The position numbers and the translations under genes are program-made. The notes beneath the pieces are model-generated. The model saw nothing but the letters and a program-made list of their open reading frames with translations. It was not told the origin of the DNA and made no database searches. Shown one piece after another: positions 1 through 54,622 of a stretch of 54,622 bases of DNA. Source of the stretch: Flavobacteriaceae bacterium (GTDB lineage: Bacteria; Bacteroidota; Bacteroidia; Flavobacteriales; Flavobacteriaceae); contig JADGEL010000001.1 of assembly GCA_016744415.1 (NCBI GenBank), positions 1,027,855 through 1,082,476 of the forward strand. The letters run 5' to 3'. Position 1 is the stretch's first letter; every line of letters begins with the position of its first letter.

Positions 1-1578
1 TTCTTCATAATCGCCCATCAAAGCAGAACTTGATATTGTAAAGGTTAAAAGGCGTTGATAAAAATCTCTTAACTCCTTTTCTTCATTACTAGATTGTCCA
101 CCATTAAACTGGTGGTTGTTCATCCAACGTTGATGATTTGGCACACCAATATAATCAAAAATCGATGTTCTTGTAGGGGCCCCAAAACCCGCTTGCTCAT
201 TTCCAGGTTCTCCAACTTCTTGTCCAAAATAAACCAAAGTAGGTGAAGAGCTAATTGTGGTTGAAACCACCATTGCTGGTTTTCCTTTTTCTGCTGAACC
301 AGCAAAATCTGGACTCGCAATTCTCTGCTCATCGTGGTTCTCTAAAAAGTGAATCATGTTGTGTTCAATATCTTCTAAATCTTTCTGAATTTGAGGTAAA
401 TTATCGGTTAATCCATGCCCTTGCATTATATGTTTTATAGTATCATACAAAGCAACTTTATCATACAAATAATCTATTTTTCCTTTGTGTATATAATCTC
501 TATAAATACTCGGTGTATAAATTTCGCCCAACAAAAAGGTATTTTTATTTTTCATTTTTATGGATGAATTCATGTAGCTCCAAAATTCGACCGGAACCAT
601 TTCAGACATATCATATCTAAATCCATCCACGCCCATTGCAGTCCAATACAAAGCAATGTCTCTAAATTTTATCCAAGAATCTGGAACTGTTTTATTGCTC
701 CAAAACTCAAAATGTTTTTTATAATCTTCATTTTCAAACCCTGCTGGTAATTCGTCAAAATCTTTTGTTCCATCTGGTTTAACACCATAATTAACCTTTA
801 CAGTTTCATACCAATCATACATATTTGGTTGTGCTAATCGCGATCCATTTCCTGTCCATTTTGCAGGATTCTCATCAAATTTTCTGTCAGCAAGTAAATG
901 TTTTTCGCCACCTAAAGGTTCGTATCCATTTTCCCACACAGGAACCTGAAAGTCTTTAGTAGGCACATAATAAAAATTATTATTGACATCATAAACAACC
1001 GTTTTATCATCACTTGCTCCAAAATCTTCTACGCCTTCTGGATTTGACAAACTTTGATAATTTCTAGCAACATGATTAGGAACAATATCAATTAGTACTT
1101 TTAATCCTGCCTTATGAGATCGATCTAATAGTGCTTTAAATTCTTCCAATCTTTTTGCTGGATCTACAGCTAAGTCTGGATTTACATTGTAATAATCTTT
1201 CACAGCATAAGGTGATCCTGCTCTTCCTTTAACTATATCTGGGTCGTCATTAGAAATTCCAAATTTTGTATAATCTGTAATTAGATCATGATGTAAAATA
1301 CCTGTATACCAAATATGTGTAACTCCTAATTTTTTTATTTCTTGAAGAGCCTTTTCTGAAAAATCATTAAACTTTCCAACTCCATTTTCTTCAATAGTAC
1401 CCCACGGTTTGTTGGTTGTATTTGTATTGCCAAACAAGCGAGTAAAAACTTGATAAATAACTACTTTTCGCTCTTCAGTTTCTGAAATTTCTTTTTTTGA
1501 TTCGTTTGTATTAGTACAACTTACTGATAAAATTATTGTAAAAAACAGTATATAATTTAAGACTCCTTTAATTTTCAT
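1..1578 (-). CDS. GH13 alpha-amylase family lipoprotein (3' end outside window)
   Basis: The frame opens with ATG at 1578-1576 and stays open to base 1, so 526 N-terminal residues are visible and the C-terminus is missing. The first 20 residues are a hydrophobic signal ending in SVSC, with Cys21 as the probable lipid anchor, so the enzyme is likely on a periplasm-facing or surface membrane. The GH13 motifs are all present: DIVPNH (Asp164), GVDGFRYD (nucleophile Asp323), LLGEIY (acid/base Glu352) and ENHD (Asp416). The family cleaves alpha-1,4 glucosidic bonds. The gene is the most distal visible member of the minus-strand glucan operon, 11 nt after its neighbour. The exact specificity (amylase, pullulanase or other) cannot be told. 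Confidence 0.9.
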   Translation of the reverse strand, partial: MKIKGVLNYILFFTIILSVSCTNTNESKKEISETEERKVVIYQVFTRLFGNTNTTNKPWGTIEENGVGKFNDFSEKALQEIKKLGVTHIWYTGILHHDLITDYTKFGISNDDPDIVKGRAGSPYAVKDYYNVNPDLAVDPAKRLEEFKALLDRSHKAGLKVLIDIVPNHVARNYQSLSNPEGVEDFGASDDKTVVYDVNNNFYYVPTKDFQVPVWENGYEPLGGEKHLLADRKFDENPAKWTGNGSRLAQPNMYDWYETVKVNYGVKPDGTKDFDELPAGFENEDYKKHFEFWSNKTVPDSWIKFRDIALYWTAMGVDGFRYDMSEMVPVEFWSYMNSSIKMKNKNTFLLGEIYTPSIYRDYIHKGKIDYLYDKVALYDTIKHIMQGHGLTDNLPQIQKDLEDIEHNMIHFLENHDEQRIASPDFAGSAEKGKPAMVVSTTISSSPTLVYFGQEVGEPGNEQAGFGAPTRTSIFDYIGVPNHQRWMNNHQFNGGQSSNEEKELRDFYQRLLTFTISSSALMGDYEE

Positions 1579-1589
1579 CTTTATATTTT

Positions 1590-3251
1590 TTAGTTGTTAA
1601 ATGCTTCTAATAGCACAATAGTATAGTTAGATTGTATAGTGATTTTTCCATCTATTACTTTAGCATAACTATCCGAATAAGTATCGTGTAGTGTAATACC
1701 ATTTTTAAAAACTTTAGAGACATCTAGTGTTTTCTTTTCTTTTGGTAAGCCTAAACCAACCATCACGGTATCTGAATAACTTCCTTTAGAAAAAGTTCTT
1801 TTAAATACATAAGGCGACTCAGATATCATCTTATGAACACCAGCTCCCACAGCTGGATGATCTCTTCTAAATTTTCCTAATTTTTGCCAATGGTCTAAAA
1901 TTATTAACTCTTTTTTATTTATATTATAGTGTGTCCAATCCATCATAGATCGTAATGTTGCATCTCCGATAGCGCCATCAATAATTAAGTTTCTTGCAAA
2001 CTCATCTCCATAATAAACTTGTGAAGTTCCGGGTGATAAAAGTAATTTAGTAGCAGATTCAAATGGTTTTGTTCGCTGTTTATCAAGTGGAGCTCCATCA
2101 TCGTGTGAGGTAACGTAATTTAACACTCCATATCCTTTTAAGTCATTGTTTAACAGATTTGAATATTTAGAAAAAATTGCTTCATAATTTTTGGTAGCAT
2201 CGTATTTAAATTCAAAGTTGATTAAGCTATTAAATCCATTTTCAAAGAAATTTGTTTTAACTACTCCACCATCATAATCGTAAATTTGACCTTTACTAAT
2301 TACATAATTGTACACTTCACCAACCAAATAAAAATCATTGTCATCTAATACTTTAGTTGGATTATCTTTTTTCCATTGTGCAAAAGCATAATCGCATTCT
2401 CTTTTAAAATCTTCCCAAACAGATTCTTCTATATGCTTAACAGTGTCTGCTCTGTAGCCATCTACTCCAAACTCGGTGATGTAATCTGTCAACCATTTAA
2501 TGATGTAATATTTTGGTGCTCGTGGATACTTGGTTCTTTCAAAAAAGGCATCTAACTCTTTCATTTCTTGTTTGTATCTGCCTTCAGATTTCCATTTTTC
2601 AATTAATTGAATAGGGAGATTTACATCTTCATTGCTCTCCGTTTTTATATCTGGAAGCCCTTCAACCAAGTTGCAAGATACCGTTGATTCGTAATTTTTA
2701 TAGTTGCAATTCGGTTCCGTTCTAACCCAATCTTCAGGCCAAACAGGATCAGCATCTGTTATTGGGCTCGTATGATTTATGACTCCATCTAACACAATTC
2801 TAATTCCGTTGGCATGTGCAGTCTTTACCAATTCATGCAAATCTTCAGTGGTGCCAAAGTTAGGATCTAAGGCTGTCCAGTCTTTTGCCCAATACCCGTG
2901 GTAACCATAAGTAATACCTGTACCTTCATCAACATTACCATGACCTTGTTCTACTACAGGTGTAAACCATATAGCGTTTATCCCCAAATCTGTAAAATAT
3001 CCTTCTTTTATTTTTTCCGTAATTCCTTTGATATCTCCTCCTTTAAACCCTCTTAATTCACCTGTTTCTTTTGTTCTGTCAAAATTTACGTCGTTGATAG
3101 GATCTGCATTGTTAAATCGGTCAGTCAATAAAAAATAGATATTTGCTCCTTCCCAAACAAAGGGAGCTGTAGGATTGTTTTTTATAGCATTGTTGCACCC
3201 AACAATCGAAAAGATTAAAATTGAAAGTAATATGCTGATTCGTATTTTCAT
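1590..3251 (-). CDS. GH13 alpha-amylase lipoprotein, MalS-like
   Basis: A 553-residue protein with an N-terminal signal ending in IVGC (Cys19), so a probable lipoprotein. The catalytic barrel reads VLDGVINH (Asp155), GVDGYRAD (nucleophile Asp269), LVGEVY (acid/base Glu312) and TSHDD (Asp384). Motif IV therefore has Ser-His-Asp where NHD is more usual. The opening LLTDRFNNADP resembles periplasmic maltodextrin-cleaving amylases such as MalS; this subfamily call is inference. The stop of the upstream GH31 gene is only 2 nt before this ATG, indicating co-transcription and perhaps coupled translation. It probably trims imported maltooligosaccharides in the periplasm. Confidence 0.9.
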   Translation of the reverse strand: MKIRISILLSILIFSIVGCNNAIKNNPTAPFVWEGANIYFLLTDRFNNADPINDVNFDRTKETGELRGFKGGDIKGITEKIKEGYFTDLGINAIWFTPVVEQGHGNVDEGTGITYGYHGYWAKDWTALDPNFGTTEDLHELVKTAHANGIRIVLDGVINHTSPITDADPVWPEDWVRTEPNCNYKNYESTVSCNLVEGLPDIKTESNEDVNLPIQLIEKWKSEGRYKQEMKELDAFFERTKYPRAPKYYIIKWLTDYITEFGVDGYRADTVKHIEESVWEDFKRECDYAFAQWKKDNPTKVLDDNDFYLVGEVYNYVISKGQIYDYDGGVVKTNFFENGFNSLINFEFKYDATKNYEAIFSKYSNLLNNDLKGYGVLNYVTSHDDGAPLDKQRTKPFESATKLLLSPGTSQVYYGDEFARNLIIDGAIGDATLRSMMDWTHYNINKKELIILDHWQKLGKFRRDHPAVGAGVHKMISESPYVFKRTFSKGSYSDTVMVGLGLPKEKKTLDVSKVFKNGITLHDTYSDSYAKVIDGKITIQSNYTIVLLEAFNN

Positions 3252-3253
3252 TT

Positions 3254-5629
3254 TTAAAGTTTTATTTTAATCGATTGTCTCTTGTTTTGATATGACAGTT
3301 TTATTTCTAAAGTATTGTTTTCGGAATTCCATATAGTATCAAATCCCTTTACTTTTTTAGGTTTTGATTCGATATTATGAATAATAATTTTGATTTGTTT
3401 TTCTTTAGGTTGATAAATCTCTCCTACTTTATTATCAATTTCTATAATAAGGAATTTTCCTTTGCTGGTAGATTTAAATTTTAGCAATTCGTACGCGCCT
3501 TTTTCAAAAGCATTGGGTGTTGTACCATCGTCATTGTATAGTTTCCCGTTACTTTCTTTGATAGATTCATCAAAATAATAATGTAATTCAAACTTGTTTA
3601 AAGAATATAAATCCGTAGTATGAATGGGTTCAATTGTCGGAATAAAAGCACCTGCTCTTACAAATGTAGGAATGTAATTTTCGTGTACTTTTATGTTAGA
3701 TGTTGACCCCGCTTGGTATTTTTTATCCGTATAAAAATTAAACCAATTACTAGATTTTGGAAAATATACTTCTTGCTCTTTTAGGCCTTGTTCAAGAATT
3801 GGAGAAACCAAAAAAACAGTTCCCCAAAAATAGGAATCAGCAGAATTTAGCAACTCAATATTATCTGGTTCCTCAAAAAATAATGGTTGCATAAATGGAG
3901 TTCCATTCTGATTATTTTCAAAAGCTAAAGTGTAATTATATGGGAGTAATCGATATCTTAAATCGATAGCCTCTTTTGCCAAAGCAATGGTTTTTACATC
4001 ATGAAAAACAGGTTCGGGAGCAACACTTTCTTGTGCGTGTGGTCTAAAGATGGGCTGAAAAACACCGTATTGTAACCAACGGGTATATAACTCAGCATCC
4101 AAGACTTCGCCGCCTGCAAATCCGCCTAAATCAGAATGCATATAGGCCATTCCTTGCATTGCCATTTGTAAAGAAATCTCTGGTTGTGCTTGTAATCCGC
4201 CCCAAGTTCTGTTTACATCTCCCGACCACGGAATCATGCCATAACGTTGCGATCCTGAATAACCAGCACGCATTAAAATAAAGGGTCTTTGTTCTGGAAA
4301 ATTTTGCTGATAACCTTCAAAAACTAACTTAGCCCAATCGTGTCCATAAATATTATGAACTTCATCGGCAGTGCCAATTTCATGTAACAAATCTGATGGA
4401 TGTACTTCGGGCTCGCCCAAATCTCCCCACCATCCTGAAACACCATAATCAGTAATTAAATCGTTGTAAATATTCCAAAACCAGTCTTTGGCTTTTGGGT
4501 TGTAAATATCTATAATTCCTGTATGTCCAAAATAAAAATCATAGGTATATGGATTTCCAATACTGTCTTTTCCTAATAGATTTTGTTCAGAAGTTTCCTT
4601 CCATTTTTTTGAATTGGTCAAAATAAAAGGCTCAGTAATCAATACCGTTTTCACTCCTTTCTTTTTAAAATCTGCAATCATTTTTTTAGGAGTAGGGAAG
4701 GAATCTTTATAGAATTCAAGATTTCCCATTGTTCCTTGCAAGTCTTTTCCAAACCAATACAAATCTATAATAACTGCATCTAAAGGAATCTTTTTCTCTT
4801 CAAATTTCTGAACTGTTTCTCTAGTTTCTTTTTCAGAATGATAGCCCATTCTACTGGCAAAATTTCCAAAAACCCAACGTGGAGGCAATGGTTGTTTTCC
4901 AGTTAAGTCAGTATAATTAGAGATTAAATTTTGCCAATCATCACCTACAATTATCTGATACGTTTTTCGTCCACTAATAGTTTCATATGTCAAGGTATTT
5001 GTTTTTTGACTATCTAAATCTAGATAGCCAATTGGTGCATTGTCAAAATGAACTGCATACATTTTTGAAGATAAAACTATAGGCATAGTAAAATTCATCA
5101 ATTCAGAATGTGTTTCGTAACCATAATGTGCACGGTTGTACAATTGCAACCTGTTGCCTCGACGATTCATCCCTAGAACACGGGCACCACCACCATATAA
5201 AATTTCATCATCCTCTAAGTTGAATTGAATTTGCTCTCCATTTTCATTTTTTGAATAGCCTTCTTTTTCTGATATAATTGGTTTTCCTAAATACGAATAA
5301 GAAATTTGAAAAGGTGATTTTTGGATGCTAACTGTAATACCTGAAGTTTTGATAATGTCCTTATTATCACCTTTAATAAATTGAGATGAAGCATTTGGAT
5401 TTAATACGACAGCATGTGACTTTGGATTGTAAACGTCACCTTTTGGTACAAATGTCGTTTCAATAATTTTATCGTTGTAAGGTATTATGGTATAGGTACC
5501 ATCACTCACAATAACTGTAATATCACCATGGGCACTCATCTCAGAACTGATAAATGTTCTGTCTTTGTTTTGAGCAAAAAAAGCAGTGCTGAATATTATA
5601 AATAGGATACTCAATTTTAATAGTTTCAT
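3254..5629 (-). CDS. GH31 family alpha-glucosidase, exported
   Basis: A 791-residue protein with a cleavable signal (residues 1-19, ending FFA before QN). An N-terminal beta-sandwich (about 25-245) is followed by a TIM barrel (about 250-570) and C-terminal beta domains. GH31 catalytic residues are visible: GWWGDLGEPE supplies nucleophile Asp403 and WSGDVNR supplies acid/base Asp471. The family releases glucose from non-reducing ends of alpha-glucosides, and some members transfer glucosyl units. No Cys follows the signal, so it is probably soluble in the periplasm. It sits between the esterase (12 nt gap) and a GH13 gene (2 nt gap), so its likely role is debranching or terminal glucose removal from imported maltodextrins. 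Alpha-1,4 versus alpha-1,6 preference cannot be read from sequence alone. Confidence 0.92.
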   Translation of the reverse strand: MKLLKLSILFIIFSTAFFAQNKDRTFISSEMSAHGDITVIVSDGTYTIIPYNDKIIETTFVPKGDVYNPKSHAVVLNPNASSQFIKGDNKDIIKTSGITVSIQKSPFQISYSYLGKPIISEKEGYSKNENGEQIQFNLEDDEILYGGGARVLGMNRRGNRLQLYNRAHYGYETHSELMNFTMPIVLSSKMYAVHFDNAPIGYLDLDSQKTNTLTYETISGRKTYQIIVGDDWQNLISNYTDLTGKQPLPPRWVFGNFASRMGYHSEKETRETVQKFEEKKIPLDAVIIDLYWFGKDLQGTMGNLEFYKDSFPTPKKMIADFKKKGVKTVLITEPFILTNSKKWKETSEQNLLGKDSIGNPYTYDFYFGHTGIIDIYNPKAKDWFWNIYNDLITDYGVSGWWGDLGEPEVHPSDLLHEIGTADEVHNIYGHDWAKLVFEGYQQNFPEQRPFILMRAGYSGSQRYGMIPWSGDVNRTWGGLQAQPEISLQMAMQGMAYMHSDLGGFAGGEVLDAELYTRWLQYGVFQPIFRPHAQESVAPEPVFHDVKTIALAKEAIDLRYRLLPYNYTLAFENNQNGTPFMQPLFFEEPDNIELLNSADSYFWGTVFLVSPILEQGLKEQEVYFPKSSNWFNFYTDKKYQAGSTSNIKVHENYIPTFVRAGAFIPTIEPIHTTDLYSLNKFELHYYFDESIKESNGKLYNDDGTTPNAFEKGAYELLKFKSTSKGKFLIIEIDNKVGEIYQPKEKQIKIIIHNIESKPKKVKGFDTIWNSENNTLEIKLSYQNKRQSIKIKL

Positions 5630-5641
5630 TTCTACGATAAT

Positions 5642-6793
5642 TTATTTTTTAAACAACCAGAGTAATGTTTCTTCTAAATTTTTTCTCCACAATTTTTCAT
5701 TGTGTTCTCCTTCTGGTATAATTTTAATTGACGTATTTTTAATATTGAACCCTTGTGATTTTAAAAGGTCGTCCATCTTATATAAATCTTTAGCTGTATG
5801 GCTAATTTCATTAAAAGTTGTATTTCCACCTTCTTTTGCGCCTGCCAAAAAGTAGATTTTTGTGGTATTTAAATTTCCATTGATTTTTGCAAATTCAAAA
5901 CTTTCATCTGAAAACCAAAAGGATGGAGACAATACACCACCCATTCCAAAAACAGTTGGATTTTTTAAAATAGCATAAAACGAAATTAATCCGCCCATAG
6001 ATGATCCTATGATTGCTGTATTCTCCTTATTTGATTTAGTTCTGTAGTTTTTATCTACATATGGTTTCAAAGTTTCTACTATAAATTGAGTATAAGCTTC
6101 GCCTTCTCCACCTCCATACTTTTCGTTTACCCAGGGCGAATATTCATCTAACCTTTTTACGCCACCGTTATCAATTCCAATGACAATAGCACCAAAACCA
6201 TTTTCTTCAAATAGTTTATCAAGAGTTTCGTCAACTTGCCATTCACCAGAAAACGAATTGGCTCCATCAAATAAATTTTGACCATCATGCATGTATATAA
6301 CAGGGTATTTTTTAGTTGATGTTTTATAATCAGGTGGCAAATACAACCAAATTTTTCGCGTTCTATTTAATTGAGGAATAAAAAAGCCCTCTGATAATAT
6401 TGATATATTTTTTGATGCTGTTGAGGTGGCCACTTTTTTAACAGACCATTTAGTTATATTTATGATAACAGTCTTAATTTTATCATTAAAGGTATAAGTT
6501 CTGTTGGCTATTGGGTTATCATTTTCATCAACCTCTACCAAGTCCCAAGAACCTTGAGTAAATTTAAACTGAATGCTCTCAACTTGTTTTGGAATTGTAA
6601 TAGAATAGTTTCTATCACGTTTTTCAAGCTTATACTTCTCTTGTCCACCAGTCCATCCTTCAAAATCACCTGAAATAAAAATAGAGGCATTTTTTGGAGT
6701 ACTATCAGGTAAGTTATTAATAATAAAAGTGACTTGTGAAAAAGCACCTTGTACTAATAGAAAACATAAATAAAATAGGAGTTTTCTTACCAT
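5642..6793 (-). CDS. Putative esterase (alpha/beta-hydrolase, esterase D-like) with N-terminal CBM-like domain
   Basis: A 383-residue secreted protein (signal about 1-19, cut before QVTF). Residues 20-115 look like a small beta-sandwich, with ISGDFEGWTGGQEKY, resembling starch-binding or CBM20/48-type folds. Residues 130-383 are a putative-esterase alpha/beta-hydrolase: YLPPDY, YMHDGQNLFD and the nucleophile elbow GSSMGG (Ser265). Glu321 and His364 (GEHNEKLW) are candidate triad partners. The gene lies in the glucan operon, 5 nt after the SusA-like gene and 12 nt before GH31. An esterase here could remove acyl groups from modified glucans, or could be a non-carbohydrate hydrolase that travels with the locus. 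The substrate is unknown. Confidence 0.82.
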   Translation of the reverse strand: MVRKLLFYLCFLLVQGAFSQVTFIINNLPDSTPKNASIFISGDFEGWTGGQEKYKLEKRDRNYSITIPKQVESIQFKFTQGSWDLVEVDENDNPIANRTYTFNDKIKTVIINITKWSVKKVATSTASKNISILSEGFFIPQLNRTRKIWLYLPPDYKTSTKKYPVIYMHDGQNLFDGANSFSGEWQVDETLDKLFEENGFGAIVIGIDNGGVKRLDEYSPWVNEKYGGGEGEAYTQFIVETLKPYVDKNYRTKSNKENTAIIGSSMGGLISFYAILKNPTVFGMGGVLSPSFWFSDESFEFAKINGNLNTTKIYFLAGAKEGGNTTFNEISHTAKDLYKMDDLLKSQGFNIKNTSIKIIPEGEHNEKLWRKNLEETLLWLFKK

Positions 6794-6798
6794 AATAT

Positions 6799-8661
6799 TT
6801 ATTTATTTAATTCTATAATCATTGATGAATTACCCTCAATTATTAAAGTTCTTTCTAATAATATAGTTTTATCGGTAATAATTTCTTTACCTGATTTAGA
6901 ACCTTTAATAATTTCAGAAAACCTATCTAAATCAAACTTTTGTTTTTTAGGATTATTATTAATCACTATCATTACAACATCTTCATCATTATATCTAAAA
7001 TAGACATAAACATTATTTTCTGGAACAAATTGCATCGTTTTTCCTTTATGAATTACCTTGTTATCTTTACGCCAATTCAATATTTTTTTTGTGAATGTAT
7101 GATAAGATTCTTGTAACTCGGTTCTACCCATTTGTATAAATGCATCTTGGGTGTCTCCTTCCCATCCACCAGGAAAATCACGACGAATGTCACCATCTCC
7201 ACTTTTATCTTTGTTTCCTAACATTCCTATTTCATCTCCGTAATATAACTGAGGAATACCTCGAATAGTTAAAATTAAAGACATCACTAACTTATATTTA
7301 TCAATATTACTTTCTAGTATTTCATTAATTCTGTTAGTATCATGATTCCCAGCAAATACTAAAATATTATTAATGTCAGGATATAAAAAATCATTTACAA
7401 AATTATCATACACTTGAATCATACCTTGATTCCAACTTAACTTTTTTTGCATAAATACACTTTGAAAAGATTCGTATAAAGTAAAATCCATTACTGTTGG
7501 TAAATGAGAGTTAAAATTCTGAATTGCTCCAATTTTGCTATCTTTTTGCCAATAAGCCATTTGTGCTTGATCGTGCATCCAAACTTCACCTGCAATATTG
7601 AAATTTGGATATTCTTCAATTATTGCTTTCGTCCATTTAGTAATTCCTTCTTTATCATTATATGAATAGGTATCAACGCGTAAACCATCTAATCCGGCAT
7701 ATTCTATCCACCAAATTGCATTCTGAATCATATAATTTAATACTAGCGGATTTCGTTGATTCATATCTGGCATTGTTGTATCAAACCATCCATTCATACA
7801 GGCTTTAGCATCAAAATCAGAGACATTCAAATCAAATTGAGTTGTCATTCTATAACTACTACGTTGAAATCCATTTTCACCATTCTCCCAATAATTTATA
7901 AAATCTTTGGATGGTAAATCTTGAATCATCCAGTGTTTTGAACCCCAATGATTGGTTACATAATCCATGATTAATTTCATATCGCGTTTATGCAACTCAT
8001 CTGCCAATAATTTGTAATCTGCATTTGTGCCATAGCGCGGATCTATTTTATAATAATCACTTTGAGCATACCCGTGATATGAATATACTGGTTCATTGTC
8101 TTCTAACAAAGGTGTGCCCCACAATGTAGTAACTCCTAAGTCATTTAGATAATCTAAATGATTAATTATACCTTGAATATCACCTCCATGGCGCCCACCT
8201 TTTTCTTTTCGATTCACTTTTTCAAGAGTATCATCGGTAGAGTCGTTATTTGGATTTCCATTAGCAAATCGATCCGGCATAATCAAATACATCGTGTCAG
8301 AACTGTCAAAACTATTTCTATTTGCAGAATTTTCTTCACGCTTTTTTAATTCATAAGCTTGTGTCAATATTATTTTAGAATCCTTTGAGAAGTCAATCTT
8401 AAAATCACCAACTTTAGCATTTGACAAATCTAAATCGATAAATAAATAGTTTGGATTTTTAGTTTCCTGAATATCAGAAATTGAAATCTCAACATCAGAA
8501 ATACTTGGTGTTAATTCTGAAATATCATCCCCATACACCATCAATTGTAAATGGGTATTTTTCATACCTGTCCACCAAAAAGGTGGCTCAACTTTAGAAA
8601 TAGTTTGAGCAGAGATTTGTATACCTAAAAAAACAACTAAAACAAAAACTAATTTTTTCAT
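6799..8661 (-). CDS. susA: GH13 neopullulanase/cyclomaltodextrinase, SusA-like
   Basis: A 620-residue protein with signal peptide 1-18 (ISA before QT). Residues 19-105 form the N-terminal beta domain typical of cyclomaltodextrinases (EPPFWWTGM near 25). The GH13 barrel follows: MDYVTNH (Asp233), GLDGLRVD (nucleophile Asp330), AGEVW (Glu359) and GNHD (Asp441). A C-terminal beta domain starts near 535. Length and domain order match SusA-type periplasmic neopullulanases, which cut imported maltooligosaccharides and cyclodextrins. No lipobox Cys is seen, so it should be soluble in the periplasm. It lies 14 nt after the previous GH13 gene. The symbol is by architecture only. Confidence 0.88.
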   Translation of the reverse strand: MKKLVFVLVVFLGIQISAQTISKVEPPFWWTGMKNTHLQLMVYGDDISELTPSISDVEISISDIQETKNPNYLFIDLDLSNAKVGDFKIDFSKDSKIILTQAYELKKREENSANRNSFDSSDTMYLIMPDRFANGNPNNDSTDDTLEKVNRKEKGGRHGGDIQGIINHLDYLNDLGVTTLWGTPLLEDNEPVYSYHGYAQSDYYKIDPRYGTNADYKLLADELHKRDMKLIMDYVTNHWGSKHWMIQDLPSKDFINYWENGENGFQRSSYRMTTQFDLNVSDFDAKACMNGWFDTTMPDMNQRNPLVLNYMIQNAIWWIEYAGLDGLRVDTYSYNDKEGITKWTKAIIEEYPNFNIAGEVWMHDQAQMAYWQKDSKIGAIQNFNSHLPTVMDFTLYESFQSVFMQKKLSWNQGMIQVYDNFVNDFLYPDINNILVFAGNHDTNRINEILESNIDKYKLVMSLILTIRGIPQLYYGDEIGMLGNKDKSGDGDIRRDFPGGWEGDTQDAFIQMGRTELQESYHTFTKKILNWRKDNKVIHKGKTMQFVPENNVYVYFRYNDEDVVMIVINNNPKKQKFDLDRFSEIIKGSKSGKEIITDKTILLERTLIIEGNSSMIIELNK

Positions 8662-8675
8662 ATCTATCTATAATT

Positions 8676-10538
8676 TTACAAACAAGGTTTTAGAATGAGT
8701 CCATATTTCCTGTTTACTGTTATTTTTTTATTGTTAGAAAATGTTTTTGAGCTTAATAAATCGGTATAGCATTTTTCATTTAAATCTTCAACAGTTAGTT
8801 CTTGTTCAGTAGCACTATTATTGATTACGACAACTATTTTTTCACCTTTATATTCTCTTTCAAAGACAAAAACATTTTTTTCATTATCTGCCAATATTGT
8901 TTTATATGAACCTAATTGTAGGGCTTTATTTTCATTTCTAATATGAATCAATTTTTTGTAGTGCTCAAATAAAGGGGTATTTATTTCTACGCTCTCTGGT
9001 TTGTGTTTAGAGCCATTTGCATTGAAAATTTCATCTTCATATTTAATATCATTCCACAACATTGGTTTTCTACAATCAGGATCATTGCCACCCCACATGC
9101 CAACCTCATCTCCATAATAAATCATAGGAGCACCAACATAGGTCATCTGCATAATTGCAAATAATTTTTGAAGCTCTACATCGCTTTCTTTTGGTTTTTG
9201 AGTTGAGTAATTGGGATTATTTAGCGCAATAGAAGTGTTAAAATACGTTCCCCAATCTCTATAATTTTCAATCCCTCTATTTACAATATGAGAACCAATC
9301 CTGTTAGAGTCGTGGCTGCCAAATAAATTCATAGAAACTGCAGCAACACCTTTAGGGTATAACTCTCTTAACTCTTTTAGTTTTACATCAAACTCTGTTG
9401 GAGATATGCTCGTTACCTTTGGATTAAAAAAGAATTCTGATGCTGTAAATGCAAAATTATAATTCATTTCGCCATCAAATTCATCACCTTGCATATAGGG
9501 TTTTACCTTGTTCGGGGTGTCGACAATCTCGGCAGTCATGTACGCTTCAGGATTTATAGCTCTTACGTGTTTTCTCCATTGTTTCCAAAACGGATGCCCA
9601 ATACAAAATGCCACATCTAAGCGCCAACCATCTATCCCAAATTCAGATCCTTTCCCTTTCGGATTCATCCATCTTTTGGTTGCATTAAAAATATATTGTT
9701 TGGGGCCTGCAACAATTCCTAAACTATCTTCCTTAAATTCTGGAAGTGATTTTACTCCGAACCATCCTTCATAATCAAAAGAAGTTCCTGTTTTTGGATC
9801 CTCCCAAGAGTTGATGATAAACCAATCTTTGTAGGGTGATTCTTGTTGGTTCTTTAATACGTCTTTAAATGCAAAGCTATTGACTCCTAAATGATTAAAG
9901 ACTCCGTCAAAAATAATTCTCATTCCTCTAGAGTGTACATCGTTTATAAGCTCTAGTATCAATTCATCGGCACTTGTCCACACCCAGCTATTTGGGTCTA
10001 ATGGATTTTCTGAAGCAATTAATTTTCGATCTCCTTCAGGATCTGGTCCAAAATTTGGATCGATATGATGATAGCTCTCTCCGTCGTATTTATGTAGCGA
10101 AGGAGATTGAAAAATTGGGTTTAAATAAATAGCGGTAATTCCTAAATCTTGCAAGTAATCTAACTCATTAATAATTCCTTGGATATCTCCCCCATACCTT
10201 CTTCTTAAAATGTGTTTCCACATTTCTGAATCACCATTTTTTTGTTCGTATTTTTGTAGTTGATACCAATCGCTTTCCCAAGGATGCACTTCCCAGAATT
10301 CTGGCAACTCCTGAGGGTCTGCACCTTTAAGTTCTTCTAAGGTTGGATTGTTACTTGGGTCTCCATCCCTAAATCGCTCTGGAAATATTTGATACCACAC
10401 CACTGTTTTTGCCCATTGAGGCACAAACTCTTCCTCACTTGTTTCGTCATTAATATGTTTAGTGCAAGCAAGAAAAAAAGTTGAGAGCACAAACCCCAAT
10501 AAGACAACTTTTATATTTAATACTAAATAATGCTTCAT
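8676..10538 (-). CDS. GH13 alpha-amylase/neopullulanase family lipoprotein
   Basis: A 620-residue protein with a signal ending in FFLAC (Cys25), so a probable lipoprotein. Catalytic motifs: FDGVFNH (Asp211), GIDGWRLD (nucleophile Asp308), TAEIVD (Glu337) and GSHDSNR (Asp410, SHD instead of NHD). It shares the RRRYGGDIQGIINELDYL-type motif with the SusA-like neighbour, but the two differ elsewhere and are not a recent duplication. A C-terminal beta domain covers about 545-620. It is the first enzyme gene after the phosphorylase and is separated from it by a 90-nt gap containing a hairpin. Neopullulanase or cyclomaltodextrinase activity is likely; branch-point preference is not determinable. 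Confidence 0.88.
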   Translation of the reverse strand: MKHYLVLNIKVVLLGFVLSTFFLACTKHINDETSEEEFVPQWAKTVVWYQIFPERFRDGDPSNNPTLEELKGADPQELPEFWEVHPWESDWYQLQKYEQKNGDSEMWKHILRRRYGGDIQGIINELDYLQDLGITAIYLNPIFQSPSLHKYDGESYHHIDPNFGPDPEGDRKLIASENPLDPNSWVWTSADELILELINDVHSRGMRIIFDGVFNHLGVNSFAFKDVLKNQQESPYKDWFIINSWEDPKTGTSFDYEGWFGVKSLPEFKEDSLGIVAGPKQYIFNATKRWMNPKGKGSEFGIDGWRLDVAFCIGHPFWKQWRKHVRAINPEAYMTAEIVDTPNKVKPYMQGDEFDGEMNYNFAFTASEFFFNPKVTSISPTEFDVKLKELRELYPKGVAAVSMNLFGSHDSNRIGSHIVNRGIENYRDWGTYFNTSIALNNPNYSTQKPKESDVELQKLFAIMQMTYVGAPMIYYGDEVGMWGGNDPDCRKPMLWNDIKYEDEIFNANGSKHKPESVEINTPLFEHYKKLIHIRNENKALQLGSYKTILADNEKNVFVFEREYKGEKIVVVINNSATEQELTVEDLNEKCYTDLLSSKTFSNNKKITVNRKYGLILKPCL

Positions 10539-10573
10539 GCTAATACTATATTTTTATTAAAAGCAACTGGAAG

Positions 10574-10610
10574 TATGGAACTCTTATAATTAAGAGTTTA
10601 GATTTCCATA
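10574..10610. promoter_or_regulatory. Two-part inverted repeat between GH65 and GH13 genes
   Basis: In the 90-nt gap inside the operon, AACTCTTA (10579-10586) pairs with TAAGAGTT (10591-10598) around a TAAT loop. Outside it, TATGGAA (10574-10580) pairs with TTCCATA (10604-10610). No U-run follows on the transcribed strand, so it is not a standard terminator. It may be an RNA processing or stability hairpin that separates expression of the cytoplasmic genes (transporter, pgmB, GH65) from the exported enzymes. Confidence 0.5.
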
Positions 10611-10628
10611 AATAGTTTTGAGCTAATT

Positions 10629-12932
10629 TTAAATTGTTACAAGGTCATTTTTTGAAATGATTTTTTCTACTCCATCAACAATAATTTGTACTGGAATTTC
10701 AGATTCGTTTGTAAAAACACATTCTGTTTGATTTTTATAAACCTTTAAAGTACTTCCTCTAAAATTGATTTTAAAAGAATATGATTTCCATTCTTTTGGT
10801 ATTTGTGGATGAAAAGAAAGTTGTCCATCAAAATTTCGCATTCCTCCAAAACCTTGCACAATTGCAGACCATGTACCTGCCATACTTGTAATATGTAAGC
10901 CCTCATGTACCTCATGATTGTAATCGTCTAAATCTAAACGCGATGTGCGTAAATATTGCTCATAAGCTTTCGGCATCCTATCAAAAGAGGCGGCTAAAAT
11001 TGAATGAATACAAGGCGATAATGAAGATTCATGCACTGTAATTGGTTCGTAAAAGTCGAAATGTTTTTCGATGGTTTCTTTTTCAAAATTATTTTCAAAA
11101 AGATACATCCCTTGTAAAACATCTGCTTGTTTTATATAGCAAGAACGCAAGATTCTATCCCATGACCATTTTTGATTGATGGGTCTATCTCTTTTTGAAA
11201 GTTCTGAAACTGGAATAATTTCTTTGTCTAAAAACCCGTCTTGCTGTAAATAGATATTGTGCTTTTCACTGATTGGAAAATACATGAGATTAGCTACTTT
11301 TAACCATGCTTCTATTTCTAAATCAGATAATTTTGTAGTCTCTATTATTCGGTCATAATCAGCCTTAAATTCATTTTGAAGTTTTTCTAAATTTTCAGCT
11401 GTATACTCAATACACCACTTTGCTAAATAGTTGGTATAAAAATTATTATTGACATTGTTTTCATATTCATTAGGCCCTGTAACTCCCAAAATCATATATT
11501 GATTTTTGGCGTTAGAGTAAGTTGCTCTTTGATGCCAAAAACGAGCTACAGCAATCATTACTTCCATACCAAATTCTGGAATATAATTGTAATCGCCAGT
11601 GTAATTTACATAATTGTAAATGGCATAAATCATGGCGCCATTTCTATGAATTTCTTCAAAGGTGATTTCCCATTCATTATGGCATTCTTCACCATTCATA
11701 GTCACCATAGGGTATAGAGCTGCTCCGGAATTAAATCCTAATTTCTCAGCATTTTCAATTGCTTTATCTAATTGATTGTAACGATATAATAATAAATTAC
11801 GCGCTACTTCTTTGTCTTTGGTGCTCATGTAAAAGGGGATGCAATAAGCTTCAGTATCCCAATAGGTACTGCCTCCGTATTTCTCTCCTGTGAACCCTTT
11901 TGGACCAATATTTAAACGAGAATCTTCACCCGAATAGGTTTGATTTAATTGAAAAATATTAAAGCGAATAGCTTGTTGCGCTTTTACATCTCCATCAATA
12001 ATAATGTCTGATGTTTCCCAAATTTTTGCCCAGGCTTCTTTTTGCTTTTTAAGGAGTCCGTCAAAACCAATAGTTGCTGCGTTAGATAAATTATTTTGTG
12101 CACAAGAAATTAATTCATCTTCTGTGTGGTTCATAGATTGGCAATAACCACCAAATTTAATAAGCGATAAAGTCTCACCTATAGCTATTAATTTTTTGCT
12201 GGTATAATCAATTCGTTTTTCGCCCTCTATTACTGTATGTGGAAGTTTAATAGTTTGCCCATTAAGTTCATAACTAAAACGCATTCCTGTAGCAACATAG
12301 AAGTTTGTTTTTAATGTTTTAGATAAAATAACGGCATCATTATCGCGATCTTCAATATCTAAAACTTCCCAAAAAAGTTCATCGTAGTTAGTATCTTCAT
12401 TTTTGATACCGGCATCTATATAAGGTGTGAATTCAATTTCTCCAGAAAAGTTTAATGGAGTAACACTATATTTTATAGCTCCAATCTCATTTATATCTAA
12501 AGAAAGAAACCTAACAGATTCAACTGCGACTTGGTTTCCATTTTTCAAGGTAGTCTTAAAAGATCTTTTTAAGAAACCGTCTTTCATATTCAATTCACGA
12601 TAAAAGTCTTGAGCCAAACAGGAGTTTAAATCCAATTGTTCATCGTTAATTTTTACATCAATTCCAATCCAATTTGGCGCATTCAATACTTTTGCAAAAT
12701 ATTCTGGATAGCCATTTTTCCACCATCCAACACGTGTTTTATCGGGATAATAAATTCCACCTATATAACTTCCTTGAAAAGTTTTGCCCGAGTAGTGTTC
12801 TTCAAAATTGGCACGTTGGCCCATGGCACCATTGCCAATGCTAAAAATACTTTCAGACGCGGTGGCTTGGGTTTTATCAAAACCTTCTTCAATTATCGAC
12901 CACTCATTAGGTATAATATAATTTAAGTTCAT
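10629..12932 (-). CDS. GH65 maltose phosphorylase
   Basis: A 767-residue cytoplasmic protein with no signal peptide. The family cleaves maltose with phosphate, giving glucose and beta-glucose-1-phosphate. An N-terminal beta-sandwich (1-290) is followed by the alpha/alpha barrel. Visible signatures are GGSTYWDTEAYC (353-364), GVTGPNEYENN with the probable general acid Glu489, and HESSLSP (634-640), which lines the phosphate site in this family. The next gene, 1 nt away, encodes beta-phosphoglucomutase, which uses exactly this product, and a sugar transporter follows. That context strongly favours maltose over trehalose or kojibiose, although GH65 specificity is not fully readable from sequence. 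Confidence 0.92.
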   Translation of the reverse strand: MNLNYIIPNEWSIIEEGFDKTQATASESIFSIGNGAMGQRANFEEHYSGKTFQGSYIGGIYYPDKTRVGWWKNGYPEYFAKVLNAPNWIGIDVKINDEQLDLNSCLAQDFYRELNMKDGFLKRSFKTTLKNGNQVAVESVRFLSLDINEIGAIKYSVTPLNFSGEIEFTPYIDAGIKNEDTNYDELFWEVLDIEDRDNDAVILSKTLKTNFYVATGMRFSYELNGQTIKLPHTVIEGEKRIDYTSKKLIAIGETLSLIKFGGYCQSMNHTEDELISCAQNNLSNAATIGFDGLLKKQKEAWAKIWETSDIIIDGDVKAQQAIRFNIFQLNQTYSGEDSRLNIGPKGFTGEKYGGSTYWDTEAYCIPFYMSTKDKEVARNLLLYRYNQLDKAIENAEKLGFNSGAALYPMVTMNGEECHNEWEITFEEIHRNGAMIYAIYNYVNYTGDYNYIPEFGMEVMIAVARFWHQRATYSNAKNQYMILGVTGPNEYENNVNNNFYTNYLAKWCIEYTAENLEKLQNEFKADYDRIIETTKLSDLEIEAWLKVANLMYFPISEKHNIYLQQDGFLDKEIIPVSELSKRDRPINQKWSWDRILRSCYIKQADVLQGMYLFENNFEKETIEKHFDFYEPITVHESSLSPCIHSILAASFDRMPKAYEQYLRTSRLDLDDYNHEVHEGLHITSMAGTWSAIVQGFGGMRNFDGQLSFHPQIPKEWKSYSFKINFRGSTLKVYKNQTECVFTNESEIPVQIIVDGVEKIISKNDLVTI

Positions 12933-12933
12933 T

Positions 12934-13590
12934 TTAGTTTTTTATCAATTCTTTTATCATGTCAATCGTTAGCTCTGCAGTTGAATCAAGATTAATATCT
13001 GCTGCATTTAATGCTTTTTTATCTCCAATCCCAATACTTGTCATGCCCGCAATATTTGCAGCTTCAACTCCTGCAATGGCATCTTCAATAACAATACAAT
13101 CTTTTGGATTGGCATTTAGTTTTTGTGCTGCAATTAAAAATACTTCAGGGTCTGGTTTTGCTTTTGACACATCATTACCATCAACAATGGCATCAAATAA
13201 ATCGATTAAGTCTAATTGTGTTAAAATTAATCGTGCATTTTTACTTGCTGATCCTAATGAAAAAGGAATGTTATTTTTTTTAAGGTATAACAATACTTTG
13301 TACATTCCTTCTAAGATTTCCTCTTGCCCCATTTTAGTGATGTATTGCAAATAATGCTCATTTTTATCTTGCATTATTTTTGTTTTTTCACCTTCTGGGA
13401 GACTTACATTTCCAATCTCTAATAAGATTTCTAAAGAGCGAACTCTACTCACTCCTTTAAGTAATTCGTTTTGAGTTTCGGTAAAATCAAACCCTAAATC
13501 GTTTGCCAATTTTTTCCACGCTTTGTAATGGTATTTTGCAGTATCTACAATAACACCGTCCAAATCAAATATGAAAGCTTTTTTACTCAT
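12934..13590 (-). CDS. pgmB: Beta-phosphoglucomutase (HAD superfamily)
   Basis: A 218-residue cytoplasmic HAD enzyme that converts beta-glucose-1-phosphate to glucose-6-phosphate. The N-terminus carries FDLDGVIVDT, with nucleophile Asp9 and acid/base Asp11. Later motifs are GSASKNA (phosphate-binding Ser/Lys) and KAKPDPEVF, then VIEDAIAGVEAA (Mg-binding acidic pair). The length suits the family. The gene lies 3 nt after the transporter and 1 nt before the phosphorylase, so the three genes form a cytoplasmic maltose module: uptake, phosphorolysis, mutase. Confidence 0.93.
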   Translation of the reverse strand: MSKKAFIFDLDGVIVDTAKYHYKAWKKLANDLGFDFTETQNELLKGVSRVRSLEILLEIGNVSLPEGEKTKIMQDKNEHYLQYITKMGQEEILEGMYKVLLYLKKNNIPFSLGSASKNARLILTQLDLIDLFDAIVDGNDVSKAKPDPEVFLIAAQKLNANPKDCIVIEDAIAGVEAANIAGMTSIGIGDKKALNAADINLDSTAELTIDMIKELIKN

Positions 13591-13593
13591 TTA

Positions 13594-14934
13594 TTAATTT
13601 ATTGCGTCATCAACATCTTTAACTCTTACTACTAACATTGCTGCAATTAATAATGAAACACCACTAATTACTAAAGCAAAAATTGGATTACCACCGTAAA
13701 TATATTTTACAATTGGCCCACCAATAATGGCGTTAATTATTTGAGGAATAACAATAAAGAAATTAAAAATCCCCATATAAACTCCCATTTTTTTTGCTGG
13801 AATAGAACCTGCCAAAATTGCATATGGCATTGCTAAGATACTAGCCCAAGCTATACCAATTCCAAACATGGATAAGAATAACCAGTTTTCATTTGGCATA
13901 AAATAAATTGAAACAAGACCTAAACCACCAGCTATTAAACCAACTGAATATGTCATTTTTCGGCCTAGTTTTTTAGCTATTGCTGGCAAAAAGAATGCAT
14001 ATACTGCTGAAACAGCGTTGTACGCTCCAAATAAGATTCCAACCCAATCACCTGCATTTTGATACGCAGTTCCGTGATCGTCTAATGACAAACCATACAC
14101 ATGATGAGCAATTGCAGGAGTTGCGAATACCCACATACCAAACAAGCCAAACCACGAGAAAAATTGAACTGAACTCAATTGCTTCATAGTTAATGGCATT
14201 TTCTTAAAATCAGAAAAAATGTTTAATAAGCTAGATTCTTCCTCAACTTGGTCATCTTCACCTTCTTTAGTTGCAAATTGAGCTAATTCTTCAGGAGAAT
14301 ATTCTTTGGTTGTAAATACAGTAATTAGGATACTAATAACTAAAACTGCAGCTCCTATAATGAATGAAATCAATAAATTTAAAGGCACCTCACCTTCTAC
14401 TGTATTATTTGATATTCCAAACCAATTAGTTAACGTATAAGGCAACCAAGAACCAATTACTGCTCCAATACCAATTAAAACAGTTTGAATACTAAATCCA
14501 AGAGTTCTTTGATCTGAAGGTAATAAATCTGCGACTAATGCTCTAAATGGTTCCATTGCAACATTAAATGAAGCATCCATTATCATAAGCATACCTGCAC
14601 CAACCCACAAAGCAGGCATGAATGCTGTAAACAAATCTGCATTGGGCATTAAAATCAATCCCATTGAGGCTAACAAAGCACCCGTTAAAAAATATGGACG
14701 CCTTCTGCCTAATCTAGTCCAAGTTTTATCGCTATAATATCCAATAATGGGCTGTACAATTAAACCTGTTAATGGAGCTACAATCCAAAACCAGGATAGC
14801 TCATGTACATCAGCTCCAAAAATTTGTAGTATTCTACTGGCATTGGCATTTTGTAATGCAAAACCCATTTGAATTCCCAAGAAACCGAAACTCATGTTCC
14901 AAATATCCCAGAAACTAAGTTTCTGTTTTTTCAT
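13594..14934 (-). CDS. MFS sugar (maltose) transporter, inner membrane
   Basis: A 446-residue polytopic membrane protein with about 12 hydrophobic segments and a longer acidic central loop (near 213-240) between the two halves. The loop after helix 2 reads SDKTWTRLGRRRPY, the arginine-rich MFS signature seen in sucrose/maltose (SLC45-like) carriers and related GPH-type symporters. It is the first gene of the minus-strand operon, directly before pgmB and the phosphorylase, so uptake of maltose or short maltodextrins is the likely function. The preceding 139 nt carry a -7-like box and a hairpin. Confidence 0.87.
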   Translation of the reverse strand: MKKQKLSFWDIWNMSFGFLGIQMGFALQNANASRILQIFGADVHELSWFWIVAPLTGLIVQPIIGYYSDKTWTRLGRRRPYFLTGALLASMGLILMPNADLFTAFMPALWVGAGMLMIMDASFNVAMEPFRALVADLLPSDQRTLGFSIQTVLIGIGAVIGSWLPYTLTNWFGISNNTVEGEVPLNLLISFIIGAAVLVISILITVFTTKEYSPEELAQFATKEGEDDQVEEESSLLNIFSDFKKMPLTMKQLSSVQFFSWFGLFGMWVFATPAIAHHVYGLSLDDHGTAYQNAGDWVGILFGAYNAVSAVYAFFLPAIAKKLGRKMTYSVGLIAGGLGLVSIYFMPNENWLFLSMFGIGIAWASILAMPYAILAGSIPAKKMGVYMGIFNFFIVIPQIINAIIGGPIVKYIYGGNPIFALVISGVSLLIAAMLVVRVKDVDDAIN

Positions 14935-14956
14935 CGTAAAAATGTATTATAAATTT

Positions 14957-14992
14957 ATTGAATAAATGAAGGCCGAATGCCTATTATTCAAT
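14957..14992 (-). promoter_or_regulatory. Stem-loop in the leader of the MFS/GH65 operon
   Basis: ATTGAATAA (14957-14965) is a perfect inverted copy of TTATTCAAT (14984-14992). Inside it AGGC (14970-14973) pairs with GCCT (14979-14982) around CGAAT. It lies 22-58 nt before the transporter start, inside the predicted 5' UTR. It could be an mRNA hairpin or a protein-binding palindrome. No U-run follows, so it is not a simple terminator. Confidence 0.6.
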
Positions 14993-15001
14993 GGTGCGAA
15001 G

Positions 15002-15020
15002 TCGAAATTTAGTAAATTGT
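15002..15020. repeat. Leader motif shared with the susC leader, copy 1
   Basis: TCGAAATTTAGTAAATTGT on the plus strand matches 16337-16356 (TCGAAATTTAGTACAATTGT) except for one inserted C. The flanks (GTG..AA before) are also similar. Both copies lie between a predicted promoter and the first gene of the two divergent glucan operons, but in opposite orientation relative to transcription. That favours a DNA site over an RNA element. Confidence 0.6.
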
Positions 15021-15039
15021 GAAATTACTTTTGATGGCT

Positions 15040-15047
15040 CAAAGATA
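15040..15047 (-). promoter_or_regulatory. Predicted -7 element for the MFS/GH65/GH13 operon
   Basis: The minus strand reads TATCTTTG, a full match to TAnnTTTG. No clear TTG lies 19-20 nt upstream, so the -33 part is weak and an activator may be needed. Transcription would begin near 15033, leaving a leader of about 100 nt that contains the stem-loop and the shared motif. Read-through from the lacI-type gene is an alternative. Confidence 0.45.
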
Positions 15048-15073
15048 GAATTAATTTTTTAAATTAAAATTTT

Positions 15074-16093
15074 TTACAAACTTTTTGTAGATTTTCTGAT
15101 TTTTAAATTTGTAGATAATACCACTTTTTGAGGTTTAAATTCTTCTTTGCTTTCTATGCGATTTATGAGTAATTCTGCAGTTTTTTTTCCCATGCTATAT
15201 CCATGTTGAACAACTGTTGTTAAAGGCGGTAGCGCTAATCTAGAAAGAGGGCCGTCTGTAAATCCAATAATGCTAATATCTTCAGGAATTTTAAAGCCTC
15301 TTTCTCGTGCAACATTCATGGCGCTTACAGCATACACCTCGTTGACTGCAAAAATTCCGTCAGGAGTTTCATTGTCAAATAAATCTTCAATTTGTTCTTT
15401 AATATTCTCTCTTTCATCTACCTCAACAATCAAGTCAATATCTACTTCTTGTCCATGATTTTGGATGGCTTTTACATAACCTCTTCTTCTCAAGGTGCCA
15501 ACAGTAATGTGTTTTGGAGTGGTAATTAAAGCAATTTTTTTACAACCAATTTCTATTAAATGATTGGTGGCATTGATAGATCCACTAACGTCATCAATGA
15601 TTACTTTATCGCATTCAAATTTATCATTAACACGGTCAAACATTACTATCGGAAAATCATCTTCAATCAAATCATTAAAATGCGAATAATCATTCTTTTT
15701 TTGAGTTTCTTTAGAAATTGAAACAATTAACCCATCAACACTTCCGCTTGTAAACATTTCAATGTTGAGTACTTCTTTTTCATAAGATTCATTTGACAAA
15801 CATATCATTACGTTGTAACCTCTTTGGTTAGTAACTTCTTCAATTCCCTGGATCACAGTTGAAAAAAAATGATGAACAATATTTGGCAATACAACTCCTA
15901 TCGTTTTTGTTTGCTGATTTTGTAATCGGACAGCCAAACTGTTTGGCTTGTAATGGTGTTTTTTTGCGTATTCCTGAATCTTTTGTTTTAAATCTATACT
16001 AATTTCATGACTGTTTTTCAAAGATTTAGAGACTGTTGATATTGATACATCAAATTCTTTAGCTATATTTTTTAAGGTAATTTTTGGCTTCAT
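15074..16093 (-). CDS. LacI-family transcriptional regulator of the glucan locus
   Basis: A 339-residue regulator. Residues 5-60 are the LacI helix-turn-helix and hinge (ITLKNIAKEFDVSISTVSKS, then YKPNSLAVRL). The rest is a periplasmic-binding-protein-like sensor domain starting TIGVVLPNIVHHFF. The gene stands between the two glucan operons, so a maltose- or oligosaccharide-responsive switch is likely. Its own promoter (16120-16149) has good spacing. Twin sites containing ACGTTTTCGT upstream of susC look like LacI-family operators. Their place upstream of the -33 box fits activation better than simple blocking, which is inference. Effector and symbol are not assignable. Confidence 0.92.
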   Translation of the reverse strand: MKPKITLKNIAKEFDVSISTVSKSLKNSHEISIDLKQKIQEYAKKHHYKPNSLAVRLQNQQTKTIGVVLPNIVHHFFSTVIQGIEEVTNQRGYNVMICLSNESYEKEVLNIEMFTSGSVDGLIVSISKETQKKNDYSHFNDLIEDDFPIVMFDRVNDKFECDKVIIDDVSGSINATNHLIEIGCKKIALITTPKHITVGTLRRRGYVKAIQNHGQEVDIDLIVEVDERENIKEQIEDLFDNETPDGIFAVNEVYAVSAMNVARERGFKIPEDISIIGFTDGPLSRLALPPLTTVVQHGYSMGKKTAELLINRIESKEEFKPQKVVLSTNLKIRKSTKSL

Positions 16094-16119
16094 CTTTTTT
16101 GTTGAAAACAGGAATGAAT

Positions 16120-16149
16120 CAAAAATACTCTTTTATCTATAGATGTCAA
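16120..16149 (-). promoter_or_regulatory. Predicted promoter of the LacI-type regulator gene
   Basis: On the minus strand TTG (16149-16147) is followed after 19 nt by TATTTTTG (16127-16120), matching the Bacteroidota consensus. Predicted start is near 16113, about 20 nt before the ATG. The inverted repeat GTCAA-TGTT-TTGAC (16145-16158) overlaps the -33 part and could be an autoregulatory site. Confidence 0.6.
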
Positions 16150-16231
16150 TGTTTTGACTAAATTAAATTTCTGATCAAACTGTTTATCGAAGCTTTTAAC
16201 AATAGTAGACCTTTTTCTCTTTTTTTACTCA

Positions 16232-16275
16232 AACGTTTTCGTAAAAAAAACAATAGGACTACAACGTTTTCGTAA
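16232..16275. promoter_or_regulatory. Twin LacI-type operator candidates upstream of susC
   Basis: AACGTTTTCGTAA occurs at 16232-16244 and again at 16263-16275. The copies start 31 bp apart, close to three helical turns, so they present the same face. Each contains the ACGT centre typical of LacI-family operators. They lie upstream of the predicted susC -33 element, at about -94 and -63 from the inferred start, positions commonly used by activators. Confidence 0.65.
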
Positions 16276-16294
16276 TTTTTTTAATGTTAAAAAA

Positions 16295-16325
16295 TTGTTA
16301 AGGAGAAGTGCCTTTCATAGCTTTA
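16295..16325 (+). promoter_or_regulatory. Predicted susC operon promoter
   Basis: TTG (16295-16297), a 20-nt spacer, then TAGCTTTA (16318-16325), a 5-of-6 match to TAnnTTTG. Transcription would start near 16332, about 60 nt before the susC ATG. The imperfect -7 box fits dependence on an activator at the upstream twin sites. Confidence 0.5.
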
Positions 16326-16336
16326 TCCTGTGAAAT

Positions 16337-16356
16337 TCGAAATTTAGTACAATTGT
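16337..16356. repeat. Leader motif shared with the MFS operon leader, copy 2
   Basis: TCGAAATTTAGTACAATTGT lies just downstream of the predicted susC start of transcription and 38 nt before the ATG. It is the partner of 15002-15020, with 13 identical bases followed by an AATTGT block offset by one base. Confidence 0.6.
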
Positions 16357-16393
16357 TTAATCTTTAAACTCAAATTAAATTAATTCAAATTAA

Positions 16394-19351
16394 ATGAAAA
16401 ACTTAAGAATATTTATAGTTCTTTTAGTGTTACCTCTAATCACTTTTGCACAACAAACCATCAGTGGTACGGTATCAGAAAAATCAACAGGTTCCTCTTT
16501 GCCAGGAGTTGATGTTATTATTAAAGGAACTACACGCGGAACGTCTACAGATTTTGACGGTAACTATAGTCTAGATGATGTTAATGAAGGCGATGTCCTC
16601 TCATTTTCTTTCATGGGCTATCAAACTATCGAAATTGTTGTTGCAGGTAGTAACACGATTAATGTAGAATTAGAAGAGGGCCAAGAAGCATTGGACGAAG
16701 TTGTGATTATCGGTTATGGTACCACATCGGTTAAAGATGCAACGGGTGCAGTAGTTGCTGTAAAGGCTGACGATATTAACACAGGGGCAACAATATCTGC
16801 AGACCAATTATTAGTTGGTAAAATTGCAGGTGTGCAAGTAACAACAAACGGTGGTGCTCCAGGTGCTGGTAGTACTATTAGAATTAGAGGAGGCTCATCT
16901 TTATTAGCCTCAAACGATCCATTAATTGTTATTGATGGAATTCCTGTTGAAAGTGGTGGTGTAGCAGGAATGAGGAATCCTTTAAACTTGGTAAACCCAA
17001 ATGATATTGATTCATATACCGTATTAAAAGATGCCTCTGCAACTGCAATTTATGGTTCTAGAGCATCGAATGGTGTTATCATTATTACAACTAAAAAAGG
17101 AAAAGAGGGTAAGCCACTAGAACTAAGCTTTACCTCTAACTTTTCTTATGGACAATTGATTGATCAAGTTGATGTTTTATCTGCAGATCAATTTAGAGAT
17201 TTTATCAATACTTACGGATTACCAACTGATATTGCTCTAATGGGTACAGCAAGTACCAATTGGCAAGATGAAATTTACCAAGACGCCTTGACTTTCGACA
17301 ATAATATTAGTGCTGTAGGTAGTACAGATTTTTTAACCTACCGTGCTTCTATTGGATATTCTGATTTTGATGGAATTCTAAAAACAGACAATGTAAAAAG
17401 AACAACCATTTCGGTTGGTTTAGGTACCAAAGTATTAGATGATCATTTAAAGATTGATTTAAATATAAAATCTGCATTTTTAAAAAATCACTTTGCTGAT
17501 GGTGGTGCAATTGGTAATGCAATTGCATTTGACCCAACTCAAGAATTAACAATGAACATTCAAAATTTTGGAGGTTATTTTGAATGGTTGCAAGCAGGAA
17601 CTGCAAACCCAATTGCTGTTGGAGCACCTAGAAACCCAGTAGCTTTGCTTGAACAAAGAAATAATGAATCTGATGTAACTCGTTTTGTTGGAAATGTTCA
17701 ATTTGACTATTCTTTCCATTTCTTGCCAGAATTAAGAGCAAATCTTAATTTAGGTATAGATACTTCTAGTATCTCAGGTGATAACAAAATATTTGCTTCT
17801 GCAACAACTGTTCAAGCAGATGGATCAAATCCAGGAAACATTTTTAAGTATAATGAAGACAAAGAAAATAAATTGTTAGATTTTTATTTGAACTATGTAA
17901 AAGATGTTGAATCAATCAATAGCTCATTTGATGTAATGGCGGGTTATTCTTACCAAAACTTTGAAACTACAGGTTACAATATTTCAGATATCCAAGATTC
18001 AAGTTTAGAGTTTAGAGATGATTATGCAACATTATTAAACTTACAATCGTTCTTTGGTCGATTAGATTATAAATTGGCTGATAAGTATTTGTTAACTTTG
18101 ACTTATAGAACAGATGGATCTTCAAGATTTAGAGGAGCCAATAAATGGGGGCAATTTCCTTCGGCTGCATTTGGTTGGAAAATTATTGACGAAGACTTTA
18201 TGCAAGACTCAAAAACGTTATCTAATTTAAAATTGAGATTAGGTTGGGGTATTACAGGTCAACAAGAAATACCTGGACAGTTAAATCCTGCATTAGCAAC
18301 TTATTTGTTAGGAACAAATACTGCACAGTATCAATTTGGAAATGCGTATTACAATACTTTTAGAGCTGAACCTTTTAATACTACTCTAAAATGGGAAGAA
18401 ACTACTACTTATAATGCTGGTGTTGATTTCGGGTTCTTTAACCACAGATTGTACGGTAGCGTAGATGGATACTTTAGAGAGACTAAAGATTTGTTAAATG
18501 AGATTCCTTTCCCAGCAGGCTCATCACTTTCTAATGAAGATATTGCAAATGTAGGTAATCTGGAGAATAAAGGAGTTGAAGTTACTTTAACTGGAACAGC
18601 TATTCAAACCGATGATATGAATCTTGATTTAGGTGTTAACTTTACTTATAACCAATCTGAGATTACAAAATTAACTACAAACGATGATCCTGATTATCCT
18701 GGAATTCCAACTGGAGATATATCAGGGGGAGTAGGTAATCGAGTTCAGATTCACTCTGTTGGGTATGCCCCGTCATCATTCTTTGTATATCAACAAGTGT
18801 ATGATGATAATGGAAATCCATTAGAAGACGTTTATGTTGATAGAGATGGTGATGGTGAGATTACATTAAATGATAAATACCAATATAAAAATCCGGCACC
18901 AGATGTAACTATTGGGTTTAATACCGACTTTAGTTATAAAGATTTTGATTTTACCATGTCTTGGAGAGGTGTAATTGGAAACTATGTATATAACAATGTA
19001 GATTCTAATTTAGGATTTCATCAACAATTGATAAACACTTCATTTCCAAATGTAATTTCAAATGGGGTGCACAATGTTTTAGAAACAGGTTTTGTTGATG
19101 GTGGTACAGAAAGATATTTATCTGATTACTATGTACAAGATGCTTCGTTTATTAAATTAGACAATATTGGAATTGGATATAATTTCCGCGAGATTTTTAA
19201 AGATGCAAATTTAAGATTGAACGCTTCAGTTCAAAATGCTTTAATAATTACTGATTATACTGGGCTAGATCCAGAGGTATTCAATGGAATTGATAACAAT
19301 TTATATCCTAGACCAAGAACCTATACATTTGGTTTAAACTTAACTTTTTAA
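16394..19351 (+). CDS. susC: SusC-family TonB-dependent outer-membrane transporter
   Basis: A 985-residue protein that imports oligosaccharides through the outer membrane, powered by TonB. The signal peptide is 1-19 (TFA before QQ). Residues 22-95 are the carboxypeptidase-regulatory-like extension typical of SusC proteins. DEVVIIGYG (101-109) is the TonB-box-like segment. The plug follows, with GKIAGVQV and RIRGGSS (163-169), VIDGIP and KDASATAIYGSRASNG. The barrel runs to the end, and the last residues TYTFGLNLTF end in the Phe typical of outer-membrane barrels. SusD begins 10 nt downstream. Starch or maltodextrin specificity is inferred from neighbours. Confidence 0.95.
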   Translation: MKNLRIFIVLLVLPLITFAQQTISGTVSEKSTGSSLPGVDVIIKGTTRGTSTDFDGNYSLDDVNEGDVLSFSFMGYQTIEIVVAGSNTINVELEEGQEALDEVVIIGYGTTSVKDATGAVVAVKADDINTGATISADQLLVGKIAGVQVTTNGGAPGAGSTIRIRGGSSLLASNDPLIVIDGIPVESGGVAGMRNPLNLVNPNDIDSYTVLKDASATAIYGSRASNGVIIITTKKGKEGKPLELSFTSNFSYGQLIDQVDVLSADQFRDFINTYGLPTDIALMGTASTNWQDEIYQDALTFDNNISAVGSTDFLTYRASIGYSDFDGILKTDNVKRTTISVGLGTKVLDDHLKIDLNIKSAFLKNHFADGGAIGNAIAFDPTQELTMNIQNFGGYFEWLQAGTANPIAVGAPRNPVALLEQRNNESDVTRFVGNVQFDYSFHFLPELRANLNLGIDTSSISGDNKIFASATTVQADGSNPGNIFKYNEDKENKLLDFYLNYVKDVESINSSFDVMAGYSYQNFETTGYNISDIQDSSLEFRDDYATLLNLQSFFGRLDYKLADKYLLTLTYRTDGSSRFRGANKWGQFPSAAFGWKIIDEDFMQDSKTLSNLKLRLGWGITGQQEIPGQLNPALATYLLGTNTAQYQFGNAYYNTFRAEPFNTTLKWEETTTYNAGVDFGFFNHRLYGSVDGYFRETKDLLNEIPFPAGSSLSNEDIANVGNLENKGVEVTLTGTAIQTDDMNLDLGVNFTYNQSEITKLTTNDDPDYPGIPTGDISGGVGNRVQIHSVGYAPSSFFVYQQVYDDNGNPLEDVYVDRDGDGEITLNDKYQYKNPAPDVTIGFNTDFSYKDFDFTMSWRGVIGNYVYNNVDSNLGFHQQLINTSFPNVISNGVHNVLETGFVDGGTERYLSDYYVQDASFIKLDNIGIGYNFREIFKDANLRLNASVQNALIITDYTGLDPEVFNGIDNNLYPRPRTYTFGLNLTF

Positions 19352-19361
19352 TTAAATAAAG

Positions 19362-21248
19362 ATGAAAAAATATTCTTTTAAAATAATATTCGTAAGTGTA
19401 TTCATCGCTTTACTAACACTAACATCTTGTTTAGATGATTTGGATACAGTTCCAAATGATCCTGATGTTGTATTAGCTGATGAAATATTTAACGACCCTG
19501 CTGCATACAAACAAGTATTGGCAAAATTATATGCTGGACTTGCTATTAGTGGTCAAGATGGACCTGCTGGCTCACCTGATATTCAAGGTATCGATGAAGG
19601 CTTTAGTCAATATTTAAGACAATATTGGTTGGCACAAGAAGTAACAACCGACGAGGCTGTTATTGGATGGGCAGATGGTAGTTTACCTGATTATCATGCT
19701 CAGAATTGGAATTCAGGAAATGAATTTGTTAGAGCATTATATGATCGTATTATGTATCAAGTTACTGCATGTAATGCCTTTTTAAGACAAACAACACCTT
19801 CTTTATTAGATGACCGTGGAGTAACTGGACAACTAAGAACGGATGTAGAATTGTATAGAGAAGAGGCTCGTTTTTTAAGAGCATTGAGTTATGCGCATGC
19901 TTTAGACCTTTTTGGTAACGTTCCTTTTGTAACTGAAGCAGATGAAGTAGGATACTTCTTTCCAGAGCAAATTACTAGAACTGATTTGTTTTCTTTTGTA
20001 GAATCTGAACTATTGGCTATCGAAAATAATTTAGTTGCTCCTCGAGCAAATGAGTATGCTAGAGCTGATCAAGCTGCTGCTTGGACATTGTTAGCTAAAA
20101 TATACTTGAATGCTGAAGTTTATACTGGTCAAAGTAAATATACTGAATGTGTTACGTATTCAACTAAAGTTATCAATGCTGGATATTCATTAGAAGATGA
20201 TTATCAAAACTTATTTTTAGCTGATAATCACACATCAAGTGGTGTTATTTTTCCAATCGCTTTTGATGGGTTACGTACACAATCTTATGGAGGTACAACG
20301 TTCTTAATTCATGCTGCTGTTGGAGGCTCAATGGTTCCTGCAGATTTTGGCATCAACGGAGGTTGGGGTGGTAATAGAACTACCAGTGCTTTAGTTAACT
20401 TATTTGATATAGATCTTACTGACTTGCAAGCTGGTTTAGGACCGGTTTCTACTTGGGGGCTTGTTGGTGATGCAACAACCAATGGTTGGGGCGGACCTGA
20501 TATGCCATTACATCAAACAGGAATTGCAAATGTTTTTGAAACCTATGCAACAATGGGAGATGGTGAATTTAAATTTAGAGAAAACAATGACTGGGGTAAT
20601 AACTATGGCGATAATGACTTTGATGGAACTATTGAACCAGGAGGGTCTAATATTCCAATTACTGCTGGTGCATATAAAATTACTGTAGATTTTAATACAT
20701 TAACGTATACTGTACAAACAATAGGTGACTCTAGAGCTATTTTCCATACTGATGGACAAAATAAAGAAATTGCAGAAATTCCAACTTTTACTGAAGGATA
20801 TGCAGTTGCTAAATTTAAAAATGTTGATCAAAATGGAGCTCCTGGATCAGACACATCAGGTAACTTTACAGATACCGATTTTCCATTATTCAGAATTGCA
20901 GATATATACTTAATGTATGCTGAAGCAACTCTTAGAGGTGGCGGAGGTAGCGAAGGTACCGCTGTAGGTTACTTTAATGAATTAAGAGCGAGAGCTGGAA
21001 ACCCGGTTTCTGTTTCTTCTCTTAATTTAGATATGATACTTGATGAAAGAGCAAGAGAATTGTATTGGGAAGGGCACCGTAGAACTGATTTAGTTAGATA
21101 CGGAAGATTTACTGATGGAAGTTATGTTTGGCCTTGGAAAGGAAATGTACCAGATGGTGTGTCAACATCTGCGCATTTAGATTTGTATCCAATTCCTGCT
21201 ACAGATATCAATGCAAATCCAAACCTAACTCAAAATCAAGGTTACTAA
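19362..21248 (+). CDS. susD: SusD-family glycan-binding lipoprotein with inserted SusE-type binding module
   Basis: A 628-residue surface lipoprotein (signal ending LTSC, Cys23) expected to cap the SusC barrel. SusD hallmarks are EARFLRALSYAHALDLFGNVPFV-like text near 168-190 and DERARELYWEGHRRTDLVRYG (561-581). Between LFDIDLTD (about 348) and DSRAIFHTDGQ (about 456), which I would expect to be close together in an ordinary SusD, about 90 extra residues appear (364-455). They match the starch-binding repeats of the next gene: start WGLVGDATTNGWG, then GEFKFRENNDWGNNYGD, then ITAGAYKITVDFNTLTYTV. The frame is intact and both halves of SusD are present, so this is a real domain insertion, not a frameshift. 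The result is a SusD with an extra glucan-binding site. Confidence 0.93.
   Translation: MKKYSFKIIFVSVFIALLTLTSCLDDLDTVPNDPDVVLADEIFNDPAAYKQVLAKLYAGLAISGQDGPAGSPDIQGIDEGFSQYLRQYWLAQEVTTDEAVIGWADGSLPDYHAQNWNSGNEFVRALYDRIMYQVTACNAFLRQTTPSLLDDRGVTGQLRTDVELYREEARFLRALSYAHALDLFGNVPFVTEADEVGYFFPEQITRTDLFSFVESELLAIENNLVAPRANEYARADQAAAWTLLAKIYLNAEVYTGQSKYTECVTYSTKVINAGYSLEDDYQNLFLADNHTSSGVIFPIAFDGLRTQSYGGTTFLIHAAVGGSMVPADFGINGGWGGNRTTSALVNLFDIDLTDLQAGLGPVSTWGLVGDATTNGWGGPDMPLHQTGIANVFETYATMGDGEFKFRENNDWGNNYGDNDFDGTIEPGGSNIPITAGAYKITVDFNTLTYTVQTIGDSRAIFHTDGQNKEIAEIPTFTEGYAVAKFKNVDQNGAPGSDTSGNFTDTDFPLFRIADIYLMYAEATLRGGGGSEGTAVGYFNELRARAGNPVSVSSLNLDMILDERARELYWEGHRRTDLVRYGRFTDGSYVWPWKGNVPDGVSTSAHLDLYPIPATDINANPNLTQNQGY
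20451..20726 (+). repeat. SusE-type binding module inserted in SusD
   Basis: This segment encodes SusD residues 364-455. It shares the pattern WGxVGxAxxxWGxPD, GExKFRxNNDWxxNYGD, DGxxxxGGxNIxxTAG and the closing FNTLTYT with all three modules of the SusE-like gene, notably with module 1. This points to domain shuffling within the operon. Confidence 0.85.
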
Positions 21249-21266
21249 TCTTAAACATTTAAAAAC

Positions 21267-22580
21267 ATGAAAAATATATTAAATAAATTCATACTGTTAC
21301 TCGTAGCTCCTTTACTGTTTGTTGCTTGTAACAATGATGATCCAGTATTAACAGTACTTAATCCAAATGCAACGGTAGATGTTAGTTTATCCACATCTAG
21401 TGTTGTTTTAGATCCTAATATGGCTGACATGGAGGCTTTAGTGGTTTCTTGGCTACAACCAGATTTTGGTTATAGCGAAGCGGCTATTTATACTATTAAG
21501 TTCGATAATGCAGGTGGTGATTTTAGCAATGCACAATCAGTGTCTGCAGGTATGGATTTCGAAAAATCTTTAACAGTTAGTGAGTTAAACGGAATTCTTA
21601 TAAACCTCGGTTTTGAACAAGATGTTCCTGCTGATGTAGAAATTAGAGTTGTTGCTGGTTTGGGAGATTACAATTCAATTGTTTCAGAATCTTCAATTTT
21701 AAACGCAACTGCTTATGAAGATTTGTTAGACCAATCTACTCCTTGGGGTGTTGTTGGATCTGCTGCAAATGATTGGGGAGCTACTCCAGATTTGCCATTT
21801 TACACAACTGGTGCTGATGGTGTTTTAGTAGCCTATGTTACTTTGATTGATGGTGAAATTAAGTTTAGAAAAGACAATGATTGGGCATTAAATTATGGAG
21901 ATACTGGTTTAGATGGAAGCTTAGATGAAGGAGGAGATAATATTCCTGTTACTGCTGGTTCTTATGAAATCATTATGAACCTTAATACCTTAACATATAC
22001 TATGGCTCCTTTATCTTGGGGAATCGTTGGTTCTGCTTATAATGATTGGGGTGCTACTCCAGATGCTATGTTAACATACGATCCGTATTCTGATCAGTGG
22101 AGAGGAATTTATACCTTATTAGATGGCGAAATGAAAATTAGAAAAAATAATGATTGGGGTACAAATTATGGAGATACTGGAGCAGATGGTATATTAGATC
22201 AAGATGGTGATAATATTGTTGTTACTGCTGGTATTTATATTGTAACTGTAAACTTCAATGATTTCTCTTATACGTTAGAACCTATTAGTTATGTATGGGG
22301 TGTTGTAGGTTCGGCCTATAATGATTGGGGTGCAACTCCAGATGCTCAATTTACACGTGACTGGAGTATTAGTGATGAAGTATGGATACTAAATGGAGTT
22401 ACACTTATTGATGGTGAATGGAAAATTAGAGCTAACAATGATTGGGGTGTTAATTATGGTGATACAGGTGGAGATGGAGTTTTAGAAATGGGCGGTGATA
22501 ATATGACTGCAACTGCTGGAACTTATACGATACGATTAAACTTTGCTGATCCAGACAACCCAACGTATACAATTGAATAG
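21267..22580 (+). CDS. SusE-like starch-binding outer-membrane lipoprotein with three tandem modules
   Basis: A 437-residue lipoprotein (signal ending LFVAC, Cys21). Residues 30-150 form an Ig-like N-terminal domain of the SusE type. Three repeats of about 90 residues follow: 160-248, 251-339 and 344-437. Each begins WGxVGSAxNDWGATPD, continues DGExKxRxNNDWxxNYGD and has an acidic loop GDTGxDGxLxxxGDN before a final beta segment. SusE/SusF-type proteins bind starch at the surface without cutting it. The gene follows susD by 18 nt. A hairpin with a T-run lies 22 nt downstream. The acidic loops resemble calcium-binding loops, which is inference. Confidence 0.9.
   Translation: MKNILNKFILLLVAPLLFVACNNDDPVLTVLNPNATVDVSLSTSSVVLDPNMADMEALVVSWLQPDFGYSEAAIYTIKFDNAGGDFSNAQSVSAGMDFEKSLTVSELNGILINLGFEQDVPADVEIRVVAGLGDYNSIVSESSILNATAYEDLLDQSTPWGVVGSAANDWGATPDLPFYTTGADGVLVAYVTLIDGEIKFRKDNDWALNYGDTGLDGSLDEGGDNIPVTAGSYEIIMNLNTLTYTMAPLSWGIVGSAYNDWGATPDAMLTYDPYSDQWRGIYTLLDGEMKIRKNNDWGTNYGDTGADGILDQDGDNIVVTAGIYIVTVNFNDFSYTLEPISYVWGVVGSAYNDWGATPDAQFTRDWSISDEVWILNGVTLIDGEWKIRANNDWGVNYGDTGGDGVLEMGGDNMTATAGTYTIRLNFADPDNPTYTIE
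21744..22580 (+). repeat. Three tandem starch-binding modules in the SusE-like gene
   Basis: Module 1 is at about 21744-22010, module 2 at 22017-22283 and module 3 at 22296-22577, followed by the stop. Modules 2 and 3 are nearly identical in DNA over their first 40 or so bases (for example TATAATGATTGGGGTGC in both), suggesting fairly recent duplication or gene conversion. Confidence 0.85.
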
Positions 22581-22602
22581 TTAAATTAAATTAGTTTTCA
22601 AT

Positions 22603-22641
22603 AAAAGGTTGTTAGTTGCTTGCAGCGAGCAACCTTTTTAA
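22603..22641 (+). terminator. Terminator/attenuator hairpin between the SusE-like gene and the exported amylase gene
   Basis: AAAAGGTTG (22603-22611) pairs perfectly with CAACCTTTT (22630-22638). An alternative inner hairpin, GTTGCT (22615-22620) with AGCAAC (22628-22633), uses overlapping bases and is followed by CTTTTTAATTTT. The next start codon is only about 12 nt beyond, with no room for a new promoter, so transcription must partly read through. It probably lowers amylase expression relative to susCDE. Confidence 0.7.
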
Positions 22642-22652
22642 TTTTAAATCCA

Positions 22653-25475
22653 ATGAAAAAAACACTACTTTTTTTATTCTTATTTGTAACAACACTTACA
22701 ACATTTTCTCAGGTAACTTGGCTAGCTGGTACACCTGAAGAGGCACAATCTGCAACCATTGTTTTTGATGCTACTGGAACGCCTTTAGAAAATACTACGG
22801 GTACTTTTTATGCACACACTGGTGTTACCATTAATGACACAAATGATTGGCAAAATGTTATTGGAGGTTGGGGAGATAATGGAGTGAACCCTTCATTCAC
22901 CTTAATTTCTGGAAATATTTATCACTTAGTACTTTCTCCAAGTATTACCAGTTTTTATAGTAATCCTGCAGGAACAATAACTGCAGTTAACATTGTTGTA
23001 AGAAGTACTGATGCAGGAACACAAACAACAGATTTAGTTTTGCCAGTTGGTGCATTTCAAGCAACTTTAATAGATCCAACAATAGAAACTACAATTATTA
23101 ATTCTGGCGGCAGTTTAAATATTGTGGCAAGTAATACCAATGGATCTGCAGATTATAATTTACTAGCAAATGGAGTTAGTATTCATACATCAACTACTTC
23201 TTTTTATATTTTTACACATTCAAATATAACAGCAAATCAAAACTATGAATTGCAAGTAACTCAAGGTGGAGCTACCATTTCAAAATACTTTTATGTAATT
23301 GTTAATCCTGGAGTTATTTCTGAAGCTATACCTGCAGGAATGGAAAACGGAATCAATTATGATGCTACTGATGATACAGTAGCAACCTTAGTATTAGATG
23401 CTCCTTTAAAAGACTTTGTTTATGTAGCTGGCAGTTTTAATAGCTACACTCCAACTGCTTTAGATATTATGAAAACTGATCCAGGTACAGGAAAATTTTG
23501 GCTAACATTAACTGGTTTAACACCTGGCCAAATAGAGAATTATCAATATTGGGTGTATGCAACAAACCCTGTTGCAGATTCACCAACAGTTGTTAAAACT
23601 GCTGATCCTTTTTCAACATTAGTTTTATCTCCTTTTGATGATCCTTATATTCCATCAACAACGTATCCAAATATACCTACCTATCCAGCAGGGCAAGAAC
23701 GTGAGGTTACTGTTTTACAAACTGGTCAAACTGATTATAATTGGCAAGTCACCAATTTTTCAAAACCTAAAAAAGAAGATTTAATCGTTTATGAAGTATT
23801 GATTCGCGATTTTGACGCAGATCGTAACTTTCAAGATTTAATTGATAAAATCGATTATTTCAAAAACTTAAATGTCAATGCTATTGAATTGATGCCTATC
23901 ATGGAATTTGAAGGCAATGAAAGCTGGGGTTATAATACGTCATTCCATATGGCATTAGACAAATTTTATGGTACCGAAGATAAATTTAAAGAATTGGTAG
24001 ATACTTTTCATCAGAACGGAATAGCAGTCATTTTAGACGTTGCTTTAAATCATGCTTTCGGAAGAAATCCAATAAATAGAATGTGGATGAATGACCCTGA
24101 AGGTGATGGTTGGGGAGAACCGAGTTCTGAAAACCCATATATGAATCAAGTTGCAACACACAGTTATAGTGTGGGATCAGATTTTAATCACCAACAATCT
24201 AGAACTCAATATTATGTTGAGCGTGTGATTAAACACTGGATCGAAGATTTTAAAATTGATGGATTTCGTTGGGATTTAACTAAAGGGTTTACTCAAAATT
24301 GTACAGGTAATGAGGGTTGTACAAATTCTGAACAAGCTGATCGGGTAGCTATTTTAAAACAATATGCAGATTATTCATGGAGTTTAGATACAGATCATTA
24401 TGTAATATTTGAGCATTTAGGAGGAGATACAGAAGAAAAACAATGGGCAGATTACAGATTGGGCGAAGGTAAAGGAATTATGATGTGGGGGAAAATGACC
24501 GATGCATATAACGAACTTACTATGGGCCAAAATGGTGGTACAGATATTTCTAGAATGGGGCATACAGCTCATGGGTTTACAGGAAAGCGTGTAATGGGTT
24601 ACCCTGAAAGTCATGATGAAGAACGATTAATGTATAAAAACCTACAATACGGAAATAGTACAAATGCGGCTCATGATGTAAAAGATTTGAGTATTTCTTT
24701 ATCGCGTATGTCTGCTTTAGGTGCTGTTTCATTAACAATACCTGGTCCAAAAATGATTTGGCATTTTGCAGATTTAGGGATGGAGAATTCTATTTTTACG
24801 TGTAATAATGGTTCTGTTAATAATCCTGATTGTAAGTTAGATACCAAGCCTCAACCGCAATGGATAAATAACTGGTTAAGTGATCCTGAAAGGAGTCAAA
24901 TTTATAATGACTGGGCACGAATCAATTTTATTAAAACAAATGAAGATGTTTTTGAAGGGAATTATTCTATCACAACAAATACGTTAACTCCAAAAATTTA
25001 TGTTTGGGATAATGCTATACCAGTTACCGAATTAAAAAATGTGGTAATACTTGCTAACTTTAATGTGACTACTCAAAATATTACACCAGACTTTCCATAT
25101 ACAGGTATCTGGTATGATTTGATGGATGCAAGTGGAAGCACTTCTATAAATGTTACAAATACAACGACTCCAATAAACATTGCAGCAGGACAATTTAAAA
25201 TATACGGTAACCATGTTGCGCAAGGATTAAGCGTTGATGATATTGATATTTCTGATGCTATTAGATTGTATCCAAACCCAACAAATGGGACTTTTTCTTT
25301 GAATAAAGCAGCTACAAAAGTTGAGTTGTATGACATGACAGGAAGACAAATTAAAACATTTTCTGACACAGTATTTAATACTCCTTTAGATATTTCAAGC
25401 TTATCTAACGGAATCTATTTTGTAAAAATAACAACCTCAGAAGGCACAGGAGCAAAACGATTAATTAAAAATTAA
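22653..25475 (+). CDS. Exported multidomain GH13 alpha-amylase with T9SS type-A sorting domain
   Basis: A 940-residue protein. I start at the ATG at 22653, because it opens directly onto the signal MKKTLLFLFLF; an upstream in-frame TTG-like start at 22620 would lie inside the hairpin. Signal 1-19; N-terminal beta domain 21-130 resembling CBM26-type starch binding; Ig-like stretch 140-215; CBM48/E-set-like region 240-330; GH13 barrel about 370-760 with LDVALNH (Asp462), KIDGFRWD (nucleophile Asp541), IFEHLGG (acid/base Glu587) and ESHDEE (Asp655). Residues 865-940 form a T9SS C-terminal domain: LYPNPTNGTF, DMTGRQI, LSNGIYFVKI, ending KRLIKN. It should be displayed on or released from the cell surface, where it cuts polymeric starch. 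Confidence 0.92.
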   Translation: MKKTLLFLFLFVTTLTTFSQVTWLAGTPEEAQSATIVFDATGTPLENTTGTFYAHTGVTINDTNDWQNVIGGWGDNGVNPSFTLISGNIYHLVLSPSITSFYSNPAGTITAVNIVVRSTDAGTQTTDLVLPVGAFQATLIDPTIETTIINSGGSLNIVASNTNGSADYNLLANGVSIHTSTTSFYIFTHSNITANQNYELQVTQGGATISKYFYVIVNPGVISEAIPAGMENGINYDATDDTVATLVLDAPLKDFVYVAGSFNSYTPTALDIMKTDPGTGKFWLTLTGLTPGQIENYQYWVYATNPVADSPTVVKTADPFSTLVLSPFDDPYIPSTTYPNIPTYPAGQEREVTVLQTGQTDYNWQVTNFSKPKKEDLIVYEVLIRDFDADRNFQDLIDKIDYFKNLNVNAIELMPIMEFEGNESWGYNTSFHMALDKFYGTEDKFKELVDTFHQNGIAVILDVALNHAFGRNPINRMWMNDPEGDGWGEPSSENPYMNQVATHSYSVGSDFNHQQSRTQYYVERVIKHWIEDFKIDGFRWDLTKGFTQNCTGNEGCTNSEQADRVAILKQYADYSWSLDTDHYVIFEHLGGDTEEKQWADYRLGEGKGIMMWGKMTDAYNELTMGQNGGTDISRMGHTAHGFTGKRVMGYPESHDEERLMYKNLQYGNSTNAAHDVKDLSISLSRMSALGAVSLTIPGPKMIWHFADLGMENSIFTCNNGSVNNPDCKLDTKPQPQWINNWLSDPERSQIYNDWARINFIKTNEDVFEGNYSITTNTLTPKIYVWDNAIPVTELKNVVILANFNVTTQNITPDFPYTGIWYDLMDASGSTSINVTNTTTPINIAAGQFKIYGNHVAQGLSVDDIDISDAIRLYPNPTNGTFSLNKAATKVELYDMTGRQIKTFSDTVFNTPLDISSLSNGIYFVKITTSEGTGAKRLIKN

Positions 25476-25496
25476 CTTTAACTTAAAACAAACAGT

Positions 25497-26420
25497 ATGA
25501 AACAAATTTACACAATTCTTTTTACAGTATTAATGGCAAGTGTTGTCACGGCACAGGTTGTTATTCCTTACCCACAACAAGTGACTAACTATGATTCATT
25601 TTTCACCGACGGAGGAGGGAACTTTGATAGTGGAACAACCGAGTTTGGTATGTGGGCAAACGCTGGTGGAACTGCCAAACAATCTGTAGCTTGGAGAAAT
25701 TTTACAGAAGACGGTACAACTGGAGGAAATGCATATACCTTAGGTGTTGGAGATAGCTTTACAATTACTGTTTCTGCAACTCAAGCTTCTTTTGGGGAAA
25801 TAGGTATTTCATTACTCTCCAGCCCTTCAGCTACTGCAACATGGGCAGATAGAAAAAATAATTATGCTGTACAAGTTAATTTAAATGGCAACGGTGGTGC
25901 AAATGACCCTTGGGAAGTTGTATCTACAGGAGGTGTCGTTAATGCGTCTTCAATAGGAGGCTCTACTTCTTATGCAGATTTTAAATTTTTATTTACATTA
26001 AGTACAGCTACAACAATGAATGTGTCTATAAATGATGGAGCTGAAGCTTTTGATATTACGCTGAACAATACTAATATAACAGCTTACTCGGTTTATTTTG
26101 CAGATGATTGGAATGGTACAGCAAATGAAAATATTTACTGGAAACCAACTTCAGAATTGTCATCTATTATTTTGAGTACAGATGACTTTCTAGATTCATC
26201 AATTAATATTTTTGCTTTCGAAAACAAAATCAATATCAAAGGTCTGACCTCTAATCAAAACTACAATCTTTCAATTTTTGATACTATGGGTAGGCAAGTA
26301 AAAAATATAAATTCTAATGCTGATATTGTTGATATTTCAGAATTACATACTGCGGTATATTTCTTAGTATTAGAAACTGCTGAAGGTAATACCATTAGAA
26401 AAAAAATAATAAGACGATAA
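25497..26420 (+). CDS. Unknown secreted protein with T9SS-like C-terminal domain, last gene of the susC operon
   Basis: A 307-residue protein with signal peptide 1-19 (VTA before QVV). Residues 20-225 are rich in Gly, Thr, Asn and aromatic residues and look all-beta (SFTITVSA, GEIGISLLSS, YAVQVNLNGNGG, TMNVSINDG), as in a lectin or carbohydrate-binding sandwich. I recognise no catalytic motif. Residues 230-307 resemble a T9SS sorting domain (YNLSIFDTMGRQVKNI, VYFLVLETAEG, ending KKIIRR) but lack the usual YPNP motif. It lies 21 nt after the amylase and before a strong terminator. A glucan-binding surface accessory is plausible; the function is unknown. Confidence 0.8.
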   Translation: MKQIYTILFTVLMASVVTAQVVIPYPQQVTNYDSFFTDGGGNFDSGTTEFGMWANAGGTAKQSVAWRNFTEDGTTGGNAYTLGVGDSFTITVSATQASFGEIGISLLSSPSATATWADRKNNYAVQVNLNGNGGANDPWEVVSTGGVVNASSIGGSTSYADFKFLFTLSTATTMNVSINDGAEAFDITLNNTNITAYSVYFADDWNGTANENIYWKPTSELSSIILSTDDFLDSSINIFAFENKINIKGLTSNQNYNLSIFDTMGRQVKNINSNADIVDISELHTAVYFLVLETAEGNTIRKKIIRR

Positions 26421-26439
26421 TTATTTCCTTTTTATAATT

Positions 26440-26478
26440 AAAAAACCCAACCAGATAAGGCTGGGTTTTTTTGTTTTA
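26440..26478. terminator. Bidirectional terminator after the susC operon
   Basis: AAAAACCCA (26441-26449) pairs with TGGGTTTTT (26462-26470), followed by TTGTTTT. The A-run on the left and T-run on the right serve both the plus-strand glucan operon and the convergent stress-protein gene. Confidence 0.9.
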
Positions 26479-26499
26479 ATTAGTTTTTTTAAAAAGAAA

Positions 26500-27336
26500 T
26501 TAATCATCCAATTTAAAAGTAACTACAGGTCTTATAGCGTGATTTGCTAAATCTTCAGTTAGACTTCCATTAAAGAAATGCATCAACCCTCGACGGCCAT
26601 GTGTGTTTAGAGCTATTAAATCAGCTTCAATAAAATCGCCAAAATTTCTGATTCCCATTTCAACAGAATCATCATTATGGATGTTAATAGTAAAGTCATT
26701 CTCATCAAACCCTTTAATAAATTCTTTTATTTTAAGGTGTGTTTTTAAAGTTGGTTCAAATTTTTGAACAGTGTTGATTTTTAATAAATGAACTTTTGCA
26801 TCAAACTTTTTTGCAAACTCAACAATCTTTGGGAAAGTCTTTTTGTTTTCAGGTGCAAAATTAGATGCGAAAATTATATTTTTAATCTTAAAATCATCAA
26901 TTTCATTTTTAATTACCAAGACAGGAACCTCAGATCTACGCACAACTTTCTCTGTATTTGACCCTACAAGAATTTCATTAAAACCAGAAACTCCTTTTGA
27001 CCCCATGACTATTAAATCAACTTTTTCCTTTTTACTTTCTTCAATAATTCCATCAAAAGTTTTATGAAAAAATACAGATTTCTTAACTTTTATATCTTTT
27101 AAGAAATAACTCTTCATTAATTTTTCAAATTTCTCTTGCGCTTTTTTCATGTAGAGCAGCGTAGTTGGAGAGTTATCTGCATTCCCATAATTAGAAGGGT
27201 CAATAACCTCTGTTGGTAACTCTAACATGTGTAATAAATGTAGCTCGCACCCTGTTTGCTTTGCAATTTTGGCTGCAACTTTAGCAGCATATTTTGCTTG
27301 TTCTGAAAAGTCAATTGGTACTAGGATTTTTTTCAT
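26500..27336 (-). CDS. Universal stress protein, tandem UspA domains
   Basis: A cytoplasmic protein of 278 residues from the ATG at 27336. A longer frame to 27390 adds 18 residues with no Usp character, while MKKILVPIDFSEQA is the classic Usp start. Two Usp domains: 1-148, ending with VMGSKGVSGFNEILVGSNTEKVVRRSEVPVLVIK (ATP-binding-type GxxGxxxxxxGS), and 149-278, ending LNTHGRRGLMHFFNGSLTEDLANHAIRPVV. Such proteins act in stress survival, often by binding ATP. It is a single gene, convergent with the glucan operon and divergent from rimP. Confidence 0.9.
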   Translation of the reverse strand: MKKILVPIDFSEQAKYAAKVAAKIAKQTGCELHLLHMLELPTEVIDPSNYGNADNSPTTLLYMKKAQEKFEKLMKSYFLKDIKVKKSVFFHKTFDGIIEESKKEKVDLIVMGSKGVSGFNEILVGSNTEKVVRRSEVPVLVIKNEIDDFKIKNIIFASNFAPENKKTFPKIVEFAKKFDAKVHLLKINTVQKFEPTLKTHLKIKEFIKGFDENDFTINIHNDDSVEMGIRNFGDFIEADLIALNTHGRRGLMHFFNGSLTEDLANHAIRPVVTFKLDD

Positions 27337-27426
27337 CTTAATTAATTTTAGTTGTGAGTCGATTTTGTAAATATAGAAAAAAATATACATATCTATAATT
27401 GATTTTTATCATTTAAAAATAAGTTA

Positions 27427-27434
27427 TATATTTG
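27427..27434 (+). promoter_or_regulatory. Predicted -7 element of the rimP-nusA-infB operon
   Basis: TATATTTG is a full match to TAnnTTTG, 67 nt before the rimP start. No well-spaced TTG is seen upstream. The inferred start of transcription near 27440 leaves a leader that contains a terminator-like hairpin. Confidence 0.6.
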
Positions 27435-27464
27435 CACTCGAAAACAAAGAATAATTGGAAAGTG

Positions 27465-27490
27465 GAGGGGACGTAAAGTCCCCTCTTTTT
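27465..27490 (+). terminator. Leader attenuator hairpin before rimP-nusA-infB
   Basis: GAGGGGAC (27465-27472) and GTCCCCTC (27478-27485) form a perfect GC-rich 8-bp stem with a GTAAA loop, followed by five T. It ends 10 nt before the rimP start. It has the form of an intrinsic terminator placed before the operon that encodes the termination factor NusA, which suggests autoregulated attenuation. Confidence 0.75.
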
Positions 27491-27500
27491 ATACAAATAA

Positions 27501-27965
27501 ATGGATCAAGAGATTATAAAGAGGTTGGTAGATGAAGCATTAGAAGAGAATGAAAAACTCTATTTGATTGAACTTTCTTTTTTAGCCAATAATAAAATTT
27601 TTGTTGAGATTGATGGCGATATTGGTGTGAACCTTAAAGAATGTATGAGAATTAGTCGTCATGTTGAGCACAATTTAGATAGAGAAGAAGAAGATTTTGA
27701 ACTCGAAGTGACAACAGTAGATATTACCAAGCCTTTAAAAGTAAAACGTCAATACTTAAAGAATATTGGTAAGACTTTAAAAGTGAAAAAAGTTGATAAT
27801 CAAAAGTTTGAAGGAACATTGAAAAATGTTGATGATAACGAAATTTTACTAGAGTGGAAGGCAAGAGTGCCAAAACCAATTGGTAAAGGAAAAGTAACTG
27901 TTGTAAAAACAACAGCAGTAGCATTTAAGAATATACAAGAAGCAAAAGTGAAGATTATTTTTTAA
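27501..27965 (+). CDS. rimP: Ribosome maturation factor RimP
   Basis: A 154-residue cytoplasmic protein needed for 30S subunit assembly. The N-terminal alpha/beta domain carries NNKIFVEIDGDIGVNLKECMRISRHVEHNLDREEEDFELEV-type text (about 29-70, cut by my reading into the DGDIGV and C-R-I-S-R region), and the C-terminal SH3-like domain starts near 90. The gene order rimP-nusA-infB is widely conserved. nusA begins 8 nt later. A hairpin with a T-run lies in the leader. Confidence 0.95.
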   Translation: MDQEIIKRLVDEALEENEKLYLIELSFLANNKIFVEIDGDIGVNLKECMRISRHVEHNLDREEEDFELEVTTVDITKPLKVKRQYLKNIGKTLKVKKVDNQKFEGTLKNVDDNEILLEWKARVPKPIGKGKVTVVKTTAVAFKNIQEAKVKIIF

Positions 27966-27973
27966 TTAGATAG

Positions 27974-29233
27974 ATGGAAAATTTAGCATTAATAGACTCG
28001 TTTTCAGAATTTAAAGATGACAAGAGTATAGATAGAGTAACGCTTATGGCCTTATTAGAAGAGGTTTTTAGAGCGGCTTTAAAAAGAAAGTTTGGATCAG
28101 ATGATAACTTTGATATCATTATAAATCCAGATAAAGGAGATTTAGAAATTTGGAGAAATAGAGTTGTTGTAGCAGACGGAATGTCTGAAGATGATAACGA
28201 AGAAATTGAATTAACTCAGGCACGTAAAATTGAACCAGATTTTGAAATTGGTGAAGATGTATCAGAAGAGGTTAAGTTGATGGATTTAGGTCGTAGAGCA
28301 ATTTTAGCATTACGTCAAAACTTGATTTCAAAAATCCATGAGCACGATAGCACAAATATCTTTAAACACTTTAAAGAGTTAGAAGGTGATATTTATTCTG
28401 CCGAAGTACACCACATTAAACATAATGCAATTATTTTGTTAGATGATGATGGTAACGAATTAATTATGCCAAAAAGTGAGCAAATTCGTTCTGACTATTT
28501 TAGAAAAGGAGAATCTGTTAGAGGGATTATTAAATCTGTAGAATTAAGAGGTAACAAACCCGCAATTATTTTATCTAGAACAGAACCAAGATTTTTAGAG
28601 AAATTATTTGAGCAAGAAATTCCGGAAGTGTTTGATGGATTAATTACCATTGAGAAAGTAGCGAGAATTCCAGGTGAAAAAGCAAAAGTAGCAGTAGATT
28701 CATATGATGATAGAATTGACCCTGTTGGGGCATGTGTTGGTATGAAAGGATCTAGAATTCACGGAATTGTTCGTGAGCTAGGAAACGAAAATATTGATGT
28801 GATTAACTATACTAAAAACGAGCAATTATTTATTGCAAGAGCTTTGAGTCCTGCTAAAGTAACATCGGTAGAAATTCATGAAGAGGAAGATCGTGAAGAT
28901 GGTAAGAAAGGAAGAGTAGATGTATATTTAAAACCAGAAGAAGTATCAAAAGCAATTGGTAGAAATGGTGTAAATATTCGTTTAGCGAGTGATTTAACAG
29001 GGTATGTTTTAGATGTTCAAAGAGAAGGTGTAGAAGATGATGATGATGTTGAATTGTCAGAATTTTCTGATGAAATCGAAGGGTGGATTATCGATGAATT
29101 CCAAAAAGTTGGTTTGGATACAGCAAAATCTGTATTGGCACAATCTGTAGCTGAATTGGTTAAGAGAACAGATTTAGAAGAAGAATCTGTTGTAGAAGTT
29201 CAAAACATTTTAAAAGCAGAATTTGAAGGCTAA
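27974..29233 (+). CDS. nusA: Transcription termination/antitermination factor NusA
   Basis: A 419-residue RNA polymerase accessory factor that affects pausing, termination and antitermination. Domains in order: N-terminal RNAP-binding domain (1-130), S1 domain (about 135-200, DIYSAEVHHIKHNAIILLDD start), then two KH domains with VGACVGMKGSRI (about 255) and KAIGRNGVNI (about 327). The C-terminal part is short and acidic (EDDDDVELSEF). It lacks long acidic repeats of the E. coli type, as usual outside Gammaproteobacteria. It is the middle gene of rimP-nusA-infB, and NusA could act on the leader hairpin. Confidence 0.96.
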   Translation: MENLALIDSFSEFKDDKSIDRVTLMALLEEVFRAALKRKFGSDDNFDIIINPDKGDLEIWRNRVVVADGMSEDDNEEIELTQARKIEPDFEIGEDVSEEVKLMDLGRRAILALRQNLISKIHEHDSTNIFKHFKELEGDIYSAEVHHIKHNAIILLDDDGNELIMPKSEQIRSDYFRKGESVRGIIKSVELRGNKPAIILSRTEPRFLEKLFEQEIPEVFDGLITIEKVARIPGEKAKVAVDSYDDRIDPVGACVGMKGSRIHGIVRELGNENIDVINYTKNEQLFIARALSPAKVTSVEIHEEEDREDGKKGRVDVYLKPEEVSKAIGRNGVNIRLASDLTGYVLDVQREGVEDDDDVELSEFSDEIEGWIIDEFQKVGLDTAKSVLAQSVAELVKRTDLEEESVVEVQNILKAEFEG

Positions 29234-29282
29234 ACCATTTAGCTTTTATACTATAAATATTAAAGAGTAACAAAAAGAGAGT

Positions 29283-32060
29283 ATGTCTGAAAACAAAACA
29301 ATGCGACTGAATAAGGTTTTGCGAGAACTCAATATTTCGTTAGATAGGGCTGTAGAGCACCTAGCATCTAAGGGACATGAAATTGAGCCTCGTCCAACCA
29401 CTAAAATATCTAGTGATGAGTACGAAGTACTGCTAGATGGTTTTCAGACGGATAGAAGCAAGAAAGCAGAATCTAAAGAAGTTGGTGAAGAAAAGCGTAA
29501 AGAGAAAGAAGCAATTGCTTTAGCTCGTGAGCAGAAACTAGAAAAGCAACGTTTAGAAGAAGAAGCAAAACAAGAAGTTTTAAAAGCGAAAGCTGATAAG
29601 CTTGAGCTGAAACAAGTTGGTAAAATTGATTTAGATCCAAAACCGGTTAAAGAAGTCGCAAAAGAACCTGTAGTGGAAAAAGTTGTTGAAAAGCCAAAAG
29701 TTGAAAAGCCAAAAGAAGAAGTGATAACTGCCAAAGCTAAAAAGCTTGGAGTTAAAGAAGTTGGTAAGATTGATGTTACCCCAAAACCTAAAAAGGTTAA
29801 GAAAAAGGAGGTTGTAAAGGAAGTTAAAGAAGAAAAAACTGTTGAGAAACCAGTAGCTAAAGTTGAAGAAATTCCTGCAGAACCAGAATTAATCAAAACT
29901 GAATACAAAAAATTAGAAGGAGCAAAGGTGACTGGTACTATTGACTTGTCAAAATTTGCTAAGCCTAAAAAGAAAAAGCCTGAAACAAAACCTGGAGCTA
30001 AAACTGGGGCTAAACCAGGAACTACATCTGCTGATAAAAAGAAGCGAAAAAGAATCAAAAAAGATTTTAAACCCGGTCAAGCAGCAGGAAACAGAAAGGG
30101 TGGATTTAAAGGAAAACCAGGAGTAAGAAGACCTCTTGTTAAAGAAGAGCCTTCAGAAGCAGACGTGCAAAAACAAGTGCGTGAAACTTTAGAAAGACTT
30201 CAAGGAAAAAGTAAAAAATCCAAAGGAGCAAAATACCGAAAAGAAAAAAGAGATTCTCACAGAGAGCAAACAGAGATAGATCAAGAAATTGCAGCAGCTG
30301 AAAGCAAAATTCTTAAAGTAACAGAATTTGTTACGGTAAGTGAAATTGCAACTATGATGAATATTCCTGTAACAAATATTATTGGAGCATGTATGTCATT
30401 AGGTATGATGGTGACAATGAACCAACGATTAGATGCTGAAACCTTAACAATTGTTGCTGAAGAATTTGACTATAAAGTAGAGTTTGTTGGAGCCGAAGTT
30501 GAAGATGCTATTGTTGAAGTTGAAGATGCAATAGAAGATTTAGAAGCAAGAGCGCCTATCATTACGGTAATGGGTCACGTAGATCACGGTAAAACATCAT
30601 TACTAGATTATATTCGTAAAGCAAATGTAATTGCCGGTGAGTCTGGTGGAATTACACAGCATATTGGTGCATATGGAGTTGAGTTAGAAAATGGTCAGCA
30701 TATTGCATTTTTAGATACACCAGGTCACGAGGCGTTTACAGCTATGCGTGCACGTGGTGCGCAAGTTACCGATTTGGTAATTATTGTTGTTGCAGCTGAT
30801 GATGGATTAATGCCTCAAACAAAAGAAGCTATTAGTCACTCACAAGCAGCAGGTGTACCAATTGTATTTGCAATTAATAAGATGGATGTTCAAGGAGCAA
30901 ATCCTGATAAAATAAAAGAACAATTAGCAGCCATGAATTTATTGGTTGAAGATTGGGGAGGCAAAATCCAGTCACAGGATATTTCTGCTAAAACAGGTCA
31001 AGGAATTGATGAGTTGTTAGAAAAAGTATTGTTAGAAGCTGAGATGTTAGATTTAAAAGCAAATCCAAATAAACGTGCAATTGGTACGGTTGTGGAGGCT
31101 TATTTAGATAAGGGTCGTGGATTTGTTTCAACAATTTTAGTGCAAGAAGGAACCTTGAAAATAGGTGACTACATGTTAGCTGGTAAAAATAGTGGTAAAG
31201 TAAAAGCAATGTTTGATGAGCGAGGTAATGCTATGAAAACAGCAGGACCATCAATGCCAGTTTCAATTTTAGGATTGGATGGTGCGCCACAAGCTGGAGA
31301 CAGATTCAATATATTTGAAGACGAAAGAGAAGCGAAGCAAATTGCAACAAAACGATCTCAATTGCAACGTGAGCAATCTGTAAGAACTCAAAAACACATT
31401 ACACTTGATGAGATTGGAAGGCGTATAGCTTTAGGTGATTTCAAAGAGTTAAATATTATCCTTAAAGGTGATGTGGATGGATCGGTTGAAGCATTGACGG
31501 ATTCTTTCCAAAAACTATCTACTGAAGAAATTCAAGTGAATATCATCCATAAAGGAGTTGGTGCAATTACTGAATCTGATGTATTGTTAGCTTCGGCTTC
31601 TGAAGCAATTATTATAGGCTTTAATGTTCGACCAGCAGGTAATGCAAGAATGGTTGCTGATAAGGAAGAAATCGATATCAGAACATATTCAATTATTTAT
31701 GATGCTATCAACGACTTGCGTGATGCAATGGAAGGTATGTTATCGCCAGAAATTAAAGAAGAAATTATTGGTAATGTTGAGATTAGAGAAGTTTATAAAA
31801 TTTCTAAAGTTGGTAATATTGCAGGTTGTATGGTGATGAGTGGTAAGATTATGAGAAACTCATTAATCAGAATTATTCGTGATGGTGTTGTGGTTCATTC
31901 AGGTACACTTGAAGCATTGAAACGTTTTAAAGATGATGCAAAAGAAGTTACAAAAGGGTACGATTGTGGGGTTCAAATCAAAGGGTTTAATGATATTAAG
32001 CAAGGAGATATTATCGAATCTTACGAAGAGGTAGCAGTTAAGAAAAAGTTGAAGAAATAA
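29283..32060 (+). CDS. infB: Translation initiation factor IF-2
   Basis: A 925-residue GTPase that places initiator tRNA on the ribosome. An N-terminal IF2-N domain (1-55) is followed by a long Lys/Glu/Pro-rich linker (55-330), a second IF2-N-type domain (about 340-400), and the G domain with GHVDHGKT (431-438), DTPGHE and NKMD. Beta-barrel domains follow to the end. The linker has three copies of a unit like KLxxKxVGKIDxxPKP (about 103-121, 152-169, and a diverged one at 208-226). It lies 49 nt after nusA and is followed by a strong terminator. Confidence 0.97.
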
Positions 32061-32113
32061 ATTTCAAAGACTTCTTATTTGTCTTTCTCAGGAAAAGGGG
32101 AAGTTATAAAATC

Positions 32114-32144
32114 AAAAACCGATACATAATTGTATCGGTTTTTT
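32114..32144. terminator. Bidirectional terminator between infB and the SPOR gene
   Basis: AAAAACCGATACA (32114-32126) and TGTATCGGTTTTT (32131-32143) form a perfect 13-bp stem with a TAAT loop. A and T runs on the two sides make it usable in both directions, fitting the convergent genes. Confidence 0.92.
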
Positions 32145-32178
32145 AATATCTCTTATTTTTCTATTTAATAGTATTTCC

Positions 32179-32544
32179 TTACAATTCAATTTCAGTTTCT
32201 AAAACAACGGCGCTACTAAACTTTTTAGATATTTCTAGTAAAGCTCTGTCTGCCTCTAATCGTGTTTTGAAATTGCCAACTCTTACTTTCCATTCAGGAG
32301 ATTCATAAAGCAAGGTAGCTTTTAATTGAAACTCTACTTGAAATTCATTTTTGATTTTATAAGCAGTAGTTTCATTGCCATTATACAGCTGAATTCTATA
32401 GCCAATACCTGTTGGATTTTGCTTATTATAAACTCTTTTTTGTTCTAAAACTTCATTTATTTTTTTACTTTCTTGGCTAGAAACGGTAGCTAAAAAAGTA
32501 AAGAAAAGTACTAAGCTGGAAAATATTATTCTTTTAATATTCAT
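32179..32544 (-). CDS. Exported SPOR-domain protein
   Basis: A 121-residue protein with signal peptide 1-23 (VSS before QE). Residues 46-118 match a SPOR fold: YRIQLYNGNETTAYKI, EWKVRVGNFKTRLEADRALLEI and FSSAVVLETEIE. SPOR domains bind denuded peptidoglycan glycans, often at division sites. This version has only the signal, a short linker and the domain, so it is probably a small periplasmic peptidoglycan-binding protein. It is convergent with infB and divergent from the ACIII operon. Confidence 0.85.
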   Translation of the reverse strand: MNIKRIIFSSLVLFFTFLATVSSQESKKINEVLEQKRVYNKQNPTGIGYRIQLYNGNETTAYKIKNEFQVEFQLKATLLYESPEWKVRVGNFKTRLEADRALLEISKKFSSAVVLETEIEL

Positions 32545-32621
32545 ATTTTATATATTATTTATAAGTTGTAAAAGCGATAAAAATGTTTTTTAATAATACC
32601 TAAATCCTTCTAAATTTCTAG

Positions 32622-32652
32622 TTGTTAACCATTTTGCAAATCTATACTTTTG
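32622..32652 (+). promoter_or_regulatory. Upstream promoter P1 of the ACIII operon, back-to-back with the SPOR promoter box
   Basis: TTG (32622-32624), 20 nt, then TACTTTTG (32645-32652). Immediately adjacent, the minus strand reads TAGATTTG (32644-32637), a perfect -7 box for the SPOR gene. The two -7 boxes abut, so the promoters may exclude each other. Confidence 0.5.
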
Positions 32653-32720
32653 TTTTTATTAAAAGAATACTCGCAACTATTTAGAACTGATATAAATTGC
32701 ATTTAACATTATTTTTAGAT

Positions 32721-32750
32721 TTTGAATCTTACTAATTAATGCTACTTTTG
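32721..32750 (+). promoter_or_regulatory. Proximal promoter P2 of the ACIII operon
   Basis: TTTG (32721-32724), 18 nt, then TACTTTTG (32743-32750), a full -7 match. Transcription would start near 32757, about 66 nt before the actA ATG. With P1 this makes tandem promoters about 98 bp apart. The rest of 32545-32822 is AT-rich and holds nothing else I can recognise. Confidence 0.65.
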
Positions 32751-32822
32751 TGCCACATTTTTAATCATTACGTAATTGGTTGAAAATTATTGTATTCAAC
32801 TAGAAAGAAAACTTATAATTAT

Positions 32823-34079
32823 ATGAAAAGCGTGAAACAACAACGTCTTATCTCAAAATTAACCTTGAGTAGTATTGCTTTCCTATTCATTTTTACTTTA
32901 AACTTATCAGCCCAAGGAGATGCTGCGAATGGTAAAAAACTATTCAATATGCATTGTGCTGCATGTCATAAATTAGATAAGGATATGGTAGGTCCTAAAT
33001 TAGGGGGGATTACTGATATTAGATCTGCTGAGTGGTTAAGCGCTTGGATTAAAGACAATGCAACATTTCAAGGAATAGATACAGATGCAAAAGAAGCAGC
33101 TAATTTTAGTCCAGCTTCAATGACCGCTTTTGCTTTTTTATCAGATCAAGAAATTGATGATATTTTAGAATATACAATTCCTGTTGAAGTTGTTGATGAC
33201 GGAGGTGCCGGGGCAACAGCTCCTGTTGTAGTTCAAGAACAAGACAACACCTTATTATATATACTAACAGCTATTGTCATCGTATTAGTTTTGATGGTGT
33301 TTAATTTATACCGATCAATGACTGTTCTAAAAGATGGTGTTGAGAGTAAATCTATAGCAGATAGCCTTAACAGTATTTGGAAAGCATTTAAAGGAAATAA
33401 ATTCTTACACTTCTTACTGGTTATTTTCTTTTTGCTTTCATCAGCATATGTTGGTTTTGGATGGTTAATGCAAGTTGGTTTAGATGAAGGTTATCAGCCA
33501 ATTCAACCAATTGCTTTTTCACATGCAATTCATGCAGGAGATAATAAAATCGATTGTCAATATTGTCACACATCAGCAAAACATAGTAAGACATCTGGTA
33601 TACCATCTGCAAACGTTTGTATGAACTGTCATATGAATATTTCAGAGGTAGCTGAATCAACTGCTACTGAAGAACATTCAAAAGAATTTTATGACGGTGA
33701 GATTCAAAAAATTTACGATGCAGTTGGTTGGGATAAAGATAAATTACAATATATAGAAGGATACGAAAAACAACCAATAGAATGGGTGCGTATTCATAAC
33801 TTACCAGATTTTGCTTATTACAATCACTCGCAACACGTTACGGTTGCAGGTTTAGAATGTCAAAAATGTCATGGTCCTGTTGAAGAAATGGAAGAAGTAT
33901 ATCAATACTCTCCGTTGACAATGGAATGGTGTATTGATTGTCATAGAGAAACAGAAATTGATATGACTGAAAATGGATACTACAAAAAAATCCATGAACA
34001 GTTAGCAAATAAGTATGGTGTAGAAAAAGTGACTGAAGCTGAAATGGGCGGAATGGAATGTGGTAAGTGCCACTATTAA
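32823..34079 (+). CDS. actA: ACIII subunit ActA, multiheme cytochrome c (six CxxCH)
   Basis: A 418-residue protein from the ATG at 32823. An extended frame begins with TTG at 32790 but its extra residues interrupt the signal peptide. ActA carries electrons in the quinol-oxidising alternative complex III. Signal 1-30; then a complete small cytochrome c domain with CAACH (45-49) and a likely Met100 ligand; two membrane helices (about 144-163 and 195-215); then five more CxxCH motifs at 245, 266, 346, 370 and 413. ActA is usually described as pentaheme, so the N-terminal monoheme domain is extra. actB begins 84 nt downstream, after an AT-rich spacer with small inverted repeats. Confidence 0.92.
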   Translation: MKSVKQQRLISKLTLSSIAFLFIFTLNLSAQGDAANGKKLFNMHCAACHKLDKDMVGPKLGGITDIRSAEWLSAWIKDNATFQGIDTDAKEAANFSPASMTAFAFLSDQEIDDILEYTIPVEVVDDGGAGATAPVVVQEQDNTLLYILTAIVIVLVLMVFNLYRSMTVLKDGVESKSIADSLNSIWKAFKGNKFLHFLLVIFFLLSSAYVGFGWLMQVGLDEGYQPIQPIAFSHAIHAGDNKIDCQYCHTSAKHSKTSGIPSANVCMNCHMNISEVAESTATEEHSKEFYDGEIQKIYDAVGWDKDKLQYIEGYEKQPIEWVRIHNLPDFAYYNHSQHVTVAGLECQKCHGPVEEMEEVYQYSPLTMEWCIDCHRETEIDMTENGYYKKIHEQLANKYGVEKVTEAEMGGMECGKCHY

Positions 34080-34163
34080 TTGAAAATTAAAAAATTAAAA
34101 GATTCTTATTAAGTCATTGAATTCTTCAATCATTTAATTATTTTGAATCATTAAATATACAAT

Positions 34164-37100
34164 ATGGCATCAAACAAAAAATACTGGAAAAGTGTTGAAG
34201 AGCTAAACGAAAACAGCTCTATTTTTGATACGTTAAGACAAAATGAGTTTGTTGAAGAAATTCCTACTGATGAATTCTTAGGAAATAAAGAATCCTTAGA
34301 AGAGTCTTCAACAACACGTCGTGACTTTTTAAAATATGTTGGTTTTACAACTGCAGCAGCTACCTTAGCATCTTGTGAAGGCCCTGTTAGAAAAGCAATT
34401 CCTTATCTTAATAAACCAAATGAATTAATTCCTGGAGTTGCAGATTATTATGCAACGGCAATTGCTGATGGTTTTGATTTTGCAAATGTTTTAGTAAAAG
34501 TTCGTGAAGGGCGTCCAATTAAAATTGAGCCAAACAAAGAAGCAAATGGAAGCACTAATGCACGTGTTCAAGCTTCAGTTTTATCTTTATATGATGGAAT
34601 GCGTTTGAAAAGCCCACAGCAAAAAGGGAATGCTATTTCTTGGTCTGAAGCTGATGCTCAAATTGGTAAAAAACTAAAAGACATTCAAGCTACTGGTAAA
34701 ACAGTCGCTATCTTATCGAGTACAGATGCAAACCCATCTACTCAAAATATTATAGCTTCTTTAGGTGATGTTCGTCACGTAATTTATGATGCTGTTTCAG
34801 AATCAGCAGCCTTAGATGCATACCAAACAATGTATGGCAACAGAGCTTTGCCTTCTTATGACTTTTCTAAAGCAAAAGTAATTGTTGGTGTAGGTGCAGA
34901 TTTCTTAGGAGATTGGCAAGGTGGTAATTTTGAAAACGGATATGCAAAAGGACGTATTCCTATTAAAGGGAAAATGTCGCATCATGTACAGTTTGAGTCT
35001 AACATGACTTTGACTGGTGCAAATGCTGATATTAGAGTAATGATTACACCTGCTGAGCAACATTTAGCAATGGCTAAATTATATCAAGCAGTTGTAAAAG
35101 GAATCTCAACTCGTGAAGCTTCACCATTAAATACTGCAGTTCAAAAAGTCGCAGCTCAAATTAAAAAAGCTGGAAAGAATGCTGTAGTAGTTACAGGAAT
35201 TCAAGATGCAAATATGCAGGCATACGCGTTGGCAATCAACAATTACATTCAAAGTGAAGTGATGGATGTTGTAATAACTAACAACACACGCCAAGGTAAT
35301 GATGCTGAAGTAATGCAGTTAATTACTGATATGAAAGCTGGTAAAATTGGAGCCTTGTTTATCAACAATGCAAACCCAGTTTATACCCTACCAAATTCTG
35401 TTGACTTTGTTGATGGATTAAGTAAAGTAGATTTATCTGTGTCATTCTCAATGTCAGATAACGAAACAGCAAACGCTACAGAATATGCATTGGCAACACC
35501 TCATTATTTAGAATCTTGGGGAATGATCGAAATGAAAAAAGGCCAGTTTAGCTTAATGCAACCAACAATTCAACCATTATTTGATACACGTCAGTTTCAA
35601 GATAGTATCTTAAAATGGTCTGGTAGCGATCAATCTTATTACGATTATATTAAAATGTCTTTTACAGATATGGGTACTTCAGGTTCTTGGAACCAAGCAT
35701 TGCACGATGGTGCTTTTACCGTAGCTGTAACTGATGAAGTTGTTGCAAATGAATTCGATTTGTCTTATGGATATAAAGCCCCAAAGGCTGACAGCGGATT
35801 GCAACTACAATTATATACAAAAACTGGCTTAGGTGATGGTCAGCAAGCCAACAATCCTTGGTTGCAAGAATTACCAGACCCAATTACGAGAACTACTTGG
35901 GATAACTATTTAACTGTATCACAAAAAGATGCTGAAGGTTTCGGAATCGAAAATTGGAATGTCGCTAATGGTGGTTTAAACGGTAGTTTGGTTGAATTGA
36001 CTTTAGGTGGGGTAACAGTTACATTACCAGCTTTAATTCAGCCAGGGCAGGCAGTTGGTTCAATTGGTTTGGCCTTAGGATATGGTCGTAAAGCAGGAAT
36101 GAAAGAAGAAATGAAAACAGGTAAGAATGCTTACCATTTTTATTCTGACTTTAATAATTCACAATACGGAGCGTCATTAAAAGTTGTTGCTGGTGAGCAT
36201 AAATTTGCTTGTACTCAATTGCAAAACACAATGATGGGACGTGGAGATATCATCAAAGAAACTACATTAGATACATTTAATGATCATTCATTAGATCCTA
36301 AACATACTTGGAATCCAATGCCTGTTGTTTCATTAAAACACCAAGAAGTTGATGTAACAGATCCAAGTGTTGATTTATGGGATAAATTTGATCGCTCAGT
36401 TGGGCATCACTTTAATTTATCAATCGATTTAAATGCATGTACCGGTTGTGGTGCTTGTGTTATTGCTTGTCATGCAGAGAACAATGTTCCTGTAGTAGGT
36501 AAAAAAGAAATTAGAACATCAAGAGATATGCACTGGTTGCGTATAGATAGATATTATTCATCTGACATGACTGCTGAGAAAGCAGAAGCAGAAGGAGTTG
36601 GAGTACAACAAAAATTCGCAGAGATGGAAGACCCATCTGCAAACCCAACAGTAGCTTTCCAACCAATCATGTGTCAACATTGCAACCATGCACCTTGTGA
36701 AACAGTTTGTCCAGTAGCGGCAACATCACATGGTCGACAGGGTCAAAATCACATGGCGTATAACCGTTGTGTAGGTACTCGTTATTGCGCAAATAACTGC
36801 CCTTATAAAGTGCGTCGTTTCAACTGGTTTGATTATGCTAATAATTCTGAATTTGATTTCAATATGAATGATGATTTAGGTAAAATGGTATTGAATCCAG
36901 ATGTAACAGTTCGTACTCGTGGAGTCATGGAAAAATGTTCTATGTGTATCCAAATGACACAAGCAACAATTTTGAAAGCAAAGAAAGAAGGAAGACCTGT
37001 GAAGGATGAAGAATTCCAGACAGCTTGTTCAAATGCATGTGGTACTGGAGCAATGATTTTTGGAGATATCAATGATAAAGAAAGTCAAGTTGCAAAACTG

Positions 37101-37187
37101 AAAGAAGATAAGAGAGCATATCACTTGCTAGAGCACGTTGGTACACAGCCAAATGTGGTGTATCAAGTAAAAGTGACTAATGCTTAA
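34164..37187 (+). CDS. actB: ACIII subunit ActB, molybdopterin-oxidoreductase-like iron-sulfur protein
   Basis: A 1007-residue periplasmic iron-sulfur subunit. A Tat-type signal lies at about 50-71 (TTRRDFLKYVGF, then ASC) with possible lipidation at Cys71. The long middle resembles the molybdopterin-oxidoreductase fold; ActB proteins are known to lack the cofactor. The C-terminal third is a ferredoxin-like domain with four Cys clusters: CTGCGACVIAC (759-769), CQHCNHAPCETVC (837-849), CVGTRYCANNC (869-879) and a last group with CSMC and CSNAC. It passes electrons between quinol site and hemes. The N-terminal extension before the twin Arg (about 50 residues) is long. Confidence 0.94.
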   Translation: MASNKKYWKSVEELNENSSIFDTLRQNEFVEEIPTDEFLGNKESLEESSTTRRDFLKYVGFTTAAATLASCEGPVRKAIPYLNKPNELIPGVADYYATAIADGFDFANVLVKVREGRPIKIEPNKEANGSTNARVQASVLSLYDGMRLKSPQQKGNAISWSEADAQIGKKLKDIQATGKTVAILSSTDANPSTQNIIASLGDVRHVIYDAVSESAALDAYQTMYGNRALPSYDFSKAKVIVGVGADFLGDWQGGNFENGYAKGRIPIKGKMSHHVQFESNMTLTGANADIRVMITPAEQHLAMAKLYQAVVKGISTREASPLNTAVQKVAAQIKKAGKNAVVVTGIQDANMQAYALAINNYIQSEVMDVVITNNTRQGNDAEVMQLITDMKAGKIGALFINNANPVYTLPNSVDFVDGLSKVDLSVSFSMSDNETANATEYALATPHYLESWGMIEMKKGQFSLMQPTIQPLFDTRQFQDSILKWSGSDQSYYDYIKMSFTDMGTSGSWNQALHDGAFTVAVTDEVVANEFDLSYGYKAPKADSGLQLQLYTKTGLGDGQQANNPWLQELPDPITRTTWDNYLTVSQKDAEGFGIENWNVANGGLNGSLVELTLGGVTVTLPALIQPGQAVGSIGLALGYGRKAGMKEEMKTGKNAYHFYSDFNNSQYGASLKVVAGEHKFACTQLQNTMMGRGDIIKETTLDTFNDHSLDPKHTWNPMPVVSLKHQEVDVTDPSVDLWDKFDRSVGHHFNLSIDLNACTGCGACVIACHAENNVPVVGKKEIRTSRDMHWLRIDRYYSSDMTAEKAEAEGVGVQQKFAEMEDPSANPTVAFQPIMCQHCNHAPCETVCPVAATSHGRQGQNHMAYNRCVGTRYCANNCPYKVRRFNWFDYANNSEFDFNMNDDLGKMVLNPDVTVRTRGVMEKCSMCIQMTQATILKAKKEGRPVKDEEFQTACSNACGTGAMIFGDINDKESQVAKLKEDKRAYHLLEHVGTQPNVVYQVKVTNA

Positions 37188-37228
37188 GAATAAAACTAGA
37201 TTAATAATTAGATAATTATATATAGACT

Positions 37229-38647
37229 ATGGCGTCGCATTACGAAGCACCTATAAGACAACCTTTAATCATTGGAGACAAAAACTACCACGATATTACT
37301 GTGGATGTTGCTGCTCCTATAGAAGGAAAAGCAAACAAACAGTGGTGGATAGTATTTGGTATAGCATTAGCTGCTTTCCTTTGGGGAGTTGGATGTATCA
37401 TTTATACAATCGGAACTGGAATTGGAGTTTGGGGATTGAATAAAACTGTTGGTTGGGCGTGGGATATCACGAACTTCGTATGGTGGGTTGGTATTGGTCA
37501 TGCAGGTACATTGATATCGGCAGTACTATTATTATTCCGTCAAAAATGGAGAATGGGTATCAATCGTTCTGCAGAAGCCATGACAATTTTTTCTGTAGTT
37601 CAAGCTGGATTATTTCCAGTTATTCACATGGGTAGACCATGGATGGGATATTGGGTATTACCAATGCCAAATCAATTTGGATCTTTATGGGTAAATTTTA
37701 ACTCTCCTTTATTATGGGATGTATTTGCAATCTCAACTTATTTATCTGTATCATTAGTTTTTTGGTGGACAGGTTTGTTACCTGATTTTGCGATGATTCG
37801 TGATAGAGCAGTAAGACCATTTCAAAAGAAAATATATTCTTTATTGAGTTTCGGTTGGTCAGGTAGAGCAAAAGATTGGCAACGTTTTGAAGAAGTATCT
37901 TTGGTTCTTGCGGGTTTAGCAACACCACTTGTACTTTCTGTGCATACTATTGTATCAATGGATTTTGCTACGGCTGTTATTCCTGGTTGGCATACAACTA
38001 TTTTTCCTCCATATTTTGTGGCAGGGGCAGTATTCTCGGGATTTGCGATGGTAAACACCTTGTTGATTATTATGCGTAAAGTATCAAATTTAGAAGCATA
38101 CATCACCATACAACATATCGAATTGATGAACATCGTAATCATGATTACAGGGTCTATTGTAGGTTGTGCATATATCACAGAGTTGTTTATTGCTTGGTAT
38201 TCTGGTGTAGAATATGAACAATATGCATTTTTAAACAGAGCAACTGGACCTTATTGGTGGGCATATTTATTAATGATGTCTTGTAATGTATTCTCGCCAC
38301 AATTTATGTGGTCTAAAAAATTACGTACAAGTATCATGTTCTCTTTCTTTATTTCGATTGTTGTAAATATCGGAATGTGGTTTGAGCGTTTTGTAATTAT
38401 CGTAACATCATTACACCGAGATTATTTACCTTCATCTTGGACTATGTTTTCACCAACTTTTGTAGATATTGGGATATTTGTTGGAACCATCGGATTTTTC
38501 TTTGTGTTATTTTTGTTGTATTCAAGAACATTTCCTGTTATTGCACAAGCAGAGGTAAAAACAATTTTGAAGTCATCAGGAGAAAACTTTAAGAAGTTTA
38601 GAGATGCAGGAGGAGAGAATCCTGTAGATACATTTAATAAAAAATAA
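37229..38647 (+). CDS. actC: ACIII subunit ActC, NrfD/PsrC-like membrane quinol-binding subunit
   Basis: A 472-residue polytopic membrane protein with about 10 hydrophobic segments. It is of the NrfD/PsrC type, which holds the quinol oxidation site in ACIII. Recognisable parts include VWWVGIGHAGTLISAVLLLF, VIHMGRPWMGYW and GWHTTIFPPYFVAGAVFSGFAM (read in pieces). It lies 41 nt after actB and 8 nt before actD. No signal peptide or cofactor motif is expected. It is homologous to ActF further down. Confidence 0.94.
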   Translation: MASHYEAPIRQPLIIGDKNYHDITVDVAAPIEGKANKQWWIVFGIALAAFLWGVGCIIYTIGTGIGVWGLNKTVGWAWDITNFVWWVGIGHAGTLISAVLLLFRQKWRMGINRSAEAMTIFSVVQAGLFPVIHMGRPWMGYWVLPMPNQFGSLWVNFNSPLLWDVFAISTYLSVSLVFWWTGLLPDFAMIRDRAVRPFQKKIYSLLSFGWSGRAKDWQRFEEVSLVLAGLATPLVLSVHTIVSMDFATAVIPGWHTTIFPPYFVAGAVFSGFAMVNTLLIIMRKVSNLEAYITIQHIELMNIVIMITGSIVGCAYITELFIAWYSGVEYEQYAFLNRATGPYWWAYLLMMSCNVFSPQFMWSKKLRTSIMFSFFISIVVNIGMWFERFVIIVTSLHRDYLPSSWTMFSPTFVDIGIFVGTIGFFFVLFLLYSRTFPVIAQAEVKTILKSSGENFKKFRDAGGENPVDTFNKK

Positions 38648-38655
38648 GAGCAGTT

Positions 38656-39180
38656 ATGAGTTCTAAAGTAATACAAGTAATGTATAATGATGACGACATT
38701 TTATTGTCGGCAGTAAAAGAAACACGTGCTGCAAATCATCATATAGAAGAAGTATACTCACCTTTTCCAGTTCATGGACTAGACAAAGCGATGGGGTTAG
38801 CACCAACAAAATTAGCCATCACATCTTTTATGTATGGTTTGCTTGGTTTGTCTTTTGCTATTTGGTTGACTAAGTATACGATGATTGATGATTGGGCGCA
38901 GAATATTGGTGGTAAACCTAGTTTTTCTTGGGGAGCTAATATGCCAGCATTCGTTCCAGTAATGTTTGAGATGACTGTGTTTTTTGCAGCGCATTTAATG
39001 GTAATTACATTTTATATGCGAAGCAAATTATGGCCATTTAAAAAAGCTGAAAATCCAGATCCTAGAACTACAGATGATAAATTTGTAATGGAAGTTGCTT
39101 TAGATGGTGATGAACAAGAAATGATTTCGTTTTTTGAGAAAACAGGGTCAATAGAAATTAAAATAACTGAAAAGCATTAA
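38656..39180 (+). CDS. actD: ACIII subunit ActD (DUF3341 family)
   Basis: A 174-residue protein with two membrane helices (about 55-75 and 100-120) and a soluble N-terminal domain. The N-terminal text VYSPFPVHGLDKAMGL is the hallmark of the DUF3341 family, which is ActD of alternative complex III. It has a structural role in the complex. It lies 8 nt after actC and 4 nt before actE, indicating tight co-expression. Confidence 0.93.
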   Translation: MSSKVIQVMYNDDDILLSAVKETRAANHHIEEVYSPFPVHGLDKAMGLAPTKLAITSFMYGLLGLSFAIWLTKYTMIDDWAQNIGGKPSFSWGANMPAFVPVMFEMTVFFAAHLMVITFYMRSKLWPFKKAENPDPRTTDDKFVMEVALDGDEQEMISFFEKTGSIEIKITEKH

Positions 39181-39184
39181 CTCG

Positions 39185-39733
39185 ATGAAAAAAGTTATCA
39201 ATACTATTATATTATTAGCACTTGTAATTGTTGTATCTTCTTGCGATAGAAGTAAAAGAGCACCCAACTTACAATACTTTCCTAATATGTACGAGCCCGT
39301 AAGTTATGAAACTTACGGTGACAATCCAAACTATACTGTTGGTATGGAAGAGCGTTTACCAGTTACTGGTTCAATTGCTCGTGGAGCAGAATTCCCTTTC
39401 GAATATGAAAATACTGAAGAAGGATATCAATTAGCAAAAGCAGAATTGAAAAGCCCATTAGACATCCTTACTATTGATGATGAAAAAGGAGAAGACTTGT
39501 ATGTAATTTACTGCGCAGGTTGTCATGGAGCCAAAGGAGACGGTCAAGGAGAATTACCAAAGAGAGAAAAGTTTTTAGGAATACCTAATTATAAAGATAG
39601 AGATATTACAGAAGGTAGTATCTATCACACAATTATGTATGGTAAAAATATGATGGGCTCTCACGCATCACAATTAACAGAAGAAGAACGTTGGCAAGTA
39701 GTCGCTTATGTTCAAGAATTAAGAAACAATTAA
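39185..39733 (+). CDS. actE: ACIII subunit ActE, monoheme cytochrome c lipoprotein
   Basis: A 182-residue lipoprotein (signal ending VVSSC, Cys20). It carries one heme c site, CAGCH (110-114), with a likely axial Met at 156 or 157 (GKNMMGSH). The domain ends with the helix typical of cytochrome c (ERWQVVAYVQELR). In ACIII it hands electrons towards cytochrome c or directly to the oxidase. The oxidase genes follow in the same operon, and subunit II lacks its own cytochrome c domain. That fits direct transfer in a supercomplex. Confidence 0.93.
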   Translation: MKKVINTIILLALVIVVSSCDRSKRAPNLQYFPNMYEPVSYETYGDNPNYTVGMEERLPVTGSIARGAEFPFEYENTEEGYQLAKAELKSPLDILTIDDEKGEDLYVIYCAGCHGAKGDGQGELPKREKFLGIPNYKDRDITEGSIYHTIMYGKNMMGSHASQLTEEERWQVVAYVQELRNN

Positions 39734-39762
39734 TAATTCTTTTTAATTAGAATTTAAAAGAT

Positions 39763-41097
39763 ATGTACACGTTTTCAAAAAGATTAAAAACATTCTCATT
39801 TGCATTGATGATTGTTGGTTTGGTAGGAATTGCATGGGGATTTTTAAATGCACCCAGTTCAGTTGAAGAAGCCAAAGAAATTGTAGCTCATAACGAAAGT
39901 CATGATACACATGCTGCAGTAACTACACCTGATGGTGAACATCAAGCAGCTGCAGAACATCATGATGCATCGCATGACGAGCACGTATTTCATCAATTAC
40001 AAAATAGACCTTGGTCAGCAATCTATGTTGCCATTTTCTTTTTTATGATGTTATCATTAGGTGTGTTGGCATTTTATGCAATTCAACAAGTAGCACAAGC
40101 AGGATGGTCTATTGTACTCTTTAGAGTCATGGAAGGTATTACCGCTTACTTGCCAATTGGCGCAGTAATTTTATTTGTGTTTTTAGTATTGTCTAGTATG
40201 CACATGAATCATGTATTTGCTTGGATGAATCCAGAATTGTTAGATCCTACAAGTCCAAAATTTGATCATCTATTAGCTGAGAAAGCAAGTTATTTAAATG
40301 TACCATTCTTTTTAATTAGAGCGGCAATTTATATTATAGGTTGGGTTTTATATCAAAGATATGCACGTAAACAAACCTTAGCTTTAGACAAAGCAGTTGA
40401 AGGAAACTTAACACACTATAAAAAAATGATGGGTGCTTCAGCAGCATTCTTAGTATTCTTTTTGGTGTCAGAGTCTATGATGTCTTGGGATTGGTTAATG
40501 TCTATCGATCATCATTGGTTTAGTACATTATACGGATGGTACGTATTTGCAGGTATGTTTGTATCTGGTATCACAACAATTGCAATGGTTACTGTTTATT
40601 TAAAATCTAGAGGGTATTTAGAATATGTAAATGATAGCCATTTACACGATTTAGCAAAATTCATGTTCGGGTTTAGTATTTTCTGGACGTACTTATGGTT
40701 CTCTCAATTCATGTTGATTTGGTATGCTGATATACCTGAAGAGGTAACCTATTATGCACAACGTTTCGAAGAGATTAAAGGACCATTCATGGCAATGGTA
40801 GTGATGAACTTTGTATTCCCAATTTTGGTATTGATGAACAGTGATTATAAAAGATTACCTTGGTTTATCATTATTGCGGGTGTTATCGTTTTAGTAGGAC
40901 ATTATATTGATGTATACGTTTTAATAACACCAGGTTCTGTTGGTGCACAGTGGAAATTTATATCTCCAGAAGTAATCGGGTCAGCATTGTTCTTTTTAGG
41001 ACTGTTTATCTTTGTTGTGTTTAACGCATTAACAAAGGCTCCGCTGAAAGTAAAAGGAAATCCATTTATGAAAGAAAGTGAACAATTTCACTATTAA
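39763..41097 (+). CDS. actF: ACIII subunit ActF, NrfD-like membrane subunit
   Basis: A 444-residue membrane protein with about 10 hydrophobic segments, related to ActC. The stretch after helix 1 (about 30-75) is rich in His and Asp/Glu (HNESHDTHA, EHHDASHDEH). The core shows SESMMSWDWLMSIDHHWFSTLYGWY-like text (about 226-250), typical of ActF. It has a structural or proton-channel role in the complex. It lies 29 nt after actE and 21 nt before the oxidase subunit II gene. The His-rich loop could bind metal, which is speculation. Confidence 0.93.
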   Translation: MYTFSKRLKTFSFALMIVGLVGIAWGFLNAPSSVEEAKEIVAHNESHDTHAAVTTPDGEHQAAAEHHDASHDEHVFHQLQNRPWSAIYVAIFFFMMLSLGVLAFYAIQQVAQAGWSIVLFRVMEGITAYLPIGAVILFVFLVLSSMHMNHVFAWMNPELLDPTSPKFDHLLAEKASYLNVPFFLIRAAIYIIGWVLYQRYARKQTLALDKAVEGNLTHYKKMMGASAAFLVFFLVSESMMSWDWLMSIDHHWFSTLYGWYVFAGMFVSGITTIAMVTVYLKSRGYLEYVNDSHLHDLAKFMFGFSIFWTYLWFSQFMLIWYADIPEEVTYYAQRFEEIKGPFMAMVVMNFVFPILVLMNSDYKRLPWFIIIAGVIVLVGHYIDVYVLITPGSVGAQWKFISPEVIGSALFFLGLFIFVVFNALTKAPLKVKGNPFMKESEQFHY

Positions 41098-41118
41098 TAG
41101 TTAAGAAAATAAAAAAGT

Positions 41119-42126
41119 ATGTTAGCATTATTTTATATTTTAATAGGAATATCTATTGCGAGTGTTATTTGGCAATTGACCAATATCTTTAACCTTAAAA
41201 CAGATATTGCTGATGAAAGCGATAACGATCAACAAGGAAAATTAATGTTTGCCTTTATGGTTGGCTTTTATGCATTGATGATTTTTTGTTTTTGGAAATA
41301 TAGCGCTGTGTTATTGCCAGAAGCTGCATCACGTGAAGGTGCTAGAATCGACAATTTGTACATGTACACAATGGGATTAATCTTGATTGTACAAGCTATA
41401 ATGCAATTTTTAATTTTCTATTTTGCTTATAAATATAGAGGTATAAAAGGAAGAAAAGCCTTGTTCTATTCTGATAGCCATAAACTAGAAACTATTTGGA
41501 CAATCACTCCATCTGTTGTTTTAGCAGGATTGATTATCTACGGATTGTCAGTTTGGGTTGATATTACAGATGTATCTGATATGGAAAATCCAATGGTGAT
41601 TGAAATCTATGCAAAACAATTTTCTTGGGAAGCTCGTTATGCAGGTGATGATAACGCCTTAGGTAGAGCAAATGTTCGTTTTATTAAAGGAAAAAACACA
41701 ATGGGTGTTGATATGACCGATTTAAATGCGGCTGATGATATTCCCGTTCGTGAATTACATTTAGTAAAAGGAAGACCGGTTATTTTTAAATTGCGTTCAC
41801 AAGACGTATTGCACTCAGCTTACATGCCTCATTTTAGAAATCAAATGAACTGTGTTCCTGGTATGGTCACTCAAATGGCATTTACGCCTACAATGACTAC
41901 CGAAGAAATGCGTTTGAATGATAAAATTGTTGCAAAGGTTGAGAACATCAATAAGATTAGAGCAGAAAAAGGAGAAGACACTTACGAATTTGATTACCTG
42001 TTATTATGTAATAAAATTTGTGGAGCATCTCACTACAACATGCAAATGAAAATTATTGTTGAGACTGAAGATGAATTCGAAGATTGGATGCTATCTCAAC
42101 AATCAATTACTGAAGTTTTAAAATAA
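41119..42126 (+). CDS. coxB: Cytochrome c oxidase subunit II (CuA)
   Basis: A 335-residue subunit with an N-terminal hydrophobic segment and two membrane helices (about 83-107 and 130-150), then a periplasmic CuA domain. CuA ligands are visible: His232 (VLHSAYMPHF), Cys297, Cys301, His305 and Met308 in CNKICGASHYNM. The residue between the cysteines that binds through its main chain is Lys where Glu is common. No C-terminal cytochrome c domain is present, so the enzyme is aa3-like and not caa3. The gene stands between actF (21 nt) and coxA (26 nt), the arrangement known from flavobacterial ACIII-oxidase supercomplexes. Confidence 0.95.
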   Translation: MLALFYILIGISIASVIWQLTNIFNLKTDIADESDNDQQGKLMFAFMVGFYALMIFCFWKYSAVLLPEAASREGARIDNLYMYTMGLILIVQAIMQFLIFYFAYKYRGIKGRKALFYSDSHKLETIWTITPSVVLAGLIIYGLSVWVDITDVSDMENPMVIEIYAKQFSWEARYAGDDNALGRANVRFIKGKNTMGVDMTDLNAADDIPVRELHLVKGRPVIFKLRSQDVLHSAYMPHFRNQMNCVPGMVTQMAFTPTMTTEEMRLNDKIVAKVENINKIRAEKGEDTYEFDYLLLCNKICGASHYNMQMKIIVETEDEFEDWMLSQQSITEVLK

Positions 42127-42152
42127 AAACATACAAAAAAATAGTATAGATT

Positions 42153-43904
42153 ATGTCAGATCATCATCATAAAGAAACATTTGTAACGAAATATATTTTT
42201 AGCCAAGACCATAAAATGATTTCTAAGCAATACCTAATTACAGGTATTTTCATGGGAGTTATAGGAGTGTTTATGTCTATGTTATTTCGTTTGCAAATTG
42301 CTTGGCCAGAGCATTCGTTTAGTATTATTGAAGCCTTTTTAGGAAGGCATCAAGATGGTGGAGTTATGAGCCCAGATATTTATTTGGCATTGGTAACTAT
42401 ACACGGTACAATCATGGTATTCTTTGTTTTAACAGCAGGATTATCGGGTACCTTTAGTAATTTGTTAATTCCGTTGCAAATTGGTGCACGTGACATGGCA
42501 TCAGGATTCTTAAACATGATTTCTTACTGGTTATTTTTCTTATCAAGTATTATCATGATGATTTCATTATTTGTTGAGGCAGGACCTGCATCAGCAGGAT
42601 GGACAATCTATCCACCTTTAAGCGCATTGCCACAAGCAATTCCTGGTTCAGGAGTTGGTATGACTTTATGGTTAGTGTCTATGGCTATCTTTATTGCTTC
42701 ATCATTATTAGGTGCGTTGAACTACATCGTAACAGTATTGAATTTGAGAACTATTGGAATGAAAATGACGCGTTTGCCATTGACAATTTGGGCGTTCTTT
42801 GTAACTGCAATTATTGGTGTAGTATCATTTCCGGTATTATTATCAGCAGCTTTATTGTTGATTTTTGACCGTAGTTTTGGAACATCATTTTACTTGTCAG
42901 ATATCTTTATTGATGGTGGTGTATTACATTACCAAGGTGGGTCCCCAATACTATTCGAACACTTATTCTGGTTCTTAGGACACCCAGAAGTTTATATTGT
43001 TATTTTACCAGCAATGGGAATTGTATCAGAAATTATGGCTGTCAATTCTCGTAAACCTATTTTTGGTTATAGAGCTATGATTGGATCTATAATCGCAATT
43101 GCATTTTTATCTACAATAGTTTGGGGTCATCATATGTTCGTAACAGGTATGAATCCTTTCTTAGGATCTGTATTTACATTTACAACTTTGTTGATTGCAA
43201 TACCATCTGCAGTAAAAGCATTTAATTGGATTACAACACTTTGGAAAGGTAATCTTCAAATGAATGTGGCAATGTTATTCTCTATCGGATTTGTTTCTAC
43301 TTTTGTTTCTGGTGGATTGACAGGATTGATTTTAGGAGACTCTGCTTTAGATATCAATGTTCATGACACCTATTTTGTAGTAGCTCACTTTCACCTAGTA
43401 ATGGGTGTATCAGCTATACTTGGTATGTTTGCAGGAGTTTATCATTGGTTCCCAAAAATGTTTGGGCGTATGATGAATAAAACTTTAGGATATTGGCATT
43501 TCTGGTTAACAGCAGTTGCAGCTTATGGGGTATTCTTCCCAATGCACTTTGTTGGTTTAGCAGGTTTACCTCGTAGATATTATATGAATACTGCATTCCC
43601 ATATTTTGATGATTTATCAGATATTAATGTGGTAATAACAATGTTTGCACTATTAGGAGGATTGGCTCAATTTTTATTCTTATCAAATTTCTTCTTTAGT
43701 ATTTATAAAGGAAAGAAAGCAAGTCAAAATCCTTGGAATGCTACAACATTAGAGTGGACAACACCAGTTGAGCATATACATGGTAACTGGCCAGGAGAAA
43801 TTCCTGCAGTTCATCGTTGGGCATATGATTATAGTAAACCAGGAGCAGATGAAGACTTTATTCAACAAACAGTTCCTTTAAAGGAAGGCGAAGAAGAGTC
43901 ATAA
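42153..43904 (+). CDS. coxA: Cytochrome c oxidase subunit I (heme-copper)
   Basis: A 583-residue membrane protein with about 12 helices; the catalytic subunit that reduces oxygen to water and pumps protons. Metal ligands are all present: His84 (TIHGT), the HPEVY site (277-281, His-Tyr pair), His326-His327 (WGHHM), and His412 and His414 (VVAHFHLVMG). The Glu of helix VI as GHPEVY and no obvious defect point to an A-type oxidase. A terminator follows at 43965. No subunit III gene is adjacent, so it must be elsewhere or missing. Confidence 0.96.
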   Translation: MSDHHHKETFVTKYIFSQDHKMISKQYLITGIFMGVIGVFMSMLFRLQIAWPEHSFSIIEAFLGRHQDGGVMSPDIYLALVTIHGTIMVFFVLTAGLSGTFSNLLIPLQIGARDMASGFLNMISYWLFFLSSIIMMISLFVEAGPASAGWTIYPPLSALPQAIPGSGVGMTLWLVSMAIFIASSLLGALNYIVTVLNLRTIGMKMTRLPLTIWAFFVTAIIGVVSFPVLLSAALLLIFDRSFGTSFYLSDIFIDGGVLHYQGGSPILFEHLFWFLGHPEVYIVILPAMGIVSEIMAVNSRKPIFGYRAMIGSIIAIAFLSTIVWGHHMFVTGMNPFLGSVFTFTTLLIAIPSAVKAFNWITTLWKGNLQMNVAMLFSIGFVSTFVSGGLTGLILGDSALDINVHDTYFVVAHFHLVMGVSAILGMFAGVYHWFPKMFGRMMNKTLGYWHFWLTAVAAYGVFFPMHFVGLAGLPRRYYMNTAFPYFDDLSDINVVITMFALLGGLAQFLFLSNFFFSIYKGKKASQNPWNATTLEWTTPVEHIHGNWPGEIPAVHRWAYDYSKPGADEDFIQQTVPLKEGEEES

Positions 43905-43926
43905 GTTTAAATTTAATTTGAACGTC

Positions 43927-43947
43927 ATTCTGAACTTGTTTCAGAAT
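43927..43947. repeat. REP-like palindromic element 1
   Basis: ATTCTGAA and TTCAGAAT flank a CTTGT loop, with the preceding CGTC. This CGTCATTCTGAA..TTCAGAATCTC form resembles short intergenic palindromes I associate with Bacteroidota genomes. No second copy is seen in this window. Confidence 0.55.
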
Positions 43948-43964
43948 CTCATAATAAAATATTC

Positions 43965-43998
43965 AAAAACCTTTCTATTGATTTAGAAAGGTTTTTTG
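43965..43998 (+). terminator. Terminator of the ACIII-oxidase operon
   Basis: AAAAACCTTTCTA (43965-43977) and TAGAAAGGTTTTT (43984-43996) form a 13-bp stem with a 6-nt loop, followed by more T. Confidence 0.9.
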
Positions 43999-44008
43999 TT
44001 ACTAGTCT

Positions 44009-44026
44009 TTCCCGCGAAAGCGGGAA
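44009..44026. repeat. REP-like GC-rich palindrome 2
   Basis: TTCCCGC (44009-44015), GAAA tetraloop, GCGGGAA (44020-44026), then TCC. It is markedly GC-rich against its surroundings and matches a palindrome type common between genes in many bacteria. It lies 62 bp after the other REP-like element, with the terminator between. Confidence 0.6.
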
Positions 44027-44069
44027 TCCATTTTTTCTTACTATTGATTTTTTTTGTGCCAACTTCCGT

Positions 44070-44077
44070 ATATTTGC
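44070..44077 (+). promoter_or_regulatory. Predicted -7 element of ruvB
   Basis: TATATTTG matches TAnnTTTG, about 50 nt before the ruvB start. The best TTG upstream is spaced 22 nt (44045-44047), slightly long. A small hairpin, CTGAA-TTTAT-TTCAG, follows in the leader. Confidence 0.5.
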
Positions 44078-44125
44078 CTGTGCTGAATTTATTTCAGTAC
44101 CTCATAAAAAAGGATGTTTCAATTG

Positions 44126-45145
44126 ATGAACGAAAACTTAAATCCAGAAAATATAGATTTATCTAGCGAAGAATTGGACGTAGAAAAAAAACTACGACCT
44201 TTATCTTTTGTTGATTTTACAGGACAAGAACAAGTCTTAGAAAACTTAAAAATATTTGTTCAGGCAGCGAATCAAAGAGGAGAGGCTTTAGATCATACGT
44301 TGTTTCACGGTCCTCCAGGGTTAGGCAAAACAACCTTGGCACATATTTTAGCAAACGAGTTAGATGTTGGTTTAAAAATCACGTCTGGCCCTGTGTTAGA
44401 TAAACCCGGAGACTTGGCTGGATTGTTAACCAATTTAAGTGAACGCGATGTGTTGTTTATTGATGAGATTCACCGGTTAAGTCCAATAGTTGAAGAGTAT
44501 TTATATTCGGCGATGGAAGATTATCGCATTGACATTATGATTGAATCTGGACCCAACGCGCGTTCTGTTCAAATAGATTTAGAACCATTTACGCTAGTTG
44601 GAGCGACGACACGTTCAGGATTATTGACTGCTCCAATGCGAGCACGTTTTGGAATTAGCAGTCGCTTGCAATATTACAAAACAGAATTATTAACGACCAT
44701 AGTTCAGCGAAGTGCACAAATTTTAGATGTGGCTATTTCTATGGAAGCAGCAATTGAAATAGCTGGTAGAAGTAGAGGTACACCTAGAATTGCTAACGCC
44801 TTATTGCGTAGAGTTCGTGATTTTGCACAGATTAAAGGTGATGGTAATATCACCATCGAAATTTCAAAATATGCTTTAGGAGCATTGAATGTTGATGCTC
44901 ATGGTTTAGATGAAATGGATAATAAAATCCTAACGACTATTATAGATAAATTTAAAGGAGGCCCTGTCGGAATCTCAACCATTGCAACAGCGGTTGGAGA
45001 AAGCAGTGAAACCATTGAAGAAGTATATGAGCCATTTTTGATTCAGCAGGGGTTTATTATGCGCACCCCAAGAGGGCGCGAAGTTACCGAAGCAGCATAC
45101 AAGCATTTAGGAAAATTAAAACAAAGACCTGGCGAACTATTTTAG
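44126..45145 (+). CDS. ruvB: Holliday junction branch migration ATPase RuvB
   Basis: A 339-residue hexameric AAA+ motor that drives Holliday junction migration with RuvA. I chose the ATG at 44126 because family members start MNENL; a second in-frame ATG at 44114 adds MFQL and has a purine-rich upstream region, so it stays possible. Walker A is GPPGLGKT (62-69), Walker B is FIDEIHR (111-117), sensor GATTRSG, and the C-terminal winged helix ends [19 protein letters not shown]. It stands alone after the oxidase operon, with no ruvA or ruvC beside it. Confidence 0.96.
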
Positions 45146-45211
45146 TAGAAATCAGAAGCTCAGGTATAAATTCAAAAATAAACCACACTAACCATTATTT
45201 AAAAACTAACC

Positions 45212-45622
45212 ATGAAGTCAATACAATATATTTTAATATTATTCTTAGTAGCGTCAATTTCTAGTTGTAATAGTCAGCAGAAAAAAACGACTGATACAAA
45301 TGCCGTAGTTCAAGTTGTAGGAATCGAAGTATTTGAAAATCTTGAAGATTCAGTTCAGTTAATCGACATTAGAACTCCTAAAGAATACAATGATGGCTAC
45401 ATTAAAAACGCTATCAATATCAATTTTTTTGATGATGACTTTATGGAGCAAATGTCTAAGTTAAACAAAGATGAAGCTTTATATATTTATTGCCGTAGTG
45501 GTGGTAGAAGTGGTAGTGCTTCTGACAAACTAGAAGATGCAGGATTTACAAAAGTGTATGACCTAGGTGTTGGTATGAAGGGTTGGAGAAAAAAAGACAA
45601 GCCCGTTACACAGAATAAATAA
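45212..45622 (+). CDS. Rhodanese-like domain lipoprotein
   Basis: A 136-residue exported protein (signal ending ISSC, Cys19) with one rhodanese domain (about 33-132). The active loop reads YCRSGGRSGSA with the catalytic Cys near 94. LIDIRTPKEYNDGYIKNAINI is the usual opening strand and loop. It may transfer sulfur or handle redox stress in the periplasm. It is 7 nt before the HMA protein gene; pairing of a rhodanese with a CxxC metal protein suggests metal or thiol handling. Confidence 0.88.
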   Translation: MKSIQYILILFLVASISSCNSQQKKTTDTNAVVQVVGIEVFENLEDSVQLIDIRTPKEYNDGYIKNAININFFDDDFMEQMSKLNKDEALYIYCRSGGRSGSASDKLEDAGFTKVYDLGVGMKGWRKKDKPVTQNK

Positions 45623-45629
45623 AAGGAAA

Positions 45630-45902
45630 ATGAAAACAATACAAGTAGAAAATTTAAAATGTGGTGGTTGTGCTAGCACCATCAAAAAAGGATTGATTTC
45701 GCTAGATGGAATCGAATCTGTTGATATAGCAATAGAATCATCAGAGATTACGATACCATCAGAAAATGAAGAAGTAATTGCATCTGCTATCAAGAAATTA
45801 TCTAGTATGGGATATCCACAAGTGGGCGATCCAAATTCGGTATTGAAAAAAGCAAAGTCATATGTGAGTTGCGCAGTTGGCAAAATGAATAAAGAGGAAT
45901 AA
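45630..45902 (+). CDS. Heavy-metal-associated (HMA) domain protein
   Basis: A 90-residue cytoplasmic protein. The HMA fold (1-65) starts MKTIQVENLKCGGCASTI, with metal ligands Cys11 and Cys14. A short tail follows with an extra Cys81 (YVSCAVGKM), unusual for a simple copper chaperone. It probably binds copper or another soft metal. Its stop codon overlaps the next ATG by one base (TAATG), so translation is likely coupled. Confidence 0.87.
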   Translation: MKTIQVENLKCGGCASTIKKGLISLDGIESVDIAIESSEITIPSENEEVIASAIKKLSSMGYPQVGDPNSVLKKAKSYVSCAVGKMNKEE

Positions 45903-46375
45903 TGCATAGAATATTAGTTAATAAAGTAAAAGTTAGGTTTCAAGATTGTGACCCTTTTAATCATTTAAACAATTCAAAATACATTGATTATTTTATCAAT
46001 GCTCGTGAAGATCATTTGTTAGAAAATTATAACCTAGATATTTATACCATGGCTTTGAAAGAAGGTGTAAGTTGGGTGGTAGCATCGAATCAAATTAGTT
46101 ATTTACGACCTGCTTTAATGATGGAAAATGTGGTTATAGAATCACAAGTAATTAGTTATACAACCAAAAGCTTACAAGTAGAATTACGGATGTACAATGA
46201 AGACAAGTCAGAGCTTAAGTCTGTGATGTGGTCAAAATTTGTGCATTACAATATGAAAACTCAGCGTACGCACGAACACGCCGATAGGTTTATGAAATTG
46301 TTTAAAGAAGCTCATATGCCAGTAGAAGAAACAATTTTTGAAGCTCGAATTAAATCGATGATGAAAAGAGGTTAA
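45902..46375 (+). CDS. Acyl-CoA thioesterase, 4HBT (hotdog) family
   Basis: A 157-residue cytoplasmic hotdog-fold protein of the 4-hydroxybenzoyl-CoA/YbgC type. The opening VRFQDCDPFNHLNNSKYIDYF carries the family Asp (DCDPFNHLNN) used in thioester hydrolysis. It overlaps the HMA gene by one base. The acyl substrate is unknown and no fatty-acid gene lies beside it. Confidence 0.87.
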   Translation: MHRILVNKVKVRFQDCDPFNHLNNSKYIDYFINAREDHLLENYNLDIYTMALKEGVSWVVASNQISYLRPALMMENVVIESQVISYTTKSLQVELRMYNEDKSELKSVMWSKFVHYNMKTQRTHEHADRFMKLFKEAHMPVEETIFEARIKSMMKRG

Positions 46376-46399
46376 TATTTATTTTATATCCTAGTTGTA

Positions 46400-46924
46400 A
46401 TGTATTTGAAAAAAATATTATCAATCATATTAACTTTAATTGGATTTTTAGCATATGGACAGCAAACCGAAGTTGACCGAATAATAAAAGAAGTAGATTC
46501 GATTGAGTCTGACACAACTCTTGTACTAAACGAATTTAACCTATCTGAACTGTCGGGTATTTTAACTGATGGTGACGGGATTATAAAAGTTTGGAGGAGG
46601 GGAGATCAAATTTTAAAGGTTCAAGAAGAAATAGGTTTTTCATATGGACAACTAGAAACTACATTTTATTTAAAGGATGAAGAGGTCATAAAAATTATTG
46701 AAATTGAAGAAAATTTTCCTTGGACTAATAACGAAATAGACTTATCGAAACTGGAAGAAGTTTTTAGAATCGACATATTTGTTTTTGGGCCTGACAAGAA
46801 TATTAATGGGCTTTACGATTTTGAACTCAAGAGAATTGGGCATCGTGTTTTTAGTGATGGATTTTGTGAACTAAGTGATTTTTTCTCTAGTCTGGATCGT
46901 GCTGAAAAAGCAATTGGAAAATAA
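46400..46924 (+). CDS. Exported protein of unknown function
   Basis: A 174-residue protein with signal peptide 1-20 (AYG before QQ). The mature part is acidic and looks mixed alpha/beta, with no motif I recognise. It follows the thioesterase gene by 24 nt but has its own terminator, and its function is not suggested by neighbours. The sequence after the stop (GTGTATAACAGCGG) differs in feel from nearby spacers and might mark an inserted segment. Confidence 0.7.
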   Translation: MYLKKILSIILTLIGFLAYGQQTEVDRIIKEVDSIESDTTLVLNEFNLSELSGILTDGDGIIKVWRRGDQILKVQEEIGFSYGQLETTFYLKDEEVIKIIEIEENFPWTNNEIDLSKLEEVFRIDIFVFGPDKNINGLYDFELKRIGHRVFSDGFCELSDFFSSLDRAEKAIGK

Positions 46925-46950
46925 ACAGTGTATAACAGCGGTCATAATAT

Positions 46951-46983
46951 AAAAAGGAGCACATCATTGCACTCTTTTTTTTT
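46951..46983. terminator. Imperfect terminator between the unknown gene and the LytTR regulator
   Basis: AAAAAGGAG (46951-46959) pairs with its counterpart up to 46980 (one G-U pair, a small internal loop), and a run of nine T follows. The A-run at the left could serve the convergent regulator gene. Confidence 0.6.
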
Positions 46984-47020
46984 GTTTAACCATTTTGAGT
47001 AGAAGCAATAAATCTCAGCA

Positions 47021-47755
47021 TCAACTAAAATAAGAAAGCAAGGTTGTTTTTTTTGACGGAGCAACTGAAAGTTCTTTCCCGTTTAACAATTCAATCGTAC
47101 CACCTTTACCTTTTTTATATGTTTTAATAAAATTAACATTAACTAAATAAGACTTATGGATTCTGACAAAACCATTCTCTGACAAAATATTTTCAAAATA
47201 CTTTAAAGTTTTGCTCACCAACTTTACCTTGTTATCAGCTAAAAACAACTGGGTATAATTATCATCGGCTTTTCCATACAAAATATTTTTCATCTCCAAA
47301 ACTTCGAACCCATGTTGTGTTGGAATCGTAATTTTATCTTCAACTGTAGTGAGTTTTGGTTTTAAAACTGCGTGTTGTAATTCGTTTTCTTTTTTCTTAA
47401 TTTCTACGATAAAATCAACTGCCTTAATCAGGTCATCAATAGAAATTGGTTTTAATAAATAGTAGGATGCATGTTTATTTAAAGCATCAATTGCATAATG
47501 GTCATAAGCAGTTACAAAAATAGTTTCAAAGCTGATGTTACTCAATTTATCTAACAAATCAAAACCGCTACCATAAGGCATTTCTACATCTAAAAACACC
47601 AAGTCTAAATTATTGTTTCTAATCAACACCAATGCATCTTCAATATTTTCAGCCTCACCTACAACCGTCACATTAGGGCAGTATTTAGCCAAATAGTTTT
47701 TGAGTATATCTCTACTCGTTTTTTCGTCTTCTACGATAATGGTATTTAAATTCAT
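47021..47755 (-). CDS. LytTR-family response regulator
   Basis: A 244-residue cytoplasmic regulator. The receiver domain (1-122) has the phosphorylation site Asp56 (LVFLDVEMP), an acidic pair at 10-11 and Lys108 in LLKPIS. The LytTR DNA-binding domain covers about 140-244 (ILYGKADDNYTQLFLAD, FVRIHKSYLVN). It follows its histidine kinase gene by 12 nt. LytTR proteins bind direct repeats; the target genes are unknown. Confidence 0.94.
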   Translation of the reverse strand: MNLNTIIVEDEKTSRDILKNYLAKYCPNVTVVGEAENIEDALVLIRNNNLDLVFLDVEMPYGSGFDLLDKLSNISFETIFVTAYDHYAIDALNKHASYYLLKPISIDDLIKAVDFIVEIKKKENELQHAVLKPKLTTVEDKITIPTQHGFEVLEMKNILYGKADDNYTQLFLADNKVKLVSKTLKYFENILSENGFVRIHKSYLVNVNFIKTYKKGKGGTIELLNGKELSVAPSKKTTLLSYFS

Positions 47756-47767
47756 AGATGAATTGTT

Positions 47768-49939
47768 TTAATTTTTTTTAAGCGTTAGTACAACTTCAGT
47801 ACCTGAAGTGTCCTTATTTAAATCTGTAATAATCACATCCAAGCGGTCGCTATACATTTCATTTAAAATAATAATACGTTTTTTGATATTATCCATTCCC
47901 TGACTCTTTTGCTTTTGCTGATATTGTGTTTTTAATTCTTTAGATTTTGCTCTTCCAATACCATCATCAGTAATAATAATTTCAACAGTTTCATTATCTT
48001 TTTGTTGGATATTAATTTGTAAACATCCCTTTTCCTTTTTATATCTTAACCCATGCCAAACGGCATTTTCTACATAGGGCTGTAGTAACATTGGAGGAAT
48101 CTGAAACTCACTGACCTCTAATTTTTTATCGATTGTAATTGTATAGTCAAACTTATCTGTAAAACGCGAATGCTCTAATTTAATGTACAATTCTAATAAC
48201 TCAATTTCTTTTGATAAGGGAATGAAATCTTGCTCAGAATTATCTAAAACACTTCGCATTAGTTTTGAGAAATCGGTTAAATATCGATTGGCTGCTCGCT
48301 CATCATTTTGCGAAACAAAACTATTTACTGAGTTTAAAGCATTAAAAATAAAATGCGGATTCATTTGAGATCGCAGTGATTTTAATGCCAGTAAATTATT
48401 AGCCAATCTTCTTTGCTTGTTGCTCTTATACATCCAAAAGAGGGAGAGTATAAGTAGTAGTAATCCACCCGCTAAAGAGTAAATAATTAAGCGCTGTCTT
48501 TTATACGTTTCTTGAGTCAATTGTTTTTGAGAGCTAAAAAAATCATAGCGACTTTCTGATAATTCACGGTCTTTTTCTAAACTATTAATTCTGTTTTGCT
48601 TATTGGTCAATTCCTTACCCAAAACAACAGCATCCTTAATTTCTTGTTCTTTTTGCTGATAAATAACATCTACCAACTTTGCATACTCTTGATATTTTTC
48701 TAAAGCTTTATCTGATTTTCCTGCAGCTCGATACAATTCTGACAAACGTTGCAGAGCATCTTTTTGAGTTTCCAAATCATCTTCAGCGTCTGCTTCAATA
48801 ATACTTTTTTCTAGATAGGGAACAGCTTCACCTAAATCACCTTTGTTTAAATAGGCATTCCCAATATCAAAATTTAATTTTTGTGAAGATATAATAGGTT
48901 TACTTACGGTGTCATTCTTTTTTGCTTTTTCATCTTCTAATTCTTTAAGCGTTTCTTTTCGCAGTTTAATTTCTTTATCATATTCCTTATTATCTCTGTA
49001 GTAATCGGCAATAGAATTGTTAGAAACAGCTCTCGATTTTACATCTTCATTTTCCGATAATTTTAAGGTTTCTTGTAAATACCCTTCAGCGACTTGCTGC
49101 TCTCCTTTTTGTGAATATGTTTCACCAATTTTAGAATTTAACTCAGTCACTTTTGGTCTAATGTCGTGTTGTCTAGCAATTTCTAATCCTTTTTCATAAT
49201 GTTCAATTGCTTCATCTAATTCATTTAATTTTTGGGATGAGTTATCCCCTAAACCTTCATAAATAACAATTTTTTGTTGTGTACTAATGGTATCATCTTT
49301 TAATAACTCTTGATACATCTCAGTGCTTTCGATAAAATTATTATTTAAGGTATATGCTTTTGCCAGCTTAAATTTAAGGGAATTAGAATTGACAAAATTT
49401 AATGCTGTTTCATAATTTGAAACAGCTAAATCATATTGCTTTAAATTCAAATATACATCGCCCAAAATAGTATATACCTCTGATAATTGTTGGTTGTTCT
49501 TTCGCGATTTTCCAACTAGACTCAAAGAACTTTCGATAAATCCAATACTTTTTTCTGGATTGGTATTTTTATAAAAATGAGCAGAATCAATTAATTGATT
49601 CACCGAAGGTTGTTTTGTTTTACGTGTAGATTTACTTCTAAAATCTGCCTTTTCAGCCTCATTTTCTATCTGATAAAAATTACTATTATTAAGAGTGACA
49701 GTGTTAATGCGTTTACCATCTTTACTAATAATAAGTACATCACCAGCTTTGGCTTTAACTGTAAATTCACCACTATTGTCAGTTAAAACGGTTTCTCCTG
49801 TACCTCGAACTCTAACAGTTACATTAGACATTGGCACACCATTGTCATCCATAATAGTAGAGCTATATTCAATAGTTGTTTGTGCAAAAAAGGACAAACT
49901 AATGAGTAGTAATAATAGGATGATAAATCTTGTTTTCAT
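47768..49939 (-). CDS. LytS-type sensor histidine kinase with TPR and carboxypeptidase-regulatory-like domain
   Basis: A 723-residue membrane kinase. Signal 1-19; a carboxypeptidase-regulatory-like beta domain at 22-92 (MDDNGVPMSNVTVRVRGTGE-like text); TPR-like repeats about 110-440; a coiled coil near 440-480; one membrane helix (about 488-506, YSLAGGLLLLILSLFWMY); then the His_kinase domain with SQMNPHFIFNALNSV, His near 535, and an HATPase with DDGIGRAKS. The periplasmic TPR array suggests sensing through protein partners. The N-terminal beta domain is less usual for this kinase class. Confidence 0.92.
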   Translation of the reverse strand: MKTRFIILLLLLISLSFFAQTTIEYSSTIMDDNGVPMSNVTVRVRGTGETVLTDNSGEFTVKAKAGDVLIISKDGKRINTVTLNNSNFYQIENEAEKADFRSKSTRKTKQPSVNQLIDSAHFYKNTNPEKSIGFIESSLSLVGKSRKNNQQLSEVYTILGDVYLNLKQYDLAVSNYETALNFVNSNSLKFKLAKAYTLNNNFIESTEMYQELLKDDTISTQQKIVIYEGLGDNSSQKLNELDEAIEHYEKGLEIARQHDIRPKVTELNSKIGETYSQKGEQQVAEGYLQETLKLSENEDVKSRAVSNNSIADYYRDNKEYDKEIKLRKETLKELEDEKAKKNDTVSKPIISSQKLNFDIGNAYLNKGDLGEAVPYLEKSIIEADAEDDLETQKDALQRLSELYRAAGKSDKALEKYQEYAKLVDVIYQQKEQEIKDAVVLGKELTNKQNRINSLEKDRELSESRYDFFSSQKQLTQETYKRQRLIIYSLAGGLLLLILSLFWMYKSNKQRRLANNLLALKSLRSQMNPHFIFNALNSVNSFVSQNDERAANRYLTDFSKLMRSVLDNSEQDFIPLSKEIELLELYIKLEHSRFTDKFDYTITIDKKLEVSEFQIPPMLLQPYVENAVWHGLRYKKEKGCLQINIQQKDNETVEIIITDDGIGRAKSKELKTQYQQKQKSQGMDNIKKRIIILNEMYSDRLDVIITDLNKDTSGTEVVLTLKKN

Positions 49940-50261
49940 GTGTTTATACTATTTTTTTAAGTAGTCAAATGTAGTTCGCTATTAGTTATTCTGATGGGGA
50001 ATGAAAATTTAAACATGCTCGTCTCATTTTATGATTTCTCTATACGCAATAGTTAACATCGCTAAACTACGGACTAAAATTGGTTTGAAAAAATGCCTTT
50101 TGTCAATATTTGTGGCTGTGTCCTACTTTTTACTATCCATTATTCCACTTAACAAATTCAATTGACATTTTTACGCATTGAAATACCCCTTTCACTCATT
50201 TTAAGTTTTTTCTAAAATAAGATGATTTTAGTTTTACACTGAATTTAAATCAAAATAAATC
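49940..50261. promoter_or_regulatory. Divergent regulatory region between the kinase and the SIMPL-domain gene
   Basis: A 322-nt spacer. On the minus strand TACATTTG (49973-49966) is a full -7 match for the kinase gene, about 27 nt before its start, but no clear TTG is spaced behind it. On the plus strand TAGTTTTA (50229-50236) is a weak -7 candidate for the SIMPL gene. The middle is AT-rich, and I see no RNA gene, repeat or ORF of note. Confidence 0.4.
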
Positions 50262-50960
50262 ATGAGAAAAATTGTTATCATCATCACCTTATTACCACTC
50301 TTAGCTTTTAGCCAAAAGAATTTTATAGACCAACCATTTATTGAAGTAACAGGAACTATGGAAATGGAAATTGAACCTGATGAAATTTATATCAGTATCA
50401 CAATCAATGAAAAAGACAAACGTGATAAAACTGTAGAACAGCAAGAAAAGTTGATGATTCAAAAATTAAAAGCAGTTGGGGTAAATGTGGATGAAAAATT
50501 GTCAATCAAAGATTTTACTGGTGATTATTCTAAATATTTTTTACGTAAAAATGAAGTTGTAAAATATAAAGAATATGAACTTTTAATTCACAAAACAACG
50601 TTACTACCGAGAATTTTTAAAGCATTAGATGAAATTGATATTTCAAATGTTTCAATTGAAAGAACCGATCATTCTGATTTAGAAAACTTAAGAAGAGAAG
50701 CAAAATTTGAAGCTCTAAAAATTGCTAAGGGAAAAGCAAATGACTATGCCTTAGCAATTAATCAAACCGTAGGAAAAGCAATGTATATACAAGAAAGCTT
50801 TAATGCTAATGTCACAAATTATCTTCAGGGGAGAATACCTGGAATTCGGATAAGAGGAGCAGCTTCTATGTCAAATGATAAACAAGAATCTTATCAAAAT
50901 ATTCAATTTTCAAAAATCAACATCACAGCAACGATCTTAGCCCGATTTGAATTAAAATAA
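50262..50960 (+). CDS. SIMPL-domain (DUF541) exported protein
   Basis: A 232-residue protein with signal peptide 1-17 (AFS before QK). Residues 25-232 are a SIMPL/DUF541 domain: FIEVTGTMEMEIEPDEIYISI at the start, and REAKFEALKIAKGKANDYA near 145-163. The family has periplasmic or outer-membrane members of uncertain function. Within the domain a stretch (187-203) reads YLQGRIPGIRIRGAASM, which resembles the plug motif of SusC proteins. It precedes the VWA-domain gene by 29 nt. Confidence 0.83.
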   Translation: MRKIVIIITLLPLLAFSQKNFIDQPFIEVTGTMEMEIEPDEIYISITINEKDKRDKTVEQQEKLMIQKLKAVGVNVDEKLSIKDFTGDYSKYFLRKNEVVKYKEYELLIHKTTLLPRIFKALDEIDISNVSIERTDHSDLENLRREAKFEALKIAKGKANDYALAINQTVGKAMYIQESFNANVTNYLQGRIPGIRIRGAASMSNDKQESYQNIQFSKINITATILARFELK

Positions 50961-50989
50961 AAACTAAAATAATCTTAAAACATAAAATC

Positions 50990-52156
50990 ATGAAAACACT
51001 TTTTAAAACATTAATGGTACTAATTGTTTTTGCAACAATTTCTTGTAATGCATCAACAAAAAAATCTGAAAAAGAAAATATAATTGCAGTTAACACAATT
51101 ACAGAAATAGCCCCAAAAAGTACGGTTAAGGTTGCCTTGTTATTAGATACGAGTAACTCTATGGATGGATTAATTGACCAAGCAAAAGCTCAGTTATGGG
51201 AAATTATTAATGAACTTTCGTATGCAAAATGCGACGACCAACATCCTGATTTAAAAATTGCCTTGTATGAATATGGAAATGATGGTTTAGAAACATCAGA
51301 TGGGTTTATTAGACAGGTACTAGATTTTAGTGATGACCTTGACGAAATTTCTGAGAAACTATTTTCACTAACTACCAATGGCGGAAGCGAATATTGCGGT
51401 AAAGTAATTCAGACTTCATTAAATGATTTGCAATGGGGTAATAACAAAAAAGATTTAAAACTTATTTTTATTGCAGGTAATGAACCTTTTACACAAGGTA
51501 AACTCAGCTATAAAGATGCTACCACAAATGCCAATGAAAAAGATGTGATAGTAAATACAATTTTTTGTGGAAATTATGAAAATGGTATCAGCGGAAAGTG
51601 GCAACATGGAGCACAATTAACAGGAGGCGATTATATGACTATTGATCATAACAAAGCAATTGTACACATTAAAACTCCTTACGATGAAATCATCATTCAG
51701 TTAAATAACAAATTGAATAAGACTTATGTTCGTTACGGAAAACAAGGATATGCTAAATATAAAAATCAAACAATGCAAGATTCTAATGCAGTAGAAATAG
51801 CAGAAGAAGTAATTGTAAAACGAACGGTGAGTAAAAGCACGAGGGCTTATAAAAATACTACTTGGGATTTAGTAGATGCTGAAAAAGAAGAAGATTTTGA
51901 ATATGGTAATTTGGATAAAAAAACCTTACCTGCCGAATTGCAAAACAAATCGACAAAAGAAATTGAGGCGTATGTAAAAATGAAAAGTAAAGAACGCGAA
52001 GCGATTCAAAAAGAAATTCAGGAAGTAAATAAAAAACGAACTGTCTACATTGCTCAAAAGAAAAAGGAATCTAAAAGTGAAACAGAAACTTTAGATAGTG
52101 CCATGATTAAGGCAATAAAGAAACAAGCTGAAAATAAAAATTATACTTGGGAGTAA
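50990..52156 (+). CDS. VWA-domain lipoprotein
   Basis: A 388-residue lipoprotein (signal ending TISC, Cys19). The von Willebrand A domain (about 45-235) has the metal-binding DTSNSMDG (Asp53, Ser55, Ser57) with later acidic partners. The C-terminus (about 300-388) is a Lys/Glu-rich helix likely to be a coiled coil. VWA domains mediate metal-dependent protein binding. It is the second gene of a pair with the SIMPL gene and ends at a strong terminator. The partner is unknown. Confidence 0.88.
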   Translation: MKTLFKTLMVLIVFATISCNASTKKSEKENIIAVNTITEIAPKSTVKVALLLDTSNSMDGLIDQAKAQLWEIINELSYAKCDDQHPDLKIALYEYGNDGLETSDGFIRQVLDFSDDLDEISEKLFSLTTNGGSEYCGKVIQTSLNDLQWGNNKKDLKLIFIAGNEPFTQGKLSYKDATTNANEKDVIVNTIFCGNYENGISGKWQHGAQLTGGDYMTIDHNKAIVHIKTPYDEIIIQLNNKLNKTYVRYGKQGYAKYKNQTMQDSNAVEIAEEVIVKRTVSKSTRAYKNTTWDLVDAEKEEDFEYGNLDKKTLPAELQNKSTKEIEAYVKMKSKEREAIQKEIQEVNKKRTVYIAQKKKESKSETETLDSAMIKAIKKQAENKNYTWE

Positions 52157-52179
52157 TTTGAATCTTGAGTTAATAGCAT

Positions 52180-52214
52180 AAAAAAACCGAGAAGACTAAC
52201 TTCTCGGTTTTTTA
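52180..52214. terminator. Bidirectional terminator between the VWA gene and the PorP gene
   Basis: AAAAAACCGAGAAG (52181-52194) pairs perfectly with CTTCTCGGTTTTTT (52200-52213) around an ACTAA loop; convergent genes flank it. Confidence 0.93.
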
Positions 52215-52234
52215 TATAAATCTTATTATCTTCT

Positions 52235-53203
52235 TTAAAAAGAATTATTAATATTAGGGCATCCTGCACCACGTGGTTCTTTACAGAATAGGTTAAATCC
52301 TAGAGATAATTGATGGTAACCAGCATCATCAAATAAGAAATCTCCTGTTTGTTTAGTATAGGTATATCCTACCATAAATCGTTTGTAGTTAACACCTACG
52401 ATTGGAGAAATATACCGAAGTTCTTCAATATTATTTCCATCAAAACCTTGACGATATGAAACCCCTGCCCAAACTTGTGCATTGTCAAAACGCTTGTAAA
52501 CCTTTGCATTGAAATCAGCAAATTTTTCTCCTGTGCGTTCAACAAATTGCATCATTACAGATGGCTCAAACTGAATTTTATCCCAGTTAAAATAATACCC
52601 TGCAGTTACTAAATAACGTCTTAAGTTTAATGACTCATAATCATCGTCATATAAATTACGTGCAGATAATAATAAGTTTTTTGCAGTAAAATAAGAGAAA
52701 AATCCTTTGTTGTGATATGCCATTCCAAAATCGGCATTTACATAATTTCTACTCTGAATAATTTGTGTGATTACTGGATCTGGAATTACAAAAGTAGATT
52801 CGTCAATACTGTTTTGAACCAACATTACAGACAAGCCAAAAGAAAGTAAATTAACATCGTCTATTCTTCCTAACTCTATGTGATAGGCATAGGTGCCAAT
52901 AATTCCTTGTTGCGAATGGAATCCATTTTTATCGTTAAATAAAATTCCACCAACTGCTGATTTTTCTCCAACACGTGTATGAAAGCTCAAGGTTTGCAGT
53001 GAAGGTGCATCAGTTACTCCAGACCATTGGTTACGTGCAGTAAATCTGATTTTACCACAGTTGCCAATTCCAGCTGCAGCAGGATGCACTAAGTAAACAT
53101 TATCTGATAAATAATCCGAATAAATTGGAAGTGTTTCTTGAGCATTTACAAAGATTGCTCCAAGTAAAAACACTACCCCAGTAATTATATTTTTTATATT
53201 CAT
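52235..53203 (-). CDS. PorP/SprF-family outer-membrane protein (T9SS-associated)
   Basis: A 322-residue protein from the ATG at 53203. A longer frame would begin with TTG at 53215 and adds only MGRK. Signal about 1-20 (VNA before QET). The start LPIYSDYLSDNVYLVHPAAAGIGNCGKI is the classic PorP/SprF opening, and beta strands fill the rest. These barrels work with T9SS type-B cargo at the surface, and just such a protein lies upstream. A -7 box (53233-53240) gives it its own promoter. Confidence 0.93.
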   Translation of the reverse strand: MNIKNIITGVVFLLGAIFVNAQETLPIYSDYLSDNVYLVHPAAAGIGNCGKIRFTARNQWSGVTDAPSLQTLSFHTRVGEKSAVGGILFNDKNGFHSQQGIIGTYAYHIELGRIDDVNLLSFGLSVMLVQNSIDESTFVIPDPVITQIIQSRNYVNADFGMAYHNKGFFSYFTAKNLLLSARNLYDDDYESLNLRRYLVTAGYYFNWDKIQFEPSVMMQFVERTGEKFADFNAKVYKRFDNAQVWAGVSYRQGFDGNNIEELRYISPIVGVNYKRFMVGYTYTKQTGDFLFDDAGYHQLSLGFNLFCKEPRGAGCPNINNSF

Positions 53204-53232
53204 TTTTCTCCCCAAAAAAAATTAAGCGATTC

Positions 53233-53240
53233 CAAATATA
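53233..53240 (-). promoter_or_regulatory. Predicted -7 element of the PorP/SprF gene
   Basis: On the minus strand TATATTTG is a full match, 30 nt before the start codon. No well-spaced TTG lies behind it. Confidence 0.5.
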
Positions 53241-53284
53241 GGATATTGCTTCTTATTAAACTTTAATTTAACACTTTTATTATG

Positions 53285-54622
53285 CTAGCGCCTTATCAAG
53301 CTAAAGTGACCTCTTTTTAAAACAGGATTGTCACTAGAATCTTTAATTAATACACTAAACCAGTAATCTCCTGAAGGTAAAGCGTTTCCGTTATAGTAGC
53401 CATCCCATCCATCAGAATTTGCGTATAGTTTTGTAATCATTTTTCCATAACGATCAAAAATTGAAACTCCATCATCAGGATTCATCAAAGAATCCTGTGA
53501 TAAATTAATAACATGCCAAGTGTCATTTTCAAAATCATTATTTGGTGTAAAGAATTTAGGCGCACCTATGATAGAAATATTTCTAAATGCAGGAGGCAAA
53601 CACCCATTGGCATCTCTCACAGTTAAAACGTAATTTCCTGGAGCAACTCTTTCAAAAATATTATCAGATTGAAAACTAACTCCATCTAAAGAATATTCGT
53701 AATCTCCAATACCGAATGTTGTGCCACTAACCGAACCTTCAACTGTAACAGTTACTATATTATTATCAGAAAAGTCTGATATTTCAACATTTGTGATATT
53801 TGGCGATTCTGATAACGAAACCGAAATTACTGCGCTTATATCTGCACAAGCTCCTTGCCCAGACACAGTATAGGTATAATCGCCTGCTGCATCAGTTGAA
53901 GGATAAAATTCTCCAGATCCACTTGCCATAGTTGGAGACCAAGTTCCACCACTATCAGGTGTGCCTCCTAAGAAGGTAAATAAATCTACTGTTGGTTCTG
54001 ACATACAGAAAAAAGCATCAGCATCTAAACCCGCATCTGGTGATCTAATTACGGTAACTTGAACTGTTTGAGTAGCTGTAATAGCACACGGACTTGCTGG
54101 TGCAACTGTATATGTAAAATTGTAAGTTCCAGCTGTAACACTACTTGCATTGTAATTACTATTTCCTGTTCCTGATAATACGCCTCCTGAGCCATCATCA
54201 TCTGTCCATGTTCCTCCTGGATCTGCACCTGTTAATCCTGAGCCTAAATCTAATGATGTTTCTGTATCACAAATATCAGCGATAGCTATTGCTGACCCTG
54301 CGTTTGGCGGTGCCATAACTTCTACTGAAATTGTTGTATTTGATTGTGGACATGGTCCTAAAGCTACAACTGTATAGGTGAAATTATATGTACCTGTTGC
54401 TAATCCTGTTGGGTCAAACATATTTACTGATAATTGTCCTGTAGCATCATCATCTGCCCAAGTTCCAACATCTGCACCTGTTAATCCTGAATCTAAATTC
54501 AACAGTCCATCTGTAGAACATATTTCTAGATTTGCTGTAGCTGTTCCTGATTCAGGAGATCTAATTACTGTAATATCAACATCTTCTGTAGTATCAACGG
54601 TACACGGACTGGTAGCTGATAC
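53285..54622 (-). CDS. Repeat-rich T9SS type-B surface protein (5' part outside window)
   Basis: The frame runs open to base 54622, so the N-terminus is missing and at least 445 residues are visible; a Leu codon near 54502 is not a real start. Three Ig/PKD-like repeats of about 60-90 residues are seen, each with SGLTGADxGGTWxDDD-like and TGTYNFTYTV motifs. The last about 90 residues are a gliding-motility-type CHU_C sorting domain: FFTPNNDFENDTWHVIN, ISIFDRYGKMITK-like text, and GDYWFSVLIKD. It should be exported by T9SS and held at or released from the surface. Its PorP/SprF partner is 81 nt downstream. Adhesin or gliding roles are possible. Confidence 0.9.
   Translation of the reverse strand, partial: VSATSPCTVDTTEDVDITVIRSPESGTATANLEICSTDGLLNLDSGLTGADVGTWADDDATGQLSVNMFDPTGLATGTYNFTYTVVALGPCPQSNTTISVEVMAPPNAGSAIAIADICDTETSLDLGSGLTGADPGGTWTDDDGSGGVLSGTGNSNYNASSVTAGTYNFTYTVAPASPCAITATQTVQVTVIRSPDAGLDADAFFCMSEPTVDLFTFLGGTPDSGGTWSPTMASGSGEFYPSTDAAGDYTYTVSGQGACADISAVISVSLSESPNITNVEISDFSDNNIVTVTVEGSVSGTTFGIGDYEYSLDGVSFQSDNIFERVAPGNYVLTVRDANGCLPPAFRNISIIGAPKFFTPNNDFENDTWHVINLSQDSLMNPDDGVSIFDRYGKMITKLYANSDGWDGYYNGNALPSGDYWFSVLIKDSSDNPVLKRGHFSLIRR
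53798..54502 (-). repeat. Tandem Ig-like repeats in the type-B surface protein
   Basis: Units lie at about 54254-54502, 53984-54253 and 53798-53983 (the last is diverged). The first two are close in DNA, for example CCTGTTAATCCTGA at 54230-54243 and 54478-54491. The array probably continues beyond the right edge. Confidence 0.75.

Follow-up and report, generated by a model that had tools for sequence, protein, structure and literature searches.

The window analysed here is a stretch of 54,622 nucleotides from a Flavobacteriaceae genome. Judged by the GH13, GH31, GH65, MFS and LacI genes on board, its locus is an alpha-glucan PUL, laid out as follows (window coordinates):

1590..16093, minus strand: divergent half of the PUL, with three GH13 genes, a GH31, an esterase, a GH65, a HAD-type hydrolase, an MFS transporter and a LacI regulator
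16394..19351, plus strand: TonB-dependent transporter of the SusC type that pairs with the SusD (profile matches)
19362..21248, plus strand: SusD-type lipoprotein of the alpha-glucan PUL, 628 residues, with an inserted module; frame intact
21267..22580, plus strand: SusE lipoprotein with three modules akin to the SusD insert (PF14292)
22653..25475, plus strand: GH13 protein with a T9SS sorting domain

The esterase among the alpha-glucan genes belongs to PF00756 (window 5642-6793). After the GH13 gene comes a protein of 307 residues (window 25497-26420), in which a T9SS tail is all that Pfam recognizes above cut-off; a similar opening (YPQQ..NY) is found at locus L188 (3511-4431, same PUL), and a less similar one at L193 (4727-5653).

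The SusD product has an invariant cysteine (Cys23) preceded by a hydrophobic N-terminal stretch, and the SusC gene adjoins its own, as expected of a SusD lipoprotein. Its SusD domain scores 125.7 bits with PF07980 (cut-off 23.1). The NF033071 SusD profile reaches 429.2 bits (E 1.8e-128), under its 725-bit cut-off, and the protein is therefore not named as an exact NF033071 SusD.

The module inserted in SusD

A preliminary description of this DNA had singled out residues 364-455 of the SusD as a SusE-type module resembling the three of the next gene, set within an unbroken reading frame between two parts that would be close together in an ordinary SusD. This description is borne out by the alignments and by the predicted fold. 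The modules concerned are:

20451..20726, plus strand: inserted SusE-type (PF16411-like) module, SusD residues 364-455; its modelled strands span residues 362 to 453
21738..22010, plus strand: SusE module 1, 52% protein identity with the SusD insert
22014..22286, plus strand: SusE module 2, 46% protein identity with the SusD insert
22296..22574, plus strand: SusE module 3, 47% protein identity with the SusD insert

When searched against the PDB with phmmer, the SusD aligns in two blocks, with Bacteroides vulgatus 3jys over residues 40-351 and 453-628 and with Bt SusD 3ck7 over residues 49-356 and 451-628; in both cases the segment between is unaligned and SusD sequence resumes past it in the same frame. 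The interval from 345 to 459 comprises 115 residues in the window SusD versus 11-25 in 71 SusDs without the insert. The two-block alignments and the short interval of the uninserted proteins rule out that the segment is ordinary SusD sequence. Since the insert matches the SusE modules with E values of 2e-28 to 8e-15 in a search of one genome, the likeness is beyond chance, and across its own 3.13-Mb genome the matches of the segment are confined to the window SusD and the three SusE modules. The Pfam family SusF_SusE (PF16411) covers residues 367-452 of the whole SusD at 23.1 bits (E = 1e-4; cut-off 27.5), and on the segment alone its score equals that cut-off (27.5 bits, E = 4.5e-6). It is exceeded in two insert-bearing homologous SusDs, L166 (38.2 bits) and L018 (48.9 bits). 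The X25_BaPul family (PF22058) lies slightly over its 27-bit cut-off in the same two proteins (27.4 and 28.8 bits, respectively), and it matches neither the window SusD nor its module alone. At E values up to 0.01, PF16411 recognizes 68 of 78 module sequences and PF22058 10 of 78.

AlphaFold2 modelled the whole SusD (58 aligned SusDs) with a pLDDT of 88.4 overall and about 94-97 across the insert, which is predicted to be an eight-stranded domain (strands 362-369, 381-385, 391-398, 401-407, 410-416, 431-433, 436-443 and 448-453); the module modelled alone (78 aligned sequences) has a pLDDT of 96.1. Foldseek ranks 3jys and Bt SusD at the top for the whole model (TM by target 0.83-0.88). For the module, four of the 50 PDB matches listed have probabilities of 0.99-1.00: X25-2 of Ruminococcus bromii Sca5, SusF, a Bacillus pullulanase (the structure of which we take to be X25-bearing) and AmyP-SBD. 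As matched through the predicted model, all four are starch-binding-type domains. SusF (4fe9) comes second (probability 1.00, TMq 0.68, E 0.033); none of the 50 matches listed reaches an E value of 0.001, the best standing at 6.5e-3. Used as a sequence profile against the PDB, the module finds as its best match BT3088, a surface binder of a dextran system (9sji/9sje), and it matches SusF 4fe9 weakly (E 0.19).

Distribution and origin of the insert

The occurrence of the insert was surveyed in named relatives of the locus and in three whole-genome samples that overlap one another (Flavobacteriaceae, class and phylum); at most three candidates were scored per genome, and paralogues can be missed. 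Among the named relatives (56 loci, 55 with a comparable SusD), 11 SusDs carry the insert, one of them (L018) as two tandem modules, a sample that leans towards carriers because one of its six search patterns fell inside the insert. Of 397 Flavobacteriaceae genomes searched, 175 have a matching SusD and 35 of these are carriers, counted where one alignment crossed the insert and the frame measured 611-664 residues; the insert sequence itself was examined in 31 of the 35. The class sample yielded 7 carriers in 80 matching genomes (395 searched), and all four that lie outside the family (G408, G491, G605 and G722) have tandem modules. The phylum sample yielded 14 in 101 (395 searched). Eight of these 14 belong to one family outside the class (f90), in which 12 genomes matched; they carry the insert each time as a single module of another subtype in the same loop as in the window SusD. 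Altogether, 53 distinct SusDs bear a SusE-type insert: 40 with a single W-type module, 8 with a single Y-type module and 5 with a tandem of Y and W (the 'Y' label is our own, from IYVPGGYQ). The preliminary description allowed that the fusion may be rare; this is not supported, since one-fifth of the matching Flavobacteriaceae genomes carry it and other families, including one outside the class, use the same loop. Most SusDs of this kind are without the module.

In the genus of the window, 4 of 14 genomes carry the insert, the window's own included, and one genome of this genus (G001) holds an inserted and an uninserted SusD of the same type. In the SusDs L174:586-2424 and L175:2317-4155, from two genomes (G1051 and G1022, respectively) of one Flavobacteriaceae genus, the same loop holds another kind of insert, about 80 residues long and unmatched in Pfam. 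Assemblies of at most 2.5 Mb, some incomplete, account for 16 of the 35 Flavobacteriaceae carriers.

A tree of the SusD core, built without the insert (114 rows, 44 inserted), implies nine changes in the presence of the insert, at least five of them forced by well-supported branches; losses and gains are indistinguishable in it. Some close relatives are without the module. Trees of the modules themselves (91-92 columns and 217-278 rows, with many unresolved forks) place 38 of the 40 single W-type inserts in one group (SH-aLRT 99), with those of L078 and L101 elsewhere. The group of 38 adjoins module 1 of three-module SusEs, with a support of 66-93 at the joining forks; the closeness of the inserts to module 1 rests on the trees because the best SusE module by BLAST is module 1 for 23 of the 40 and module 2 for 17. 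Among 217 modules, the best BLAST match of every one of the 40 is another SusD insert. The second modules of tandem inserts cluster with the second modules of two-module SusEs, and the second module of L018 adjoins a module of its own SusE. In a reduced tree, constraining all 20 sampled single W-type inserts together gave a likelihood above that of the free search (p-AU 0.73). The AU test did not reject a single clade uniting W-type inserts with the second modules of tandems (p 0.17), so that separate origins of these two are favoured by the trees, not proven. Insert distances show no more than a modest correlation with core distances (Spearman 0.28; 0 of 2,000 permutations as high).

Recent self-duplication from the neighbouring SusE is ruled out by the 46-52% identity between insert and SusE modules, together with the best matches of all 40 inserts lying in other SusDs. 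Separate gains in each Flavobacteriaceae carrier group are not supported either, given the single group of 38 inserts and the outcome of the constrained search. From these trees, the Flavobacteriaceae insert seems to derive from a single ancient transfer out of SusE that was passed on and in places lost, other insertions having occurred elsewhere; SusE-type modules probably entered this loop on more than one occasion. A stronger version, for and against which we hold the case to be evenly balanced, makes the loop beside the sugar site a hot spot for insertions, with SusE-type modules acquired on three or more independent occasions (by Flavobacteriaceae as a single W-type, by other Bacteroidia families as a tandem of Y and W, and by the family outside the class as a single Y-type), so that polymer-grappling lids would have arisen repeatedly.

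Conserved residues and proposed role

The following codons mark the glucan site of the SusD itself and the most conserved positions of its module:

20286..20288, plus strand: Tyr309, aligned with Bt SusD Tyr296 (PDB alignments)
20364..20366, plus strand: Trp335, aligned with Bt SusD Trp320 (PDB alignments)
20487..20489, plus strand: Trp376 (module), present in all 40 single W-type inserts
20571..20579, plus strand: Lys404-Phe405-Arg406 (module), with Lys and Arg present in all 40 single W-type inserts
20592..20594, plus strand: Trp411 (module), present in all 40 single W-type inserts

We take Trp320 and Tyr296 of Bt SusD to be glucan-site residues, and likewise Trp96 and Asn101 (Bt numbering follows a +24 offset, which places W96, R81, Y296 and W320 correctly). 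Across the 53 carriers, W335 is present in all, D78 in 51, R86 in 52 and W103 in 52, one sequence being cut at a contig end there, and position 309 is Tyr, Trp or Phe in every case. These residues are kept about equally in SusDs without the insert. Bt Trp96 aligns with Ile101 of the window SusD and Bt Asn101 with about Gly106, neither of which is a conserved equivalent. The module lies near the site of the lid, since the PDB alignments stop 16 (3jys) or 21 (3ck7) residues past Trp335.

Within the module, Trp376, Lys404, Arg406 and Trp411 are putative sugar-contact residues, and Asn430 is kept in 39 of the 40 single W-type inserts. Lys404 and Asn430 align, within the weak SusF match (4fe9), with a lysine and an asparagine that are presumably its starch contacts K323 and N356. 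The SusE modules conserve the same positions as all five residues, so that their conservation marks kinship as well as use. Of the 8 single Y-type inserts, 6 have Lys404 and 7 have Trp411; of the 5 first modules of tandem inserts, 3 have Trp376, 3 have Lys404 and 3 have Trp411; Arg406 occurs in none of these 13. For 11 near-kin SusDs, the insert has a median dN/dS of 0.25 (43 of 55 pairs computable) and the core one of 0.115 (45 of 55), rough values given a median dS of about 1.3, near saturation. The insert evolves at about twice the rate of the core, and from these ratios the selection on it looks purifying.

On balance, we favour the reading that the module gives the SusC lid a further site for holding alpha-glucan, which would raise polymer concentration and hand trimmed chains to the SusD site. 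Borne on a loop 16-21 residues past the conserved Trp of that site, a module of the SusE/SusF/X25 type would bind alpha-1,4/1,6-glucan and point away from SusC. It would thereby act as a tether that raises the local polymer concentration at the lid, and chains trimmed by a surface amylase would pass to the SusD site, much as CBM58 within the amylase SusG aids work on insoluble starch. No variable-length segment of SusC separates 44 carriers from 47 others, which fits a module turned outwards and not pressing on SusC, as far as lengths can indicate. Eight of the carrier loci were examined more closely, chosen mostly for the absence of any SusE module seen earlier. In five (L186-L190), a SusE is recognized by PF14292 with no detectable W- or Y-type module, and the SusD module is kept; by these profile searches it is the one module seen in the stretch. 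Of the other three, L191 and L193 have modules in SusE and L192 has weak matches.

The module could instead be mainly a docking piece for SusE, the GH13 protein or a second SusD within a surface complex, its sugar binding being secondary or lost. Extra lipoproteins sit on SusC close to SusD in the dextran and levan utilisomes, according to passages of PMC7618045, and the best PDB sequence match of the module profile, BT3088, is a surface binder of the dextran system; the invariant positions, however, are those expected for sugar contact, and the top structural neighbours among the matches listed are of the starch-binding type, which makes docking an unlikely main role. Alternatively, the module might recognize a particular substrate feature, for instance insoluble granules or the branch points formed by alpha-1,6 links, and so alter which glucan is imported. 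Passages of PMC11093988 suggest that PULs with looped SusDs are aimed at more complex glucans, and 52 of the 53 carriers have a segment of 27-28 residues at query 60-86 (the other is cut there) that we infer to be the loop of that paper. A segment of that length is nevertheless present at this place in 53 of 77 SusDs without the insert, and sequence is silent on linkage preference; we consider such a role quite improbable.

A neutral relic, that is, a duplicated piece of SusE tolerated in the loop, would sit well with a loop whose length in uninserted SusDs ranges between 11 and 25 residues and with the missing module of some close relatives. It is hard to reconcile with the low dN/dS, the invariant contact residues, the wide presence and the recurrence in other families, and we regard it as very unlikely. 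That an assembly or gene-model artefact fused pieces of SusD and SusE has practically no probability left, and no observation speaks for it: 40 distinct single W-type SusDs hold the module in one frame, an intact ordinary SusE gene adjoins the SusD, and the same architecture in independent genomes rules it out.

Comparison with known systems

SusD is usually seen as a lid, and polymer capture is assigned largely to other lipoproteins, for example SusE and SusF. A widespread SusD lineage whose lid bears a module of the starch-binding type would, if true, mean that capture and import can share one protein, and the passage of polymer from surface binders to the SusCD channel would become testable by deletion of one module. 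Inserted SusDs would also matter for the interpretation of marine metagenomes, in which SusD sequences serve as substrate markers (as stated in passages of PMC6298971). The suggestion that the fusion may be undescribed stands within the open-access literature found (passages, titles and abstract openings) and no wider: these titles and abstract openings gave no description of a SusE module inside a SusD, and nor did the passages of PMC11093988, PMC10316084, PMC7618045, PMC11345257, PMC6298971, PMC11267923 and PMC5219744. The architecture may already have been catalogued by automatic means in domain databases.

Compared with Bt SusD (3ck7-3ckc) and B. vulgatus 3jys, the window protein has the SusD fold before and after the insert and equivalents of D73, R81, Y296 and W320, whereas these structures are without the module of about 92 residues, and equivalents of Bt Trp96 and Asn101 are unconserved. 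SusE and SusF (PF14292 and PF16411 modules, 4fe9) have the same kind of module, and the insert groups with SusE module 1; there, however, modules stand in tandem on a separate lipoprotein, and here one lies within SusD. Among the structural matches listed for the module, the X25 domains of R. bromii Sca5 and the Bacillus pullulanase rank first and third. X25 domains occur in amylosome and pullulanase proteins; we know of none in a SusD.

The nearest precedent, by analogy, is CBM58 inserted in SusG, which we take to be of another module family than the SusD insert. In North Sea Flavobacteriia, alpha-glucan SusDs of a looped and an open form belong to the same PUL type, and the passages of PMC11093988 describe a loop of about 17 residues and no inserted module. 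CBM58, according to passages of PMC11267923, sits in domain B of the amylase SusG, likewise a starch-binding module inside the body of another surface Sus protein, and its loss raised activity on soluble substrate and lowered it on insoluble substrate. The host of CBM58 is an enzyme, whereas the host of the module in the window is the lid of SusC.
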